Positions 1 through 64,000 of a stretch of 64,000 nucleotides of DNA are shown one piece after another. Every line of letters starts with the position of its first letter. Position 1 is the first letter of the stretch. Both the position numbers and the translations under genes were made by a program. Below the pieces are notes generated by a model. It was not told the DNA's origin and ran no database searches. It saw only the letters and a program-made list of their open reading frames with translations. The DNA is from Phoenix dactylifera (Eukaryota; Streptophyta; Magnoliopsida; Arecales; Arecaceae), in contig NC_052400.1 in assembly GCF_009389715.1 (NCBI RefSeq), positions 19,747,674-19,811,673 on the forward strand. The letters run 5' to 3'.

Positions 1-1224
1 AAGGTGGCAGTCCCACGAAATTCCTCAAACATGCCATAATTTTGAAGGTCATTTGACAACCCTTGCTTAATGCTAAAGACCAGCATATCTATATTATGAG
101 GGCAAGAACACAGTCACATACTTGGTTAGACCTAAGCCTACCACACTCCTAATGCTTATGTATTTTCACTGTATTGATTATGGTCATAATATTTGGTACC
201 AAGCCAGCCTCATGTCCAGAGTTCAAGTCATGAAAGGGGTGACATATGGAAAGGGCTACCAGAGGGGGAAAAAAGGCTAGAGACCTGCCTATGGAAAGGG
301 CTACCTAGCGATTGGAGTGCAGAGGCCATGGGGAACGGGCTACCTGATAGTCCAAGAGTGAACGCAGTCATGTGAAAAAGGGCTCATGCAAAAAGGGTTA
401 CCTAGAACAAAGTGAGAGCTGCTACAGACTGAGCCGCTGAGGAAGTCAGCGACGAAGAGTGTTGGCCCTTTATGTCCTTAATTAAGACCTATGCCTAATG
501 CATCTCTAACGCCTAAGCATTTTTGGTGTATTGTTAGTAGTGGCAAAGCCAAGAGTTTACTTAGAAGAAGGGCAAATTGTATTCCTAGGGAAAAGCATTG
601 TCCCAATAAATTCTTTTCTATTGAGTTATTATCATTCTACTCCTTGTTTATTAGATTCTCTGCAAAAAAATCACAGCTAATAACCTAAATATATCATTAT
701 TTTTCCCAAAAAGTTCAGATCTTGATAGTAGTTTTTAATAAGACATGTTATCCAATCTATTAAGCAATTATATATTTTATGAGTATACTTTACATAAACA
801 GCTTTAGTATTTCCTATTTCAAATATTATAGTAAAAGTGAAAGTTTGAATAAAAATAAGTAAAAATAAATTAAATAGCATTAGCATAAATAAAATATATA
901 ATTAATTTAAATACATGTGTATTTCTTCATCATATATGATCTCTAGAATAGAAGATTGATCATACTTACACAATAAGTAAAGGATAAGTTCAGTAAGATA
1001 GGGTACAGAAATGTTAGTACATAATAGTCATGCTATGAGAAAAAAAAATCAGATTCTATAATCAAAGAAATGAGTTAGAAACCAAAAAGCAACCAAAAAT
1101 TTTATTAGAAAAGCACATCAAGAATAAGGGAAACAAAAACCAACACCAAGGGAATCATGGTTGGAAGATGATTAGTTTTTTCTCTTTTTTTTGTGGGGGT
1201 GGGGGCGGAATCAAGGAGAGAGTA
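1..1224. other. Left-edge non-coding region, repeat-like
   Basis: No convincing coding exon is visible here on either strand. Between about 240 and 420 the motif GGGCTACC (or GGGTTACC) recurs several times in short spacing, usually after AAA, which looks like decayed repetitive DNA rather than a gene. The rest is AT-rich. This stretch should lie in the last intron of the SDS22-like gene if that gene's final exon is beyond the left edge, because no sequence resembling the expected C-terminal tail of SDS22 was found in it. Confidence 0.4.
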
Positions 1225-1664
1225 TGTGAGGAACCGTGCGGGCGTGTGTTTAGTCCCACATCGGTTATTCGTCGGATAGATCTTAGGTAACTTATACAGA
1301 ATCAAAGGACCCAAATAATACCTTCCGACTGGCCATTTTGGGTGCGGTCATGGGTTGTTACAAATAATATCAGAGCGGACCTGACTCATAACCTATGTGA
1401 ACTAGGAGACATTGCAGCACAGATCCATTGGGGCTGACCACGGGCCGATGGTGGTGCTTGTGATTAGATTTGAATGAATTTGAACTCTTAGCCTAACGAA
1501 AACGTCAGAGCTTAAACAGAGAGAGTATGTGAGAAACCGTGCAGGCGTGTGTTTAGTCCCACATCGGTTATTCGCTGGATAGATCTTAGGTACTTATACA
1601 GAATCAAAGAATCCAAATAATACCTTCCGGCTAGCCTTTTTGGGTAAGATTCTGAGTTGTGACA
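1225..1664 (+). mobile_element. TRIM-like miniature LTR element
   Basis: Two direct repeats of about 138 bp (1225-1362 and 1528-1664) both begin TGTGAG and end in ACA, and share the block GTCCCACATCGGTTATTCG. Just inside the first repeat, at 1368-1376, is TATCAGAGC, the core of a primer-binding site for initiator methionine tRNA. A purine-rich run (ACAGAGAGAG) precedes the second repeat. The 165-bp interior has no coding capacity. This is the layout of a terminal-repeat retrotransposon in miniature, which relies on proteins from other elements. No clean 5-bp target duplication is visible. It lies downstream of the last visible SDS22 exon. Confidence 0.75.
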
Positions 1665-1786
1665 ACAAGAATTTCAAAAGAGATAATAAATGCCACAATA
1701 ATCAATCACCTTCCAAGAAAACTAACATTAAGCAAATTCAATGCGGCTAAAGCAACAATAACAGTTCCAAGTGAAAAGAGTCATAC

Positions 1787-4700
1787 ACAAGGATTATGCT
1801 CCAGATATATGGTTGTAAGCTTCTCCCTTGAACCCGATACAGCTAATTCTAAGCCCTCCAATGATGCTATTTGGTTGTCGTTAAGCCATAAGTCTTCTAA
1901 CCTGCATATTGCAATGATAAATGCCTAGAAACAAGTAGTGGTTAATGAGATATTAGGGAAAAAGTATTACAAACCTTGTCAAGTTCTCAATATCCTCGAT
2001 AGCAGTAAGTTTATTTGATGAAATGTCTAAGACACGCAGATTTACTAAGGTAGCTAAACCTTCCATTTTCTGAATACCATTGTGGCTCAGATACAGTTCT
2101 TCTAGTGCTACACATTCCTGAAAAGAAATAAGACAAAATCAGCATTTAGAATGAAGACCAAAACTCATCAAAGCAACAAGAACATAGACTAAAATTTATA
2201 CTTGAAACCCTGTCATGCACGTCAATCGGTTGCTCTGCAAACTAATTTTTCTGATACAGTTCAGTCCGCACAAGTTCACCATGCGGATACGATTTCTTCC
2301 GAGCCACAACTCTTGCAAATTTGTCAATGTCTGCAAGTTCTCCATTATCTGAAATGAAATTCAAACTGTTAAGTAAAAGAAAACAAGTTTAGCCATGATT
2401 TGGAGTTTAATGGGGATTTTGTTAAAGAATGAAGCATCAATGATCACGGTGAGGCTTCAACAAGCTTTTGCATAACCAAGTTCAAAAGTTTCACTTCTAA
2501 AAAAGTGCTTTTTACATTTTTCTAAAATGCATGAGAGAATCCATTAAGGTAATAACTCACCCGTAAGTTGTTTGAACCAAGTTCAAGAATTCGCAGTGCA
2601 TGCAAATGCTCAAGTTCCTCCATCTTGGTTACTTCATTCTTTGAAACATAAAGCTCTTCTAGTGTGTTTGATACCTTGGACAAACCATTCAATGAAGATA
2701 TCTCATTGAATGAGACATCAAATACAAGGAGGTTCTTGAAAATGCTAACATCAGGTATTTTTCTGAGCTTGTTGTCCCTGAGTACCAGCTCCTGCAGAAT
2801 AGCGCATTTTTCAGGTAATAAGAGCATAGAGCAGTAATAACTTGCACTCTCATACATGCAAGAACCCAATAGTTTTATAGTGTATTCCATGTGCAGAAGA
2901 GATGATGGCTTTCTCTAGTTGTCCTAGCAAGACACACTACAAGATCTTGCTACCAGAATAGTAGTTTGGGACCTTGTTTGCTACATATTATAAAATGTTT
3001 TGTACCTTTAGATTTGAATGGAAGCTCCTCTCTTGCTGAATAATTTAGGGATGTAAGCATGAGTACTGTCACAAGTGATGATTATAGAATTTTTAACAAG
3101 TATACAAGATAAATGATGTTTCTCATTTATTATATCGTTATAAAAGTTATACATGCATATTCATCTACTGCTATGTTATTGCCATATATTTGTCCTATTT
3201 TTCAGTATTTTCCATACCTACAAGCGGGTAGGTTGAAAAAACTTATATTTAAAAAATATAGACCCATATATGATTCCGTAAAAGCTCTTCAATCTTTATT
3301 TCAACATAACTTTAAAGTTAAGCAATGAAAACCATCATACACTTTTTGCTGCCGTGCAAGCTAACCTTCACAACTAGCAGTGTCCCACATCGCAGTTTAA
3401 GTTCAGATTGTTTTACTTACTAAAATAATCATCTCCGGTGAACACTAGAGAAAAGATTTTTTTTAAAAGATTAACTAGTATTTGCAAGCATGTAGTTCCC
3501 TTCATCACCAGTCGAAAAAGTAATAATCAGATCAAAAAAATTATTGATTACTTTTTAGCTCTGAACAGAATACAACACTAGAACTCATCATTTCTCTCAA
3601 GGATAAGAATGTGAGAGAGGGTCAACCAACTAAACAATATTGTCCAAGACATGGAGAATGTGGCACGTGGCTGTCAATTTGCACCACCCCAGTTCACCAG
3701 ATTTTATTAATTGCCCTCGGACAATGGCGCTTGTTGCTGGAAATTGGACCCGGGGGCCGCCGCGAAGCCGGGGAAGGAGGAGCTCCGCTGCTACAGGGGG
3801 CGGACGGCGGTGCGCCGGCCGGCTGCGCCCTCCACTGCGGGGGGGTGTGTAAGTCCTGCAAGGAAAACCGGTGGCCGGGCTCCCCGGCGCCGGCCCTCCG
3901 ATGCCTAAGTCAGAGGGGGCAAGTATGTGGAGAGAGCAGGGAAGAGAGTATATGGAGAAGACAGCAAGAACATTTGGATAAGATAAAGAAGACGAAGAGG
4001 ATAATGTCCTCAATTGTGTCTGTGCTTCCCGGCGGGTTCAGTCCCGGGGATCTGTTTCCGTTTTTTGTTGTCCTCCCCCCTTCACTTGGTTCTCCCAGGT
4101 TCCCTTTTATAGGGGGGGATTACGTTACCTGGGAGGTAACCGGGGGATTTGTCCCTGTCTGTGATAATTGGGTACGATTTGGCCCATTTATGGCGTAGTG
4201 GAGAACGGGGCCGAATCAGACCGGAACCAGGGAGTTGTCACGGTCGATCGGACCTGTTGGAGTGGTTGAACCGCCGGCCGTAGCGGGCCTGGGGTCTGTG
4301 GATGGTAAGTGCATTTATTACCGAATGAACCGGCGGCCAGGTAGAGCCATACGCTCTGATGGTTCAGTGATCCGGAGATCGTCTTGGGCCGTGTTCATTA
4401 AATGCCTGAGTGTATCGGAGACTTGAGGGAGTCTCATGCATTAATGGCAGATTGTGCCGAACGCCTGCGGAGATCTTATGCCTTGATGGCTTGGAGATAG
4501 TGGCAGGTCGCAAGCCGTATGAGTTGTCAAGTCCCTTGGACTTTAGGCGGGGGTTGAACATTTGATAAAGGCATCGGTTCGGCAAGGGTGCCGAGCCGAG
4601 CTGGTCGCCCAATGGGGCGCCCTGTGGCGGGGCTGCTTTGAGTACTCCTGGTCGGCGCCCTTTAGGCGAGCACCTTCTAGCAGAGCGCCTTGGCGCTGTC

Positions 4701-7700
4701 TTTGGTCGGCACTTTCTAACCGAGCAGCTTACTTTGGGTGGGGCACCTCTTGGCGCGCGCTCTGGTCGACGCCCTCTAGTCAAGCGCCTTCCTGGTCGGC
4801 ATCCTTTGGCCGAGCAGCTTTTCGGTCGGTACTCCTTGGCCGAGCAGCTTTTCGGTCGGTCCTCCTTGGCCGAGCGGCTTTCCGGTCGGCGCTCCTCGGC
4901 CGAGCGGCTTTCCGGTCGGGGTACTTCGGCCGAGCGGCTTTCCGGTCGGCGCTCTTCGGCCGAGCGGCTTTCCGGTCGGCGCTCTTCGGCCGAGCGGCTT
5001 TCCGGTCGGCGCTCTTCGGCCGAGCGCCTCCGTGGATGTATGACTTAGGGTTTTTCCCCTAACACTACCCCCCGACTTCCGAGCTCCAGTCGGCTATCAG
5101 CTGGAGCGCGGGAAGTAGCTTTAATTGGGTTATTACGAATTCCCAAAATTTCGATTTACTGCGCGTTTTGAGCTATCGAACGCTTCAAGGTGCCTTTAAT
5201 AGGCGGCGTCTCTTCTTTCCCGAAGAGCCTCATTATCGGGACACCTTTTGCGAAGCGTCCTCGCGTTGTGGGCTCATGATGGGGCCGCACGATCTTCGAT
5301 TGCGGACGCCTTTCCGCGCGATCCGATGGGGCGCTTCGACGTTCGAAGCGCTAGCCCTAATTAAATGCGTCGCTCTGTCTTTTAGACCGACACGTGTTAT
5401 CATCTAACCAGGACGCAGCGCTTTCTTCGCTGATCCGGGCCGTTGGGGAGGTCTATATAAACTCTCCCCCGGCCCCCTGTTCTCTTTCCATTGCTTTCTG
5501 CTTCCAGCTTCCTATTCTCCCAGTCTTCCTCAAACCGAAGTCCCTTCTCTCCGGCTTCCTTCCCAGGTCCCCCTTCTTTTTGATTTCCCTCTCTTGTAAT
5601 GGGTTCTTTGCCTAGCGAAGTAGTATCCACCATGAGTGTCCTGGAGGTCGAGATGACCGAAGAGTGGTTTTTCCCTCTTCACGGGTTCCGTTTGGAACCC
5701 GCCAGGCGAAGGGATCGGGTAACCGATCCTCCGGTAGGCCGGATCGGAGTGCACTCGGAGTCACTCTGGGCCGGCCTCCGATTTCCTCTCCACAGCTTTG
5801 TGAATGAGTTGCTGGCGGTATGCCAGTTGGTTCCGGCGCAACTCACTCCAAATGCTTGGAGGACAGTGATGGGTTTCCTGTCACTGTGTTAACTACAGGG
5901 GATTCCTACCTCTGTCAACGTCTTCCGGCGACTTTTTATTTTCAAGTCGAACCCGGGAGACGGGGAGTGACTCTACATTGCCCTCCGGGCGGGTCGGCCA
6001 CTTTTTCATGGTGCCCCCTCATCCATTCATGGTTGGAAGGAGAAATTCTTCTTCCTGGGCTCTAAACGGTCCTGGGGGTTTGACCCCAGGTGGAGGCCGG
6101 CCCAGCTTAAATCCATCGACAGGCTCCCCCAGCTTTCTCCGCGTGAGCAGGAGATCTTTGACACCATCCGCAGCCTTGGGGACGGGATTTTGCTGAATGG
6201 CCTCATTAGCGAGGACGCCCTGGTGAATGTGGGCTTGAGCTCGGCACGTCCTCAGGGTAAGGATAGTTACAGCAACTTTTTATTTCCTTATTGTTCTAAT
6301 GTTCTAATTTTGCTTATCTTTGCAGACATCGCAAAAATGGTGACCAAGAGTGAAGTCCTTTACGCCCGCTTCCAGAAGAGGGCAGCCGAGCTCTCGGGGG
6401 AGCCCGCGGAGCCGAGAAAGAAGCAGAAGGTCTCGGTAACCTCGACTCCCTCGACGGCGGTGGTGGCCGAGGCGGGTTCTTCTCGCCCTACGCATCCCGA
6501 GGCGGGGCCTTCTCGTCCCGCTATCTCCGAGGCGGGGCCTTCTCAGCCCGCGCGCCCTGAGGCTGATCGGAGAGAGGGCGCGGGCTCCGGGGGCTCGGGC
6601 TCCAGAACCCCGATGGCGCCCCCATGCCCGGCGCCCTTGGTGCAAGTCCCTGGTCGGCAGGACGCTCCAGTTGCCGACCAGGGGAGGAGTTCAGCGGGTC
6701 CCGTGCTTGCACGCCCCGCTGTAGTTGTGCGGCGGTTAGACCAGCCGCTCGCCCGACCCCAGCCCCTTAGCTCCCAGCCGGGGAGCGGTCAAGGAGCCTC
6801 GGGGTCGGCTCCACCTAGGCCAGATGGCGCTGGCCTCCCGGGCCCTTTGAGCTCGGAAGAACGGGTGCCCTTCGCACCCACCTGGTCGGTGTTCGAGGGC
6901 GATTCGGCCCTCGAAAACCCGCGAGTGGCGCGCGAAGTTTTTCGGCTCGCGCTGCTCCCGACCGGGCCATAATGCAGTCCATGAGCTACAACGCTTTTAT
7001 GGACGCTACACGCTGCAACTCCGTCCGGGTAAGCAAAATTTTTCGCCTGAGTAATCTGTATTGTTTTTCTACTAGCGGCGCCTTATGTTTTCCTTTTCGT
7101 CTTCTTTACAATATTTGCACGAGACGGAGATGCTGATGCACCTGGTTCAAGAATACCGGGAGAAAGCCTGGAGGTGCCAGCGCGGCTATGAGGAGGCCCA
7201 GAGAAGGTACATGGCCGCCGAGGCGAAGTACCAAGCCTCCGAAGAGAAGTACCAGGCCTCTGAGGCCGAACAACGGGTGCTCCAAGAGAAGGTCGGAGCA
7301 TCCGATGAAAGGATTCGAGCTCTGACCGCCGAGCTCGATGAAGAGAAGGGCGCGCACGCATTGGCAAGGTCCGAGCTGCGCGCCGCGGAGGCTCGATTGG
7401 CTAAGGCCGAGCAGGCGTTGGCCTCCCACGAGCAGGAGGTGGGAAATGCCCGCCTCCGACATTCGGAGCTCGAGCAGGAGCTGAGGGGCCTCGAGCGGAG
7501 AGCCGCTTACCACGAGGCCCGGGAGATAGAGGCCCGGGAGAACGCCCAAAACGCAGTGAAGCTCTTCCGTGAGTCGGAAGAGTTTCACGAACTCATGGCT
7601 GAGGAGGGCGTGAACGGGCTGATCCAAGGCTTCCGGGATTTCCGCAATCAGCTGCGGCGGCTTCTCCCGGATTTTGATGTTAACCTGCTCCAGCCGGGAG

Positions 7701-10700
7701 CAGGGAGGGCGGAAACAGAGGCAGAAACTCCGGAGGCGGAGGCAGAAACTCCGGGGGCCGAGGCGGCCATAGCTGTCCCCGAAGTGACCGAGGTCGCCCC
7801 CGAGGCTACTCCTATGGCTGCCGAGGCCATCGAAGAGGTACCGGCAGCCGAGCCAACCACTCCTGGTACTGCCGAGGCCGAGGTGGTCGAGCTCGAGCCT
7901 CCGATGTAATTTTGTCATTTCTTGTAAAGTCGGGATGGCTTCCCATACTTGTAAGGGCCAAACCCGGATTTTGTACTTAGCCTACGGGCCTTTTTGAAAT
8001 GAATATACATTTCTTTTTTGAAAACTCGTCTGTCGTAGCCTAAGTTTTTCTGCTCGGATCCGTTTTAGGTTCCGAGGATATGGGCTCTAGGGCCTCAGCT
8101 TTTTCCGCCACAGGGTTTGAGTCTGAGTTTGGCTTGCCGAGCTCCATTGCTCGGTTCTTCGACTAGTGGTATAACAACGCTTGTGCTTATACCAAGGATT
8201 TGGGCTCGGAAAGTTTTTCCGAGCCTAGTCCAGAATTCGACCAAGCCCTAGGGCGGTCGTTAGGACTTAAGACTTCTTAATGCGGCGAATTTCGAATCCG
8301 GGCCTCGAGTTGCCGGGGCGAACCGGATTCTTCTCTTGCAAATGGATTGGATACTCGTCAGCTCGTGACGGGGATTCACCGGATTTAGTACAATAATGTG
8401 TCGGTGTCATGAGCACTCCTTCGCCGAGGCGATTGAAGACGCTCCTCTGCTCGGTGTCCGTTCTTTGAGGACATCGGCAGAGAAATAGATAAAATGATGC
8501 AGAAACATTAAATACATGGGTACCTTGTACCGTGTGCGTCCTGGCGCCGAGGCGACTGAAGACGCTTCTCTGCTCGGACTCCGTTTTTGGAGGGCGTTGA
8601 CAGAGAAATCCAATAATAGGTAATGTAAAGACATTAAATAAATAGGTACCTTGTACCGTGTGCGTCCTGGCGCCGAGGCGACTGAAGACGCTTCTCTGCT
8701 CGGACTCCGTTTTTGAAGGGCGTTGACAGAGAAATCCAATAATAGGTAATGTGAAGACATTAAATAAATAGGTACCTTGTACCGTGTGCGTCCTGGCGCC
8801 GAGGCGACTGAAGACGCTTCTCTGCTCGGACTCCGTTTTTGGAGGGCGTCGACAGAGAAATCCAATAATAGGTAATGTAAAGACATTAAATAAATAGGTA
8901 CCTTGTACCGTGTGCGTCCTGGCGCCGAGGCGACTGAAGACGCTTCTCTGCTCGGACTCCGTTTTTGGAGGGCGTCGACAGAGAAATCCAATAATAGGTA
9001 ATGTAAAGACATTAAATAAATAGGTACCTTGTACCGTGTGCGTCCTTGCGCCGAGGCGACTGAAGACGCTTCTCTGCTCGGACTCCGTTCTTTGGGGACG
9101 TCGGCAGAGAAATCCAAGAATAGGATAGACAATGTAGAGACATTAATGTAGAAACATTAAGTAAATGGGTACCTCTCATGCAGTTGGAGTTAAGTGCTTC
9201 AGGTCGACTCAGCGGCCTTCTTTGGGTTGTGGTCGACTCAGCAGGGTGCCCCCACTCAGATCGGGGCGTGTTGTCGTAAGAGGCGTCGAATGGCGTTGAA
9301 AGGCGTCGAATGGCGTCGAATGGCGTCGAAGTGTCGTCGAATGGCGTCGAATGGCGTCGAAGTGGCGTCGAATGGCGTCGAAGTGGCGTCGAATGGCGTC
9401 GGATGGCGTTGGATGTCGTCGAAGTGTCGTCGAATGGCGTCGAATGGCGTCGAATGGCGTTGGATGTCGTCGAAGTGTCGTCGAATCGGCGTCCCGAGCT
9501 TAGCCAGAGCATCATTGGAGACGCATACAGGAGACGGACTTCGTCCGTTTAGCGATCGTGCGCCCTATTCGGGGCGACGTTTGGTCGTTTTTTGGATTCT
9601 CCGACCTGGAAATAGATAAAATATTGAAATTATTTGAAGCCAAAGTGGCGTCCTGTACCTTTTGGAGATATTTTGATGGCTTCCGAGCTTCGAAGTCCCT
9701 TAGGACTTAGCTTGGCACTAGCTTTCTTTGGCTCGATTTTCTGGGGGAGGTGTTCTGCATTCGGGCTTCTGAGCTCGGGCTTCGGAGCTTGGCAGCCTTC
9801 TGAGCTCGGCAGCCTTCTGGACCATCAAAGGATTTAGCTTCAAAGTACTTTCTTGGGGTAGAATCTCCTATGAATCTAGCCAGAGGAGCGCTCATCCTTT
9901 GGAAGGCATACAAAATAAGGCATCAGCCGAGCTTTCATTATGTACTAAAATCCTTTTTTTAAAGCCTTGCAATGATGAGGGAAATAGCTACAGCGTCGTC
10001 ATAAAGAGGGCTCAACACCCTTTTGGTCTTCATCAGAAAAGGAGATGTGACTTTCACAGTGCACGGATGCTTTGAGGAAGCTCTTTTTTCCGAGCTCGGA
10101 GCTTCTGGTGCCTCTAGTTGCCCGCCCTCTGATGGTATTGATGATGCCCGTGAGAGGTCAGTTATCATTCTGCTCCTTATGCGGCACTGGATTTTGTTCC
10201 TCGGGCTCTCTCCTGTAGGCATGATCACGGACAAAATAACTCAACCGACCTCGGCGGACAAGTGCCTCGATCTCATCACGAAGCTCGTAGCAATCCTCCG
10301 TATCATGGCCGCGATCTCGGTGGAAGCGGCAGTACTTTTTCGAGTGCTTCCGCGACTCTGTCGGACGCATTCTCAATGGAGGTCGGAGGTAGCCCCGACC
10401 CTCAATCTCCATGAGGATTTCTGCTCGGGTGGATGTGAGAGGAGTGTACGTCTGAAATTTTTGGAGGGGAGACCCCGGGCGAGCTAGGCTCTTGGGCCAA
10501 GGAGGCTCTTTCTCATGCCAGGGGAATCTGCTACTTGGTTGGGAGTGCTCCTGGTGCTTCTTCTGCATCTTGGCAGGTTGTTCGGCTTCCTCCCGCCGAG
10601 AGGCCATAGCTTCCTCAGCCTTGGCGTACTTGCGAGCTCGAGCCAACATTTCGGTGAGGTCCGCAGGGAAGTTCTTCTCGATAGAGAAGAGGAACCTGTA

Positions 10701-13700
10701 AGACCGGGCTCCAGTCTTTAGTGCCGACATGGCGATTGACTGGTCCAGCTCCCGGACTTCCCATGTTGCGGCAGTAAACCGATCCAAGTACTCCTTGAAG
10801 GACTCTCCCTCCTTTTGTTTGATGTCAAGGAGGGAGTCCGACGTCCGCCGCTGGGGCTGGCTAGCGGCAAAATTACTGGCAAACTGCCTGCCGAGCTGCT
10901 CAAAGGAGGAGACAGTACTCGGCTTCAGCCCGGTGAACCAAAGCCGGGCCGGTCCTCGGAGCGTTGCTGGAAAGGCTTTGCACATCATGGCCTCCGAGGC
11001 TCCTTGTAGGGCCATTAAGACCCGATAACTCTCCAGGTGGTCGAGGGGGTCGGCCCTGCCGTTGTAAGGCTCCACCTGGGGCATCTTGAACCGCGGCGGG
11101 ACTGGTTCGTCATCAATTTGCTGGGAGAAGGGGGACTTCGTATTGAACTCGAAGTCGCCGTTATGTCCTGACTTCCTCCCGTGGAGTGCCTGGATTTGAC
11201 GTTCCAGCCTCTCGACCTTCCGGTCGAGTTCATCGTTCTGGAGGATCGCTGCAGCGGTTCGTTCGAGCGCAGGTTGTCCTGGAACCGATTCAGCTTCCGA
11301 AGGCTGTGGCCAGCCTCCGTGGCCTTCGGCTGGGTGCTCTCTCCAAAGGGAGGCCTGGACTTGGGAGTCCTGACCTCGAAGGTGAAGTCCGCTTGTGGGA
11401 GGCTCCGGTTGAACTGGAGCCGGAGGAGGCGGTGCCGTTGGGATGCCCCTGGGCTGCAGGCTTTGGACAGCGGTAGCCAGGGCCTGCACCTGTTGTACCA
11501 GGGCATCGAACTGCTCCGGCCGAACTTGATGAACCGACTCGGTCGGAGGTGATGAGTTTCGGACGGAACGCTCCGGGCTAGGTGGAGGACGTTGAGAGGC
11601 ATTGGAAGCCCCTTTGCTTCTTAGCTTCATGGCAGCGAACTCGGTCCCTTCCTCTAGCGCCAACTGTTGCTGGAAATTGGACCCGGGGGCCGCCGCGAAG
11701 CCGGGGAAGGAGGAGCTCCGCTGCTACAGGGGGCGGACGGCGGTGCGCCGGCCGGCTGCGCCCTCCACTGCGGGGGGGTGTGTAAGTCCTGCAAGGAAAA
11801 CCGGTGGCCGGGCTCCCCGGCGCCGGCCCTCCGATGCCTAAGTCAGAGGGGGCAAGTATGTGGAGAGAGCAGGGAAGAGAGTATATGGAGAAGATAGCAA
11901 GAACATTTGGATAAGATAAAGAAGACGAAGAGGATAATGTCCTCAATTGTGTCTGTGCTTTCCGGCGGGTTCAGTCCCGGGGATCTGTTTCCGTTTTTTG
12001 TTGTCCTCCCCCCTTCACTTGGTTCTCCCAGGTTCCCTTTTATAGGGGGGATTACGTTACCTGGGAGGTAACCGGGGGATTTGTCCCTGTCTGTGATAAT
12101 TGGGTACGATTTGGCCCATTTATGGCGTAGTGGAGAACGGGGCCGAATCAGACCGGAACCAGGGAGTTGTCACGGTCGATCGGACCTGTTGGAGTGGTTG
12201 AACCGCCGGCCGTAGCGGGCCTGGGGTCTGTGGATGGTAAGTGCATTTATTACCGAATGAACCGGCGGCCAGGTAGAGCCATACGCTCTGATGGTTCAGT
12301 GATCCGGAGATCGTCTTGGGCCGTGTTCATTAAATGCCTGAGTGTATCGGAGACTTGAGGGAGTCTCATGCATTAATGGCAGGTTGTGCCGAACGCCTGC
12401 GGAGATCTTATGCCTTGATGGCTTGGAGATAGTGGCAGGTCGCAAGCCGTATGAGTTGTCAAGTCCCTTGGACTTTAGGCGGGGGTTGAACATTTGATAA
12501 AGGCATCGGTTCGGCAAGGGTGCCGAGCCGAGCTGGTCGCCCAATGGGGCGCCCTGTGGCGGGGCTGCTTTGAGTACTCCTGGTCGGCGCCCTTTAGGCG
12601 AGCACCTTCTAGCAGAGCGCCTTGGCGCTGTCTTTGGTCGGCACTTTCTAACCGAGCAGCTTACTTTGGGTGGGGCATCTCTTGGCGCGCGCTCTGGTCG
12701 ACGCCCTCTAGTCAAGCGCCTTCCTGGTCGGCATCCTTTGGCCGAGCAGCTTTTCGGTCGGCGCTCCTTGGCCGAGCGGCTTTTCGGTCGGCGCTCCTCG
12801 GCCGAGCGGCTTTCCGGTCGGCGCTCCTCGGCCGAGCGGCTTTCCGGTCGGCGCTCCTCGGCCGAGCGGCTTTCCGGTCGGCGCTCCTCGGCCGAGCGGC
12901 TTTCCGGTCGGCGCTCCTCGGCCGAGCGGCTTTCCGGTCGGCGCTCCTCGGCCGAGCGGCTTTCCGGTCGGCGCTCCTCGGCCGAGCGGCTTTCCGGTCG
13001 GCGCTCCTCGGCCGAGCGGCTTTCCGGTCGGCGCTCCTCGGCCGAGCGGCTTTCCGGTCGGTGTACTTCGGCCGAGCGCCTCCGTGGATGTATGACTTAG
13101 GGTTTTTCCCCTAACAGCGCTTATATTTGGATCAGAAAGGAAATTGAGCACGCCCATCCAATTATCTAATTGAGGTTGCCATCCAAGTGATGAATGACAG
13201 AAACAAAATATCACGACACAGGTTGAAACTTACAATGGTTAGCATTAAGATCACAGTTGAAATCAGCAACAGGGCACAGATTAAGATTACTCTCAGGGTT
13301 GAGTCTGGAGTGCTGGAAATAATTAGGTGGTGGAATCCATTAAGATGCAACAATATGGTTACTACAGCATGAATAATACAGTGAATTACAGCTATAAGTC
13401 ATGAAAAAATAACCAAATTTGGTCCTCTTTAATTGTTTCTGGCTACTTAAAATGGCAATCTTTACACAAAAAAGTTAACAGAATTACAAGAAAAACATAA
13501 AAAAGAAACATAAAAAGGAAAAGGGGAGGGGGACTTACATGTAATCCAGAGATGGTATTCCAACCGGAGATGGGTTCCACGCCGTCGTCGTCGAAGAGGT
13601 TTTGCCGCAACGAAAGCTTCTTGAGATGCAAGAGGAGACCAATCCGCGGGTCCAACTTGGTGAGCCTATTGGCCGTGAGATCCAACTCTTCGAGGCTCTC

Positions 13701-13814
13701 CGGGATCTCGACCTCGCCGAGATCGTGAAGCTGGAAGCTCGTCAGATCGAGGCAGTGGACCTGTGACTCGTCCTCCACCCTCCCTTCCTCCCATCCGTTC
13801 CCATCTTCCTCCAT
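1787..13814 (-). CDS. SDS22-like protein phosphatase 1 regulatory subunit (partial, last exon missing)
   Basis: Leucine-rich-repeat protein of the SDS22/PPP1R7 family, known to bind the PP1 catalytic subunit and to act in its biogenesis and regulation in cytosol and nucleus. Five exons join in frame: 13814-13539, 2791-2561, 2348-2202, 2117-1975 and 1901-1787. Introns have GT donors and CAG acceptors and the phases agree. The start MEEDGNGWEE precedes an acidic N-terminus; then come about ten SDS22-type repeats of roughly 22 residues (LEELYVSKNEVTKMEELEHL, LQELWLGRNRIRMV, LEELYLSHNGIQKMEGL, LEDLWLNDNQIASLEGL). The model reaches LEHNPC, where the family continues with a short cap of about 30 residues. 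Reading on past the donor gives V then stop. The cap exon was not found to the left and is probably outside the window. Intron 1 is about 10.7 kb, of which 9.4 kb is a retrotransposon in the same orientation. Apart from the missing exon the gene looks intact. Confidence 0.9.
3727..3731. repeat. Target-site duplication, left copy (GCGCT)
   Basis: GCGCT directly abuts the TG end of the left LTR at 3732 and is repeated exactly after the CA end of the right LTR. A 5-bp duplication is what LTR-retrotransposon integrases produce, so it fixes the element's boundaries. Confidence 0.93.
3732..5064 (-). repeat. 3' LTR of the intronic retrotransposon (1,333 bp)
   Basis: Direct repeat of 11665-13116. 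On the minus strand it begins TGTTAGGGG and ends CCAGCAACA, i.e. TG...CA. It is 119 bp shorter than its partner, accounted for by four fewer copies of a 30-bp internal unit and one extra G at about 4092-4098. Confidence 0.95.
4789..5028. repeat. 30-bp tandem array in the 3' LTR (8 units)
   Basis: Eight head-to-tail 30-bp units of the form TTTCCGGTCGGCGCTCTTCG followed by GCCGAGCGGC. The three last full units carry CTCTTC, a variant not dominant in the partner LTR. The period is a multiple of three, so it stays open as an AFRS/RRSSAERLSG-like repeat peptide in several frames; I do not regard these as proteins. Confidence 0.95.
5065..5080 (-). promoter_or_regulatory. Polypurine tract of the intronic retrotransposon
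   Basis: On the minus strand GGAAGTCGGGGGGTAG directly precedes the 3' LTR start (TGTTAGGGG). This is the expected location and composition of the plus-strand primer. Confidence 0.75.
5454..5460 (+). promoter_or_regulatory. TATA box of the antisense gene
   Basis: TATATAA in the context GTCTATATAAACTC lies about 140 bp upstream of the ATG at 5599 and is followed by a long pyrimidine-rich leader (CCCTGTTCTCTTTCC and similar). This looks like a genuine plant promoter inside the element, facing away from the adjacent LTR and opposite to gag. Confidence 0.6.
5599..7909 (+). pseudogene. Antisense Transposase_28-like / coiled-coil gene inside the retrotransposon (decayed)
   Basis: A three-exon gene opposite to gag. 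Exon 1 (5599-6256) reads FFPLHGFRLEP, GLRFPLHSFVNELL, LTPNAWRTVMGF and, after the breaks, FRRLFIFKSNPGD, RPLFHGAPSSIHGWKEKFFF, the pattern of the Pfam 'putative gypsy type transposon' family (Transposase_28). It carries in-frame stops at 5890 (TAA) and 5968 (TGA). Intron 1 is 6257-6325 (GTAAGG...TTTGCAG), 69 nt. Exon 2 (6326-7028) is an Ala/Pro/Ser-rich linker; its frame must shift by one near 6955-6965 to reach the conserved RAIMQSMSYNAFMD. Intron 2 starts GTAAGC at 7029 and its acceptor near 7110-7115 looks mutated. Exon 3 runs to the stop at 7909 and is a long coiled coil (LVQEYREKAWRCQRGYEEAQ onwards, then many E/A heptads) with an acidic Pro-Glu-Ala tail. Biochemical function unknown; this copy cannot make the full protein. 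Confidence 0.8.
7910..8409 (+). other. 3' flank of the antisense gene
   Basis: After the stop at 7909 there is T-rich sequence with AATGAATATACATTTC near 7996, a plausible 3' UTR/polyadenylation area. Nothing else recognisable is present before the 126-bp array. Confidence 0.35.
8410..9145. repeat. 126-bp tandem array within the retrotransposon
   Basis: Nearly six head-to-tail units with exact 126-bp spacing; for example the TACCTTGTACCGTGTGCGTC block starts at 8521, 8647, 8773, 8899 and 9025. Inner units are nearly identical, the outer two diverge. Because 126 is divisible by three, the minus strand stays open as a 42-residue repeat peptide, but it has no start context and no known homology; I treat it as a satellite-like array. 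Confidence 0.93.
9287..9490. repeat. 10-11-bp tandem array (GGCGTCGAAT type)
   Basis: About 19 short units alternating GGCGTCGAAT, GGCGTCGAAGT and GTCGTCGAAGT. CpG-rich and of mixed 10/11-bp period. Open in several frames as an artefact of the repeat. Confidence 0.9.
10158..11630 (-). CDS. gag: Retrotransposon Gag protein
   Basis: Intact ORF of 490 residues from the first ATG (11630, MKLRSKGASN) to 10158. Frame is open upstream to the primer-binding site, but without an ATG. Order of regions: a proline-rich N-terminus with a short coiled-coil stretch (VQQVQALATAVQSLQ), a second helix near LDRKVERLERQIQAL, then the Retrotrans_gag domain (YNGRADPLDHLESYR ... ALRGPARLWFTGL ... QKEGESFKEYLDRF), and near the C-terminus a knuckle-like motif CRFHRDRGHDTEDC. 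It would form the cytoplasmic particle that packages element RNA. No pol frame follows it: 10158 is followed by non-coding sequence and arrays. The type fits the Tat-like gypsy gags, inferred from motifs only. Confidence 0.9.
   Translation of the reverse strand: MKLRSKGASNASQRPPPSPERSVRNSSPPTESVHQVRPEQFDALVQQVQALATAVQSLQPRGIPTAPPPPAPVQPEPPTSGLHLRGQDSQVQASLWREHPAEGHGGWPQPSEAESVPGQPALERTAAAILQNDELDRKVERLERQIQALHGRKSGHNGDFEFNTKSPFSQQIDDEPVPPRFKMPQVEPYNGRADPLDHLESYRVLMALQGASEAMMCKAFPATLRGPARLWFTGLKPSTVSSFEQLGRQFASNFAASQPQRRTSDSLLDIKQKEGESFKEYLDRFTAATWEVRELDQSIAMSALKTGARSYRFLFSIEKNFPADLTEMLARARKYAKAEEAMASRREEAEQPAKMQKKHQEHSQPSSRFPWHEKEPPWPKSLARPGSPLQKFQTYTPLTSTRAEILMEIEGRGYLRPPLRMRPTESRKHSKKYCRFHRDRGHDTEDCYELRDEIEALVRRGRLSYFVRDHAYRREPEEQNPVPHKEQNDN
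11646..11663 (-). promoter_or_regulatory. Primer-binding site of the intronic retrotransposon
   Basis: One base inside the 5' LTR the minus strand reads TTGGCGCTAGAGGAAGGG. Position and the TGGCGC start fit a tRNA-primer site. It is not the TGGTATCAGAGC site for initiator Met tRNA used by the other gypsy element in this window. I cannot name the tRNA with certainty. Confidence 0.7.
11665..13116 (-). repeat. 5' LTR of the intronic retrotransposon (1,452 bp)
   Basis: Direct repeat of 3732-5064 with the same TG...CA ends. It is followed in element orientation by the primer-binding site and gag, which marks it as the 5' LTR. It contains 12 copies of the 30-bp unit against eight in the 3' LTR. 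Confidence 0.95.
12721..13080. repeat. 30-bp tandem array in the 5' LTR (12 units)
   Basis: Twelve head-to-tail 30-bp units, most of them identical (core GGTCGGCGCTCCTCGGCCGA). The homogeneity, and the CTCCTC variant replacing CTCTTC of the other LTR, show that array turnover continued after insertion. Confidence 0.95.
13117..13121. repeat. Target-site duplication, right copy (GCGCT)
   Basis: GCGCT immediately follows the right LTR (which ends CTAACA at 13116) and matches 3727-3731 exactly. Confidence 0.93.
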
Positions 13815-13870
13815 CTCGCGTGGTAGTAGGGGCGATCAAGAACCGGATCGAAACCCTAAAACGAAGTAGA

Positions 13871-13884
13871 AATATAAATAGAGG
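13871..13884 (-). promoter_or_regulatory. Putative TATA element of the SDS22-like gene
   Basis: On the minus strand CTATTTATATTTC lies about 60 bp upstream of the start codon at 13814. A 5' leader of roughly 25-35 nt would follow. Position and composition fit a plant TATA box; no transcript data support it. Confidence 0.4.
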
Positions 13885-15139
13885 GAGGGGACTGAGAGAG
13901 AGAGAGATAGAGGGGAGGAGGAGAGAAGAAAAGGACCGCTTTCTAGAAGTCCTGGGGGAGAAGAATAAAGGAACGTCGCTTTCCTTTGGGGCAGGTAAGA
14001 CAGAGAGGGAGGGAGAAAAGAAGCGGCTGAAGTGGCGACGATGGGCGACTCTTTCCGGCGCACCTTCGCCCGGCGTTATGTTCCCATACCCGTTTTATTA
14101 TTTATTTATTCACTTACTTACTTACGGTACACCGGCGGCTCACAGTAATCTCACCACCCGATAGAAAAAGAAATACAAAGCGAAGCTAAAGTATTTTTCT
14201 AAAATAATGAGCAACAAAAAATAATCCAATCAATAGCTTCATTTGCCTTCCAAAATATATGCATGAATTGAAAAACAACGTACTTCTATAGCAGCCGCCG
14301 AACGTCTTCTAGATCCTGTAAAAGCGGATGGCCAAACGCACACAAATCTAATTTGAACAAAAAAATAAATAAATCAAAACATAACAAGTCTCATCAATCC
14401 GGAGATCGTAGGTTTTCTTATCTGCCGATCAAGAAATTCGTGTACTCACGATAATATCCCATGTAGCCCCAAGACCCTAACCTATTGATGGCTGGATTTA
14501 TTTTTCAGTACTACTGGCTAAAGAAAGAGACCACAATGAGGGTGAGTCACATGATGACCATGATTTTATATGTTGACCCTTATTATAAACTAATGGGTAT
14601 GCATGCAGCATTTTAAGATGGATGCCTGGCAAATTGAAAATGGCAACCTTATACCACGCATGGAAGCTCAAGGCCCACACAAGGAGGCTCAACTATTTTG
14701 CATTATGATAGCAGAGATTTACAATCGCATCGTTCTTTTCACGAAAAAAAAAGAGGAGAAATATCAACTCCACCCATATCTCCTCCACACAAAAATATTT
14801 AAAAAATGGTAGATCACTATTTTATAAGCATTTGGTACAGTCTACGCTCCGGGCTTTACTGGTTACTGGAACCTAAACAGCCTCTATAGGGTGAAATAAA
14901 CATATTGATTAATGCTCTGGCAAAACATTTTTAATAATTCCGATGATGATATACAAGGAACCGAAAGAACGTAATGGTACAAAATGTTGACACATAACCA
15001 GCAGCAGCAACTGATCTGAAGCTGGCAACAGAAAGAGATGAAACTGATTCCAAACTCAAAAGCATACTGGTTCAGCTGCTTGTTTCTGTAAGCACGTAGG
15101 CAGAAAAGAAGTAGAGATTTCCTGTCAAGAAGAATTTGA
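13885..15139. other. Intergenic region between SDS22 and the NUP35 copy
   Basis: The first 200 bp is purine-rich (GAGAGAGAG runs near 13900), then the sequence becomes AT-rich. ORFs here are short and show no recognisable family. The 133-residue plus-strand frame from 13763 starts inside SDS22 exon 1 and is not credible. Confidence 0.5.
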
Positions 15140-18100
15140 TCATGAAGTTTCAAAAGCAAAGCGTCCATCTATCCTAGTCATATGCCAAACATCAATAACT
15201 TTGGACACAACTGACTTTGTAGGGGAAGCAAGGGCTCCCGGACGGAGCTCCATCCCTCTCACAGGTGGTGGTGATGCCATTCTGTAAGTGATAAAGGTCA
15301 GATAGGGGGTCCTAACGAGCTCCTGGCAGCAACTCCCAGCTGTACAATGTGAGGACAAGGAAACCATGAAGCCCCCATGATAACTGCCGTGGAGACTCCC
15401 ATTCAGAAATTGGAGTTGCTGAGGATCCACCGGCTGCACCCCAATAACGAGAACGCAATTTGACTGCATGCCTTTCTTTGCAAGAGCCTTTTGGGCATCA
15501 CATTGCTGCACAATATGGAAAAAAGAAAGCAAAGAGCATCAGTTTGGATATGCTTTAACTTGCAATATTCAATCTTTATGCATGTCCCTTGAATTTTTGA
15601 CACCGAAGAAGAAAATTTTCGAGTATCTTCTTTTTTTCAGGGGCGGGGGGTAGACCCTGGATCAACTTAACAATCTTCTCATTCAAGTAACATATGAGCT
15701 GGGTTGAACAGTTATAGCTGAGCTTGTCTGAAGCCCAAGCCACATGTGACACCCAGTTGACATGGCCAAACTAAAACCAAACAGCCAAAACTCCACTTGC
15801 CTACAGACCTATTGGCATTATATAATTTTTACTCTTCCAAACTTTTTGCCTTAGTGATATAGAACACTTTGAGAGAGTACTCTTTTATATGTGTACTGAT
15901 TTATGAAACTAAGCACTTCGAATTTGCGATATGTGTTGTATCTCATCACCATGTATCATACTGAAGTAATTTTCGAGAGCGTACACATAGAATCAAATGA
16001 CTTTGATCATTTGTACACGGTTTTCAAGAGCTCCTATATTTTTTGTGAACAGTTTCTGTAAATAATGTTTTAGTTTTATGTATGTTGGATGGGCTTGGAT
16101 CTGAGGAAACCAAGAAATCACAAAGATCGTGCAGTATAAAATAATTTAAAACTCGAAATAACATTTTCATATTTCATGGTTTTCTTCTTCCACATATAAT
16201 ACAACCCCCCTTTAAATTTCGATTATTTCTGCAACCAGTCTAACCATCCTTAAAATATCTTAGTCAGGGTTCTACCATGTTTCAGTCCTCTAATCGACAA
16301 GAGCATAGATCTTCATAAAAACCTCAAAGTGCAACCCTTATTTATAGTTATTACAAAAAAAAAGTGCCTGATATAAGGCATGCATCCACTTAGCATCCCA
16401 TGGACCAGGTGTGTGTTTCAATATCACTCCACAGTTCTAATTCTTGCGGTACCAAGTTTGTATCACCAGATGAAAAATCTGAAGGGAAAGAACAAAGAGC
16501 GGTTGACACTAGAGTACAAATTTTAACTATAAAGTATATACTCTAATATATTATGACATGTAAAAAAGAATTTCAAATAGGAAAAGAAGATATGACGAAG
16601 ATACCAAATAGACTACAAACTGAAGCACATCAAAACATGCACGGGTAAGCCCTGGAGGACCTGAAAGAACGATGCAACTAAGCTTCTTAACTCGTATTTA
16701 TCAACAACTTTATGTTCTTCAAGGCAAAAATATTGTATAACCCCAACAGATTAACTGCAATACTCCACCAGAAGACGACATAGCTTCAAAACACAAAGAG
16801 GCAACTGAACTAAATTACAAATGAAGTAACCACAGGGACACCACAAGCAAAAGCGTTATATCTATTGAGCACAAAGCCGAGGAGATGATAAAGACACCAG
16901 CAGTACAGATATACACAAGCTGTTGTAGGAGGGATTGTAGAATTTGTCATACAGCTTCAAAAGACAGGATAGAATTTCAGAAAATTTGAATGAAAGACAT
17001 GAAAAGTGTTTTGAAATTCACTGTCTCAATGGACAATGTGCCCCAATTTTGCATGAAGTGTAGAGACAAGCCTTAACAAATTAGTTCACATTCTTGTTAT
17101 GTTTTAATACAAGAAATACAAATTTTAAGATCTTCAAATCCAACATGGCACGTGCATGGATGATAATGCTACTCCTCTATAAGTCTTACCAAAAATAATC
17201 TGATCCATCCAAGTCAACAAATATGTTCTTGTGTTGTCCATGCTAGAGAGTGGGATCACAATCGTGGATTTTTTTTTTTTTTTTTTTGATTTCATTTGTT
17301 TGAGCTTGCAAGTTCTAGCAGAAGATCCAAACTGAATATATACTTAGGCAGATGAATGTAATGGCAGGTCTTATAGCTTTGTTTAAGCTATAATTGGCAT
17401 TCAAAAAAATTCTACATAAATATCCAAATCAAAAAAATCTTAGGTACATGAATGTAATGACAAGTATTATACCCATGTTCAAGCTATCAGTGGCATACAA
17501 AGAAGTCCCTTCATCTTCATAGAACAAAATGAAAGCCATTCATGATGCAATCTTAGACACCAATAGCGAGAAGAAAATATCACCTTTCCAAGATTACAGA
17601 TGACATAGTTACAAGCTAGATGCCTAATTAACCAAATTACAGCTGTCACTGCCCTGATCAGATTGTAAGATCAAGTAAGGTGAGAAATGTAAACCTTATT
17701 CTTATTGTTCCTTCATAAAAGTCACTAGAGAGGCCTGCATGACAAGCAGTTGTGATGAAAAATAAAAAACTGCCAGATATACTACCAAGCCCAAGGGACG
17801 TAATCGGGGACAGTAGCTCAAGAGAACAGGAGTCGAATTTAAAAAGCACCCCATGACAAGTAGAAGAAGCCGTAACCCTCGACAACAACATGTAAATCTA
17901 CAGTCTGTTTAAAAATCCAATCCCAAATACAATGAGGACATGTTTTCTTGAGGAAAGTTGGACTGTGGAATGGGAATGGGGTTGAATCCCGGCTCTCTCC
18001 CTAATCTCATTCTAAGAGTGAATGTACCTAAATCCCCCAAAATTCAATCCCGGCTCTCTCCCTAATATTCAAATCACACTCCACCAAATTTACTTTAAAA

Positions 18101-19144
18101 AATTGATTTTCTAAAAATACTCCTCTGTTTAATTCATTTTCCAAAAATACCTCTGTATTTAATTGAATTTTCAATTCTGATTCCAGACACGAATCAAACA
18201 TGCTGGGGAATATGGCCTTTCCCATTTCCATTCCAATCTATTTCGTTTCTGATCTGATTCCGGTCGCGAACCAAACACTCCCTTAGTAGCATGATCCAAG
18301 TTAGTTAAGAGGTTCACAAAATACAAACTCGAACAATGCACGCAAAGCGACTGCAGTCAATCAAGGTATCTGAAAGACAATCTAGGACATACCAATATAA
18401 ATCTCCAACAAAAGAACCACTCGATTGGCTGATACACCTGACTTCTAGAATAACTAATATGCTAAAACAGATTTACAGAAAGAAGCATAAAGTCCAAATT
18501 TTAAAATATAAAAGAGCCAGAACAGGGTTAGCCATACCCATTACAGTGACCAACTCCTCCTCATCGAGCCCTCCGACAGGGAAGCTATTCCTCTGCAGCT
18601 CCGGCCTCGCCACCTCTCTTGGTGGCGGCAGAGTGATCAATGCCGCCGGACAGACCAGGCCATCGACCGGGGAGCCCTTCCCCTTCTCATCGCGCTCCCC
18701 GCCGCCGCAGCCCCTTGGCCGGAGGCCACCAGCTCGAGCTCACAGGATCCTGCAGCTGACATACCTGCAACACCTACGAACGGCGCCCGTATTGCTTGCC
18801 TCGGCCCGATTCTTCGGAGGGGAAGGGGAAGGGGAAGGGGAAGAGAGGTAGCCGAGGGCAGGCGACGGGTTTCGAGCCCCGGCCTTGAGTTCCGGGGAGG
18901 GGGGGACTCGGCGAGGCGGGGCACGTGGGAGATGTCCACGCAGTCCTCGAGGGTGACGACGGGGTCCGGAGGGGGGTCCGAGGCGCCGAAGGTCCCCCGC
19001 CAGAGGGCGGAGACGGCGGCGACCTGGCCGGGGATGGCGAAGCGTCCAATGGCAGCTCCGCCGCAGTGAGCAGAGACGGGTGAGGCAAGGTCGCGGGGGA
19101 AGAGGGATTGCCTCTCGGGACCCCTCGAAAGGAAGAACCCCCAT
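15140..19144 (-). pseudogene. NUP35: NUP35 (Nup53/Nup35) nucleoporin pseudogene
   Basis: Three recognisable exon blocks in the right order. Block 1 (19144-18538) contains RQSLFPRDLASPVSA, FAIPGQVAAVSALWRGTFG, VVTLEDCVDISHVPRLAES, then KGKGSPVDGLV, ITLPPPREVARPELQR and GGLDEEELVTV, in the order seen in plant NUP35. These pieces sit in different frames: one shift lies between the ATG and RQSLF, another at the C-run after AESPPP, and a TGA follows at about 18740. Block 2 (16478-16368) is the RRM part: DFSSGDTNLV and GVILKHTPGPWDAKWMH, with a one-base loss between them and CAG followed by GC instead of GT. Block 3 (15505-15140) has CDAQKALAKKGM, GVQPVDPQQ and LASPTKSVVSKVID. NUP35 builds the inner ring of the nuclear pore. 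Introns are retained, so this is a decayed gene duplicate rather than a processed copy. Confidence 0.85.
17945..18290. mobile_element. MITE-like repeat in the NUP35 pseudogene intron
   Basis: AT-rich non-coding block bounded on its right by AACCAAACACTCCCTTA, i.e. TAAGGGAGTGTTTGGTT on the minus strand, a composition typical of plant MITE ends. Inside, TCCCGGCTCTCTCCCTAAT occurs twice (near 17986 and 18046), and TGATTCCGGTCGCGAACCAAACA-like sequence is echoed imperfectly near 18178. I could not define exact terminal inverted repeats or a target duplication. Confidence 0.4.
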
Positions 19145-21059
19145 ACCCTACCCTAGAGAGAGGGTGAGAGAGGACTAGATACGGGAAACGCATAGAGATT
19201 TACCCCACGGTAAACTAACCTGACCGTAGAATTTAGCTTCGCTATAACGCCATAGTAGGATGCACAAACCTAGAAATATCAATATTGTAAGGGGTTATGT
19301 GTAAAAATTGTTTGAATATTATTCGTTCAGGATCTGCTGAAGATTTTGAAAGAACTTGACGCCGCTTAAATTTATAGTTAGTTTGAAGTGATATCAGTAC
19401 TTCGCTTGCCGGTTTTGCTTTAAGTTTATTAAACCATTTTTACTTATGACTTCTTTGGTGGGATAAATAATTTCATTTAAATTCTTCGTTATAACTACGC
19501 AAGGTTGTAATATCTCTACATGTTATATTTTTTTTAAATACCCCGGATTGTTTCAATTCTTCTGCCTCTAAATAAAAGAGAAATACAAATAGCTTGAAAT
19601 GGAAGTATATTTATCAAGTCTTACAATCCATGCTCTTAAGAGTGAAAATTTTATAGATGGCTATCTATGATGCATCTTATAAAGGACCTTTGTTTTGCGC
19701 CACATCATTGACATTATTTAGAAGGGCCGAAACAAAACTAATGGAAGCATGGATAGTTGTGCCATCATGGACTATGGCACCATCTTCGCTAGTAGCAAAA
19801 TTGCCACGAGTGGCGAGGTCTCGCACCAAAGACATAGGAGCAAATTGTAGCAAAAGTGGGTAAAGGAGTAGGTGGCAAACAAGAATTTTTTGATATCATA
19901 GAGAGAAGAGAGACAGATAGGGAATTGGCGGGTATATGCTATCGCAGTGACTAACAGAGCTCTCGTGACGTCTTGACGGGAATGCAATACCAAGAGGCAT
20001 CAAAAGGCTGATTGGAGTTGATCAAGGGCTTTGATGGGAAAGAGAGAAGAGGTTAGACTTGCTAGTTCTCAATTAGTCCCATGTTTGTGCTTTGAGATTC
20101 TCAAACCTATCAATATGGGGCATGATAGACAGAGGTGTAAATGATTCTCAAAACTCGATAATTGGACTTGACTACTTTTAATAAGTGGACATGAATACAA
20201 ATTAAGTTTTTAATAATCTTATGACGTGGCCCTTACATAATATTCATATCATAAGTAAAGAATATTTGAACTCTAGACCTCTTTTAAGTAAATAGGATGC
20301 CAATGGACTAAGCTATGATTGGTTGGCTATTTTAAATAAAGCTTTACGCAACATTTCAGAGCAAAGGAATATTTAGTGATTTCTCTGTCCAAACCATGTC
20401 ATAAAGCTTTAGTTTTCTTCATGATGATACAACCATGAAGTCATCACCAAATTCTGAATTCAATTTTTATAGTTACTTCCATCCAAACTATCCCATCTTC
20501 GTAATTCATATACATCAATGCTACTTTGCATGTGTAGTCGGTTTAAATTTCACTAAGTGTATACATCTCCAAAAAAAATTCACTAACCAGAAGGTCATTA
20601 TAGAGAGTTGTCAGGCTGTGATGGATAATTCTTTGGTCCATAAAACCAAAACAAATGATCAGATCTCATTCAAAACCATCATATTTATTTTACATTTTTA
20701 GCACTTGTCTGAATCGTTATCCATATACTTTGAAAGCATAATATCATCCCCCTCAATCTTAAATAAAAGGGATATGATGGCTAGCAAGTTACACAAAATA
20801 GGTCATGTTTTTGTAGAATGTATAGGAAACAATCAAAAAAGGTCTACTTTATAGCATGTAAAGGATAATGCTGACTTGCACTAAACGTAAGGCAAAAGAT
20901 AGTGCAAATGCACTATAAGGGCATTTTATGCACGAAGTTTGTTATTGAAATAAAATTTTAAAGATTTTTATTATCCAAAAGGAATGATGCTTTCTATCAC
21001 TCTAAATAAAACCAAAAAAAAAGGAGAATATATAATGCCTTTAACATGACAGTCACACT
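19145..21059. other. Intergenic region, nothing recognised
   Basis: AT-rich sequence with only short ORFs lacking familiar motifs. No tRNA, LTR end pair or tandem array was noticed. Confidence 0.5.
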
Positions 21060-22077
21060 TCAAAATGGAGATGAGAGAGGCTCCCTCAATTTGGTTCCAT
21101 CAGGGAATTCTTCAGAGCTATCAGGACCGCATGGAAGATTCCAAGATTTTTTAGCAAGTCCAGTTCCTTCTTCAATACCATGACCCTGCCTCTCAACCTC
21201 TTCACCCGGTCCTTTTACGGCTCCAGTCAAACTCTTTCCCTGCAAATACAGCACATCTTATATATTGCTCCTCATAAAAATTGCAGCACATTTTCTTTCT
21301 TGTAGATGTTAACTTCTACACAAGCTTCTGCGATCTCTTTTAATTCGTTAATAAACGCTATATATTTGTCATCATGAAATGCCAAATATAGACAAAAACA
21401 TACTTGAACATACGATGATACCTGGGTGAAGATACTCAATGCTTCCTTGGGCTCCTTACTTTGTATTATGGCCACTGCTGCTTCCTGCATAGCCTTTATC
21501 CAGATTATTAGGCATGCTTCCAAAGAATCTACTGGAAACAAGTGTTCATCCTTCCATTGGATGAGATGGATGATGGCTTAATTAGTTAAAATACATGCTA
21601 GAAACCGAGGGAAAACACATGGAAGATCATGTGAGAAACATTGGAGGAAGCCTATTTTTCATGTTCTGCTACTTGTTTTGCATACTTCTGGCTGTGCCTT
21701 CAATTAAAGGAAGTAGCCTCCTCCATTTCTACGTGCTCCATGAGATCCTTCAGAAGCGCAACTTAAGCTAATAATTCTCTTATTGTCACATTATAAGTTG
21801 CAATCTCTAAATGATAAAAAACTGATTATTTAAAATCTAAAGCTTCAAATGAAACTGTTGCCTTTGATAAAAGAATGTCATCTGTATGTACCTTGCTTAG
21901 GAAGAATATATAATTATTACGAGCACAAGTAAGAACCATATATATAGAAATGAATAACTATCTCATTAAATAAACTATGTAGACGATGAGATCAAAACTA
22001 TGTACCCGTGCATCGTTCAGTTCTCCTTCACTCAGGGTTCTGGGCTCCATTTCAATCGTGCAGCCAAACCGCTCCAT
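21060..22077 (-). CDS. Small uncharacterised plant protein (104 aa, three exons)
   Basis: Exons 22077-22006, 21484-21422 and 21239-21060 join without a frame break (72 + 63 + 180 bp). Junctions are CGG|GTACAT, ATGCAG|GAAGC, CACCCAG|GTATC and TTGCAG|GGAAA, all phase 0. The N-terminus MERFGCTIEMEPRTLSEGEL continues into NDAREAAVAIIQSKEPKEAL and SIFTQGKSLTGAVKG, giving a predicted helical first half; the second half is acidic and Gly-rich and ends REPLSSPF. I recall short plant proteins with a similar MEPRTL...REAA...EAL.IFT pattern and an APF/SPF end, but none with an assigned function, so no name is given. There is no signal peptide or membrane segment. The model depends on three small exons fitting exactly and could be an untranslated relic. 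Confidence 0.55.
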
Positions 22078-23925
22078 ATCACCAACTCCTCAAGCAAATA
22101 TATCCGCACAGCTTTCCAGTGCTAATTTATAGAAGGGATCACGGATCACATAGTTGGCAATTCCATCAGAAAAAGCAGTGGGAAAAGGTAAGCAAGTGGG
22201 TCTCATGTCTCATTTATCTTGTTGAAAGTTTTAATTAGCTTCATGAGTTCTTGTGGGGCTTTCCCTTTTAACTTCTGGACGTTGGGCTTGCCGTAGACAG
22301 CAGGCAGTCTTCCATCCTAGAATCTGCGCCGTCAAGGGAAATGAGTGGCTTCTAGGAACAGCAGCTGGATTAAATAAAAGGTTTTAATTGAGTTCTTCTT
22401 ATATATTAGAGCTGTTGAGCTTGATTTATATTAATTATTGATCCTTTCCCCAAAAAAATTTATTTCCTACATTGCACCACCATATGGCCATGCACGCAGC
22501 CAATCACAGTTGCTTGTTCATATAGATCCCATTATCAAGTGCTCAACTCGGTGCATGGCTATAGAAATGAGTGGTTACGATTATCTACGTGCATATATAT
22601 ATATATATATATATACACATGTGGTGTATGCAATGCAAGAAATAATTTCTCAAGAATTTAAGCCTTTAAGATAGAATGGTTAAGGTTATTTAACAAGGTT
22701 AGAGTTCAGGTTGTCGGATACATTGATGTTGGATGAATAGTTTGATATCTTATATACTATTATTATTGCTATTTAATTCCATTATATATAATTACTGTTG
22801 TTAATTTTGATGTCTAATTATAATTAGTATATTTTTTTCTCAAGGGATAAACTAACGGGTCAGTTACAACATTATGACACCTACTACAAAGGTATGTGAA
22901 ATTGTTATATTCTGTCAGCCAAACAAAGAAAGCTTTTTGCAACCGTAAATGAATTGCAACAATTCTAATTACAATTGCAAATCTTATTGTATTTAATTGG
23001 ATTTGCAGGCAACCAAATAGTCTATAAATGCGATCAACGTTTTTTCTCATTCGCTGTATTTTCAAGTTTGCCCGAGAAGTTTTAAGGTGCAGTATATATA
23101 GATAGATCAATCAATATTGTTCTATAGGTTAATTTCCCTATTTGAAGCCAAACCAGCATTGTCACTGTGGTGGCTAGCTGGGACCTTTCTTCCCTGACAG
23201 CATTGTCAAGAGTCCAAGAATGGCACATTTTTTTCTTTAAAATTTCTCTATTTGAAGCAATCAGTCACTGTTGGCTGCCAAAATGGCACCTTCATCCATC
23301 TCGTCAACTTTGCTCGTTGTAGATGGATGGTATGTCTTGCTTCAAGTATATACATTTCTAATGCACACATTTCTTTGTTCTTTGAGCCACCACAAATTAA
23401 CCAATCACCATGCATGGCAACTAAAGCATTGTCTTTTCAGTTTATATCTGACTGCAGACGTATATCTAGCTGTGGCAAGTGGCGCCTGCTAAGCTCGGAA
23501 AACGCCATGTTTGCAAAAGGTCTTTGCATGCCTTCTTTTACGTCCAGATGCGGCCGCGTGCAAGAGGCCACTGATCCCGTCTATGGCGCTGAAGCCTAGA
23601 ATTGCACCGGCTATTTAGCTTGCGCTGCGAAACTCTGCACGGCCACGCCGGCGGCATAAGTGCGCATCAGCGCATGCGTAAATGGCCGTGCGTACGCGCA
23701 GAAGCACTTTCGCTTAAGCTAAAAATGCTGCAATAAACAGGCTTCCGTTTTATCTAGTAGACGAAAGGAGAAGCCTGTCTTAAATTCAAAGTTACTTAAT
23801 CCCATCACTCTCCCTCCGCATCCGCCATCCTTTGTCCTTTCCTATACAGCACTCAACGTATACCACCACACCAAAGACATCTCCTTCCTTCTACAAAACA
23901 CCAAATATATATGGTGTAGCTGGTC
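22078..23925. other. Intergenic region with an (AT)n microsatellite
   Basis: Contains a perfect AT dinucleotide run at about 22593-22615. The remainder is AT-rich until about 23500, where GC rises towards the next gene. No coding exon was recognised; the plus ORF at 23252-23599 has no familiar motif. Confidence 0.5.
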
Positions 23926-24660
23926 ATGACTGCCACGAGCCACCGAAGCCACCCACCCATGGAGTCCGTTGGCTCCAATTCCCCACGGTCCAGCACCCGG
24001 GCCACCAACGTCGGCTCCCGATACAACCCGGCCCAGCATGTAGCCGACCGGATCATCCGAGCGCTCCGCCACCGGCTCCGCCTCCTCCACCGCAACGACA
24101 CCAGCTTCTTCATCTTGGGGGCCACCGGTAACGTCTACACTGTTACCCTCGCCACCACCGCCTCATGCACCTGCCCCGACCGCACCGTCCCTTGCAAGCA
24201 CATCCTCTTCGTTCTCCTCCGCGTTCTCCGTCTGTCCTTCGACGATGCCTGCATCTGGAGGCGGACCTTGCGGCCATGGCAGCTAGCTCGCCTTCTGGGC
24301 ACACCCACAGCCCCCGACGTCCTTGCCGGATCCCGGACCCGTGAGAGGTTCCACCGGCTCTTCTCAGGCAACGGCGAAATCGATCGAACAAGGGCGAGGG
24401 AGGATGACGGCGCTGTTTGTCCCATTTGTTTGGAGGGGATGGGGGGAGGAGGGAGGCTGGTCACGTGCGGCACCTGCGGGAACTCGTTGCATGGGGAGTG
24501 CCTTCTGGGTTGGAGGAGGAGCCGAGGGAGGAGCGCGGCCAGCTGCGTCGTGTGCAGGGCCCGGTGGAGGGAGAGGGGGGAGCAGGAGCGATACGTCAAT
24601 CTGGCGGGGTACGTTAGCGAGGAGGACGAAGGTGGCGGCGGCGGCTTGTACGCAGGTTAA
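23926..24660 (+). CDS. SWIM-type plus RING-type zinc-finger protein (putative E3 ubiquitin ligase)
   Basis: Single-exon ORF of 244 residues starting MTATSHRSHPP; a second in-frame Met 12 codons in (MESVGSNSP) is an alternative start. Residues about 45-95 form a SWIM finger: a RYNPAQHVADRIIRAL helix, the strand NVYTVTLA and the zinc ligands CTC...CKH (SCTCPDRTVPCKHILF). Residues about 165-215 form a RING: CPIC, then LVTCGTCGNSLHGECLLGW and CVVCRARW. This SWIM-RING pair defines the ZSWIM2-like group, often labelled MEKK1-like in plant annotations although no kinase domain is present; family members are presumed E3 ligases. The coding region is GC-rich against AT-rich flanks. There is no signal peptide, so a cytosolic or nuclear site is likely. 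The SWIM and RING ligands appear complete. Confidence 0.88.
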   Translation: MTATSHRSHPPMESVGSNSPRSSTRATNVGSRYNPAQHVADRIIRALRHRLRLLHRNDTSFFILGATGNVYTVTLATTASCTCPDRTVPCKHILFVLLRVLRLSFDDACIWRRTLRPWQLARLLGTPTAPDVLAGSRTRERFHRLFSGNGEIDRTRAREDDGAVCPICLEGMGGGGRLVTCGTCGNSLHGECLLGWRRSRGRSAASCVVCRARWRERGEQERYVNLAGYVSEEDEGGGGGLYAG

Positions 24661-24798
24661 GGGCGTCGGGTAGATGTAGCCTTTAGTTTGCAAGATGGCG
24701 ATCTGTACATATTTGTGTTCTTAAACGAAGTCGCCAACTCTTAGAATTGGATAACCATCTTTGGATCGTGCGTTAGCTTAAGCTAAAATTAACCTTTC

Positions 24799-24811
<13 letters not shown>

Positions 24812-24829
<18 letters not shown>

Positions 24830-25380
24830 TTTTTGTTGGTCAAGACAGCATTTCAATTCTAATAAATCAAGTTTGAGTACATCCTGCTAAATCAAAAAAA
24901 AAGTAAACAATGCAACAGGTGGGGAACACCCCCTAAACTCGTCCAGATGACGTCCCCAGAATGACGTGCCACGTATGAGGCTACCCAGTCCGCAGCTCTA
25001 TTTATTTCACGAAACACATGACCAATCTGAACAGCGAACATCTCCTGAACTAATCTGCGAATCTCCCGAATCAACGGATAACCGTCACCATACCTATCCA
25101 CTTTCCGTATCCAGTCAATCACCGTAGTAGAGTCCCCCTTAATACACAATCTGTCGGCACCCAACATAGATCTCGCATATCGGATGCCCTCCCAAGCAGT
25201 CCGTAGCTCCGCCTCAATAACAGTCAAATCAGGTGTGCTCCGACCTCCAGCTGCAATCAATCTGCCATAATGGTCTCTAACAACAAAGCCTGCTCCACCA
25301 GAAGCTCTATCCATCGCCATATCACCATCAAAATTCACCTTAAAATAACCAGAAGATATGGGTACTCAGGAAAGAGAAGC
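24812..25380 (-). mobile_element. 5'-truncated LINE tail with RNase H domain
   Basis: On the minus strand a plant LINE RNase H domain is readable: VNFDGDMA (first Asp), GGAGFVVRDHYGRLIAAGG, IEAELRTAWEGIRYA (Glu), CIKGDSTTVIDWI (second Asp), then HVFREINRAADWVASYVARH. It ends about 80 bp before a poly(A) tail, seen as T23 on the plus strand at 24812-24834. Reverse transcriptase and endonuclease are absent, as expected from 5' truncation at insertion. The frame is open from about 25360. Confidence 0.85.
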
Positions 25381-26160
25381 ATTAACCTTTTACAGCGGTG
25401 TGTTGTCAGCCAAATCCCAAGCCTATGGAGCTATGTGATTGTCAGCAAATGATTTTGTACTTGGAGGGCTCATCATGGTTCGAAAACCCATGGCTCGTTT
25501 CGGCCCAAAAATCTACTAAATCAACTCGGTAATAACATATAAAATAAAAATAATATAATATAATTATGTAAACTACTCGTTCCACCAATATGTGTATATA
25601 CGTATACATCCAACAAACTAAGAAGGTTGCATGATATCCGTCTGAATCCAGCTTCATTCATTATGGCCACCGTGAATTTCTAAAATGGAAGCTTTGGGAG
25701 ATGTTGTTGTAAGTGCATTATCAGGTTATAGTCACTAATATCACCAATATCATATTTCGGTCTTACTAACTATTCAACTCAAAAAATGAACAAAAAGATA
25801 AATGCAAGTTCATCTGATAAGCAGCTTTGATGCACCGTGTCACAATTTCGAAGTGGTTGGAGCAATTTTGGCATGGGTCTCTATATTATGGTGTTTTTTG
25901 TAAAGTCTTATTCGAATGTGGAAAGAGGTACAACAGTTTGGTCTTTTAAGATCAGCAAAACAGAGCTTTCTATGTTCAAAAGAGACTGGTATAGCAGAAA
26001 AGTGTTGGCCTAGGAATCATTGTGAAATTATTTGAAACTTTCAAACAATAAATACTCCTGCTTGTTGGTCTAGATAAGATTTTTTTTTTCCACTGCTTCT
26101 TACAAGCATCAATATTTCCTATCCTGATTATCAGACACTGAGCCATTTAGCTTCTTTTTC
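25381..26160. other. Intergenic region, nothing recognised
   Basis: AT-rich; only short ORFs without family resemblance. Confidence 0.45.
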
Positions 26161-26285
26161 TTACATCTGTTCCTCTTTTTCCTTGACAATGTAATTCATA
26201 TCTGTTGTAAATACGATTAATTTTCAATAAAAAGTGGGATAGCTTCTTTTACCTCCCTTTACATCAAAAAAAAAAAAAAAAAAAA
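26160..26285 (+). mobile_element. Probable LINE 3' end with poly(A)
   Basis: TTTTCAATAAAAAGTGGGAT at 26221, a T-rich stretch, then a run of A from 26266 to 26285. This resembles the 3' UTR and tail of plant L1-type LINEs in plus orientation. No coding part was recognised upstream, so the insertion is severely truncated or the call is wrong. Confidence 0.4.
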
Positions 26286-26818
26286 GCCTGGGTCATCTGA
26301 CCTGGGCGGGGCCGGCCAACCTGATTTTTCCCGGCCCGGACGTTGGTTTTTCGTTTTGGCTCTCGTCAGATTTCACTTTTTCAAGCGTGCAAACAGCCGT
26401 GCTATTTACATATCATATCAATTTATGTATAAAATAATACTATATATATCTTAAAAAATAAAAATAGACAAAATTCCTCGATCTAATTAACCCTCTCCCT
26501 CAACCTTGCAAACGCCTCCCCAGCCAGCCGCCCTTTCCCTCCTCTCCTAATTTCGGGCGGTCGGATCCCGGGTCCGGGCTCTTAATTTCGATCGAATCCG
26601 AGCAGGGCCGGCCTTGCGTCTCAAAGGATTTTGTTGGAAGCAGACCCAGGCCCGGCAAGAACCAGGCCCGACCCGACATGTGCTTCAGGTCTGGTGAAGA
26701 AAAGGAGGAGACGGTGGTTGCGGAGAGCTCGGACGCGAAACGTTTGACGACGCCCGAAGGAGCTGCTCCCCGGCGGCGGCATCGAGGAGAAAAACCCCAA
26801 ACGGTTGAGGTGGGAGAC

Positions 26819-29800
26819 ATGGAGCCGGCGAAGACCGCGACGGCGAATGGCAAGAACCGGAATCACCCTTTCCCATGGCTGAATCTGCTGGTGACGGAGC
26901 CCTTCTACCTCCTCCACTTCCTCGCTTTCTTCTCCTACTTCGTTGTCCGCAGCTCCGTCCCTCAGACTATCTCGTCGGATCTATCCCATCTTCTCCTCCG
27001 TCGGGTATTTGCACCAACTCTGATCTCTCTCTATTCTTCTTGAAATTTTCACCTAGATTTCTTGTTTTCTCCTTTGATTTATATTCAGATGCTTTCTTTT
27101 CTATGTTTCTTGAAATTTTTATTCTTTTTCGAAGAATTGAGAAGTTGATTTCGTATTTCTTTGATTTTGAATCTCTTGATTTGGGGATGCGCAGGAGATG
27201 CAAGCGATCCTTACGTTCTTGGTGCTGGTATCAGTAAAGGTACGATGCTATTGATTTCTTTGCTATTTCTTGAGAAAATTTCCGCACCGATGGGCATTAG
27301 ATAGTGAACACGCAATGCGCGTTGCCTTTTCTTTTGTTCCTTTGTAAGAAAGTGCCACGTCAAACGATGCAGGGATATAGATGATGATTTCACTGGTTGG
27401 ACGGAGAGAGTAAATAGGCTCCTGGTTGATGGCTCTTTTCTTTGAAACTAAAAGATTGCTCTTTTATCACTTTTTGTTGTGGAGAATTGCCAGTGGAAGG
27501 CGAGTGTCGCGCATCATTTACAGAATTTTTGCCAATTTCTAAGCAAAATTAGTATTTTCTCTTGGAAGCACCGGGACGTCCAAGCAAAAATCATGCACTA
27601 AAATATTTTGGTAAAAGGTGAACTATAAAAATACATCTCGTTAGTGACTTCAACGAAACTCTTGAATTATACCTCTTGGACTTTAGAGTCACGGGGAAGG
27701 AGAAAAAGGATAGCTTGCAACATGTTTAATGAAAAGCCCATCAAGAATCCCAATGTTGTAACAATGAAAAATATATAGAAATGCTGCTGCAAATTTATCT
27801 AGTACACTGATCTTTTCAACCTACCTTCTCCTACGTAAACATAAGGAAGCTTCATTCGTGCAGTTGTTTGCCTTTCCTAATCGCCTCTTACAATGATGAA
27901 GTTTAAGTTTGACACAGAGTATAACTGAATAAACTGCAACAAGGAAGGTGCGCAAACTGTGCCGACATTCCAGGGAAGCTCCTTGACTGGGAGATATATT
28001 AGTGGGCATGCTTTTTGTAACTGCTTTATTATAACCACTGCTGTTAACCAAAGAAATTGATCTGAAACTTCCAAAAAATTTACCAAGCTATTTGGTCGAA
28101 GTGTTGTCAATATCTATGTGCCATCCGTCTTCTACGGAAAGGGTGAGTGGTGTTTAAAGCGACTGGCTGACCATACAACTTTCTGTCCAGTAAGATCCAG
28201 TGATATCATGAGTTAATTGAACTGATACAGTATCACATTTAGAACTATAAAGACAAAGACTTCTAGCATGGACTTCATGATTCTGACAGCTTTGAATACA
28301 CTTTTGTTTATGAATGACGTATTGTGCTGATCCAGATCTGTACTTGTTCAACAGATGGTCAAAGAGGAAACTTGGGAAGCATTCATTGCTGATACCCTAT
28401 TCTACGCAAAGGTATGGCCATCTATCTGCTGTTTTAATATGATTACAAGATATTCATATTTTTTCATGCAACTTTAGTGCCTTTCAATTGTTCACTTCCC
28501 ATTGGTGATCCTTATATGAAATTTTTTTAGTAAATTAGATAAGACTGAGAATGCCATAAGAGCTTCATTATGATTTACATTTCTATTTTATCTTTTCAAT
28601 CTCAGCAGATGTTTCTCTGAAGTCTAACAAAGTGTCTGCCTTATTGGTTACTTGTCCTTTGGGCTTTCCTTTTTCAGGGTTTTCTCTTTGCAGTTGCTTT
28701 AGTCATCAACTATCATTTGGCTTTCTGTTATTTGTTAGGGTTCATAGGTATGTGAACTCGTAATATTGCTGACTTTTTAAATTAGCAGTTTAATAGATTG
28801 TGTAATATAGTATAGGCTAGACAAAAAAGAGAGAAAGGAACAGATCAACATCATAAAAGTGCTTATGGCACTAGTAAGAAAACTTTTTTTTGTATGTGTG
28901 TATTTAGCTTGGGATGCTGGACGAAGAAGCTCTTATAACAGTATTTGCTGCGTTCTGCTAGCACTACTATTGATCTTGCAAATTCCATATATTAGTGACA
29001 GAGAACTGTCATTTTATAAATCCTCATACCTTGTAATCAATAGCATGCTCTTCCTTTCTCATGTATGCTGTATATATTGGACTTCACACTGTGAATGGAA
29101 CTTCCAACATTAAAATAGGTCATTTTAGATATCCATTTTCTGGCATTTAGGCTAACTGGCTGTAAAATATGTTAGGACGCATGACTTCTAAAAGTTATGA
29201 ATAACCACCAGATGTTTTTTCTTTAAACAACAGAAGCATAGTTGATTAATAAACTTGGTCTTTGTGAATTGGAATTATATTTGCCAATTAAGATTTTAGT
29301 CTCAATGATGATTGTAGGATATGCTAGGTGAAAAAAAAAGCTATTCAAGGAAACAGGATTAGGAAAACATAAGGAACACTGTAGTGCCTTAAACTCCTAA
29401 CATTAACTAACTCTTGACCCTTATAATGACTAAATAAGGAAAACACATAGCTAAAATTCACCAGTCTCAAAGTTGAGTGACCACATGCCTTTATGCCCCA
29501 CATACGTGGGATAGCTGAGAACTGCATATTATATCCTACATCAAGAATCCATTTAGAATATAGATTTTGTAGGTGGGAAGTTTTGTCTTAACGATCTAAT
29601 TCAGAGTTTCCAGTATTATGAGTATTTTGTTTCCAACTATTTATCTGCCCTAGTTGTCAAGATGGTGATTTAGGTATATTGTAATGAAATTTTATGATGA
29701 GTTCTTGTGTGTGGCTTTGGATGAATTTTCTGGATATTTTGTAGTTGTTTTAGAGTTACATGTTTGTTAAATTTTTTGATGGCATTTTCTGTAATTTTTT

Positions 29801-32800
29801 TCAAAAAAGTTAATACATTTTGATTATCTCTTGCAGTTATATATGTTGTATGTCAGCAACCACCTTATGATGGTTTAGGTATGGCTCATTTTTTTCATTC
29901 TTCACCTAAGCTAATGGATATCTGATTCAATTACATGTATAGGCTTAATATCGGTTGAGATCTATGTTATAGCCCTTTTTTTTCTTAAACAAACAGTTGA
30001 TTTTAAGGATGATATGAACTAAGAGTTTTACAGTTTAACTATTATTTCTGAATTTTGATATCTGGAATTCATTTTGTCTGCTTTCCACTTGCTTTCTGGT
30101 AATGAACACTTGGTGCTTGTTCTGTGACCTGTAATAATTTCTTCCATTATATTGCTCAGTATACTGGTGAGTCAATTTGCATTTCAATCTTTGGTGTAGT
30201 CTCAACACTTGCACAAGCATTGTCGCCATGATATCTCATATGTCCTCTTGCATACTCTTAATCATGGGAGTCTACATCTAAATCTTTCTGTCAACATCCT
30301 AAGCATAAAAGTGGACTTGATGGCTGGCCTTCTTGGCATCAAGCCATATGGGTGGTCACACTTTAAATTTTCCTTCACAGCTTTCTCCGACTTTTGGCAG
30401 TTTTCTTTGCATTACACATTTTCCCCTGAAAATTGGCATGGCAGCACTTCTTCGTAAGATCAAGCATTCTGAAGGTTTATAATACATTTGATAAGTTTTG
30501 AGTTGTTTTCTCTTGCTATTGTCTGTGTAAATTGTACACTACATATGATCATGAGATCTTATCATTTTGCATTCTTGAAAGCTTTCTCTACTATAATTAT
30601 AGCGGAATACTGTTACATAGCTGTCCCCTTTGAGCATAGTTTTATTAAAACTTCTCATATAGCATAGTCGTTGTTAAAGAACTTCTAAAAGTTTTCCTTC
30701 ATTTATGCCATCCTTTTATCATATTAGACTATCATCTTTGCCTATATTGCATCCTATTGATAACTGCCTACTACTATGATATAGAATTTTTATTTTATGT
30801 GCAAGTTTACTTTCATGCAGTAAAAGGATATGAACTTACTAGTTCGAATTGCATAGGAAAAAATGACGTGGCTGAAAGTAGTTTATAGATTATTTGAATA
30901 AGCGAGTCTCCAAGCTGTAGATGTAAATGGAACGCACTAGTGGGTTAACATCTTTTTGCTTGTAAGCAACTTGGATAACCATGAGGCCTTTATTCCTTTT
31001 ATCTCTCTTTTTTTCTGACATGAAAAGTTTTGCATTTTATTTGCTAGAATAATTGGTTGATATGATTTTTATTTTATGTTTTTACCCTAATGACTTCTTT
31101 AGGTGATTCCAGTCAATTGACTCCGTTGCAATTGGAAAGCTTATTAACTGAAGGAAAGACCTCGAGATTTTGGTTGGTCAGTTTTAGTGCTTACTTTAGC
31201 ATTTATTATTTCATCCATTTATATTGGCCATACATCTTGTCTAAACTAGGTAAGGTAAATATTTTCATTATGTTTGTCACTTTTCAAATATGCTGTTGGA
31301 GTCCACCTGATTGGTAAATCCAAAAGATGAAACACTAGTAAAGGGTATGGCATCAACATGAACTAACTATTTGCAGCCATGAAAGAAATTGCATTTCTCC
31401 TGTATTCATTAAGTGTGATGTGGTCCAGCCTTTCACGAAGCCCAGAGAAATTTTGGACTGTTGCTCGATAGCATTAGCTTAAACTGCACAATTAATAGTG
31501 CACGTCCTTATACATGCCAATCGGTCTTTTAGGTTTCAGGAAATGCCCCTTGCTGACCCAAAGATGTCACCTAGAAATTTAACACCATTCAGTAGAGGGT
31601 TGACAACTTGACATCGTATGAAGAGCTAGCCATAAAATAGCTTGATGGATTGCTACTTGATATATGAAGGTGAGCTTGAAAATAACTGATAATGTTCTTG
31701 TATTCATGGTCCTCGAACTTGATGACCTTACTTTATTTGGCTTTCCTTACATGTTCTAGATCCTGGGACCTTGAGCTTCTATCCATTTACTTAACATACA
31801 TGCTCAAAGTAGTATACCTTCTATGTAAGCAACTTGAGTCCTTTTATCTTGAGATCCTGCAAGTATACAGGTTATCCACTTCTTGCACATAAGCCTTTGT
31901 AAGATGGGTATTTCCCAGCATGCTTCCTTCTTTCAGATACTTCCCACAAAACTCAACTGTCAATCTTCAATATATGGCACATACTATTGGCTTGTTTATC
32001 ATCAGCATGGCTTGCTTGCACCTGTATCTCCAATTTCTTGCCATTCAACTTTGCAGGCCATTCCACTTCATTAACATTTGACCTTTTGAAGCAATTCATC
32101 CTGCTATTAGCTTGCATTGTTATCCCACAATTTTATATTGTTGAAACCTGCTTGCACCAATTTTATCGGTAATCCTCCCTTATGCTTGAGATGTCAAAGG
32201 TTGGATCATATTTTTATGACTTCTATCAGTTTGTGCTCTTTGCCCTTGATGTGACTCTTCTTTCTACTTTGCAAAACTTGAAAATTACCTGCCTTATCAT
32301 GAAAGTTTCATTTATTTCTTTATTTTTAGTATGTCTTGTTGGAGCATCTTAGCACAGGGGACCTCTTATCGATGTTCATGTGTCGCATGTGCATCATCTC
32401 AACTATTCCATCAGATTCAATGTAATGACTGACTCTTGTCTAGTTATCTTCATACTTTCTTCCACACTATCTATATATTGCTCTCTATTTTTTGTAGACT
32501 AACTGCATATCCTATTGTTTATCAGTCCTTATTTGAATGCTTTATGAGTTTTGGTGCATTGTTAGAGATTGTGAATTATTTCTTGGTTCTGTCTGTAAAT
32601 ATCCTACAAACATGCCCAATTAGCTGTCTAAACATTTCTTTATTTATTTTTAGTGAGCCTGAATATGGACAAAATGATTCACATTTGTACTTTGGTTCCT
32701 TAAATGCATCTCTAAGTACATTGTTTCCGATACATGGTTTAAATCCATATTTGCTGTATAACTTTGCTTTAGTGTCTACTGAGATATCACATGCACCCTA

Positions 32801-35800
32801 CCCTTCTCAAGTTTCACCTCTTTATATTTGTTTTTTAACTCTCAACAGCACAAATTTAGTCCTTATGGACCCCAAGTTATTATATGGTTTCTTAAATTTA
32901 ACAAAAGTGATATGGAGACTGTTTCTCTTTTCTTAAATTTTCAGTTAATAAAGAAGAATAAAATTGTCTTCATGGTTGACTTTTGTAGCATGAATCTAAT
33001 CTAGTTTATAAAATCATTATCACCTGTCTTTTCATTTTATTACAACTTGTCATAATGGCACCATGCGCCATTCAAGTTTAATTCCTTGGTAATCCTGAGA
33101 TCATCTCAATACTTTTAAATTGATACGAGTTCTCTTCTCTGATATTTGTTGTTATATTTATTTTAATAATCTCATTACAGATCTCAATTTACTAAAACAT
33201 GTTTGATAAAATAATTTTCCAAAAAACAATTATATTAACTGGGGTCCTAGACATCATTTCCCCTGGGCATATTTTCCAGAAATTCCACTTTGATAATACA
33301 AGTTGACCAGTGGTTAGCCTGCACATACTTCAAGTTTACTTCTTCTAGAGTAGATTTGACACACTTAGACCTGGAATTATATATCAGGGGCAATGAGAAG
33401 CTTTTTTAGGTAGAAGATAGAGCAATGGAGAAAATCAGCATATGATATAAGACTTTGTATCTTTTTCACAACTTATAGTACGATATTCTTTGTAAAGTGA
33501 CTATATCTTCTCATTTAGCTGGTATTTAAAACCTTCCCTGCATATATTTTTTTCTAATTCCTTGAAAAATTTGTCATTATTCAATACCCTGAATGCTTCT
33601 GTGGAGATTTTTTTTTTCCAAACATCCTCATGGGTCATGGCATTGACAGTATCATTTGTACTTACTAGTTACCACTTGTTCTGTAAACAATTAAAATATC
33701 TTAAAGAAACAGCCATATAGAGTAGTAGGCAAAGTAAGCACATTAAGTTTAAGGTGGACGCATTGATTATCTTCCATGTTCCTTGTTTTTCAATTTTTCA
33801 TCCTAATTAACCAATTGATATTTCAACAGGTCATTTTTAATTCTTCAAACCGAATGATTCAACTTAAAATTCAGATACCTATTATACTAATTATTGTTAT
33901 ACAAAATTGATGAACTAGTGTTTCTGGCACCATCTAGTCCATTCCATGTATTTTGCTGCTGTCGTTGGATGTTAGTTTTTTTGGGGAGTCTCTACAAACA
34001 TGCACACACAATGTTCATTGGTATATGTTTACTTTTTTAATTTGTTTTTGTTGTTGACTTGAGCTTGTCTTTCTGGATTAAATTACCCTAATTAAATTCC
34101 TTGGAAGATCTTTTTTTCTTTTACCATATGATTTATTGAGAGGGCCAAGTTTACTGTTTAACAGGTTGAATTTCGGACTTTGTGCTCTTCAACATGGATA
34201 CGCACGAGTCGTGTTTTTCCTGAGCTCTCCACCATGTGAGTTTCTATTCTACATTATGAGGGCGACTCTTATGCATCAAATTGTGTAGGACCACCATGCC
34301 CTTAAGATTTATCACATCTGGTGCTGTGTAATGCCAGAGATAGATGATCAGTACTGCACTAGAAGGGGGGTCATTCTGCATAACATTGCATCCAAGTATC
34401 TTCTATTTATTTTCTGAAATTTGTTGTGCTAGATAAAGTTCTTGACACGTGCATCAGAAAGTTTCATATTTTATTAATATTTCCTTCATCAGTTTTATGT
34501 TTATAAAGTTCTTTACAGATCTCATGCTTATTATCTGGCATTACATATTCTGAGTTTTTGGGCAGATATTCAAATAAAAATATTTCTTTTGGAATAGTTG
34601 ATATCGGGCACTTCCCAAATGCTGCAGAGACGTTTGGAGTATCTCTGTGGGGTAAATTTCTATTGTCATATTTTTGTGTTGCATCCTGTTGGTGACACTT
34701 GATTCTATTAATTCCTTGCTTACAAAGTTACGGCTTTTGCTACTATTACATGTATTTTAGGTCCCTTTGACTTGGATATTGATACACAGGTCAGCTTCCA
34801 ACTTATATATTATTTGACAATGCGGTGGAAGTTTCTCGATTTCCAGATTTCAATAGTCCCATGCCAACTATTACCAAGGTTTTTCCCATAACTGGTTACT
34901 TGTTTTTTTTTTCTTGACATGCGGCTTGATGATAATCAGTGATAAGTATATTTTGACATTTCCGCTCGTTCTCCAAAAGCTATGGGAACTTCTCTTTTTA
35001 CATGTGACCTGACAATATTCTACATTGAATTTATACTACTATTATTAAGGAGCTTCATGATCATTAGAATTATGAGACTGGAATGCAATCCTCATTTCCC
35101 CTAACCTTGCATGTTCAGACTGAATGCAGTAGCAGGAGATAATAAGCTTTTTCATGCAATGGCACAAAAGAAGTGCAAGTCATGAAGTTAAACTTAGATG
35201 TTTCGTATAAGACAGAGGGGAAGAAAAGAACCAATTATTTTCTTTGAGAAGTATTTGGAAGTGTGCGAAATAGTTTAGAAGGAAATGAAAAGACTTCTGT
35301 GATTCAATATCAATGAAGTTATGGAGATTTCCCTTTCTTTTAATAGGGCAAACTTTTTATGTGGCTTTCATTTCGATTTCTTTCTTGAATTTTCAGCATT
35401 TTGATATCGTTAGTGAAGTCTTATGACAAGTTTTGTTGCTAAGGTTATGGATGAGCTTATTCTACATCTATTTCTGAAGTCTCCAAAAAGATGGTTAAGC
35501 ATATGACTGTAGGCCATTGATCTGTTTTTCAGCTTTTACAGTGTTGCTATGCAAGTATTCCCTTGATAGTTGAAGGTGTTTGAGTCGAACTAGTGATGCT
35601 TATGTTTGTAGGATTACTTGTTGATGTCTTGTATACTTAGATTGGTCTGCAGTGTATTCACGAGCTATATAACGTCAATGGCCAGTTGAATTATATGCAT
35701 GCTTTCATGTATACGTAATGTCTTTGGTCTAACAATGTGCAAAGCGCGAACATGCTGTTGTTGCTGTACTAGTAAAAATTAGATAAAGATTACTAGTTAT

Positions 35801-36862
35801 CCATGTTCCCGAAAAACAATTAGATGACTGTTATGCTTAGAACCTCTGGTCTATTTAAAGTGACTGAGGGTTCACGAACTGTCATGCATCAATGCCGTTG
35901 ATGAATGACGATGCGACATCTTTGGCTCATCATCTAGTCACCCTTAGTTAGATCTTGCTGAGGGGTTGTGAATAGTTGAATTACAAAAAGAATTTACGGT
36001 ATATACTGAAATGGATGTGATTAAGTTTTCTATATTGAAATGCTTGGTGACATTGGATTTCTATGTTGAACTGATAAATGGTGACAATACAAGCTTAATT
36101 TTCTCGTACTAGTAGAATATCTGTAAATAAGTAACAACTTCTGTTAATACCTTGTTTAGAGTTGCCATCATATATACAACTCAAAATCCACAAAAGTCAG
36201 TCTGATGTTGAAAGAAGTCGATGCACTAGTAATTCTTTGGAGCAACGGAAATTAAGATCATTAATGGATCCAAGAAAGCAAGCATTTTAGAAGTTGATCT
36301 TATTTATTCTATTGGAGATAAGCAGTCAGTTTCATTTCTATTTCCCTTTCTTGTTTTATAATTTTAATATCAAATATGCTGATTGCACATTTTAAATATC
36401 ATGGCCATATGTAACTTAAAAATTAATTTTTGTACCTTAATATTTTGCCCCTTAATATTTTGTTGAGTTGTAGTGGCAAAATATTACACAGTGTAGGCTA
36501 TCTGCTGATTGACCAATGCGTACATCTTTCATTTGGGGTTTCTGAAGCTGTCAATAATTTCCAGTCGGATAATTACTAATAAAAGCTTTCTTTTTGTTGA
36601 TTGTGGTTGTGTCAAGTCATATTTTATCCATTTCTCATTAATAATCATTATGGAAAAGATGTCTCATGTAATCTGAAGTGTTGACTTTTTTTTTTTGGTA
36701 AATTATTATCGCATGGGTTGTGAGTTTTAGTAGATTAAAGTTCAAAATGACAAGGAATTGTAGAAGTTTGACAGTTGTTCCTTGTGCCTTCTCCATTTGC
36801 AGAAACTTCTTTGCCAACATTTTGAGCTCGATAGGCGGCTCATTGAGTATGTATCAGGCTAG
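26819..36862 (+). CDS. TMX2-like thioredoxin-related transmembrane protein (259 aa, ten exons)
   Basis: Exons: 26819-27004, 27195-27239, 28355-28411, 28678-28747, 29837-29878, 31103-31176, 34165-34235, 34566-34651, 34790-34878, 36803-36862. They total 780 bp and join in one frame. Order of parts: a hydrophobic N-terminal segment (WLNLLVTEPFYLLHFLAFFS), further membrane helices (ILTFLVLVSV; GFLFAVALVINYHLAF), the linker YDGLGDSSQLTPLQLESL, then a thioredoxin fold (TSRFWLVEFRTLCSSTW, NKNISFGIVDIGHFPNAAE, GQLPTYILFDNAVEVSRFP) and the tail KLLCQHFELDRRLIEYVSG. This is the architecture of TMX2, an ER-membrane protein. The usual CXXC redox pair is not present; only one Cys stands at the site (LCSSTW), so classical oxidoreductase activity is doubtful, as for other TMX2 proteins with altered sites. 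An in-frame Met at 26678 would add 47 residues; 26819 matches the usual start. Introns are large and AT-rich (up to 3.0 kb). Confidence 0.9.
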
Positions 36863-39241
36863 CACATCAATTTCTCTATTGATACTGAGACCATTTGTCG
36901 ATATTGTTTTTGTCGATCTTGTTGCTCTCTTTCTGGTTTGTTATAAAAGAGTTGTGCAAATGGTACCACCACCACATTCACCAGGGAAGTCATGGAGGAT
37001 TTGGACATCCTGTACCGTAATGAGCTCTACTAGCTTGTTCTTGTACTCAATAATACTTCATTTCCCTTTCTCTGTGATTCTCCTATCATTTAATATTTTT
37101 AACAAGTGCATGTTATGATCCTTAGTATGTTTTGAAATTCTTTAAATGTGTGTCGCATTTGGAGATCTTGGTCCGGTCGACCATATCCACCGAAGCCTCG
37201 AATGGTTGCTAGAGATAAATACAAACAAGCACTAGAGAAATAATCTATCGTCGCTGGTCTCGCTTCACCTTTTTATTTCTTCTTTGTTAATAAATATCCA
37301 GGGCAAACGCGAGCTTCTTCTAATTCCTCTATTTTACAATATTGTACCTGATCTTAAAACCCTGACGGTGAATATGGGCAAGGTTCGTGGCTCGTATTAA
37401 CTTTTTAACCCTTGAGAAGCCTGGAATGCGTTTACATGGAACCTTTTATTAGTTTTGCCGGACATCCATCCTGTAAGTCCCTGAGCAGCGACCAAAAATC
37501 AAAAGGGTCAAAAAGAAAAAAGCTTCTGATGGGCCCTACTGGATCGATTCGGGCCCAGCCCAAGCCTTGAGACATTACCCAGCATGGGCGGGCAGCGTGT
37601 CGGCGTAGTCTGATGTGGTGTGGGCCTGCAGTTGCAAAGAAGATGAAGCCCGCTGCACCCGCTTCGTGTTCGTTAACTGGTCCTTTGTTTAGCTTGTCTT
37701 TCAGTATTATGAGAACAAACAAAAGCTAGGGCACCTATCTTTTTAATGTTTGGATCGACGGCGACCTCTTTTTAAAACTAAACTAAGATGTTTCCTTGTT
37801 TGATGCTCTAGTTTAAGATGTTATAATGTCTTTGGCTTGCTTAGTATAATCAGGCTTGTTATCGGCTGCTAAGACCCATCTGTTACATGATAAATATGTG
37901 AACGCCGTTTCCCTATACTGTTTTGGGTGATTTTATGCTCACCAATGTTTGCATATATCCTTTTCAGCTCACCAACTTGCACGGAACATAACGACAATAA
38001 AAGAACATCACCCTCATTTTGACGACATGTAACTCACCTTCTCAGTGGACGACATCACCTGAGTAGGAAACAAAGGCCAAATAAGTATCCAAAGCAAACG
38101 ACAGAAAACTAAGAGAAGAAGAAGAGAAAATACGAAAAAAAAGCAAATAATAAAAGGAAAGGAAGAAGAATATAGAAAATGCATTATGCATCATATAAAA
38201 TTGCTGAAAAATCTCATATAAAGTGGTTTACCAGTGGGTTTAATCATTTTTCAAGAGTTTTTCTGATTCCTTGTGTTTATAACATTTCCCCCATATTATC
38301 TCATCTCAGGAAAGCTATTTCACTTTAGTTTCCCTTTTCTACCAAAGTGAACTTTTTTCTGAAAAATGCGACCAACGTCACGTTTGTGGCCAGGACATAG
38401 ATGTTACATGTCCTGCATGAAATCATGCCGGCTTTTCCCATAGCTACCATAACTCGGTCCCTAATCTTACACCATGCCTTTCAAAGCGAATTCTAATTTC
38501 CAGCTCACATTCTGAGGCTTTCACGTTGGATCCACCCACTGCCTAAAGAATTTAACAATGTCATCGCTGTGTCTGATGCATCTTTGTGGCTTAGATTTCG
38601 GGTGTTATAGGCGACGGCTGTTACTTTTTTTTTGTTTTTTTTTGAAAAAAGAATGCTGTTCACATGGATGCATGTATGGCATCCCAGAGAAAAACTAGGA
38701 GCATGTCTCGAATTACAGAGACATACATGAACGGTGCTTGTCAGTTGCTTCTCAAACAAAGAAAGAGGGGGGAAAAGTTAAAGAAGGAATGACATCTTTT
38801 CATTTGTTCAACTTAACAGCTCTTCTGAAAACCAAAAAAAAGAGCGGATGAGAGGTTTTGGAGAGAGGAGATAAAGGTGGCAGAAAGAGCCTTTTGCATG
38901 GTCTCCGAGGGCTTTTGATGCATTCCATGGCCCTGTGGTTCCCAAGATGAAATACTCTTCAAAGTTAACGCCAACAAAAAACGGAAGCTAGCGGTCCTCA
39001 CCAAGGTCTCATTTTCTTTACCACCCAACTTTGGTTTGGAATCTTCCTTCATAAAAACTCCTTCGGTTACAGGTTACAAGTGACAAGACATAATCAGGTC
39101 TTTTATAACCACCATCATTGCAAGCAAAGTAATGATGAAAGGGAAGCAGACAGCATCATCAAAGACGCAGGAGAAGTGGGTCACAAGCAAGGATGAGCTC
39201 TGGCCTGGTCTGGTTGGAGAGGCGAACCCACTTAAATTTAA

Positions 39242-39274
<33 letters not shown>

Positions 39275-41361
39275 TAGATAAAAGGACAGTTTGCACTCTG
39301 AACTCGCCAAAGTGCAACTAGGATTTAAGTATGCTGACCGGAAAGAGCACCATATGTTAGATTTATGCTGGTTTTATCTCTCAACTCCCTGAATTCAGGG
39401 AAGTTGTGGGAGATGCTGAAAGGTTCCTAAAAGGCTTAGTTTAACATGGTCCAGCTTGTAACCATATTTTATTTTCCTAGATATAGTTTTGAGGTATTTT
39501 TTTGGTGAAAAAAATAAATTATATTTTATTTCATATAAGGAGGGCCGGCCCCTCCCCTGCGTCCACTGGTGAACCACTTCCTGCTCTGCTTTATAAAAGA
39601 AGTTTGGGATTTCCAATGATAAAGAGGATAGGAATGAAAATTTTAATCAAGAAATAAAAATTTTCTTCCCATCGAAGGCGCTCTCAAAAATTAAAAAGAT
39701 TGAGTTGAAAACCGGAGTAATTTAATAGGCTAAAGATCAGAAAAAATTCTTCATTTTCTGCACTAGCTTCAAACTCTCAAAATAGAAGCAAGGATCGAAG
39801 AAGTTTGAGACAAAAACTCTTTTTTTTTTTTCCCATTGGTTCCAGACTAATTTTGATCTATGCATAAATGGAGTCCTGAGCTCGTCTATCATTCTTTAGA
39901 TGAAAACTACTTTTGATCCAAATGACCGAAATCAACAATAAACTTCATCAAAGATCTTCTTGAGAAAAAACTCATCCGACAAGCATCATTCCCAGTAAGT
40001 CATGTGGTAAGTCATTGTGACAAATCCCAAGAATCATCATTCATCAGACCAAACTGACCCATAAATGTCGCCTCATCAATAGCATCTGATTGCCAAAAAA
40101 ACAAGGAAATGAGCCACCGGCCAACATTATAATTCATGACAGCGTTTACCACTCACTCTCCACCAGACCATGGGCATTATATTTCTGAAAAAAACACTAG
40201 GAAGCTATCAAGTGGTTCATGATGTTGCAAGTCCAATTGGGTTTCGACAGTCGCACTACATTGTGATTCGGATACAGCACAGATCACGAAGATCATTATT
40301 GAAGTTGAAGGTGAGGAGCTTTTGTTGAGCCCCCTCCTCCTTTTGCACCTCTGTTGAACCTGGCAAGAAGATGAGCACAACCAACATGTCATCGCCGTAT
40401 GTACACGCTTACAGGTAAACTTGGATCAGTAACAAGAGATAAAAATCTTTCCTTTTGTTTTAATAATTGATTTTAGTTCTAGATTTCTAATCAACTGCTT
40501 GAAAGAAAGCTATAGGATTTACTGCTATCTTTCTGTAGAGCATTATTACATATACGTTTAGCTTTTGTGGAGTTTTCTGGTCCAGAAATCTGAAAAACAG
40601 TAAAGACTAAAGGATTAATTGCGACAAAAATCTTGAATTATTTGTGGGCTTTCAATTTTCTTCTGAACTTCAATATAGTGCAATCAGATTATCAAATTTT
40701 CATTTTTTTCTCAGTTTGGATCCTATCTGTGAATTTCATTTGGCTGCTATGATGGAGGGGTCACGTACTATCACGTGGCTTGCTAAAAGTTGATGATTCA
40801 TTTTTTTCTTGGCTGATGTGGAAAAAAAGAAGTCCTAAAGTTTTTCTCTTTTTTTTTCTCCTCTCTTCTGACTAGGATTTTACTTCTCCATTCTGTTCCT
40901 CCTTCTCGTCTGACAACTAGAGATCGACGATGACCACGAGGTGAGCAGCAGCGAGAGTGAAAAGGAGGGAGGAGAGTTGGAAGATAAATATGGTACTCAT
41001 GATAGTCCAACCTAGTCCATCTTCAAACCCACAGTCTAGCCTTTTATTATATCACTATCTTTATCATTCAGTGAAGGAGAACGAAGAAAAGAAAAAAGCA
41101 AAAGACTGAAATTTTTATAGTGTTGTTGATCTCTGCAAACTGAAATTCTTCTTTTCTTTTTTCTCACCCAAAAACACAAACAATGGAATCAAAAAAATGA
41201 AGAAACAGGGAAAACAAAGATGGAGAAATATGACAATGGTTCCAATCCATTACTTGGTGGCTCCTAAAAGCTAATTTTTTTTGACTTGATAATCTATATA
41301 TCAATATTTAAAGCACATGAAGCACTAACTTATTACAAATACTTCGAAATTCCAACTAAAG
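36863..41361. other. Intergenic region with microsatellite, no genes recognised
   Basis: Long AT-rich spacer. A perfect (TA)n run lies at 39244-39272. Short homopurine and poly(T) stretches occur (for example near 39821). No ORF shows a recognisable domain; the 132-residue frame 36720-37118 overlaps the last TMX2 exon in another frame. Confidence 0.5.
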
Positions 41362-41660
41362 TGATGCGGGACAGCTGATTTAGAGAAGAAATTAGGAAGG
41401 GGAAGAAGGAGGGAGGAGTCTGGAGTCCACCAGATGCCAAAGCAAAGTCTTTTTTTTTTTAATCCAAAAATTCTGCTGAACAGTAGATATGGGGGTGCCA
41501 TATATAGCCCCAATACAACTACCCATGATCCCCACAAATGAGATCATGTAACTATCCATGATCCAACAACATCATGGGTCACTACACTAGCTAAATACAA
41601 TCAAACAAGCCAGCAACTAATAAAAGACGAAAATACATAAGAAATAAATGAAAATACACA
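41362..41660 (-). repeat. 3' LTR of the truncated gypsy element
   Basis: Near-identical to 47146-47445. On the plus strand it runs from TGATGCGGGACAGCTG to AAATACACA. Contains CCATATATAGCC, a possible TATA region on the minus strand. Confidence 0.88.
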
Positions 41661-44600
41661 AGAATGGAATCATGCTTACTTCTAGTCTTTGGCAATCCTA
41701 GCACGAAATCCATACTAATGTCCTGCCAAGGACGATCTGGGACAGGAAGGGGAGTATATAAACCAGTGTTTTGTTTGCGCTGTTTGGATAGTTGACAAGT
41801 ACGACACTGACTAACAATTTTTGCAACATCCCGTTTTAAACTAGGCCAATAAAATCTTTGTTCGACCATATCAATGGTCTTATTTCTACCAAAATGGCCA
41901 GCTATTCCTCCCGCATGAAGTTCCCAAACAAGAAAATCTCTAAGGGATGTTTGAGGGATACATAGCTTGTTTCCTCGGAACAGAAAGGCATCAACCACAA
42001 GGTAATCGCTATTGTCCCTGGTGTGACCATCTAAGACGCTTGCATAGATCTCAGCGAAGTCTGGACAAGTTGCATAATCGTCAATCATACGTTCAAATCC
42101 AGTAACATTTATGCTTACCGACAAAAGTAATGCTACACGTCGGCTTAAGGCATCAGCTGCTTTGTTGTCAATACCTGCTTTGTGACACAACACGAAGGTA
42201 TATTCTTGAAGAAATTCAGCCCACTTTCCGTGTCGTGAATTCAATCGCTTTTGGGAATTTAAGTACCTCAAAGCTTCATGGTCGGAATATAATACGAATT
42301 CTTGAGGTAGCAAATAGTGACGCCAGTGACGCAGCGCTTGTACAACTGCATAAAATTCTTTGTCATAGGTGGAATATTTTCGTTTGGCATCATTCAGCTT
42401 TTCACTGAAGTATGCGATAGGATGCTTTTCTTGGCTTAGGACACCACCTATACCTATACCAGATGCGTCACAAGAGACTTCGAAAACTTTAGTAAAATCT
42501 GGGAGGCGCATCACCGGGGCTTCAGTCATTCTAGTCTTGATCTCTTGGAATGCCCTTGAGGCCGCAACGGTCCAATGAAATTCACCTTTCCGGATACAAT
42601 CCGTAATCGGTGCAGTGATCGTACTAAAATTCTTGATGAACCTTCTATAAAAGGTGGCTAGGCCGTGGAAGCTTCGCACCTCAAATAATGTAGTGGGTTC
42701 GGGCCATTCAAGAATAGCTTGGACCTTCTGTGGGTCTGCTGAAACACCCTCAGAAGAAACAACGAATCCTAAGAAGATTACACGATCTGTCATAAATGAA
42801 CACTTCTTAAGATTCGCATATAGGCTTTCTTTTCTTAGTGAATTGCAAACCAAACGTAGGTGCTCAAGGTGTTGTTCCTTATTTTTGCTGTAAATTAAGA
42901 TATCGTCAAAGTAGACTACAAGGAATTTACCCATGAAAGGTCTTAGTACTTGGGTCATAATTCGCATAAATGTACTAGGTGCATTTGTTAATCCAAAGGG
43001 CATGACTAGCCACTCGTATAACCCATCCTTGGTTTTGAAAGCTGTTTTCCATTCATCACCTGGACGGATACGGATTTGGTGGTAACCACTCTTAAGGTCA
43101 ATTTTGGAAAAGATAGTGGCACCTGCCATCATATCAAGCATGTCATCCAATCGTGGTATTGGAAACCGATATTTAACCGTTATCTTATTAATTGCCCTGC
43201 TATCCACACACATTCTCCAAGTGCCGTCTTTTTTGGGCGTTAGAAGCGCCGGCACCGCACACGGGCTAAGACTTTCTCGGATGAACCCTTTTTGGAGTAG
43301 TTCATCAACTTGCCGTTTCAATTCAGCGTGTTCGATCGGATTTAGTCTATAATGAGGCAAGTTCGGGAGAGTCGCCCCTGGAACCAAGTCTATGGCGTGC
43401 TGAATGTCACGCATAGGGGGAAGCTCATCAGGAAGGTCCTCGGGAAAGAGATCCTTAAATTCTTCCAGAACATGATGAACTTCCTTCGAAAAATCTATTT
43501 GAAAATCAGGAACAACTTCTTTGGACACTAACACAAGGACTATGGATCCTTGGGATGCTGCTTTCTCAAATTCCTTAGGGCCAATGATTTGAAGGCGCTT
43601 TTCAACCTTCACATCCTTCTTTCCAGCATTAGAAGGTCTAGGTGGTAGAGGGTTTAGTCGAATTTTCTTTCCTTGGTGAACAAAAGAACAGGAATTGGAC
43701 TTGCCATAAATGGTCACATCCAAATCATAAAGCCATGGTCGACCAAGGATGATGTGTCCAACGTCCATGGGAATAACATCACACCAGACCTTATCATTAT
43801 ATTCAGAAAAGTTGATTTGAACTAGACAACGCTCAGTGACTGGTATAGCGGTTTTATCCACCCAAGACACATTATAAGGGTTAGGATGAGGCACTGTCTT
43901 TAACTGTAGCTTCTTGACAGTTTTTGTGGATACAACATTGACACTACTCCCACTGTCAATGATAACCTTACAGCTATGTTCGCCACATTTGATATAAGTG
44001 TGAAATATGGATCGACGTCTCCAGTCATCATCTTCTTGCTTAGGTTGTGTAAGGACACACCTAACTACGCCTAAAGGAGTGGAACCCTCAAGTGAGCCGG
44101 ATTCCTCACCTTCATCTGACTCTTCAGGGTCTATCTCTGGTTCATAGACCAACTCATTCTCTTCATCATTTCTATCTTCTTCGATGACCAGTGTTTTCTT
44201 AGTAGGACATTGACTAGCTCTATGCCCAAAACCAAAACATCTGTAACACTGATCTCTAGAAATTTTGGGTGGTTCACTTAAAATTCCCTTATTCTTTTGA
44301 TCATTAATTTTTGGGGACTCGGTCGCTTGATTTCTAATATTAGGCTTACTCCAAGTATTAGTTTGACTACCGTGGGTGTTCTTATAATTGGTCTCCTTAA
44401 GATCAAATTGCCTAAAGGTTGTCTTATTAGTATAACGCTCAATGTCTTGGACAAGTTGATAAGCATGTTCTAATGAATTGACCTCACGCAGAATAAGCTC
44501 TTTTTGTAAATCATCTCGCAATCCGGACCTAAACCTAGAAAGGGTCAATTCCACACTCTCACGTGCATCACATCGCATGAAGAACTCATCAAAGCGAGCG

Positions 44601-45232
44601 ATGTACTCAGACACAGGTTTGTTTCCTTGAATCAGTCGTTGCCACTGATCTAACAGGCGACTCTTATAGGATGTTGGGAGATATTTTTCTTTTAACTTCT
44701 CCTTCATTTCATCCCAATGTACCACAGGGGGTTGTCTAGCTCTAGCAAGCATATTTTCTATTGTGTTCCAATGTAATTTTGCAGGACCAATGAGCTTCAT
44801 TTTTGCAAAACGAACTCTGCGATCGTCAGACAAGCTATACCATTCAAAGTAATGATCCATATCAGCGAGCCAATCGATGAAGACTTTTGGGTCAAGACGA
44901 CCATCATAACTTGGTGCATCGATCTTAATACTGCGCATTACATGCTCATCTGGTGTCTCACGTGCTCTTAGGTAGTCCCTTTGGTGTTGTGGCCCAAGGC
45001 CTCTGGGGCGGGACGGTTCAATCTCACCAAGTTCAGATTCTCCATCGTTGTGAGTCACTTGGAGGTTGGTGATTGAATTTTCAGCCATAGTCAAGCGAGT
45101 GTTCAGCCTAGTTTCAAGGTCAGTGATTCTTGCTCCTAATCTGGTTTCTAATGCTGCTATGGCATCTAACACCTGTTGGTTTGGGTTGGTCGACATCTCA
45201 TGTGAGTAAGATGTACCGCTGCGAGTTGTCAT
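41591..45232 (-). pseudogene. gag-pol: Gag-pol polyprotein, integrase truncated
   Basis: A continuous 1,213-codon frame starting MTTRSGTSYSHE. Domains by approximate residue: Gag 110-270 (AKLHWNTIENML, YIARFDEFFMRC), CCHC knuckle at about 328-341 (CYRCFGFGHRASQC), aspartic protease near 425 (IIDSGSSVNVVS), reverse transcriptase 610-790 (KIDLKSGYHQIRI, MPFGLTNAPSTFM, YFDDILIYS), RNase H from about 915 (EVSCDASGIGIGG, YSDHEALRYL), integrase HHCC zinc region about 1105-1150 (HAGGIAGHF...CRTCQLSK), then WQDISMDFVLGLP with only the first catalytic Asp. After KTRSKHDSILV the frame continues into LTR sequence and stops. The second Asp, the Glu and the C-terminal domain are missing, so it cannot integrate by itself. 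Everything upstream appears intact. Confidence 0.93.
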
Positions 45233-47145
45233 ACTCTAGAATTTAAAAATCCTAGATATATAATTAACATTCAAAATAAAATCAACAATGTTGAATAAAA
45301 GACGACTTTTGACGTAGTCTTGGTTACCTTCGAATTAGCACAGGTGATAACTAAATATCAGGACCTTAGGTACTGCTAACCTTGGTCTGGATCATGCAAA
45401 ATCTTTATAGGTTAATCTAATGAAAGTGGGGTCCTTCAAATTGATTTGGGTTTCACCAGATTCAAGTAAAATTTTCTAGTTGCCTTTCGAGGATTTGAAA
45501 ATAATTTGTAAGGCTCAATATGTGTTTTCAAGGGGCATAGGCTTTTATAAAATTAAAGTCCTATCTCAAACCGACAACATGAAGTGAAAACAATAATAAT
45601 CTAAAGATAAACTAGTTTATAGGGAAAGGCTGAAAAATAATTATGTAAAGGAAAGATACGACCTCTTCTTACAGATCTGATTCAGTGGATGAGTTTGGAT
45701 GTCAGAGTGTAGGATGCAGAACCGGAACCCGACGATTTGTAGAAGATGCTGCTGAAAAATGGCTGACTGCAGTGTCGTTGTAGAAGCCCAACTCACGGCA
45801 GGGTCTGGATCCAGGTGCAGGGTCTGAAAGCTGGGCCCGCAAGATACTGGGCCAGAGGATCAGCTGGGCTCGCGTGACAGCAGGCTAGATGCTGGGCCGG
45901 CCCACTCGCCCGAAAGCGGAGACTAGATGGGACCCGAAGCTTCTGGATGGCTTCGGATCCCTCTGTGTGATCGGGAGAGGAGCTGAGGGAGATCGGGTGG
46001 AAGAAGAGAGGCAGACGATGGGTGGCGATCTTCGTTTTGGGGAGCGAAGGAAGCGGCGAGGGTGGACGATGGAGTCGGCAACGGAGGTGGAGGTGGTGGC
46101 GCGGGGAAAGAGATGGGAGGGAGGTTTCGGTGAGATGGGAGGGAGAAGAAAAGAAGATTAGGGTCTGAGGGATGAGGTATGGAAGGGAGAAGGGTCTCGG
46201 TGAGCTGGAAGGGGGAAGAAATGGGAGAACTCGAGGGTTGGGGAAAGAGTGGAGGCAATGGAGAAGATGGAGGGAGTGGCGGCGGTGTGACCGGGCAGCG
46301 GTGTATGTGGTCGCAGAGGAAAGCGGCGGCGGCGGTGGATGAGGATGGTCCGATGACAAGAAGAGAGGCGGCTCGGTGGCAGCAAGAGAGCGGCGACAGT
46401 GGCGGTGGAGGCGCGGCAGCGAAGCGTCGACGGCGGCAGTGGTGGCGGAACCCTAGATCTAGGGTTCTTCTCCGTCGACGACAAGGTACGATCTTTCTTG
46501 CTTCTTTTTTTTTTTTTTTTTTTTTTGAACAGCACGTGCAAGTCACGTGCTGCGTCTGGAGCTGTCACGTGTGATGTCACGTGCGAGACTCACGTGAGGG
46601 TCATGTGACCTTTTTTTTTTCTCTCTTTTTTTTTTTTTTTTTTTGGAAACGGATCCGGGTTAATAGACTGGGTAACGGGTGAGGGACTTACCCGTTAGCT
46701 GGTGTTTCTTCAACCTCCCGACGGTTTTGGGAGGTGGTACCGGGCTCTGCGGCTACGGTTGCCGAGCGGAACCTGTGGCCTGCTGCGATGGACAGCAATC
46801 GATTACAAGCCCTTGACTGGTTGGAGAGATTATAGAAGAAGAAACCTCTCCTTGCTCCTTCTGGTGAAAGCCGATCGAGAGGGAGGTGAACAGAGACGTA
46901 AGACTCTCCCTCTTCTTCACACTGTGCGCTGGTCGTCGGCATTCATCATGCTCCGGTGTCCGTGGTGCAAAGTCTTCCGTGAAGAACTCGTGCGGCATAC
47001 GAAGCAGGGGCAGCCTGTCCATACACCAGGTCTTTGGGGATTAGGACGGCTACAGATGTACCGAGAGGGAGTCAGGAGGGAAATAGAATGACAGGATCAG
47101 GGCGTTGGCACAGAGGCAAAGCCCTGGCTGGCTCTGATACCAAAC
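45233..47145 (-). other. Long leader of the truncated gypsy element
   Basis: Between the primer site and the gag start lies 1.9 kb with no recognisable protein. A GC-rich stretch (about 45880-46480) with GGCGGC repeats is open in several frames on both strands, and is flanked by poly(T) runs near 46505 and 46625. CACGTG occurs several times between 46530 and 46605. Confidence 0.5.
47130..47145 (-). promoter_or_regulatory. Primer-binding site (initiator Met tRNA type)
   Basis: Minus strand reads GTTTGGTATCAGAGCC immediately after the 5' LTR end GCATCA. TGGTATCAGAGC is the classic complement of initiator Met tRNA. Confidence 0.85.
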
Positions 47146-47445
47146 TGATGCGGGACAGCTGATTTAGAGAAGAAATTAGGAAGGGGAAGAAGGAGGGAGG
47201 AGTCTGGAGTCCACCAGATGCCAAAGCAAAGTCTTTTTTTTTTTTAATCCAAAAATTCTGCTGAACAGTAGATATGGGGGTGCCATATATAGCCCCAATA
47301 CAACTACCCATGATCCCCACAAATGAGATCATGTAACTACCCATGATCCAACAACATCATGGGTCACTACATTAGCTAAATACAATCAAACAAGCCAGCA
47401 ACTAATAAAAGACGAAAATACATAAGAAATAAATGAAAATACACA
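47146..47445 (-). repeat. 5' LTR of the truncated gypsy element
   Basis: Partner of 41362-41660. Followed in element orientation by the primer-binding site. Identity with the partner extends a few bases further (AGAA), to exactly where integrase sequence begins in the left copy. Confidence 0.88.
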
Positions 47446-49306
47446 AGAAAATAAAACTAGGGTGGCCAAAGTGCTATGCACGCCGGCGACGCCTGTATAC
47501 ATGCTGGAAACGGTGGTTTGTGTCTCCACCATAAAGGCTGCCAGTAAATTCAAATACTAAGCATCAACCTGTTTCCGGTTGCAATAAATAGGATGAAAAA
47601 CCTCAAAAGTAAACCCAAAAAATCCTTACACCTCAATCCGAATCTATCCCACGTCTTTCACTTCTTAAGGAAGAAAGTGAAAGAAAAGAACTAGTAATTA
47701 AACGTTTACCATTCCTCCAAATCAAATTCATTCAATGTTTCTCCCTCAAATAATAAATGGTCACATCAAGAAACCAAGAAACAGAGGAGCAATGATGGGG
47801 TAAAAAATATAAAAAATGCTAGGATCCAATCACTTGAACACCATCATCCTTATCAATGAACAATCTTTTCTTAAGTAATCCATCTTCTCCTTTCTCCCTT
47901 TTTCTTCCATTGTCAATTGATCACTGCTCGTCGATGAAAGAAAATCCCACCACTCTCATAGTAGTTGTCGATCTCCAGTTGCCAAGAAAAAGAGACGGCA
48001 AAAAAAGAAAGTTAAAACCCTAATTGAAGAGAGATGAAAATAGGAGATAAAAATTTATCCACATCAGCCCTTTTTGTCACATCAGCAGGTTACATGATAT
48101 CACGTGCTAACTCCATCGCGACAGCCAGATGGAATTCACATCCAGAGTCTGACTCGAAAAAATGGCAAATAGTTTAGAATTTTGGCATGATTACTTCCAG
48201 ACTAAATGGTATACCATAATATTGTTTTTAAGAGAACCTTGATCCGCTCCCGATGTGAAGGCTAGATGTATAAAATTAGAAATTGTAACAATTGGTTTTT
48301 GCAGTTGGGTGTCTTATGATTGTATCTCAGACAAAAAATTCAGTTGTGTCAGATCCCTAATTCTAATTGTGCCTCAAAAATCATTGGTCAAACCACCTAA
48401 GCTGCAGGCCTATGAATCATAATTTATCACAGATCATTTCTAGAATCCTGATCATTTTTTGAGGAGGCTAGAAACACTCAACAGTTGAACAAAAAGCACA
48501 ATGGCCATTGACCATTAACATCTCAGATTAATCTATGAATATTTCTCCATATCAAATAGCATGAACTAATATATAAATAACCATGGTTCAATCTTAGCTA
48601 TCTTCAAGAAATACAAGAAAAATTGAATCATTACAAGCAGCCTTTACTTGTAGCATCACCATGTGTCATCACCCAGTTCCCGAGAGAAACAAAAAAGGAG
48701 CCTCAATATTGAAATTTGAAAAGCGTACCATCCTCTCAAACAACCTCATCAGATTCTCAGGAAATAATTAATCCCATTGCAAGTTGTATGATGATGTTCA
48801 TCATCATCATCATGACTGCAGCATTCAAACCAACTCGAGTCACTGACTACATAAATCTATCGAGGTTTCCAATAGGCCAAACTTGGATAACTACTTAATA
48901 GAATATAATGCATACATGAAGTTTTCCTTCTCTGGATTGTAAGTAAAGACTTCTTATTGCTTTCCCTCCCGACCTCTCACGCGCACACGCACACGCGCGC
49001 CCGCATCCAAGTAAGAATGGAAAAACCTGTAACAAAAGAGCATCTACAAGAGTTCAGGAAAGTAATTTAAGTTTCATTTCCACAAGAGAGCTCAATAAGA
49101 AGATGGACAATTCCACTATTAATGCTAAGAACTTCTATTTATAGCTTCACATTCAAGTACATATTTACACAATTAAAACTCTAGCAGATGCAACCATCCT
49201 ACACTTATGACACTTATTAACAATATAAAACACACAAAGTTTGGAGGTAATGATGCAATTACACAGCACTTCATAATTAAAAGCTAAAAGCGAAGAATAT
49301 GTTTAA
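47446..49306. other. Intergenic region, nothing recognised
   Basis: AT-rich spacer. A short alternating CA/CG stretch lies near 48980-49002. No coding exon was seen. Confidence 0.5.
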
Positions 49307-52283
49307 TTATATAGGTAATGCCCTTTTGATTTTGGAGATCCATGGCCCTGGCTTCTCAATGGATTTTACCAAAACCTTCACCACCTCCTTCATGCACGGC
49401 CTCTCCATCGGATCCACCGAAGTACACCGAACCGCCAATTCCATGGTCCTGATCATCTCATCTCGATATTCCGCGTGCTGCCCTCTCATCGCCGGATCGA
49501 TCCACGTGTCCAAATGGCACTCCGAGTACAAGTGCCGGGCCCACTCCACGACCCCACCATGCTTGCCCGCCTCGGCATCCACGTGGCATCTCCCCGTCAG
49601 CAGCCCCACCAGTAGCACACCGAACGAGTAGACATCGCTCTTCTCCGTGTACTCCGCCCCCTTCCCCTCCTCGATCCCTGCCACGTCCGTGCATGGTAAA
49701 TTACCGTTAATAGGAAGGCTATTTCCGTCCTTCCATGATAGATTAAAACAAAACTCACAAGCTTAATTTGGTAACTTTACCTGGAGGGAAAAGGTTGACT
49801 AGGAGGCGAGCCACGCCGTCTCCGTCCAAAACGACGTTGTTATCTGCCGTCAAGCTCCCGTGCAATAACATTCCTCTGAGATGCAGGCAATGCAACGCCC
49901 TAGCGATGCCGACGGCGACTCTGCAACGCTTCTCCCAGCTAAGCTCCGTCAGTGCAACGCTTAAACTCCTCCCTCCGTTAACGGGCTCGTATATAAGCAC
50001 CCAACTCGTCTCCGACCGGCACGCCCCGGCCAAGCCCACCACGTTCCGGTGACGGAACCGCCCCATCTCCGTCACCTCCGCCCACCCTATCCTCGGAATG
50101 TCCGTCGCATTCCTGACAGCGAACAACATCCCATCACCGGCGCCGTCATGGACCGCGAACTTTCCCTCCTTGATCGACGTCGACAGGGCGTTCGCCGTTA
50201 TACCTTTTGACGCCTTCTCGTCAAAGACACGCACCTCCCAAACGCCGTTTCCGTTTATCTCGACCTTCTTCAGATAAATGTGCTCCCTTCTGCGCCGTCG
50301 GATCAAGAGGAATAGAAGAACGGAGAGCATGAGAATCAAAAGAACCGCCATTGGAAAAAAGACGGAAAACCGGCACGGCGTTTTCTCCACGGCGGCGGTG
50401 CACGGCGGCAAGCCACTTCTCGCGGTTCCACCGCAGAGGCCTGGGTTTCCAGCGATCGAGCTGGCGTTGGCGGAGAGGAAGGCTCCGGTCGCCGGCAAAC
50501 TGCCGTGGAAATGGTTGTGGGAGAAGTTGACAAATACCAGAGTTCCGGTTTTCCCTAAATCCTGGGGAATCTCTCCGGAGAAGCGGTTTTCCGAGAGGTC
50601 AAGTTCGGTGAGGACCGGCAGATCGGAGAGTCCGGCCGGAATCTCGCCGGAGAGCTGGTTCTTGCTGACGTCCAGACTGACCAGTTTCTTGCATTCCGCG
50701 ATCGCTTCTGGGATAGGGCCGGAGAGCTGGTTCTTGCTAAGCTTCAATCGAGCCAGCTCGGAAAACCGCCCGAAGCCTGCTGGAATGCCACCAGAGAAAT
50801 GATTTTCAGACAGGTCCAGATTCTTGATGCTTCCACTCCCAAAAGAGTCGGGCAATGGCCCGGCCAAGTCGTTCCTCGCAAGGCTCAGCATCTGGAGCGC
50901 CGGCATCTCCCAACTCCGGCCGTCTATCCGGCCAGAGAACCCATTGCCGGAGGCATCGAGGTAGTAGACGAGCGGAAGCTTGGTGAATTCCGGCGGTATC
51001 TCGCCGGAGAGCCTGTTGTTCTCGATCCGGACCCTCTCCAAGCTCCGGCATCCGCTCAAGCCGCCAGGGATCTCGCCTTCTAGAAAGTTCGAGAAGAGGA
51101 TCAGCTTAACGAGGCGGCGAGAGTAGCATAGGTGTTCTGGTACTCCACCGGTGAGGTTATTCGACGAGAGGTCGAGCACGGTGAGGTTATTCCCGCGGCC
51201 GAGATCCGCCGGGATCTCGCCGGAGAGGCGGTTGGACCAGAGCTGGAGTACTTGAAGGCGAGGAAGCGCGGCGATGGACCTGGGAATCGTACCCTCGAGT
51301 CGGTTGGAAAAGAGCTGGAGGACCTCGAGATTCTCGAGTTTGATCACTTCTTCGGAGATCTCGCCCGTCAGATCGTTCTCGCTGAGATCCAGCGAGATCA
51401 AATCCGTCAGGTTGTAGATGGACGGCGGGATTGGACCCGAGAGGCGGTTCTGATAGAGGAACAGGTACCTTAGTTTGTGGAGATTCCGGATGGAGCCGGG
51501 GATTTCGCCTGTGAGATTGTTGTACACAAGATCGAGGTGATTGAGAGCCGTCAGATTGCCGATCTCCGGCGGGATTTCGCCGGAGAGGTTGTTGTACCCT
51601 ACGTATATGAATCGGAGGGTCGTAATCTCGCCCAGCTCGGGAGGAATCCTTCCAACGAGCTCGTTCGAGGCTAATGTCAAGAATTCTAGCGTTCTAAGCT
51701 TGGAGATGGAGCTGGGGATTGGTCCACGGAGAGAGTTCCCGCCGAGATCGAGGACCTTAAGACGAGGAAAGTCGTCGGAGATCCCATCCGGCACCCCCCC
51801 GGTGAAGTAGTTATTCGACAGATCGAGGATCTCCAAGCTGCTGTTGATGATTTTATTCGGGCCGTTGGATCGGAGCGGGATTGGGCCGGAGAGGTGGTTG
51901 TTGGTGAGATTGAGATAGCGAAGGGAGGAGGAGAGATTGGAGAAGGCCTCGGGTGGGATGCCGCCGGAGAAGCCGTTGGATGAGAGATCGAGGGTGTGGA
52001 TGAAGGGCAGCGAGAAGAGCACGAAAGGGAGGCTCCCCGAGAGATTCTTTGCGGAGAGCCGGACGATGGAGACGTGGGAAGTGGAGTTGCCGTCGCATGT
52101 GATGCCGTGCCAGTTACAGAAGGAAGTGGTGGAGTTGCTCCAGCTGGAGAGGACGTTGAGCGGGTCGCTGATGGAAGATCTGACGGACAGTAGGGCTCGG
52201 AACTCGTACTCCTCCGAGGAGAAGCAGGTGGATAGAAATGGGAGTAAGTGGAGAAGCAGCGTCACGGAGGCATAGGGCCTCAT
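49307..52283 (-). CDS. SKM1-like LRR receptor protein with degenerate kinase domain (957 aa)
   Basis: Two exons: 52283-49781 and 49677-49307; phase 1, donor CTCCAG|GTAAAG, acceptor GGCAG|GG. Residues 1-22 look like a signal peptide (SVTLLLHLLPFLSTCFS). The LRR N-cap (LSSWSNSTTSFCNWHGITC) is followed by more than twenty plant-type repeats (LDLSSNGFSGGIPPE, LDLVYNNLTGEIPGS). A membrane helix lies near 640-662 (MAVLLILMLSVLLFLLIRRRRRE). The intracellular part is kinase-like but poor in catalytic motifs: the ATP lysine position reads FAVRN, HRD is LHGSL, DFG is replaced by GDGVARL, and no glycine loop is evident. The C-lobe is conserved (EKSDVYSFGVLLVGLLTGR, VEWARHLYSECHLDTWIDP, ERPCMKEVVKVL). 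This suits the SKM1 (At2g25790) group of subfamily XI, where loss of catalytic residues is also known. It is probably a plasma-membrane peptide receptor signalling through a partner kinase. Confidence 0.9.
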
Positions 52284-52350
52284 CTCTTTCGAATGAAAGA
52301 AGGGAATGGGAAGTGCGTGAGGAAGCGGGAAGGGAGGAGGTCGGGAGAGG

Positions 52351-52361
52351 GCTTAAATAGG
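52351..52361 (-). promoter_or_regulatory. Putative TATA element of the SKM1-like gene
   Basis: Minus strand CCTATTTAAGC lies about 70 bp upstream of the ATG at 52283, a normal spacing for a plant core promoter with a leader of about 40 nt. Confidence 0.5.
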
Positions 52362-52872
52362 ATGGGTAAAGACAGCGCCATTATTGGTTGGAGGCATATA
52401 GAGTAGGGAAATGGGGTCGAATTTGCAGGAAATAACGAGAATGCCACTAGGGTTTGAAAGAGGCACGGGTTAGGGGTGGTGGGTCAGAAGGCGTGACGGG
52501 GCGGTAAACGCCGCTAGCTGGCTGGTGCTCGAGTAGTTTGCAAGTTCATGGAGGGGCTGGCCGGCTGGGAATCGTGAGAGGTTTGACCCACAGATATAAT
52601 GCTTCCAGAAACTATGAATCATGAGGTTTGGGCGTGGGACGGCATGTGGCATGTCGAGGTGCCAACTGGTTGGTTTGTTACTTTGAATGGGAGTCCTGAG
52701 TTCAAAATACTAGGCTTAGGTTTCAGAATTCGTGCCTGCAAAGTAGGTGGAATGGTTTGGTTTAGCCCCAATGGTGAATTTGCAGGAAGGCAAAATGGAT
52801 CGTCCTGCTCTAATGTGGAACCACTCAATTCCTATCGAGCAGATCCCAGAGCCAAACAGCCCCCGAGCAAGT
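52362..52872. other. Upstream region of the SKM1-like gene
   Basis: No gene recognised. ORFs on both strands lack family motifs. It probably holds the promoter of the receptor gene and then passes into the repeat block. Confidence 0.4.
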
Positions 52873-52874
52873 AA

Positions 52875-53289
52875 TGACGCCCCAGTCCAAGCCGGGGCAC
52901 CCTGCAGAGTCGATCGAGAGTCGAGGAGGCCCCGTCGACCGCAGATATCTACAATAATGCCTCACGAGCCGGGCTCGGAGCGCCCTACAGAGTTGATCAA
53001 GAGGCGAAGAGGCCCCACCGACCGCAAGTACCTACTATGATGCCCCTCGAGCCGAGCTCGGGGCATCCTACAGAGTCGATCATGAGCCGAAGAGGCTCCG
53101 TCGACTGCAGGTACTTACAATGACGCCTCTCAAGCCGGGTTCGAAGCACCCTACAGAATTCATCGAGAGCCGAAGAGACTCTGTCGACCGCAGGTACTCA
53201 CAATGATGCCCCTCGAGCCGAGTTTGGGGCATCCTGGAGAGTTAACCAAGAGCCCAAGAAGCTCCCGCAACCGCAGGTATTTGTAATGA
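52875..53289. repeat. 83-bp tandem array (5 units)
   Basis: Five diverged head-to-tail units with constant 83-bp spacing; the GATC/ATC-AGAG anchor falls at about 52910, 52993, 53076, 53159 and 53242. Each unit contains CTCGAGCC-like, GGGGCA and CCGCAGGTA-like blocks. Unit-to-unit divergence is considerable, so the array is old. Confidence 0.88.
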
Positions 53290-53764
53290 TGTCGCCCCCT
53301 CGACCAGAGGCCAAGCCGACCTCGGACCCCGCCGAAGAACGAGCTGACCTCAACCAGGGAAGGCCTCCTCGACCTCGCCCAAACGTCGGGCTGACCTCAA
53401 CGCTTATCAAGCTGACTTTGTCAAGCGTATGCCGCGGCCTCCGGCCTCTCCGACCTCGCCTGCGGCCGCACCCACGCGCGCGCCCATACTTGCGCAGGTG
53501 GCCGTACATCACAACCTTACTACCCCATGTCTTGCTTACTGGCCACGCTATGACGTGTCAACTAGAGACCATGCTTTGCTGCCCCAACCATACTTACTGC
53601 TAGAGGCCGTACTTTGCCACACCTGTCAACGCCATGCTGTCCACAAGGACTGTCCAAATCGTGTGTCTCAAGCAAGCCTTGGCTACATGCTACCTAGCCA
53701 AAACCATCTCCTCCAATGATGAGGACGGGCCATATCTCCGCCACTTGGGCACTTCTGCAAGAAC

Positions 53765-53772
53765 TATAAATA
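53765..53772 (+). promoter_or_regulatory. TATA box in the LTR-like block
   Basis: TATAAATA within GAACTATAAATAGCCC; location about 200 bp before the suggested LTR end fits an LTR promoter. Confidence 0.45.
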
Positions 53773-54189
53773 GCCCACATTAGGTAACGCCTGGGGACTT
53801 TTGGACCCACTCAAGTCCATTCTAATTTAAGCATTGGAGGGTCCTCACCGGAATCTTCGGTGAGGCTTTGTGCAGGGTCCCCAAAGCGCAGGAGGCGCCA
53901 CCCTTTTTCCGTCCTGGCCGACGGCTCGATCGACTCCTCCGGCATGGTCACTCTTAGGCCAGATTTCAACCACAACAGCAGGGATGCGAATGAGTGGCAG
54001 AGGCGAATGTAATTTTGAGCACAAATGACATGCATCGAGCACCATGCGAGTTGATTCCACCAATCTTCTAGCCTTTTTTTTTCTTTGGTACATCGGCTGC
54101 TCATACTGCTTTCTTATGAGCACAGCTAGCTACATCACTAGTAAGAAGGCTACACAAAGCAAAAGAAACAGAGAACTGTTGGGTCTAGA

Positions 54190-54425
54190 AAAAAATTTTC
54201 AAATGATAAGCAGCATATGAGACGACCCAATCAGCAGTTTGGTTCGCCTTCCGAAGGACATGCCTGTTTTGGATAGCACGGTACTCCCGCAGCATCCGTC
54301 GTGTGTCGCCTAGAAGTGGATGCTCTGCCTCCTCCCGCCTCTTCTGTCGTAAACGCTTAATCAACGAAACTGAGTCCTCCTTTAGGATGATAAAGCCAGC
54401 CTTCGAGCCCTCTTAAAGCTTAGTT
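54190..54425 (-). mobile_element. LINE RNase H fragment
   Basis: Minus strand encodes GSKAGFIILKEDSVSLIKRL and RNRHVLRKANQTADWVVSYA, matching the second half of the plant LINE RNase H domain (compare HVFREINRAADWVASYVARH at 24.9 kb). Upstream and downstream parts are not recognisable, so this is an isolated relic. Confidence 0.75.
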
Positions 54426-55355
54426 GGAGCCTGGAGGCTCGAGAAAAGATATTTGATGTCATCCTGTAGATAGTGCTTGTGCCTAGGGGTGCACCCGAGG
54501 GTGGTCGGACACGAATTTCTCATTGGATTCAGGTCTCGGATATGGACTCGAACCTGTCCGATTTACAAGACTTACCATGTTAGCCAGGTTTTGCTTTTCC
54601 AGGCGCAGAACGGGCCTCGCGGAGAATCTGGTGAATGCCCGATGAGCCTAAAGGTTATAATTTCCGGTCCGGAGCGGTCTAATCCATCGATGACCAGGGT
54701 TTTCACTTTATTTTCTGGATTGAAGAGGGCAAGGACAAAGCAGAATGGAGATCAAAATGGGCAGAGGCAATTGCATCAGGAAGAGAATGATTACCGTGGA
54801 AATGCTCTTCAGAATATTATTCTTGCCTTCAGTCCGGACTCCTTGCACAGGTGCGGCAAAGAGAACTGCAGCATGGAAAAGGCTAAGGAAGTGGGGAGTC
54901 GTGTCATTATGGGGGACCGGAGCGAGGCTCGTGCGCAGCCTTTTTGTCGCACCGCCTTTCACCTCTCTCTCTCTCTCTCTCTCTCTTGCAAGGACTATTT
55001 CATTTCTTTACAGAGTGCTGTCATTGTCATTCCAAGCACGCATGCTCGCCGCCTCTCCCTGTCTCTCTCCTACCGCATTTTTCTATAGCCTTTTCCCTGC
55101 TGCTCTTGTGTACGTAGTTTGGGTGTGGGGTTCAGTTCATATAATAAGTTTGGCAGGCAAGGCACTCTTGTACAGATTAAGTCCATGCCATGGTTGCCAG
55201 CAGTAGAACGCTGGTTCCATTACAGTGGGGAACATGTACCGAAAAAACAAAAAAATTTCAGTGGGTCTGAAACCAACAATGGAAGCAACTTTTGGAGGAG
55301 ACAAACATTCAGGTTTTGGCCACGGAGCAAAAGATTTTGGTTGTTGAGGGATAAA
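54426..55355. other. Intergenic region with (CT)n microsatellite
   Basis: A perfect CT run lies at 54963-54986. The 203-residue and 153-residue plus frames crossing this region contain the repeat and show no known domain, so I do not call genes. Confidence 0.5.
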
Positions 55356-55360
55356 GTTTG
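55356..55360. repeat. Target-site duplication, left copy (GTTTG)
   Basis: GTTTG precedes TGTGAGGGCCC at 55361 and recurs exactly at 57436-57440, right after GCATCACA. Confidence 0.88.
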
Positions 55361-57435
55361 TGTGAGGGCCCGGTCAGACCGGTCCATTGACCGGCCCATG
55401 GCTCAGCACGTATTTTAAAGAGAGATCGAAACAAAAAAATAAAAAAAGAGAGAACAAAGTTTCTCTGTGCTCCGTCAAAAGCTAGAAAACCCTAGCCTTC
55501 ATCCCTATTTAAGCAAACCCTCTCCTCTTCCCTCAAGGCATCTCCCTCTAATCTCCGATCAATGCCGATGAAATTTATTGAGATTGTTTTGATTTTTCTT
55601 TTCCCTGTTCCATTTTGGATCTATTGTTAGTAGGGTCGAGGCTCATGCCCAAGCAGCAATTGAGCCGTCGGCCACCTCCAAGACCAGAGGCAGAGCTGTC
55701 ATCGGCAGGTGAGCCAGGCTGCTCCCTTCTTCACCTCATTTCTGAGCCGACCTAGGGGTCGGTTTTTCTTGTTTCTCTCCCTATCACCAGCCACCGTGGC
55801 CAATGACCCTGTCACGTTGTCATCGGAGGTCATGCTAGCCACCTCGAGATGCTCTGTCCAGCTTAAGGGAGACACCCTCCCCTAAATTTCTTTCTCTTCT
55901 CTTCTTTCTCTCTTAATCACTATTTCTCTTTCTACTTTCTCTATGTAGAAGCCTTAATAGGCCCGAGGAAAGGACCCAATATCTTGTGGATCAATTGCAC
56001 ATAGGAGGGGTCCCAGATCGACGTTGTGTGACTAGAGGTCTTGGGACAGCATTGCACGACCAGGGGCCCCATGCTGGTGTTGCAAACCGAGGAGGGTTCT
56101 GAATTGACGTTATGCGGCCCTAGGAAAGGGTTCGAGTTGATCTTGTTAGGATCATCTACCATAATTTAGGGATAGTTATGACTATTCTAAAAATAAGACC
56201 TGGTCTATAGGTAAGCAATCATTTGGCTAAGAAAGTGTTGAGCAGACCACTTTGCCCTCAAGTTCGTAGATTGAGAAGAGGATCGGTGTGCGCAGTATTT
56301 GAGTCTGAGATCGGTAGAGGGAATAAGTTCTATATACAATCACCTTTATGCATAATGTATATTTTGTAATATATGTTGATGATTTTGGGGTTTGCATCAT
56401 TTTTTGTATGACTCCCTTATGATTTCCAACACATATATTTTATTAATATATAGACATATCGAATATCGGTGATTATGGCTGCTTGGATTATGGTTTTGGT
56501 TGTTGGGATATGATGTTGATGATTTTGGAATTTGGATATGAAATATAATATCAAAATATATTTTCTTGGTATGGATGAAATTAAATGATTTGTTTGATGA
56601 ACAAAGAATTTGGACTAGACATATTACGGATTGCCAGTCACGAGCAGAATTATAACACATTAGTTTGCCACTGCGGGCTGAAGTACAGTTATCTTGGTTT
56701 GTTACTGCGGCATGAAGCGTAGTTATCTTGGTTTGCTACCGTGGGCCGAAGCGTGGATATTTGGATTGCTACTGCGGGCGGAATCGCAGTTATCTTAGTT
56801 TGCCACCGTAGGCCGAAGCGCGGATATTTGGTTTGCCAGTCACGGGCCGAAGCATGACTATGAATAGTCCAAATCAGAAAGATGATAGTTGATTGAAAAT
56901 TTGGACAAAAATGAAAGATTAAAAATATAAAACCACTGTATGATAATATTTTATATATTTTCTGGAAAGGGTTATATGTTTGATGACTTACATTATGGAT
57001 GCATATTTTATCGAGCTATGTTGGATAATTGGTATGAGAATTTATGATTTTTTCTGTATTTTGATGAGTTTTGTAGTTAATCTTATTTTAAAACTACTAT
57101 ATTTATATTAGTGTGAGTGTGTGATATTCTTACTGAGATAAAAAAGCTCATATTCTTCTTATTTTTTTCCTGGAGTTACAAGAGGCATATTTCGAATGGG
57201 AGGGACGTAGAGTTGAGTATCAGATTTATGAGTTAGTTTGTCAGTTTATTTTTCTGATACGATAAGCATTTGAAGATCTTGTGATTGGATTTGTTTATTG
57301 GATTATTCGGCTATTCACCATTGAGTTATTGGATACTTGTTCGTCTTAGTTTTTCCATAATCTCTAGAGCATTGCCCTAGGACTCATGCGGCTGCATCAT
57401 GTGGTCGACTCAAGTGATGGGTTCGGGGCATCACA
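55361..57435 (+). mobile_element. Solo LTR (2,075 bp)
   Basis: Begins TGTGAGGGCCCGG, ends GGGGCATCACA and is flanked by the perfect 5-bp repeat GTTTG. No gag, pol or second LTR lies between the duplications. A TATA-like CTATTTAAGC occurs at about 55505, giving plus orientation, and a six-unit minisatellite lies at 56663-56868. A solo LTR arises when the two LTRs of a full element recombine and the interior is lost. Length fits a large Ty3/gypsy LTR, but the family is not identifiable from the LTR alone. Confidence 0.88.
56663..56868. repeat. 34-bp minisatellite in the solo LTR (about 6 units)
   Basis: Units start TTTGC(C/T)AC, contain (G/T)GGGCCGAAGC-like sequence and end either CAGTTATCTTGG or GGATATTTGG. 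The two end types occur in blocks or alternate, hinting at a higher-order unit of about 68 bp. Confidence 0.8.
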
Positions 57436-57440
57436 GTTTG
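57436..57440. repeat. Target-site duplication, right copy (GTTTG)
   Basis: Exact match to 55356-55360, abutting the CA end of the solo LTR. Confidence 0.88.
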
Positions 57441-60400
57441 GGAGTTTGATCAATCCATCTCTCCAAGGAGCCAGGAGGAGATGGTCGCTAGAGTCCTGCT
57501 CTTGAATACAGTATAAAAAAAATCTAACCAGTTAATTAAGGAAGACTAGGGCTTCAACAGGGATATTGCATATGGCCAAACATGACTGATGTTGCACGAG
57601 AAAGATTAAGGTTTTAAGTATGTAAAATGGGATGATCCAAGGTATTGCTGTTTAGCGTCGACTGCCCTGAGAACAATGACTCTAGGGCTAGGCCCAGCAA
57701 AATCTTCTCCCAGGCTCACATTTTCGTCACCCTCTTTCTTCACGTCGGCCCAACACACTATGGGCTTGGGCTAACTCACAGATTACTTTTTGTCTCCTTT
57801 ATTTTTGGTAGAAACCCAAATTTACTTCATCAAGATCCGGAAGGTATGTTATATAACTATTTCGCCGCTAATTTAGCCATGGGGAGGCTCATGTGGTTGT
57901 AACTTGTAACTTGTATGCATGATATACCAATTTGTCCACCAAATCTAATTATGTACCCCTGGGTTTGGGGGAAAGAGGCCTGTGGAATTGACAAAGTATG
58001 TAAACGGAAAATTGAACCAAGGATTAGAATTCAGACAAAACATGGTTTGGTCTCAATTGCCAAATGGCATTTGCTGACCCGATGGGAATTATTATTATTT
58101 TTTGGTCAAACCATGACTAATTAATTAGAGTTAGATGCTATATTCGTAATCCAATCCAACCAGTTATATAAATATTTATGGACCACATAGTACCATAGCT
58201 ATCTCGTCGACTTTTTCGGATGAAATGCTATGTACATCCCGCCGATCATGGAATCTTATGAGATAACATACCATGTATGGTCCATCAATTTTTTTGGTGG
58301 CATACCATGCACATTCTCATCAATCATGCAATCATGTTCCTTCATACACATACCGTGATGCGAATAATGTTGCAATCTCATATTTTTATTCTTAACATTT
58401 TTATTTTATGATCCAAGCTCGCATTACAAAAGCAGATTATTTAATAGTTAATGAAAAACTCCTGAGACGAGTTATGACATGCTACGTACATGGCCACAAC
58501 GGAGGCTGGTCATCGTGCAATACATGGAAGTCTTGGGGAGCCGTGGATTCATGTTCAACATATCATTACTTTAATTTGTAACAATTTATTTGTATTACAT
58601 GCTGTAGACTAGTTTGCACATTTTTCTTAAGAGCTAATCATGATCAAAATTTGTAGGCATGGATTCAACCCAATCCGACCCAAATGACCCATCGAGTTAA
58701 AATTTGTAAGCATGGACTTGACCCGATTTTCAACCGGATTGGGTTTGGGTCCAAAATTAGGACCCGAACAAGAAACTGGGTCGTATCAAAGTCACTTAGG
58801 ACCCGACTCATTTGCAGCCCTAGTAAAAAGTCACCCCTATTAACATGACTCTTCATCACTATGAAAATACGTTTGTGCCCTCATTGTAATTATCAGAATT
58901 AAAATTCAAAAGGCACTTGCCATTGTGGGCCTCAACTCAATAGGATCCAACATATAGATCTTGCAACATACGCACTTTGCGTCAAAAGACAAGAAAAACG
59001 ACATGGAGATGTGCTAGATTTTGTTTGCGACTCCTTAAATTGGATCATCTCCTCCACATGAACGAGCATCGCTATCGAGTGTAGTTCTCCACTCCTTTAA
59101 GGCCGCCGTTAGCCGCGGGCCTAGTTAACCTTCGACGTCAACCGTTCCGAGCCCAAAAGATAAATTAGAAGTGTGGTCACGGCATCGGACGGTCCCCTAC
59201 ATCGTCTCTTAACCCTGTTCCACTTCCTAAAAGATCTCACGAGGCCGGTTCTGATCTCTAGCTTTAAGGGAGTTAGGGGAGAAAGGTGGCTGATGGGAGG
59301 GGATAGGCATGCATGCATGTTGCTATTTGACATGGTCCTTCGAACCCTACTTGCGACCATCCTCTCTCTTACCGCACGGATGACTTGTGTTTCTACCTCT
59401 CTCTATCTTACCATTTCTTTTCTTTGTTGCGTCGACTTTTTTTTTTTTCTTATCCAAGAAAATGCTTCTAGTGTTTTTTTTTCCCCTTTTTTTTCGTCTT
59501 TTTTTCATTTGGTACGAATTATACCTGGGGTTATGTCAAATATACAATTGCACTTTAACCAGTTAGTATCATCATTGTTAGCTTGGAACCAATTAGTTCT
59601 CCATTTTTCGTACGTGGAAACTGGTTAGTTCACGTTCAAGAAGATAGATCAATGATCAGCTTGGAAAAGTTTGACAGGTTTCCTAATATTTTACATAAAG
59701 ATCATACACACACTCATACTTTTGATTGCTATACTTTCTCTCTTTTGAAAAAGTTAAGCTAAGATAACCGCATTCTATTAAGACACAGTAGTGCGTGTTC
59801 TTTTATTTTTTGGGTTTTTTTTTTTTTGGAGAGGAACACCAGGCGAAGTCCAATCCGATTCTCTTTCTGCTGCAATTTATGAGGTTGTTGGTGCAACTCT
59901 CTATGTTGTTTCAAGAACTTTTTCATGAGAACGATTTTCAGAACTTTTCATGTGAGGCGTTCCAAGGCATTATTCTTTTAAAAATATCTTTAAATGGTTG
60001 AGCGTCCAGTTGATCAAACATTCATGCATGGAGAGGTTTTTGCTTCATATAAAGCATTCAACTTGCTAGATACTAACAACTGGATGGTCCTTTCTTGCAT
60101 CTTAATTTGTTTTCTTGGCCACAACTTTATAGCTTGCTCCGGAAGCAGAGGATATGAAAGAAAAACAATGAGTTGATGAGAACGAGGACCCTTCAATCAA
60201 ACAAAATAGAGTTTAACATTCATATTTTAATGGATGACCAACTATCTTTTCTTTAGAAACCATGAGATATATGAACTTTTTCCCATTAATTAAGCGTTCA
60301 ACCTATGTATGAGTATGACAAGATACACTGGAAGAGGTGGTTTGAACCGAGAAATTCTAGTTTTTATCACAACCAGAATAAGCTCCATTAGAAGAATATG

Positions 60401-61300
60401 CGACCCAATAGAAGTCGACATTTCCTCCAACTCAGGCAATTTATTACTGGGCGGTCGTGAAAAATGTATGATACATACAATAATTTTTTTAGCATCTCTA
60501 TTATCAGTGATTACTACACTGATTCACGAATTTTGATAACTGGGATAAGATCGATGGAAGTCCCGGATTTCGGCATTGGTTCAAAAACAAAAACAAACAA
60601 ACAAACAAACAAAAAAATAGATCAATATTTTGCTATCATCGATTTGGAAAAGGTGATTCTCACAGTCAATTGTGGTCCACACAAGTTGGATCTACTTGCA
60701 CTCAGAGGGCAGAGGACAGTCTTACGTCTGAAGTCTCGATCAGTAACTCGTGGGCAATCACAAGCCATGATACGGACAAGTAAAATATCCCATGCATGCT
60801 CACTACCAAATGAATGCCATTTCCATTAACGCTAGGGTGAGGATGACTTTTTATCTTACCCTAACCCCTATCTGCCGCAATTGGCATAGCTTGCACCTTT
60901 AGGATCTATTTGGGTAAGTCAGCAAGATTTGGACTGGATTTTCCACTAGTTTCATCGTTTGGAAAGCTTATTTAAGCAGTGTCCATATCAACCCCCCCAA
61001 AAAAATCTCCATAATTTTTTTTTTCTTCCTGCAGACCAACAGACCCATAGGATGAAATTTAGACCAGAACTTCGATGGGTCTTTAGAAGATGCGGGCCGA
61101 ATAGGCTAGCAAATCCGACTTCAAGAACTTTAACTACAAAATTTTTGGACTCTCTTTGCCATTCCAATCAGATGCCTATATCATGGTAGAAAAGCTTATT
61201 AGAACCCTAGTCACCTTATCTCACTTTTGCTTGCAACACCATCTCACTATATATATTTGAGGTGCTCCCCACCTAAACCATAGGCCACCCTTTTGCAGCC
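57441..61300. other. Intergenic region, no genes recognised
   Basis: AT-rich spacer with poly(T) near 59436 and 59815 and a short CAAA repeat near 60592-60612. The plus ORFs at 59173-59628 and 60309-60829 show no domain I recognise. Confidence 0.5.
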
Positions 61301-61307
61301 TGAGTAT

Positions 61308-61318
61308 CTATAAAAGGG
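61308..61318 (+). promoter_or_regulatory. TATA box of the DUF1677 gene
   Basis: CTATAAAAGGG lies 46 bp upstream of the ATG at 61364, so the leader would be very short (about 15-25 nt). Confidence 0.55.
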
Positions 61319-61363
61319 TAGGCATCCCAGTAACTGAGAAGAGAGAGAACTACAGAAAGAAAG

Positions 61364-62089
61364 ATGGATAGTGTGTGCAGAAAGAGAGAAGAAGCCATGC
61401 AATCCAAACGAGTTACTGGAGAGCAAGAACCATGCCTCCCTCCACCCAAGGTAATCATCAAGGGAACTACTGCTATAGCAGTTTGCATCAAACTGTTCCA
61501 TGCGTGCAAACTAAGTACTCTTCATTTTCAATATTAAGATCATTGACATGTCCTTTGTTTAACCAAATATTAGACCTATCTTACTCGTTTCTCTCTTCAT
61601 TGTAATAAGGATCAATGGCTGAGAAGGGTCTACTCCGATCTTCCGACTGACACAGAAAAGATCAAGGATCGGAACCTAACCATGGAAACCAATGAAGTGC
61701 AGATGGTGGAGTGCGAGTGCTGTGGGATGTCGGAAGAGTGCACTCCTACCTACATCGGCCGGATCAAAGGATTCTTCTGCGGAAAGTGGATCTGCGGGCT
61801 TTGCTCGGAGGCGGTGAAGGAGCAAACGAGACGCAACCCAGGAGTAGCAAAGGAAGAAGCTTTAGAGTCTCACATGGCTCTTTCCAAGAAGTTCAACAGG
61901 ACTGTTAGGCTCAACCCTAAGCTCTCCCTAGCTGGTACAATGAGGGATATCGCAAGGAAGAGCTCCCAACAAAGGACCTCCATGGGTCATTGTGCATCCA
62001 AGATACCTAGAAATATGAGCTGTGGTCCTAGAATGAATGTAAGATCAAACAGCCACCAGTCCACTGAAACTTCATCATGCCACTATTGA
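61364..62089 (+). CDS. DUF1677 family protein (188 aa, two exons)
   Basis: Exon 1 61364-61450 (MDSVCRKREEAMQSKRV, ending PPPK), intron GTAATC...ATAAG, exon 2 61610-62089; both junctions are phase 0. Exon 2 opens DQWLRRVYSDLPTDTEK and enters the DUF1677 domain: CECCGMSEECTPTYI, GRIKGFFCGKWICGLCSEAV, ALESHMALSKKF. Four CxxC-type cysteines suggest a small metal-binding module, which is inference. The C-terminal 60 residues are Ser/Asn-rich and probably disordered. No signal peptide or membrane segment. A shorter reading starting at the Met at 61682 would keep the whole domain but lose 53 residues; the spliced model is preferred because it joins exactly. The family is plant-specific with no established biochemical function. 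Confidence 0.85.
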
Positions 62090-62339
62090 TCATTCAATAA
62101 GCATCACAATTTAGGTCCTGGCTTGGCACCATCATGCGAGCTAATTAGTTTAATGCTTTGGAGCAAATATGCATGTCTGTTTTTGATGTTAGCCGTGGGT
62201 TGGCTTTCATTTCAAACTTTCCCTCACTTTAGTTTTCTTCCTGCTCCCTTACTACGACGTTAGTTTGTGACTTCTTGTATATCATGTTAACAATGTTAGT
62301 TTTTGTAGAACTTTCCATGTGGGACTTGCATTAATGTTG

Positions 62340-62660
62340 GCGTTGCCCTTGCGGAGCCATCCTCTCTCTCTCTCTCTCCCCTATTATTTTTTTCCCTCCT
62401 CCTCCTCCTCCTCCTCCTCCTTCTTCTTCTTCATCTTTTTGTTCTTCTTCTTCTTTTCTTTCTTCTCGAAACGGCAATTCATATAGCTCTAATGTACATC
62501 CTACTAAATCAAAATAAAGTAAAAAGTACAAAGAAGAGGATATGTCTACTGCGGATGTCCAGAAAAACTCTCTGGAGTGTCGGGCGACGAAGGAGGTGAT
62601 CTAGTTTACTGCACTGTTCGCCTTCCAAAACACATGTGCTGTCTGAAAATCGCCCACTGT
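62340..62660 (-). mobile_element. LINE 3' end fragment
   Basis: Minus strand encodes MCFWKANSAVNW-like sequence (with a frame break), ITSFVARHSREFFWTSAVD and YFLLYFDLVGCTLELYELPF, the usual C-terminus of plant LINE ORF2 just after RNase H (compare the 24.9-kb copy). It is followed by the CTC/CTT-rich tract. Confidence 0.7.
62363..62460. repeat. Compound pyrimidine microsatellite (CT)n-(CCT)n-(CTT)n
   Basis: A CT run at about 62363-62378 is followed by T-rich sequence, then CCT repeats and CTT repeats to about 62460. Low complexity; translated frames here are artefacts. Confidence 0.9.
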
Positions 62661-64000
62661 TCTTTTATGCTGATCTTACTTGAGAGTTGTGGCACTCTAC
62701 CACGATGACATAAATGAGCAGGTAAGATTCGTTCAATGTGCAGTATTAGCGGAACTCTGGAGTTCATATCTGAAAATAGCACTGTATAAACGCGACATAC
62801 GATAAGGGCCATGTACGCTCATTTTGGATTGAGAGATTTAATTGGACAGAAGTGAAATGAAACTGAAGAGATAAATCGATCCATCAACTTTTGTTGGAAA
62901 AATAAAATGAGGAGAGAAGAGAACTAAAAAGAAGAGGCTTCAACAGAATCAGAGATTTTTTCTTTTTTCAAAAACCGAATCCATGTAAAATATTAACCGT
63001 GGATCTCAAAAATGTTGAAATTATTGAAGTCATAGACTTTCATCATTCCTCCAACTTCATCTAGCAGCCTGTCCTTTTCACATCGTTTCGCTTGCATGGA
63101 CGAGATGATCTGTTTTTATAGATAATTTAATGTCAATATTTATGAATATTGTTTGAATTTTTTAAGATGCAAACGATAAGTAACGCATAGAGACTTAGAA
63201 CAATAAAGAACATGAGGAGAAATACGTACACACCCAAAAAAAGTATCAAAATAAATTTCCATTATTTTTTTTAAAAAAAAATTGCTTGCCTTTTTGTATT
63301 AGACTGAATCCTATTATAAATTAATTCATATATATCAAACCACTTAACAATTCACTTCTTAGTGACATGGGGGATTATGAGTTGGCCAAGGTACAAACAT
63401 AGGCCTGCAAATGTGGCCGCGTTCATGCATGACCATTCTGAAAGTTTATCAGCATTCTGGACAACATACAAGATCTTAATTTCTTCATTCTTTTGGTTCA
63501 GAAAACCCAAAGCCGCGTGTAGATGCACATGCATGCCCTCATGCTAGATGCATGCATGATGGAACTTCCTTTGAACTCGAGCAAACTCCTGTCTGTTGAG
63601 CTTCTAAATCCAGTCCAAGCGCATGCATTCATGCCAGCAGAGATCTTTATATCATGTAGTGCAGCCATTTGGGAGCACATATGACGCATGTCGATGATTC
63701 AAGCAGAATGCTGCGATCGATCCATGGAGGAATTAATCTTATTTCATAGTCGCATGCATCTGATGGATTGAGAACAGAGTGTTTGAAAGATGACTTGGAT
63801 CCTAACACCCCGACGAAGAAGCATTCGATGCATGGTTGGAATAAAATGGATAATTTTGATCCCTAGAAAGATAAAAATAAACTTAAAATCGACTAATTAC
63901 AATGCACGATCTCTTCAGGAACTTGCAAAAGATTTGTGTATTCAAGGTCCAGGCACGAGGGGACTATTTCGGGTCACAAAATACACTCCCAAATCACTTT
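62661..64000. other. Right-edge region, no genes recognised
   Basis: AT-rich with several GCATGCATG clusters near 63425-63740. No coding exon or repeat boundary was recognised. Confidence 0.5.

What the first reader, a model, noticed from the sequence alone, without database searches (positions are those of the whole stretch)
5454..7909. Intron-bearing, TATA-driven gene carried antisense inside an LTR retrotransposon
Seen: opposite to gag, the element holds a plus-strand gene with a TATA box, pyrimidine leader, Transposase_28-like exon 1, a clean 69-nt intron in phase (6257-6325), a second intron donor at 7029 and a coiled-coil terminal exon. Known: extra antisense frames occur in some plant gypsy elements. 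Inference: the introns survive retrotransposition because genomic RNA is made from the other strand and cannot be spliced at them, so their survival is evidence that this gene is expressed antisense, from its own promoter, in active members. What such a coiled-coil protein does for a gag-only element is unknown; a packaging aid or a regulator of sense RNA are possibilities.
Basis: partly seen in the sequence, partly recalled or inferred. Interest (0 to 1): 0.78.

Follow-up and report, generated by a model that had tools for sequence, protein, structure and literature searches.

The report
Spliced antisense gene in palm retrotransposon
A jumping element in a palm-like plant genome carries, on its opposite strand, a two-intron gene for a probable nuclear protein that selection has preserved across many copies; the kind of gene is known, its conserved introns add strong DNA evidence that it is expressed backwards, and this particular copy is dead.

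Summary
The features named are present. In a 9.4-kb gypsy element (3732-13116, sense strand minus, TSD GCGCT) the plus strand carries TATATAA (5454), a pyrimidine-rich leader, ATG 5599, a Transposase_28 exon, intron 1 (6257-6325), intron 2 (7029-7111) and a coiled-coil exon ending at 7909. This copy is a pseudogene: two stops, a 4-nt shorter exon 2, a lost intron-2 acceptor. Among 40 aligned copies GT is kept at 40 and 38 donors, AG at 39 and 39 acceptors; 12 of 40 are wholly intact. Families about 60% identical in exon-1 protein keep both introns at the same site and phase while intron-1 length varies. Exon 1 shows purifying selection in the antisense frame (pN/pS 0.24; shifted frames 1.3-1.4). 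An NLS-like motif is in 40 of 40 copies. The gene normally sits beside pol (20 of 22 copies sampled). The window element is a pol-less chimera with a gag-only subfamily that lacks the gene (3 of 3 examined). It is a Retand-type antisense TRP28 accessory gene, a known kind (compare Grande gene23). Its introns are not mentioned in the papers I could read. No RNA data; function is inferred.

The parts
3732..5064 (-). LTR next to the antisense gene (3' LTR of the element)
   Evidence: 98.5% identical to the other LTR over 1298 bases; TG...CA ends, TSD GCGCT at 3727-3731 and 13117-13121
11665..13116 (-). 5' LTR; carries a longer 30-bp tandem array than the other LTR
10158..11723 (-). gag frame, open (521 codons stop to stop)
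   Evidence: PF03732 E 4.7e-12
5454..5460 (+). TATA box of the antisense gene
   Evidence: TATATAA in 34 of 40 copies, TATTTAA in 6; TATAWA within 400 nt upstream of the ATG in 24 of the 26 (of 30) diverged loci whose ATG was found
5461..5598 (+). pyrimidine-rich leader
   Evidence: 80% C+T
5599..6256 (+). exon 1, Transposase_28 (TRP28) module; broken here by stops at 5890-5892 and 5968-5970
   Evidence: PF04195; 658 nt in 36 of 40 copies; pN/pS 0.244
6257..6325 (+). intron 1, phase 1
   Evidence: GT 40/40, AG 39/40 copies; same site in 25 of 30 diverged loci, 99-118 nt, GT 23/25, AG 23/25
6326..7028 (+). exon 2: NLS-like PRKKQK, then low-complexity; 4 nt shorter here than the commonest length, frame shifted near 6961
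7029..7111 (+). intron 2, phase 0; acceptor lost in this copy (AA)
   Evidence: GT 38/40, AG 39/40 copies; same site in 9 of 9 diverged loci inspected, of 30
7112..7909 (+). exon 3: long helix (coiled coil), acidic tail, stop TAA
   Evidence: AlphaFold from the single sequence: helix 2-165, block means over 90 to about residue 140, pTM 0.41; pN/pS 0.35-0.38
8379..9134 (.). 126-nt tandem repeats; probable switch point between the pol-family 3' part and the gag-only 5' part

Best explanation
It is a decayed copy of the antisense TRP28 accessory gene of a Retand-type Ty3/gypsy family. In the working form (shown by comparison of copies) the gene lies between pol and the 3' LTR, on the strand opposite gag-pol, with a TATA element near the 3' LTR, three exons and two spliceosomal introns, and encodes about 720 residues: a TRP28 module, an NLS-like PRKKxK motif, a low-complexity linker and a long coiled coil. 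Inferred steps: RNA polymerase II transcribes it toward pol; the transcript is spliced twice; the protein enters the nucleus, oligomerises through its coiled coil and acts there in trans on the element's own chromatin or DNA, most likely to regulate or protect the element's expression (HBZ-like or anti-silencing), less likely to help nuclear import or integration of its cDNA. The introns persist through retrotransposition because the genomic RNA is the complementary strand, on which they are not splice sites. The window element is a young pol-less recombinant whose copy of the gene is dead; whether it died before or after this insertion is open.
For: Gene structure: 40-copy alignment with conserved start, stop and splice sites. 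Exon 3 is a multiple of 3 in 32 of 40 copies, and 19 of the 27 that differ from the commonest length differ by threes, against 1 of 11 for intron 2. Both introns shared at identical site and phase by diverged families; intron 1 in 25 of 30 loci, lengths in all three classes mod 3, in-frame stop in 19 of 25; intron 2 in 9 of 9 inspected. Selection: exon-1 pN/pS 0.244 in the gene frame against 1.445 and 1.302 in shifted frames; the one sense-strand register that looks alike (0.250) holds 4-6 stops in each of the 36 copies. Between families median dN/dS 0.14-0.22 (30 of 40 own copies and 15 of 30 diverged loci used). Shared variants are enriched at third positions against private ones, Fisher p 0.0012 (counts, test). 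NLS-like motif in 40 of 40 copies and 25 of the 26 (of 30) diverged loci parsed. Promoter element in 24 of 26. Intron-less junctions, up to 2 mismatches: none in the genome for own-family intron 1, own-family intron 2 and diverged-family intron 1, against 114 intron-bearing sites for the last. Nuclear protein and own promoter are reported for maize gene23 (PMC7264820).
Against: No RNA evidence was available. Intron 1 of the own family is open in frame and a multiple of 3 in 37 of 40 copies, and its interior varies less (pi 0.038) than synonymous sites (pS 0.091), which leaves room for a retained-intron protein in this family: 13 of 40 copies stay open with intron 1 retained and intron 2 spliced, about as many as the 14 with both spliced. 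Exon 2 selection is weak (0.459, with a mirrored sense register at 0.524), and only 6 of the 15 copies that differ from the commonest exon-2 length differ by threes. The diverged-family intron 1 is a multiple of 3 in 8 of 25 and stop-free in 6 of 25. TRP28 has no relative among solved structures and the model of the exon-1 piece was poor, so the biochemical role is a guess. Elements without the gene exist, so it is not needed in cis for every relative.
Confidence: 0.86

Rival explanations
1. The protein is an integration or nuclear-import helper: it binds the cDNA or integrase complex in trans and brings it to the nucleus.
For: NLS-like motif and coiled coil; the review PMC7264820 raises nuclear entry of the pre-integration complex for such proteins.
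Against: An internal, independent antisense promoter element conserved across families suggests regulation separate from gag-pol; nothing seen here links TRP28 to integrase.
Confidence: 0.25
2. The antisense RNA itself is the product (dsRNA with genomic RNA, small RNAs); the frame is incidental.
For: Antisense transcription can form dsRNA, as PMC7264820 discusses.
Against: Frame-specific purifying selection, largely frame-preserving length changes in exon 3 and conserved splice sites point to a protein product; an RNA role could be additional only.
Confidence: 0.05
3. A captured host gene still carrying its introns, recently transduced in antisense.
For: Spliceosomal introns and a TATA promoter are features of host genes.
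Against: PF04195 matches number at least 150 in this genome (150 scored of 3465 candidates), with the same two introns in diverged families; the 12 proteins aligned match only PF04195. An ancient capture cannot be excluded.
Confidence: 0.08
4. Chance open frames and splice-like motifs in the non-coding 3' region of the element.
For: In the window copy the frame is interrupted three times.
Against: Selection, domain hit and intron conservation across families.
Confidence: 0.01

Closest known systems
Grande gene23 (maize Ty3/gypsy antisense accessory gene)
   Same: Antisense to gag-pol, between pol and 3' LTR, transcribed from its own upstream promoter, protein nuclear (as reported in PMC7264820, parts 1 and 2 of 3 read; of the 2013 primary paper only the title was seen, in reference lists)
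   Different: Here a conserved two-intron structure and a coiled-coil exon are shown; whether gene23 has introns is not stated in what I could read
Retand-lineage antisense TRP28 ORFs (PMC11963269; abstract, passages and part 1 of 2 of the structural results section read)
   Same: [quoted passage not shown] an earlier survey, PMC6317226, passages, found the domain in 23% of Retand elements); tandem repeats nearby; some antisense ORFs with SMC-like domains
   Different: That paper scores ORFs and its text holds no occurrence of 'intron'; here exons are joined across two introns and selection is measured across copies
HTLV-1 HBZ (spliced antisense retroviral regulator; splicing and coiled coil recalled, antisense and nuclear as cited in PMC11963269)
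   Same: Works like: antisense gene in an LTR element, nuclear, coiled-coil type protein
   Different: No homology claimed; an HTLV antisense promoter lies in the 3' LTR (PMC7264820), whereas this one lies in the internal region at 5454
Anti-silencing accessory proteins of plant Vandal DNA transposons (passage in PMC11728184)
   Same: Works like, if the anti-silencing reading is right: an extra element-coded protein that protects the element from host silencing
   Different: Different class of element; no homology tested
TR-GAG non-autonomous elements (name seen in a search listing; definition recalled)
   Same: gag without pol, as in the window element and apparently L083-L085
   Different: The window element additionally carries the antisense gene, by recombination with the pol-bearing family

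Membership tests
Retand lineage (Tat, Ty3/gypsy) antisense TRP28 accessory gene | PF04195 domain above the curated cut-off | tested here: met
   40.5 bits, cut-off 26.2, window; 12 of 12 aligned proteins
Retand lineage (Tat, Ty3/gypsy) antisense TRP28 accessory gene | Antisense to gag-pol and placed between pol and the 3' LTR | tested here: met
   Antisense to gag in the window. RNase H and integrase on the opposite strand beside the gene in L078 and L079; 18 of 20 further copies match that stretch, 17 largely within the RNase H-integrase frame and 1 mostly just past it, 2 without match. Window copy: no pol.
Retand lineage (Tat, Ty3/gypsy) antisense TRP28 accessory gene | Extra RNase H (aRH) between RNase H and integrase (criterion read in PMC6317226 passages) | tested here: met
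   L080, beside the diverged locus L048: RVT_1, RT_RNaseH, then RVT_3/RNase_H, then integrase; L078 and L079 show RVT_3 before integrase. The other two diverged neighbourhoods sampled showed no gypsy pol (L081: copia and MULE domains; L082: copia). Not testable on the window copy.
Retand lineage (Tat, Ty3/gypsy) antisense TRP28 accessory gene | RT phylogeny placing the family in Retand | not tested
   No reference RT set of plant lineages was at hand
Grande gene23-type gene | Own internal promoter driving antisense RNA | tested here: inconclusive
   Conserved TATA and leader; no RNA data
Grande gene23-type gene | Nuclear localisation of the protein | not testable with these tools
   NLS-like motif in 40/40 copies and 25/26 diverged loci is consistent only
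Spliceosomal-intron gene | GT-AG introns at conserved site and phase, interior free to vary | tested here: met
   splicing itself not observed
TR-GAG element | LTR element with gag and no pol | tested here: met
   Window: gag present; the pol stretches of L078 and L079 have no match in the element

The most novel reading that the evidence does not exclude
TRP28 genes are an ancient, plant-wide class of spliced antisense nuclear regulators in retrotransposons, a plant counterpart of HBZ that shields or tunes the element against host silencing. Their conserved introns also lock expression to the antisense strand: full-length protein can be made only from nuclear, spliced antisense RNA and never from genomic RNA.
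Probability: 0.2. Interest if true: 0.75.

Novelty: new member of a known kind. Interest (0 to 1): 0.45.

Why it matters
The role of antisense accessory proteins in plant retrotransposons is an open question in the papers read (PMC7264820, PMC11963269). Two introns kept at fixed sites through many rounds of retrotransposition, with frame-specific selection, argue from DNA alone that a spliced antisense product has been made and needed in source elements. That turns a list of unexplained ORFs into defined multi-exon genes: ORF-only annotation misses exons, and exact junctions are now given at which RNA-seq can test expression. It also separates the gene (carried by the pol-bearing family) from the gag-only context in which the window happened to show it.

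Tried and rejected
Dead copies as a source of others: two copies with exon-1 frameshifts (L025, L032) looked like one amplified dead lineage, but their flanks do not match and their deletions are at different places. No amplified dead copy was found among the pairs checked. L019 and L020 turned out to be one locus assembled twice, so the 40 rows are at most 39 insertions; only these two pairs were checked.

Dating the disabling changes of the window copy: the LTRs differ by 3 of 968 aligned bases outside the array. The gene has 12 private substitutions in 2311, more than that age predicts, so some may predate insertion, but no sampled copy shares the stops. Left open.

Further chimeras like the window: searches gave candidates; in two contigs (C248, C901) 1.5 kb was sampled where the gene might lie and showed no match. 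No second chimera was found, but the sampling was thin.

Structure of the TRP28 module: only the uninterrupted window piece 5971-6255 was folded, alone; poor (pLDDT 47.5), not searched further. PDB profile search: nothing below E 0.59. Viral contigs (first 97 residues) and prokaryotic genomes: no relatives confirmed.

My first script for intron 1 in diverged loci parsed only 5 of 30 because of a bad pattern and was replaced (25 of 30; L049, L055, L062, L073, L074 not parsed). Exon-2 stop counts were read in the wrong frame and are not used; one search replaces them. Papers PMC9784723 and PMC7730604 (passages) had nothing on antisense introns.
Full report
WHAT IS THERE. The window (contig C9 of a 773-Mb assembly; the size fits the 772.3-Mb date palm assembly whose abstract start I saw in a listing, PMC6794320, so date palm is an inference) holds a Ty3/gypsy element at 3732-13116. 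Its LTRs are 3732-5064 and 11665-13116, 98.5% alike over 1298 bases, with TG...CA ends and the 5-bp duplication GCGCT. Gag is on the minus strand (PF03732, E 4.7e-12). Outside the 30-bp array the LTRs differ at 3 of 968 aligned bases, so the insertion is young. On the plus strand lie TATATAA 5454-5460, a leader of 80% C+T, ATG 5599, exon 1 with PF04195 (40.5 bits against a cut-off of 26.2), intron 1 at 6257-6325, exon 2, intron 2 from 7029, and exon 3 to the stop at 7907-7909.

THIS COPY IS BROKEN. The frame meets stops at 5890 and 5968. Exon 2 is 703 nt where 25 of 40 copies have 707, and shifts frame near 6961. The intron-2 acceptor reads AA at 7110-7111 where 39 of 40 copies have AG. None of the 39 other copies has either of the two stops.

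COPIES. The genome search scored 40 of 1397 candidates; I aligned the window and the other 39. Donor 1 is GT in 40, acceptor 1 AG in 39, donor 2 GT in 38, acceptor 2 AG in 39, the start ATG in 39, the stop TAA in 40. Exon 1 is 658 nt in 36 of 40. Exon 3 is a multiple of 3 in 32 of 40; of the 27 copies that differ from the commonest length (798) 19 differ by threes. Of the 15 that differ from the commonest exon-2 length (707) 6 do. Of the 11 that differ from the commonest intron-2 length (83) 1 does. In 14 of 40 copies the spliced frame is open throughout; 12 of 40 also have the ATG and all four splice-site dinucleotides. If nothing is spliced 2 of 40 are open; with intron 1 retained and intron 2 spliced, 13. 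Two rows (L019, L020) are one locus assembled twice.

THE INTRONS ARE REAL AND OLD. A PF04195 search scored 150 of 3465 candidates in this genome, and none of the 14 control genomes had a match. Thirty loci were fetched; exon-1 pieces are mostly 55-65% identical to the window protein, L049 about 77%. In 25 of 30, intron 1 could be parsed at the same site and phase: GT 23 of 25, AG 23 of 25, length 99-118 nt (10, 8 and 7 loci in the three classes modulo 3), with an in-frame stop in 19 of 25. This matters because the window family's own intron 1 is 69 nt (68 in 3 copies) and open in frame, so the window alone could not prove it. Intron 2 sits at the same site and phase in the 9 loci where exon 3's start could be placed, with GT in 8 and AG in 8 by my reading. 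Patterns for intron-less junctions (up to 2 mismatches) found nothing in the genome (own-family intron 1; own-family intron 2; diverged-family intron 1), against 114 intron-bearing sites for the last. The matching own-family control pattern did not complete by the tool; there the denominator is the 40 of 40 aligned copies.

SELECTION. In 36 copies of equal exon-1 length pN/pS is 0.244 in the antisense-gene frame, 1.445 and 1.302 in the two shifted frames, and 0.989, 0.250 and 1.618 on the sense strand. The 0.250 register mirrors the wobble positions, but it holds 4-6 stops in each copy, so it is not coding. Exon 2 (25 copies) gives 0.459, with 0.524 in a sense register that holds 2-6 stops per copy; exon 3 (13, 6 and 5 copies) 0.359, 0.377 and 0.347. 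Between the window family and diverged families the median dN/dS is 0.221 (420 pairs), to L049 0.142 (30 pairs), within the window family 0.139 (435 pairs) (only the 30 of 40 own copies and 15 of 30 diverged loci with an open exon 1 were used). In exon 1, variants shared by copies are at third positions in 50 of 83 cases, private ones in 62 of 162 (counts; Fisher p 0.0012; copies are related, so p is nominal). Constraint therefore acts in source elements and is relaxed after insertion. Against a simple picture, the interior of the window family's intron 1 is itself rather conserved (pi 0.038; intron 2 0.113; pS of exon 1 0.091).

PROTEIN AND PROMOTER. A K-K/R-x-K/R motif (PRKKQK in the variants printed) follows intron 1 in 40 of 40 copies and in 25 of the 26 diverged loci parsed. 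The name NLS is recalled, not from a call. The window's exon 3 folds, alone, as one helix from residue 2 to 165 with high confidence, as expected of a coiled coil. TATAWA precedes the start in 24 of the 26 diverged loci (of 30) whose ATG was found, mostly within GGGTCTATATAAACC, against 0.06 expected per locus after simple base shuffling, although leaders differ in length (145 nt here, about 250-280 there, about 180 in L049).

THE CARRIER. L078 and L079, beside copies 98% identical to the window over the 1201-base query, have RNase H and integrase on the strand opposite the gene. Of 20 further copies sampled at the place where the window has gag, 18 match that pol stretch (17 largely within the RNase H-integrase frame, 1 mostly just past it) and 2 gave no match. 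The pol stretches have no match in the window element. Three elements with 99-100% the window's gag show, in the 5.1 kb next to gag, tandem repeats and then an LTR (79-88% alike), and no antisense gene (3 of 3). So the window element looks like a recombinant: gag side from a gag-only subfamily, 3' side with the gene from the pol family, switching near 9146 in shared 126-nt repeats. Of three diverged loci whose neighbourhood was sampled, one has RT, RNase H, a second RNase H and integrase in the order that PMC6317226 (passages) gives for Ogre and Retand elements (L080); the other two showed other mobile elements (L081 copia and MULE domains, L082 copia).

HOW IT WORKS. Shown: structure, conservation, selection. 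Follows from established knowledge: an RNA complementary to a GT-AG intron cannot splice it, so introns survive the RNA stage; they would decay if the antisense strand were not expressed. Inferred: expression from the TATA promoter, nuclear entry, oligomerisation, and a trans-acting role on the element's own chromatin or DNA. I put about 0.45 on regulator or anti-silencer (an anti-silencing precedent in Vandal DNA transposons is mentioned in PMC11728184), 0.25 on import or integration helper, the rest unknown; the confidence of 0.86 refers to the gene, its splicing and its protein-level selection, not to the role.

KNOWN OR NEW. Antisense TRP28 genes are reported for 97% of recently active Retand clusters (PMC11963269; an earlier survey found the domain in 23% of Retand elements, PMC6317226), and maize Grande gene23 is reported to be transcribed from its own promoter into a nuclear protein (PMC7264820, parts 1-2 of 3 read). 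The word 'intron' occurs in neither PMC11963269 nor PMC7264820, and searches listed no paper whose title or abstract start speaks of introns in these genes; the primary papers on Grande, RIRE2 and Retand were not read. Hence: new member of a known kind, with a structural feature that may be undescribed.

Noticed in passing
window 2525-2914 and 13443-13835, minus strand: Leucine-rich-repeat frames of what looks like one host gene (LRR_4 E 6.1e-11 and, below the family cut-off, 2.8e-05) flank the element on its sense strand, so the element probably sits in an intron of that gene in the same orientation.
   Followed up: partly
window 3732-5064 and 11665-13116: The 30-bp GC-rich tandem array inside the LTRs makes the two LTRs of one young element differ by 119 bp in length, so it changes quickly.
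   Followed up: no
window 8379-9134; L083-L085: 126-nt tandem repeats are shared by the pol-bearing family and the gag-only subfamily and look like the recombination point that made the window chimera.
   Followed up: partly
L049 around 2001 (oriented); L082: The closest diverged relative loses its match at the intron-1 border, where unrelated sequence begins; a copia element lies in the stretch fetched downstream, so a nested insertion there is likely.
   Followed up: no
window 41355-41664 and 47139-47449: A 311-bp direct repeat, 98% identical, about 5.8 kb apart: possibly the LTRs of another young element.
   Followed up: no
L081:1908-2405: Sub-threshold match to Transposase_32 (31.1 bits, cut-off 45), another plant-element accessory family, on the strand opposite the TRP28 gene of locus L063.
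   Followed up: no
L019 (C481) and L020 (C180): Same insertion with 99.9% identical flank on two contigs: the assembly holds some loci twice.
   Followed up: yes
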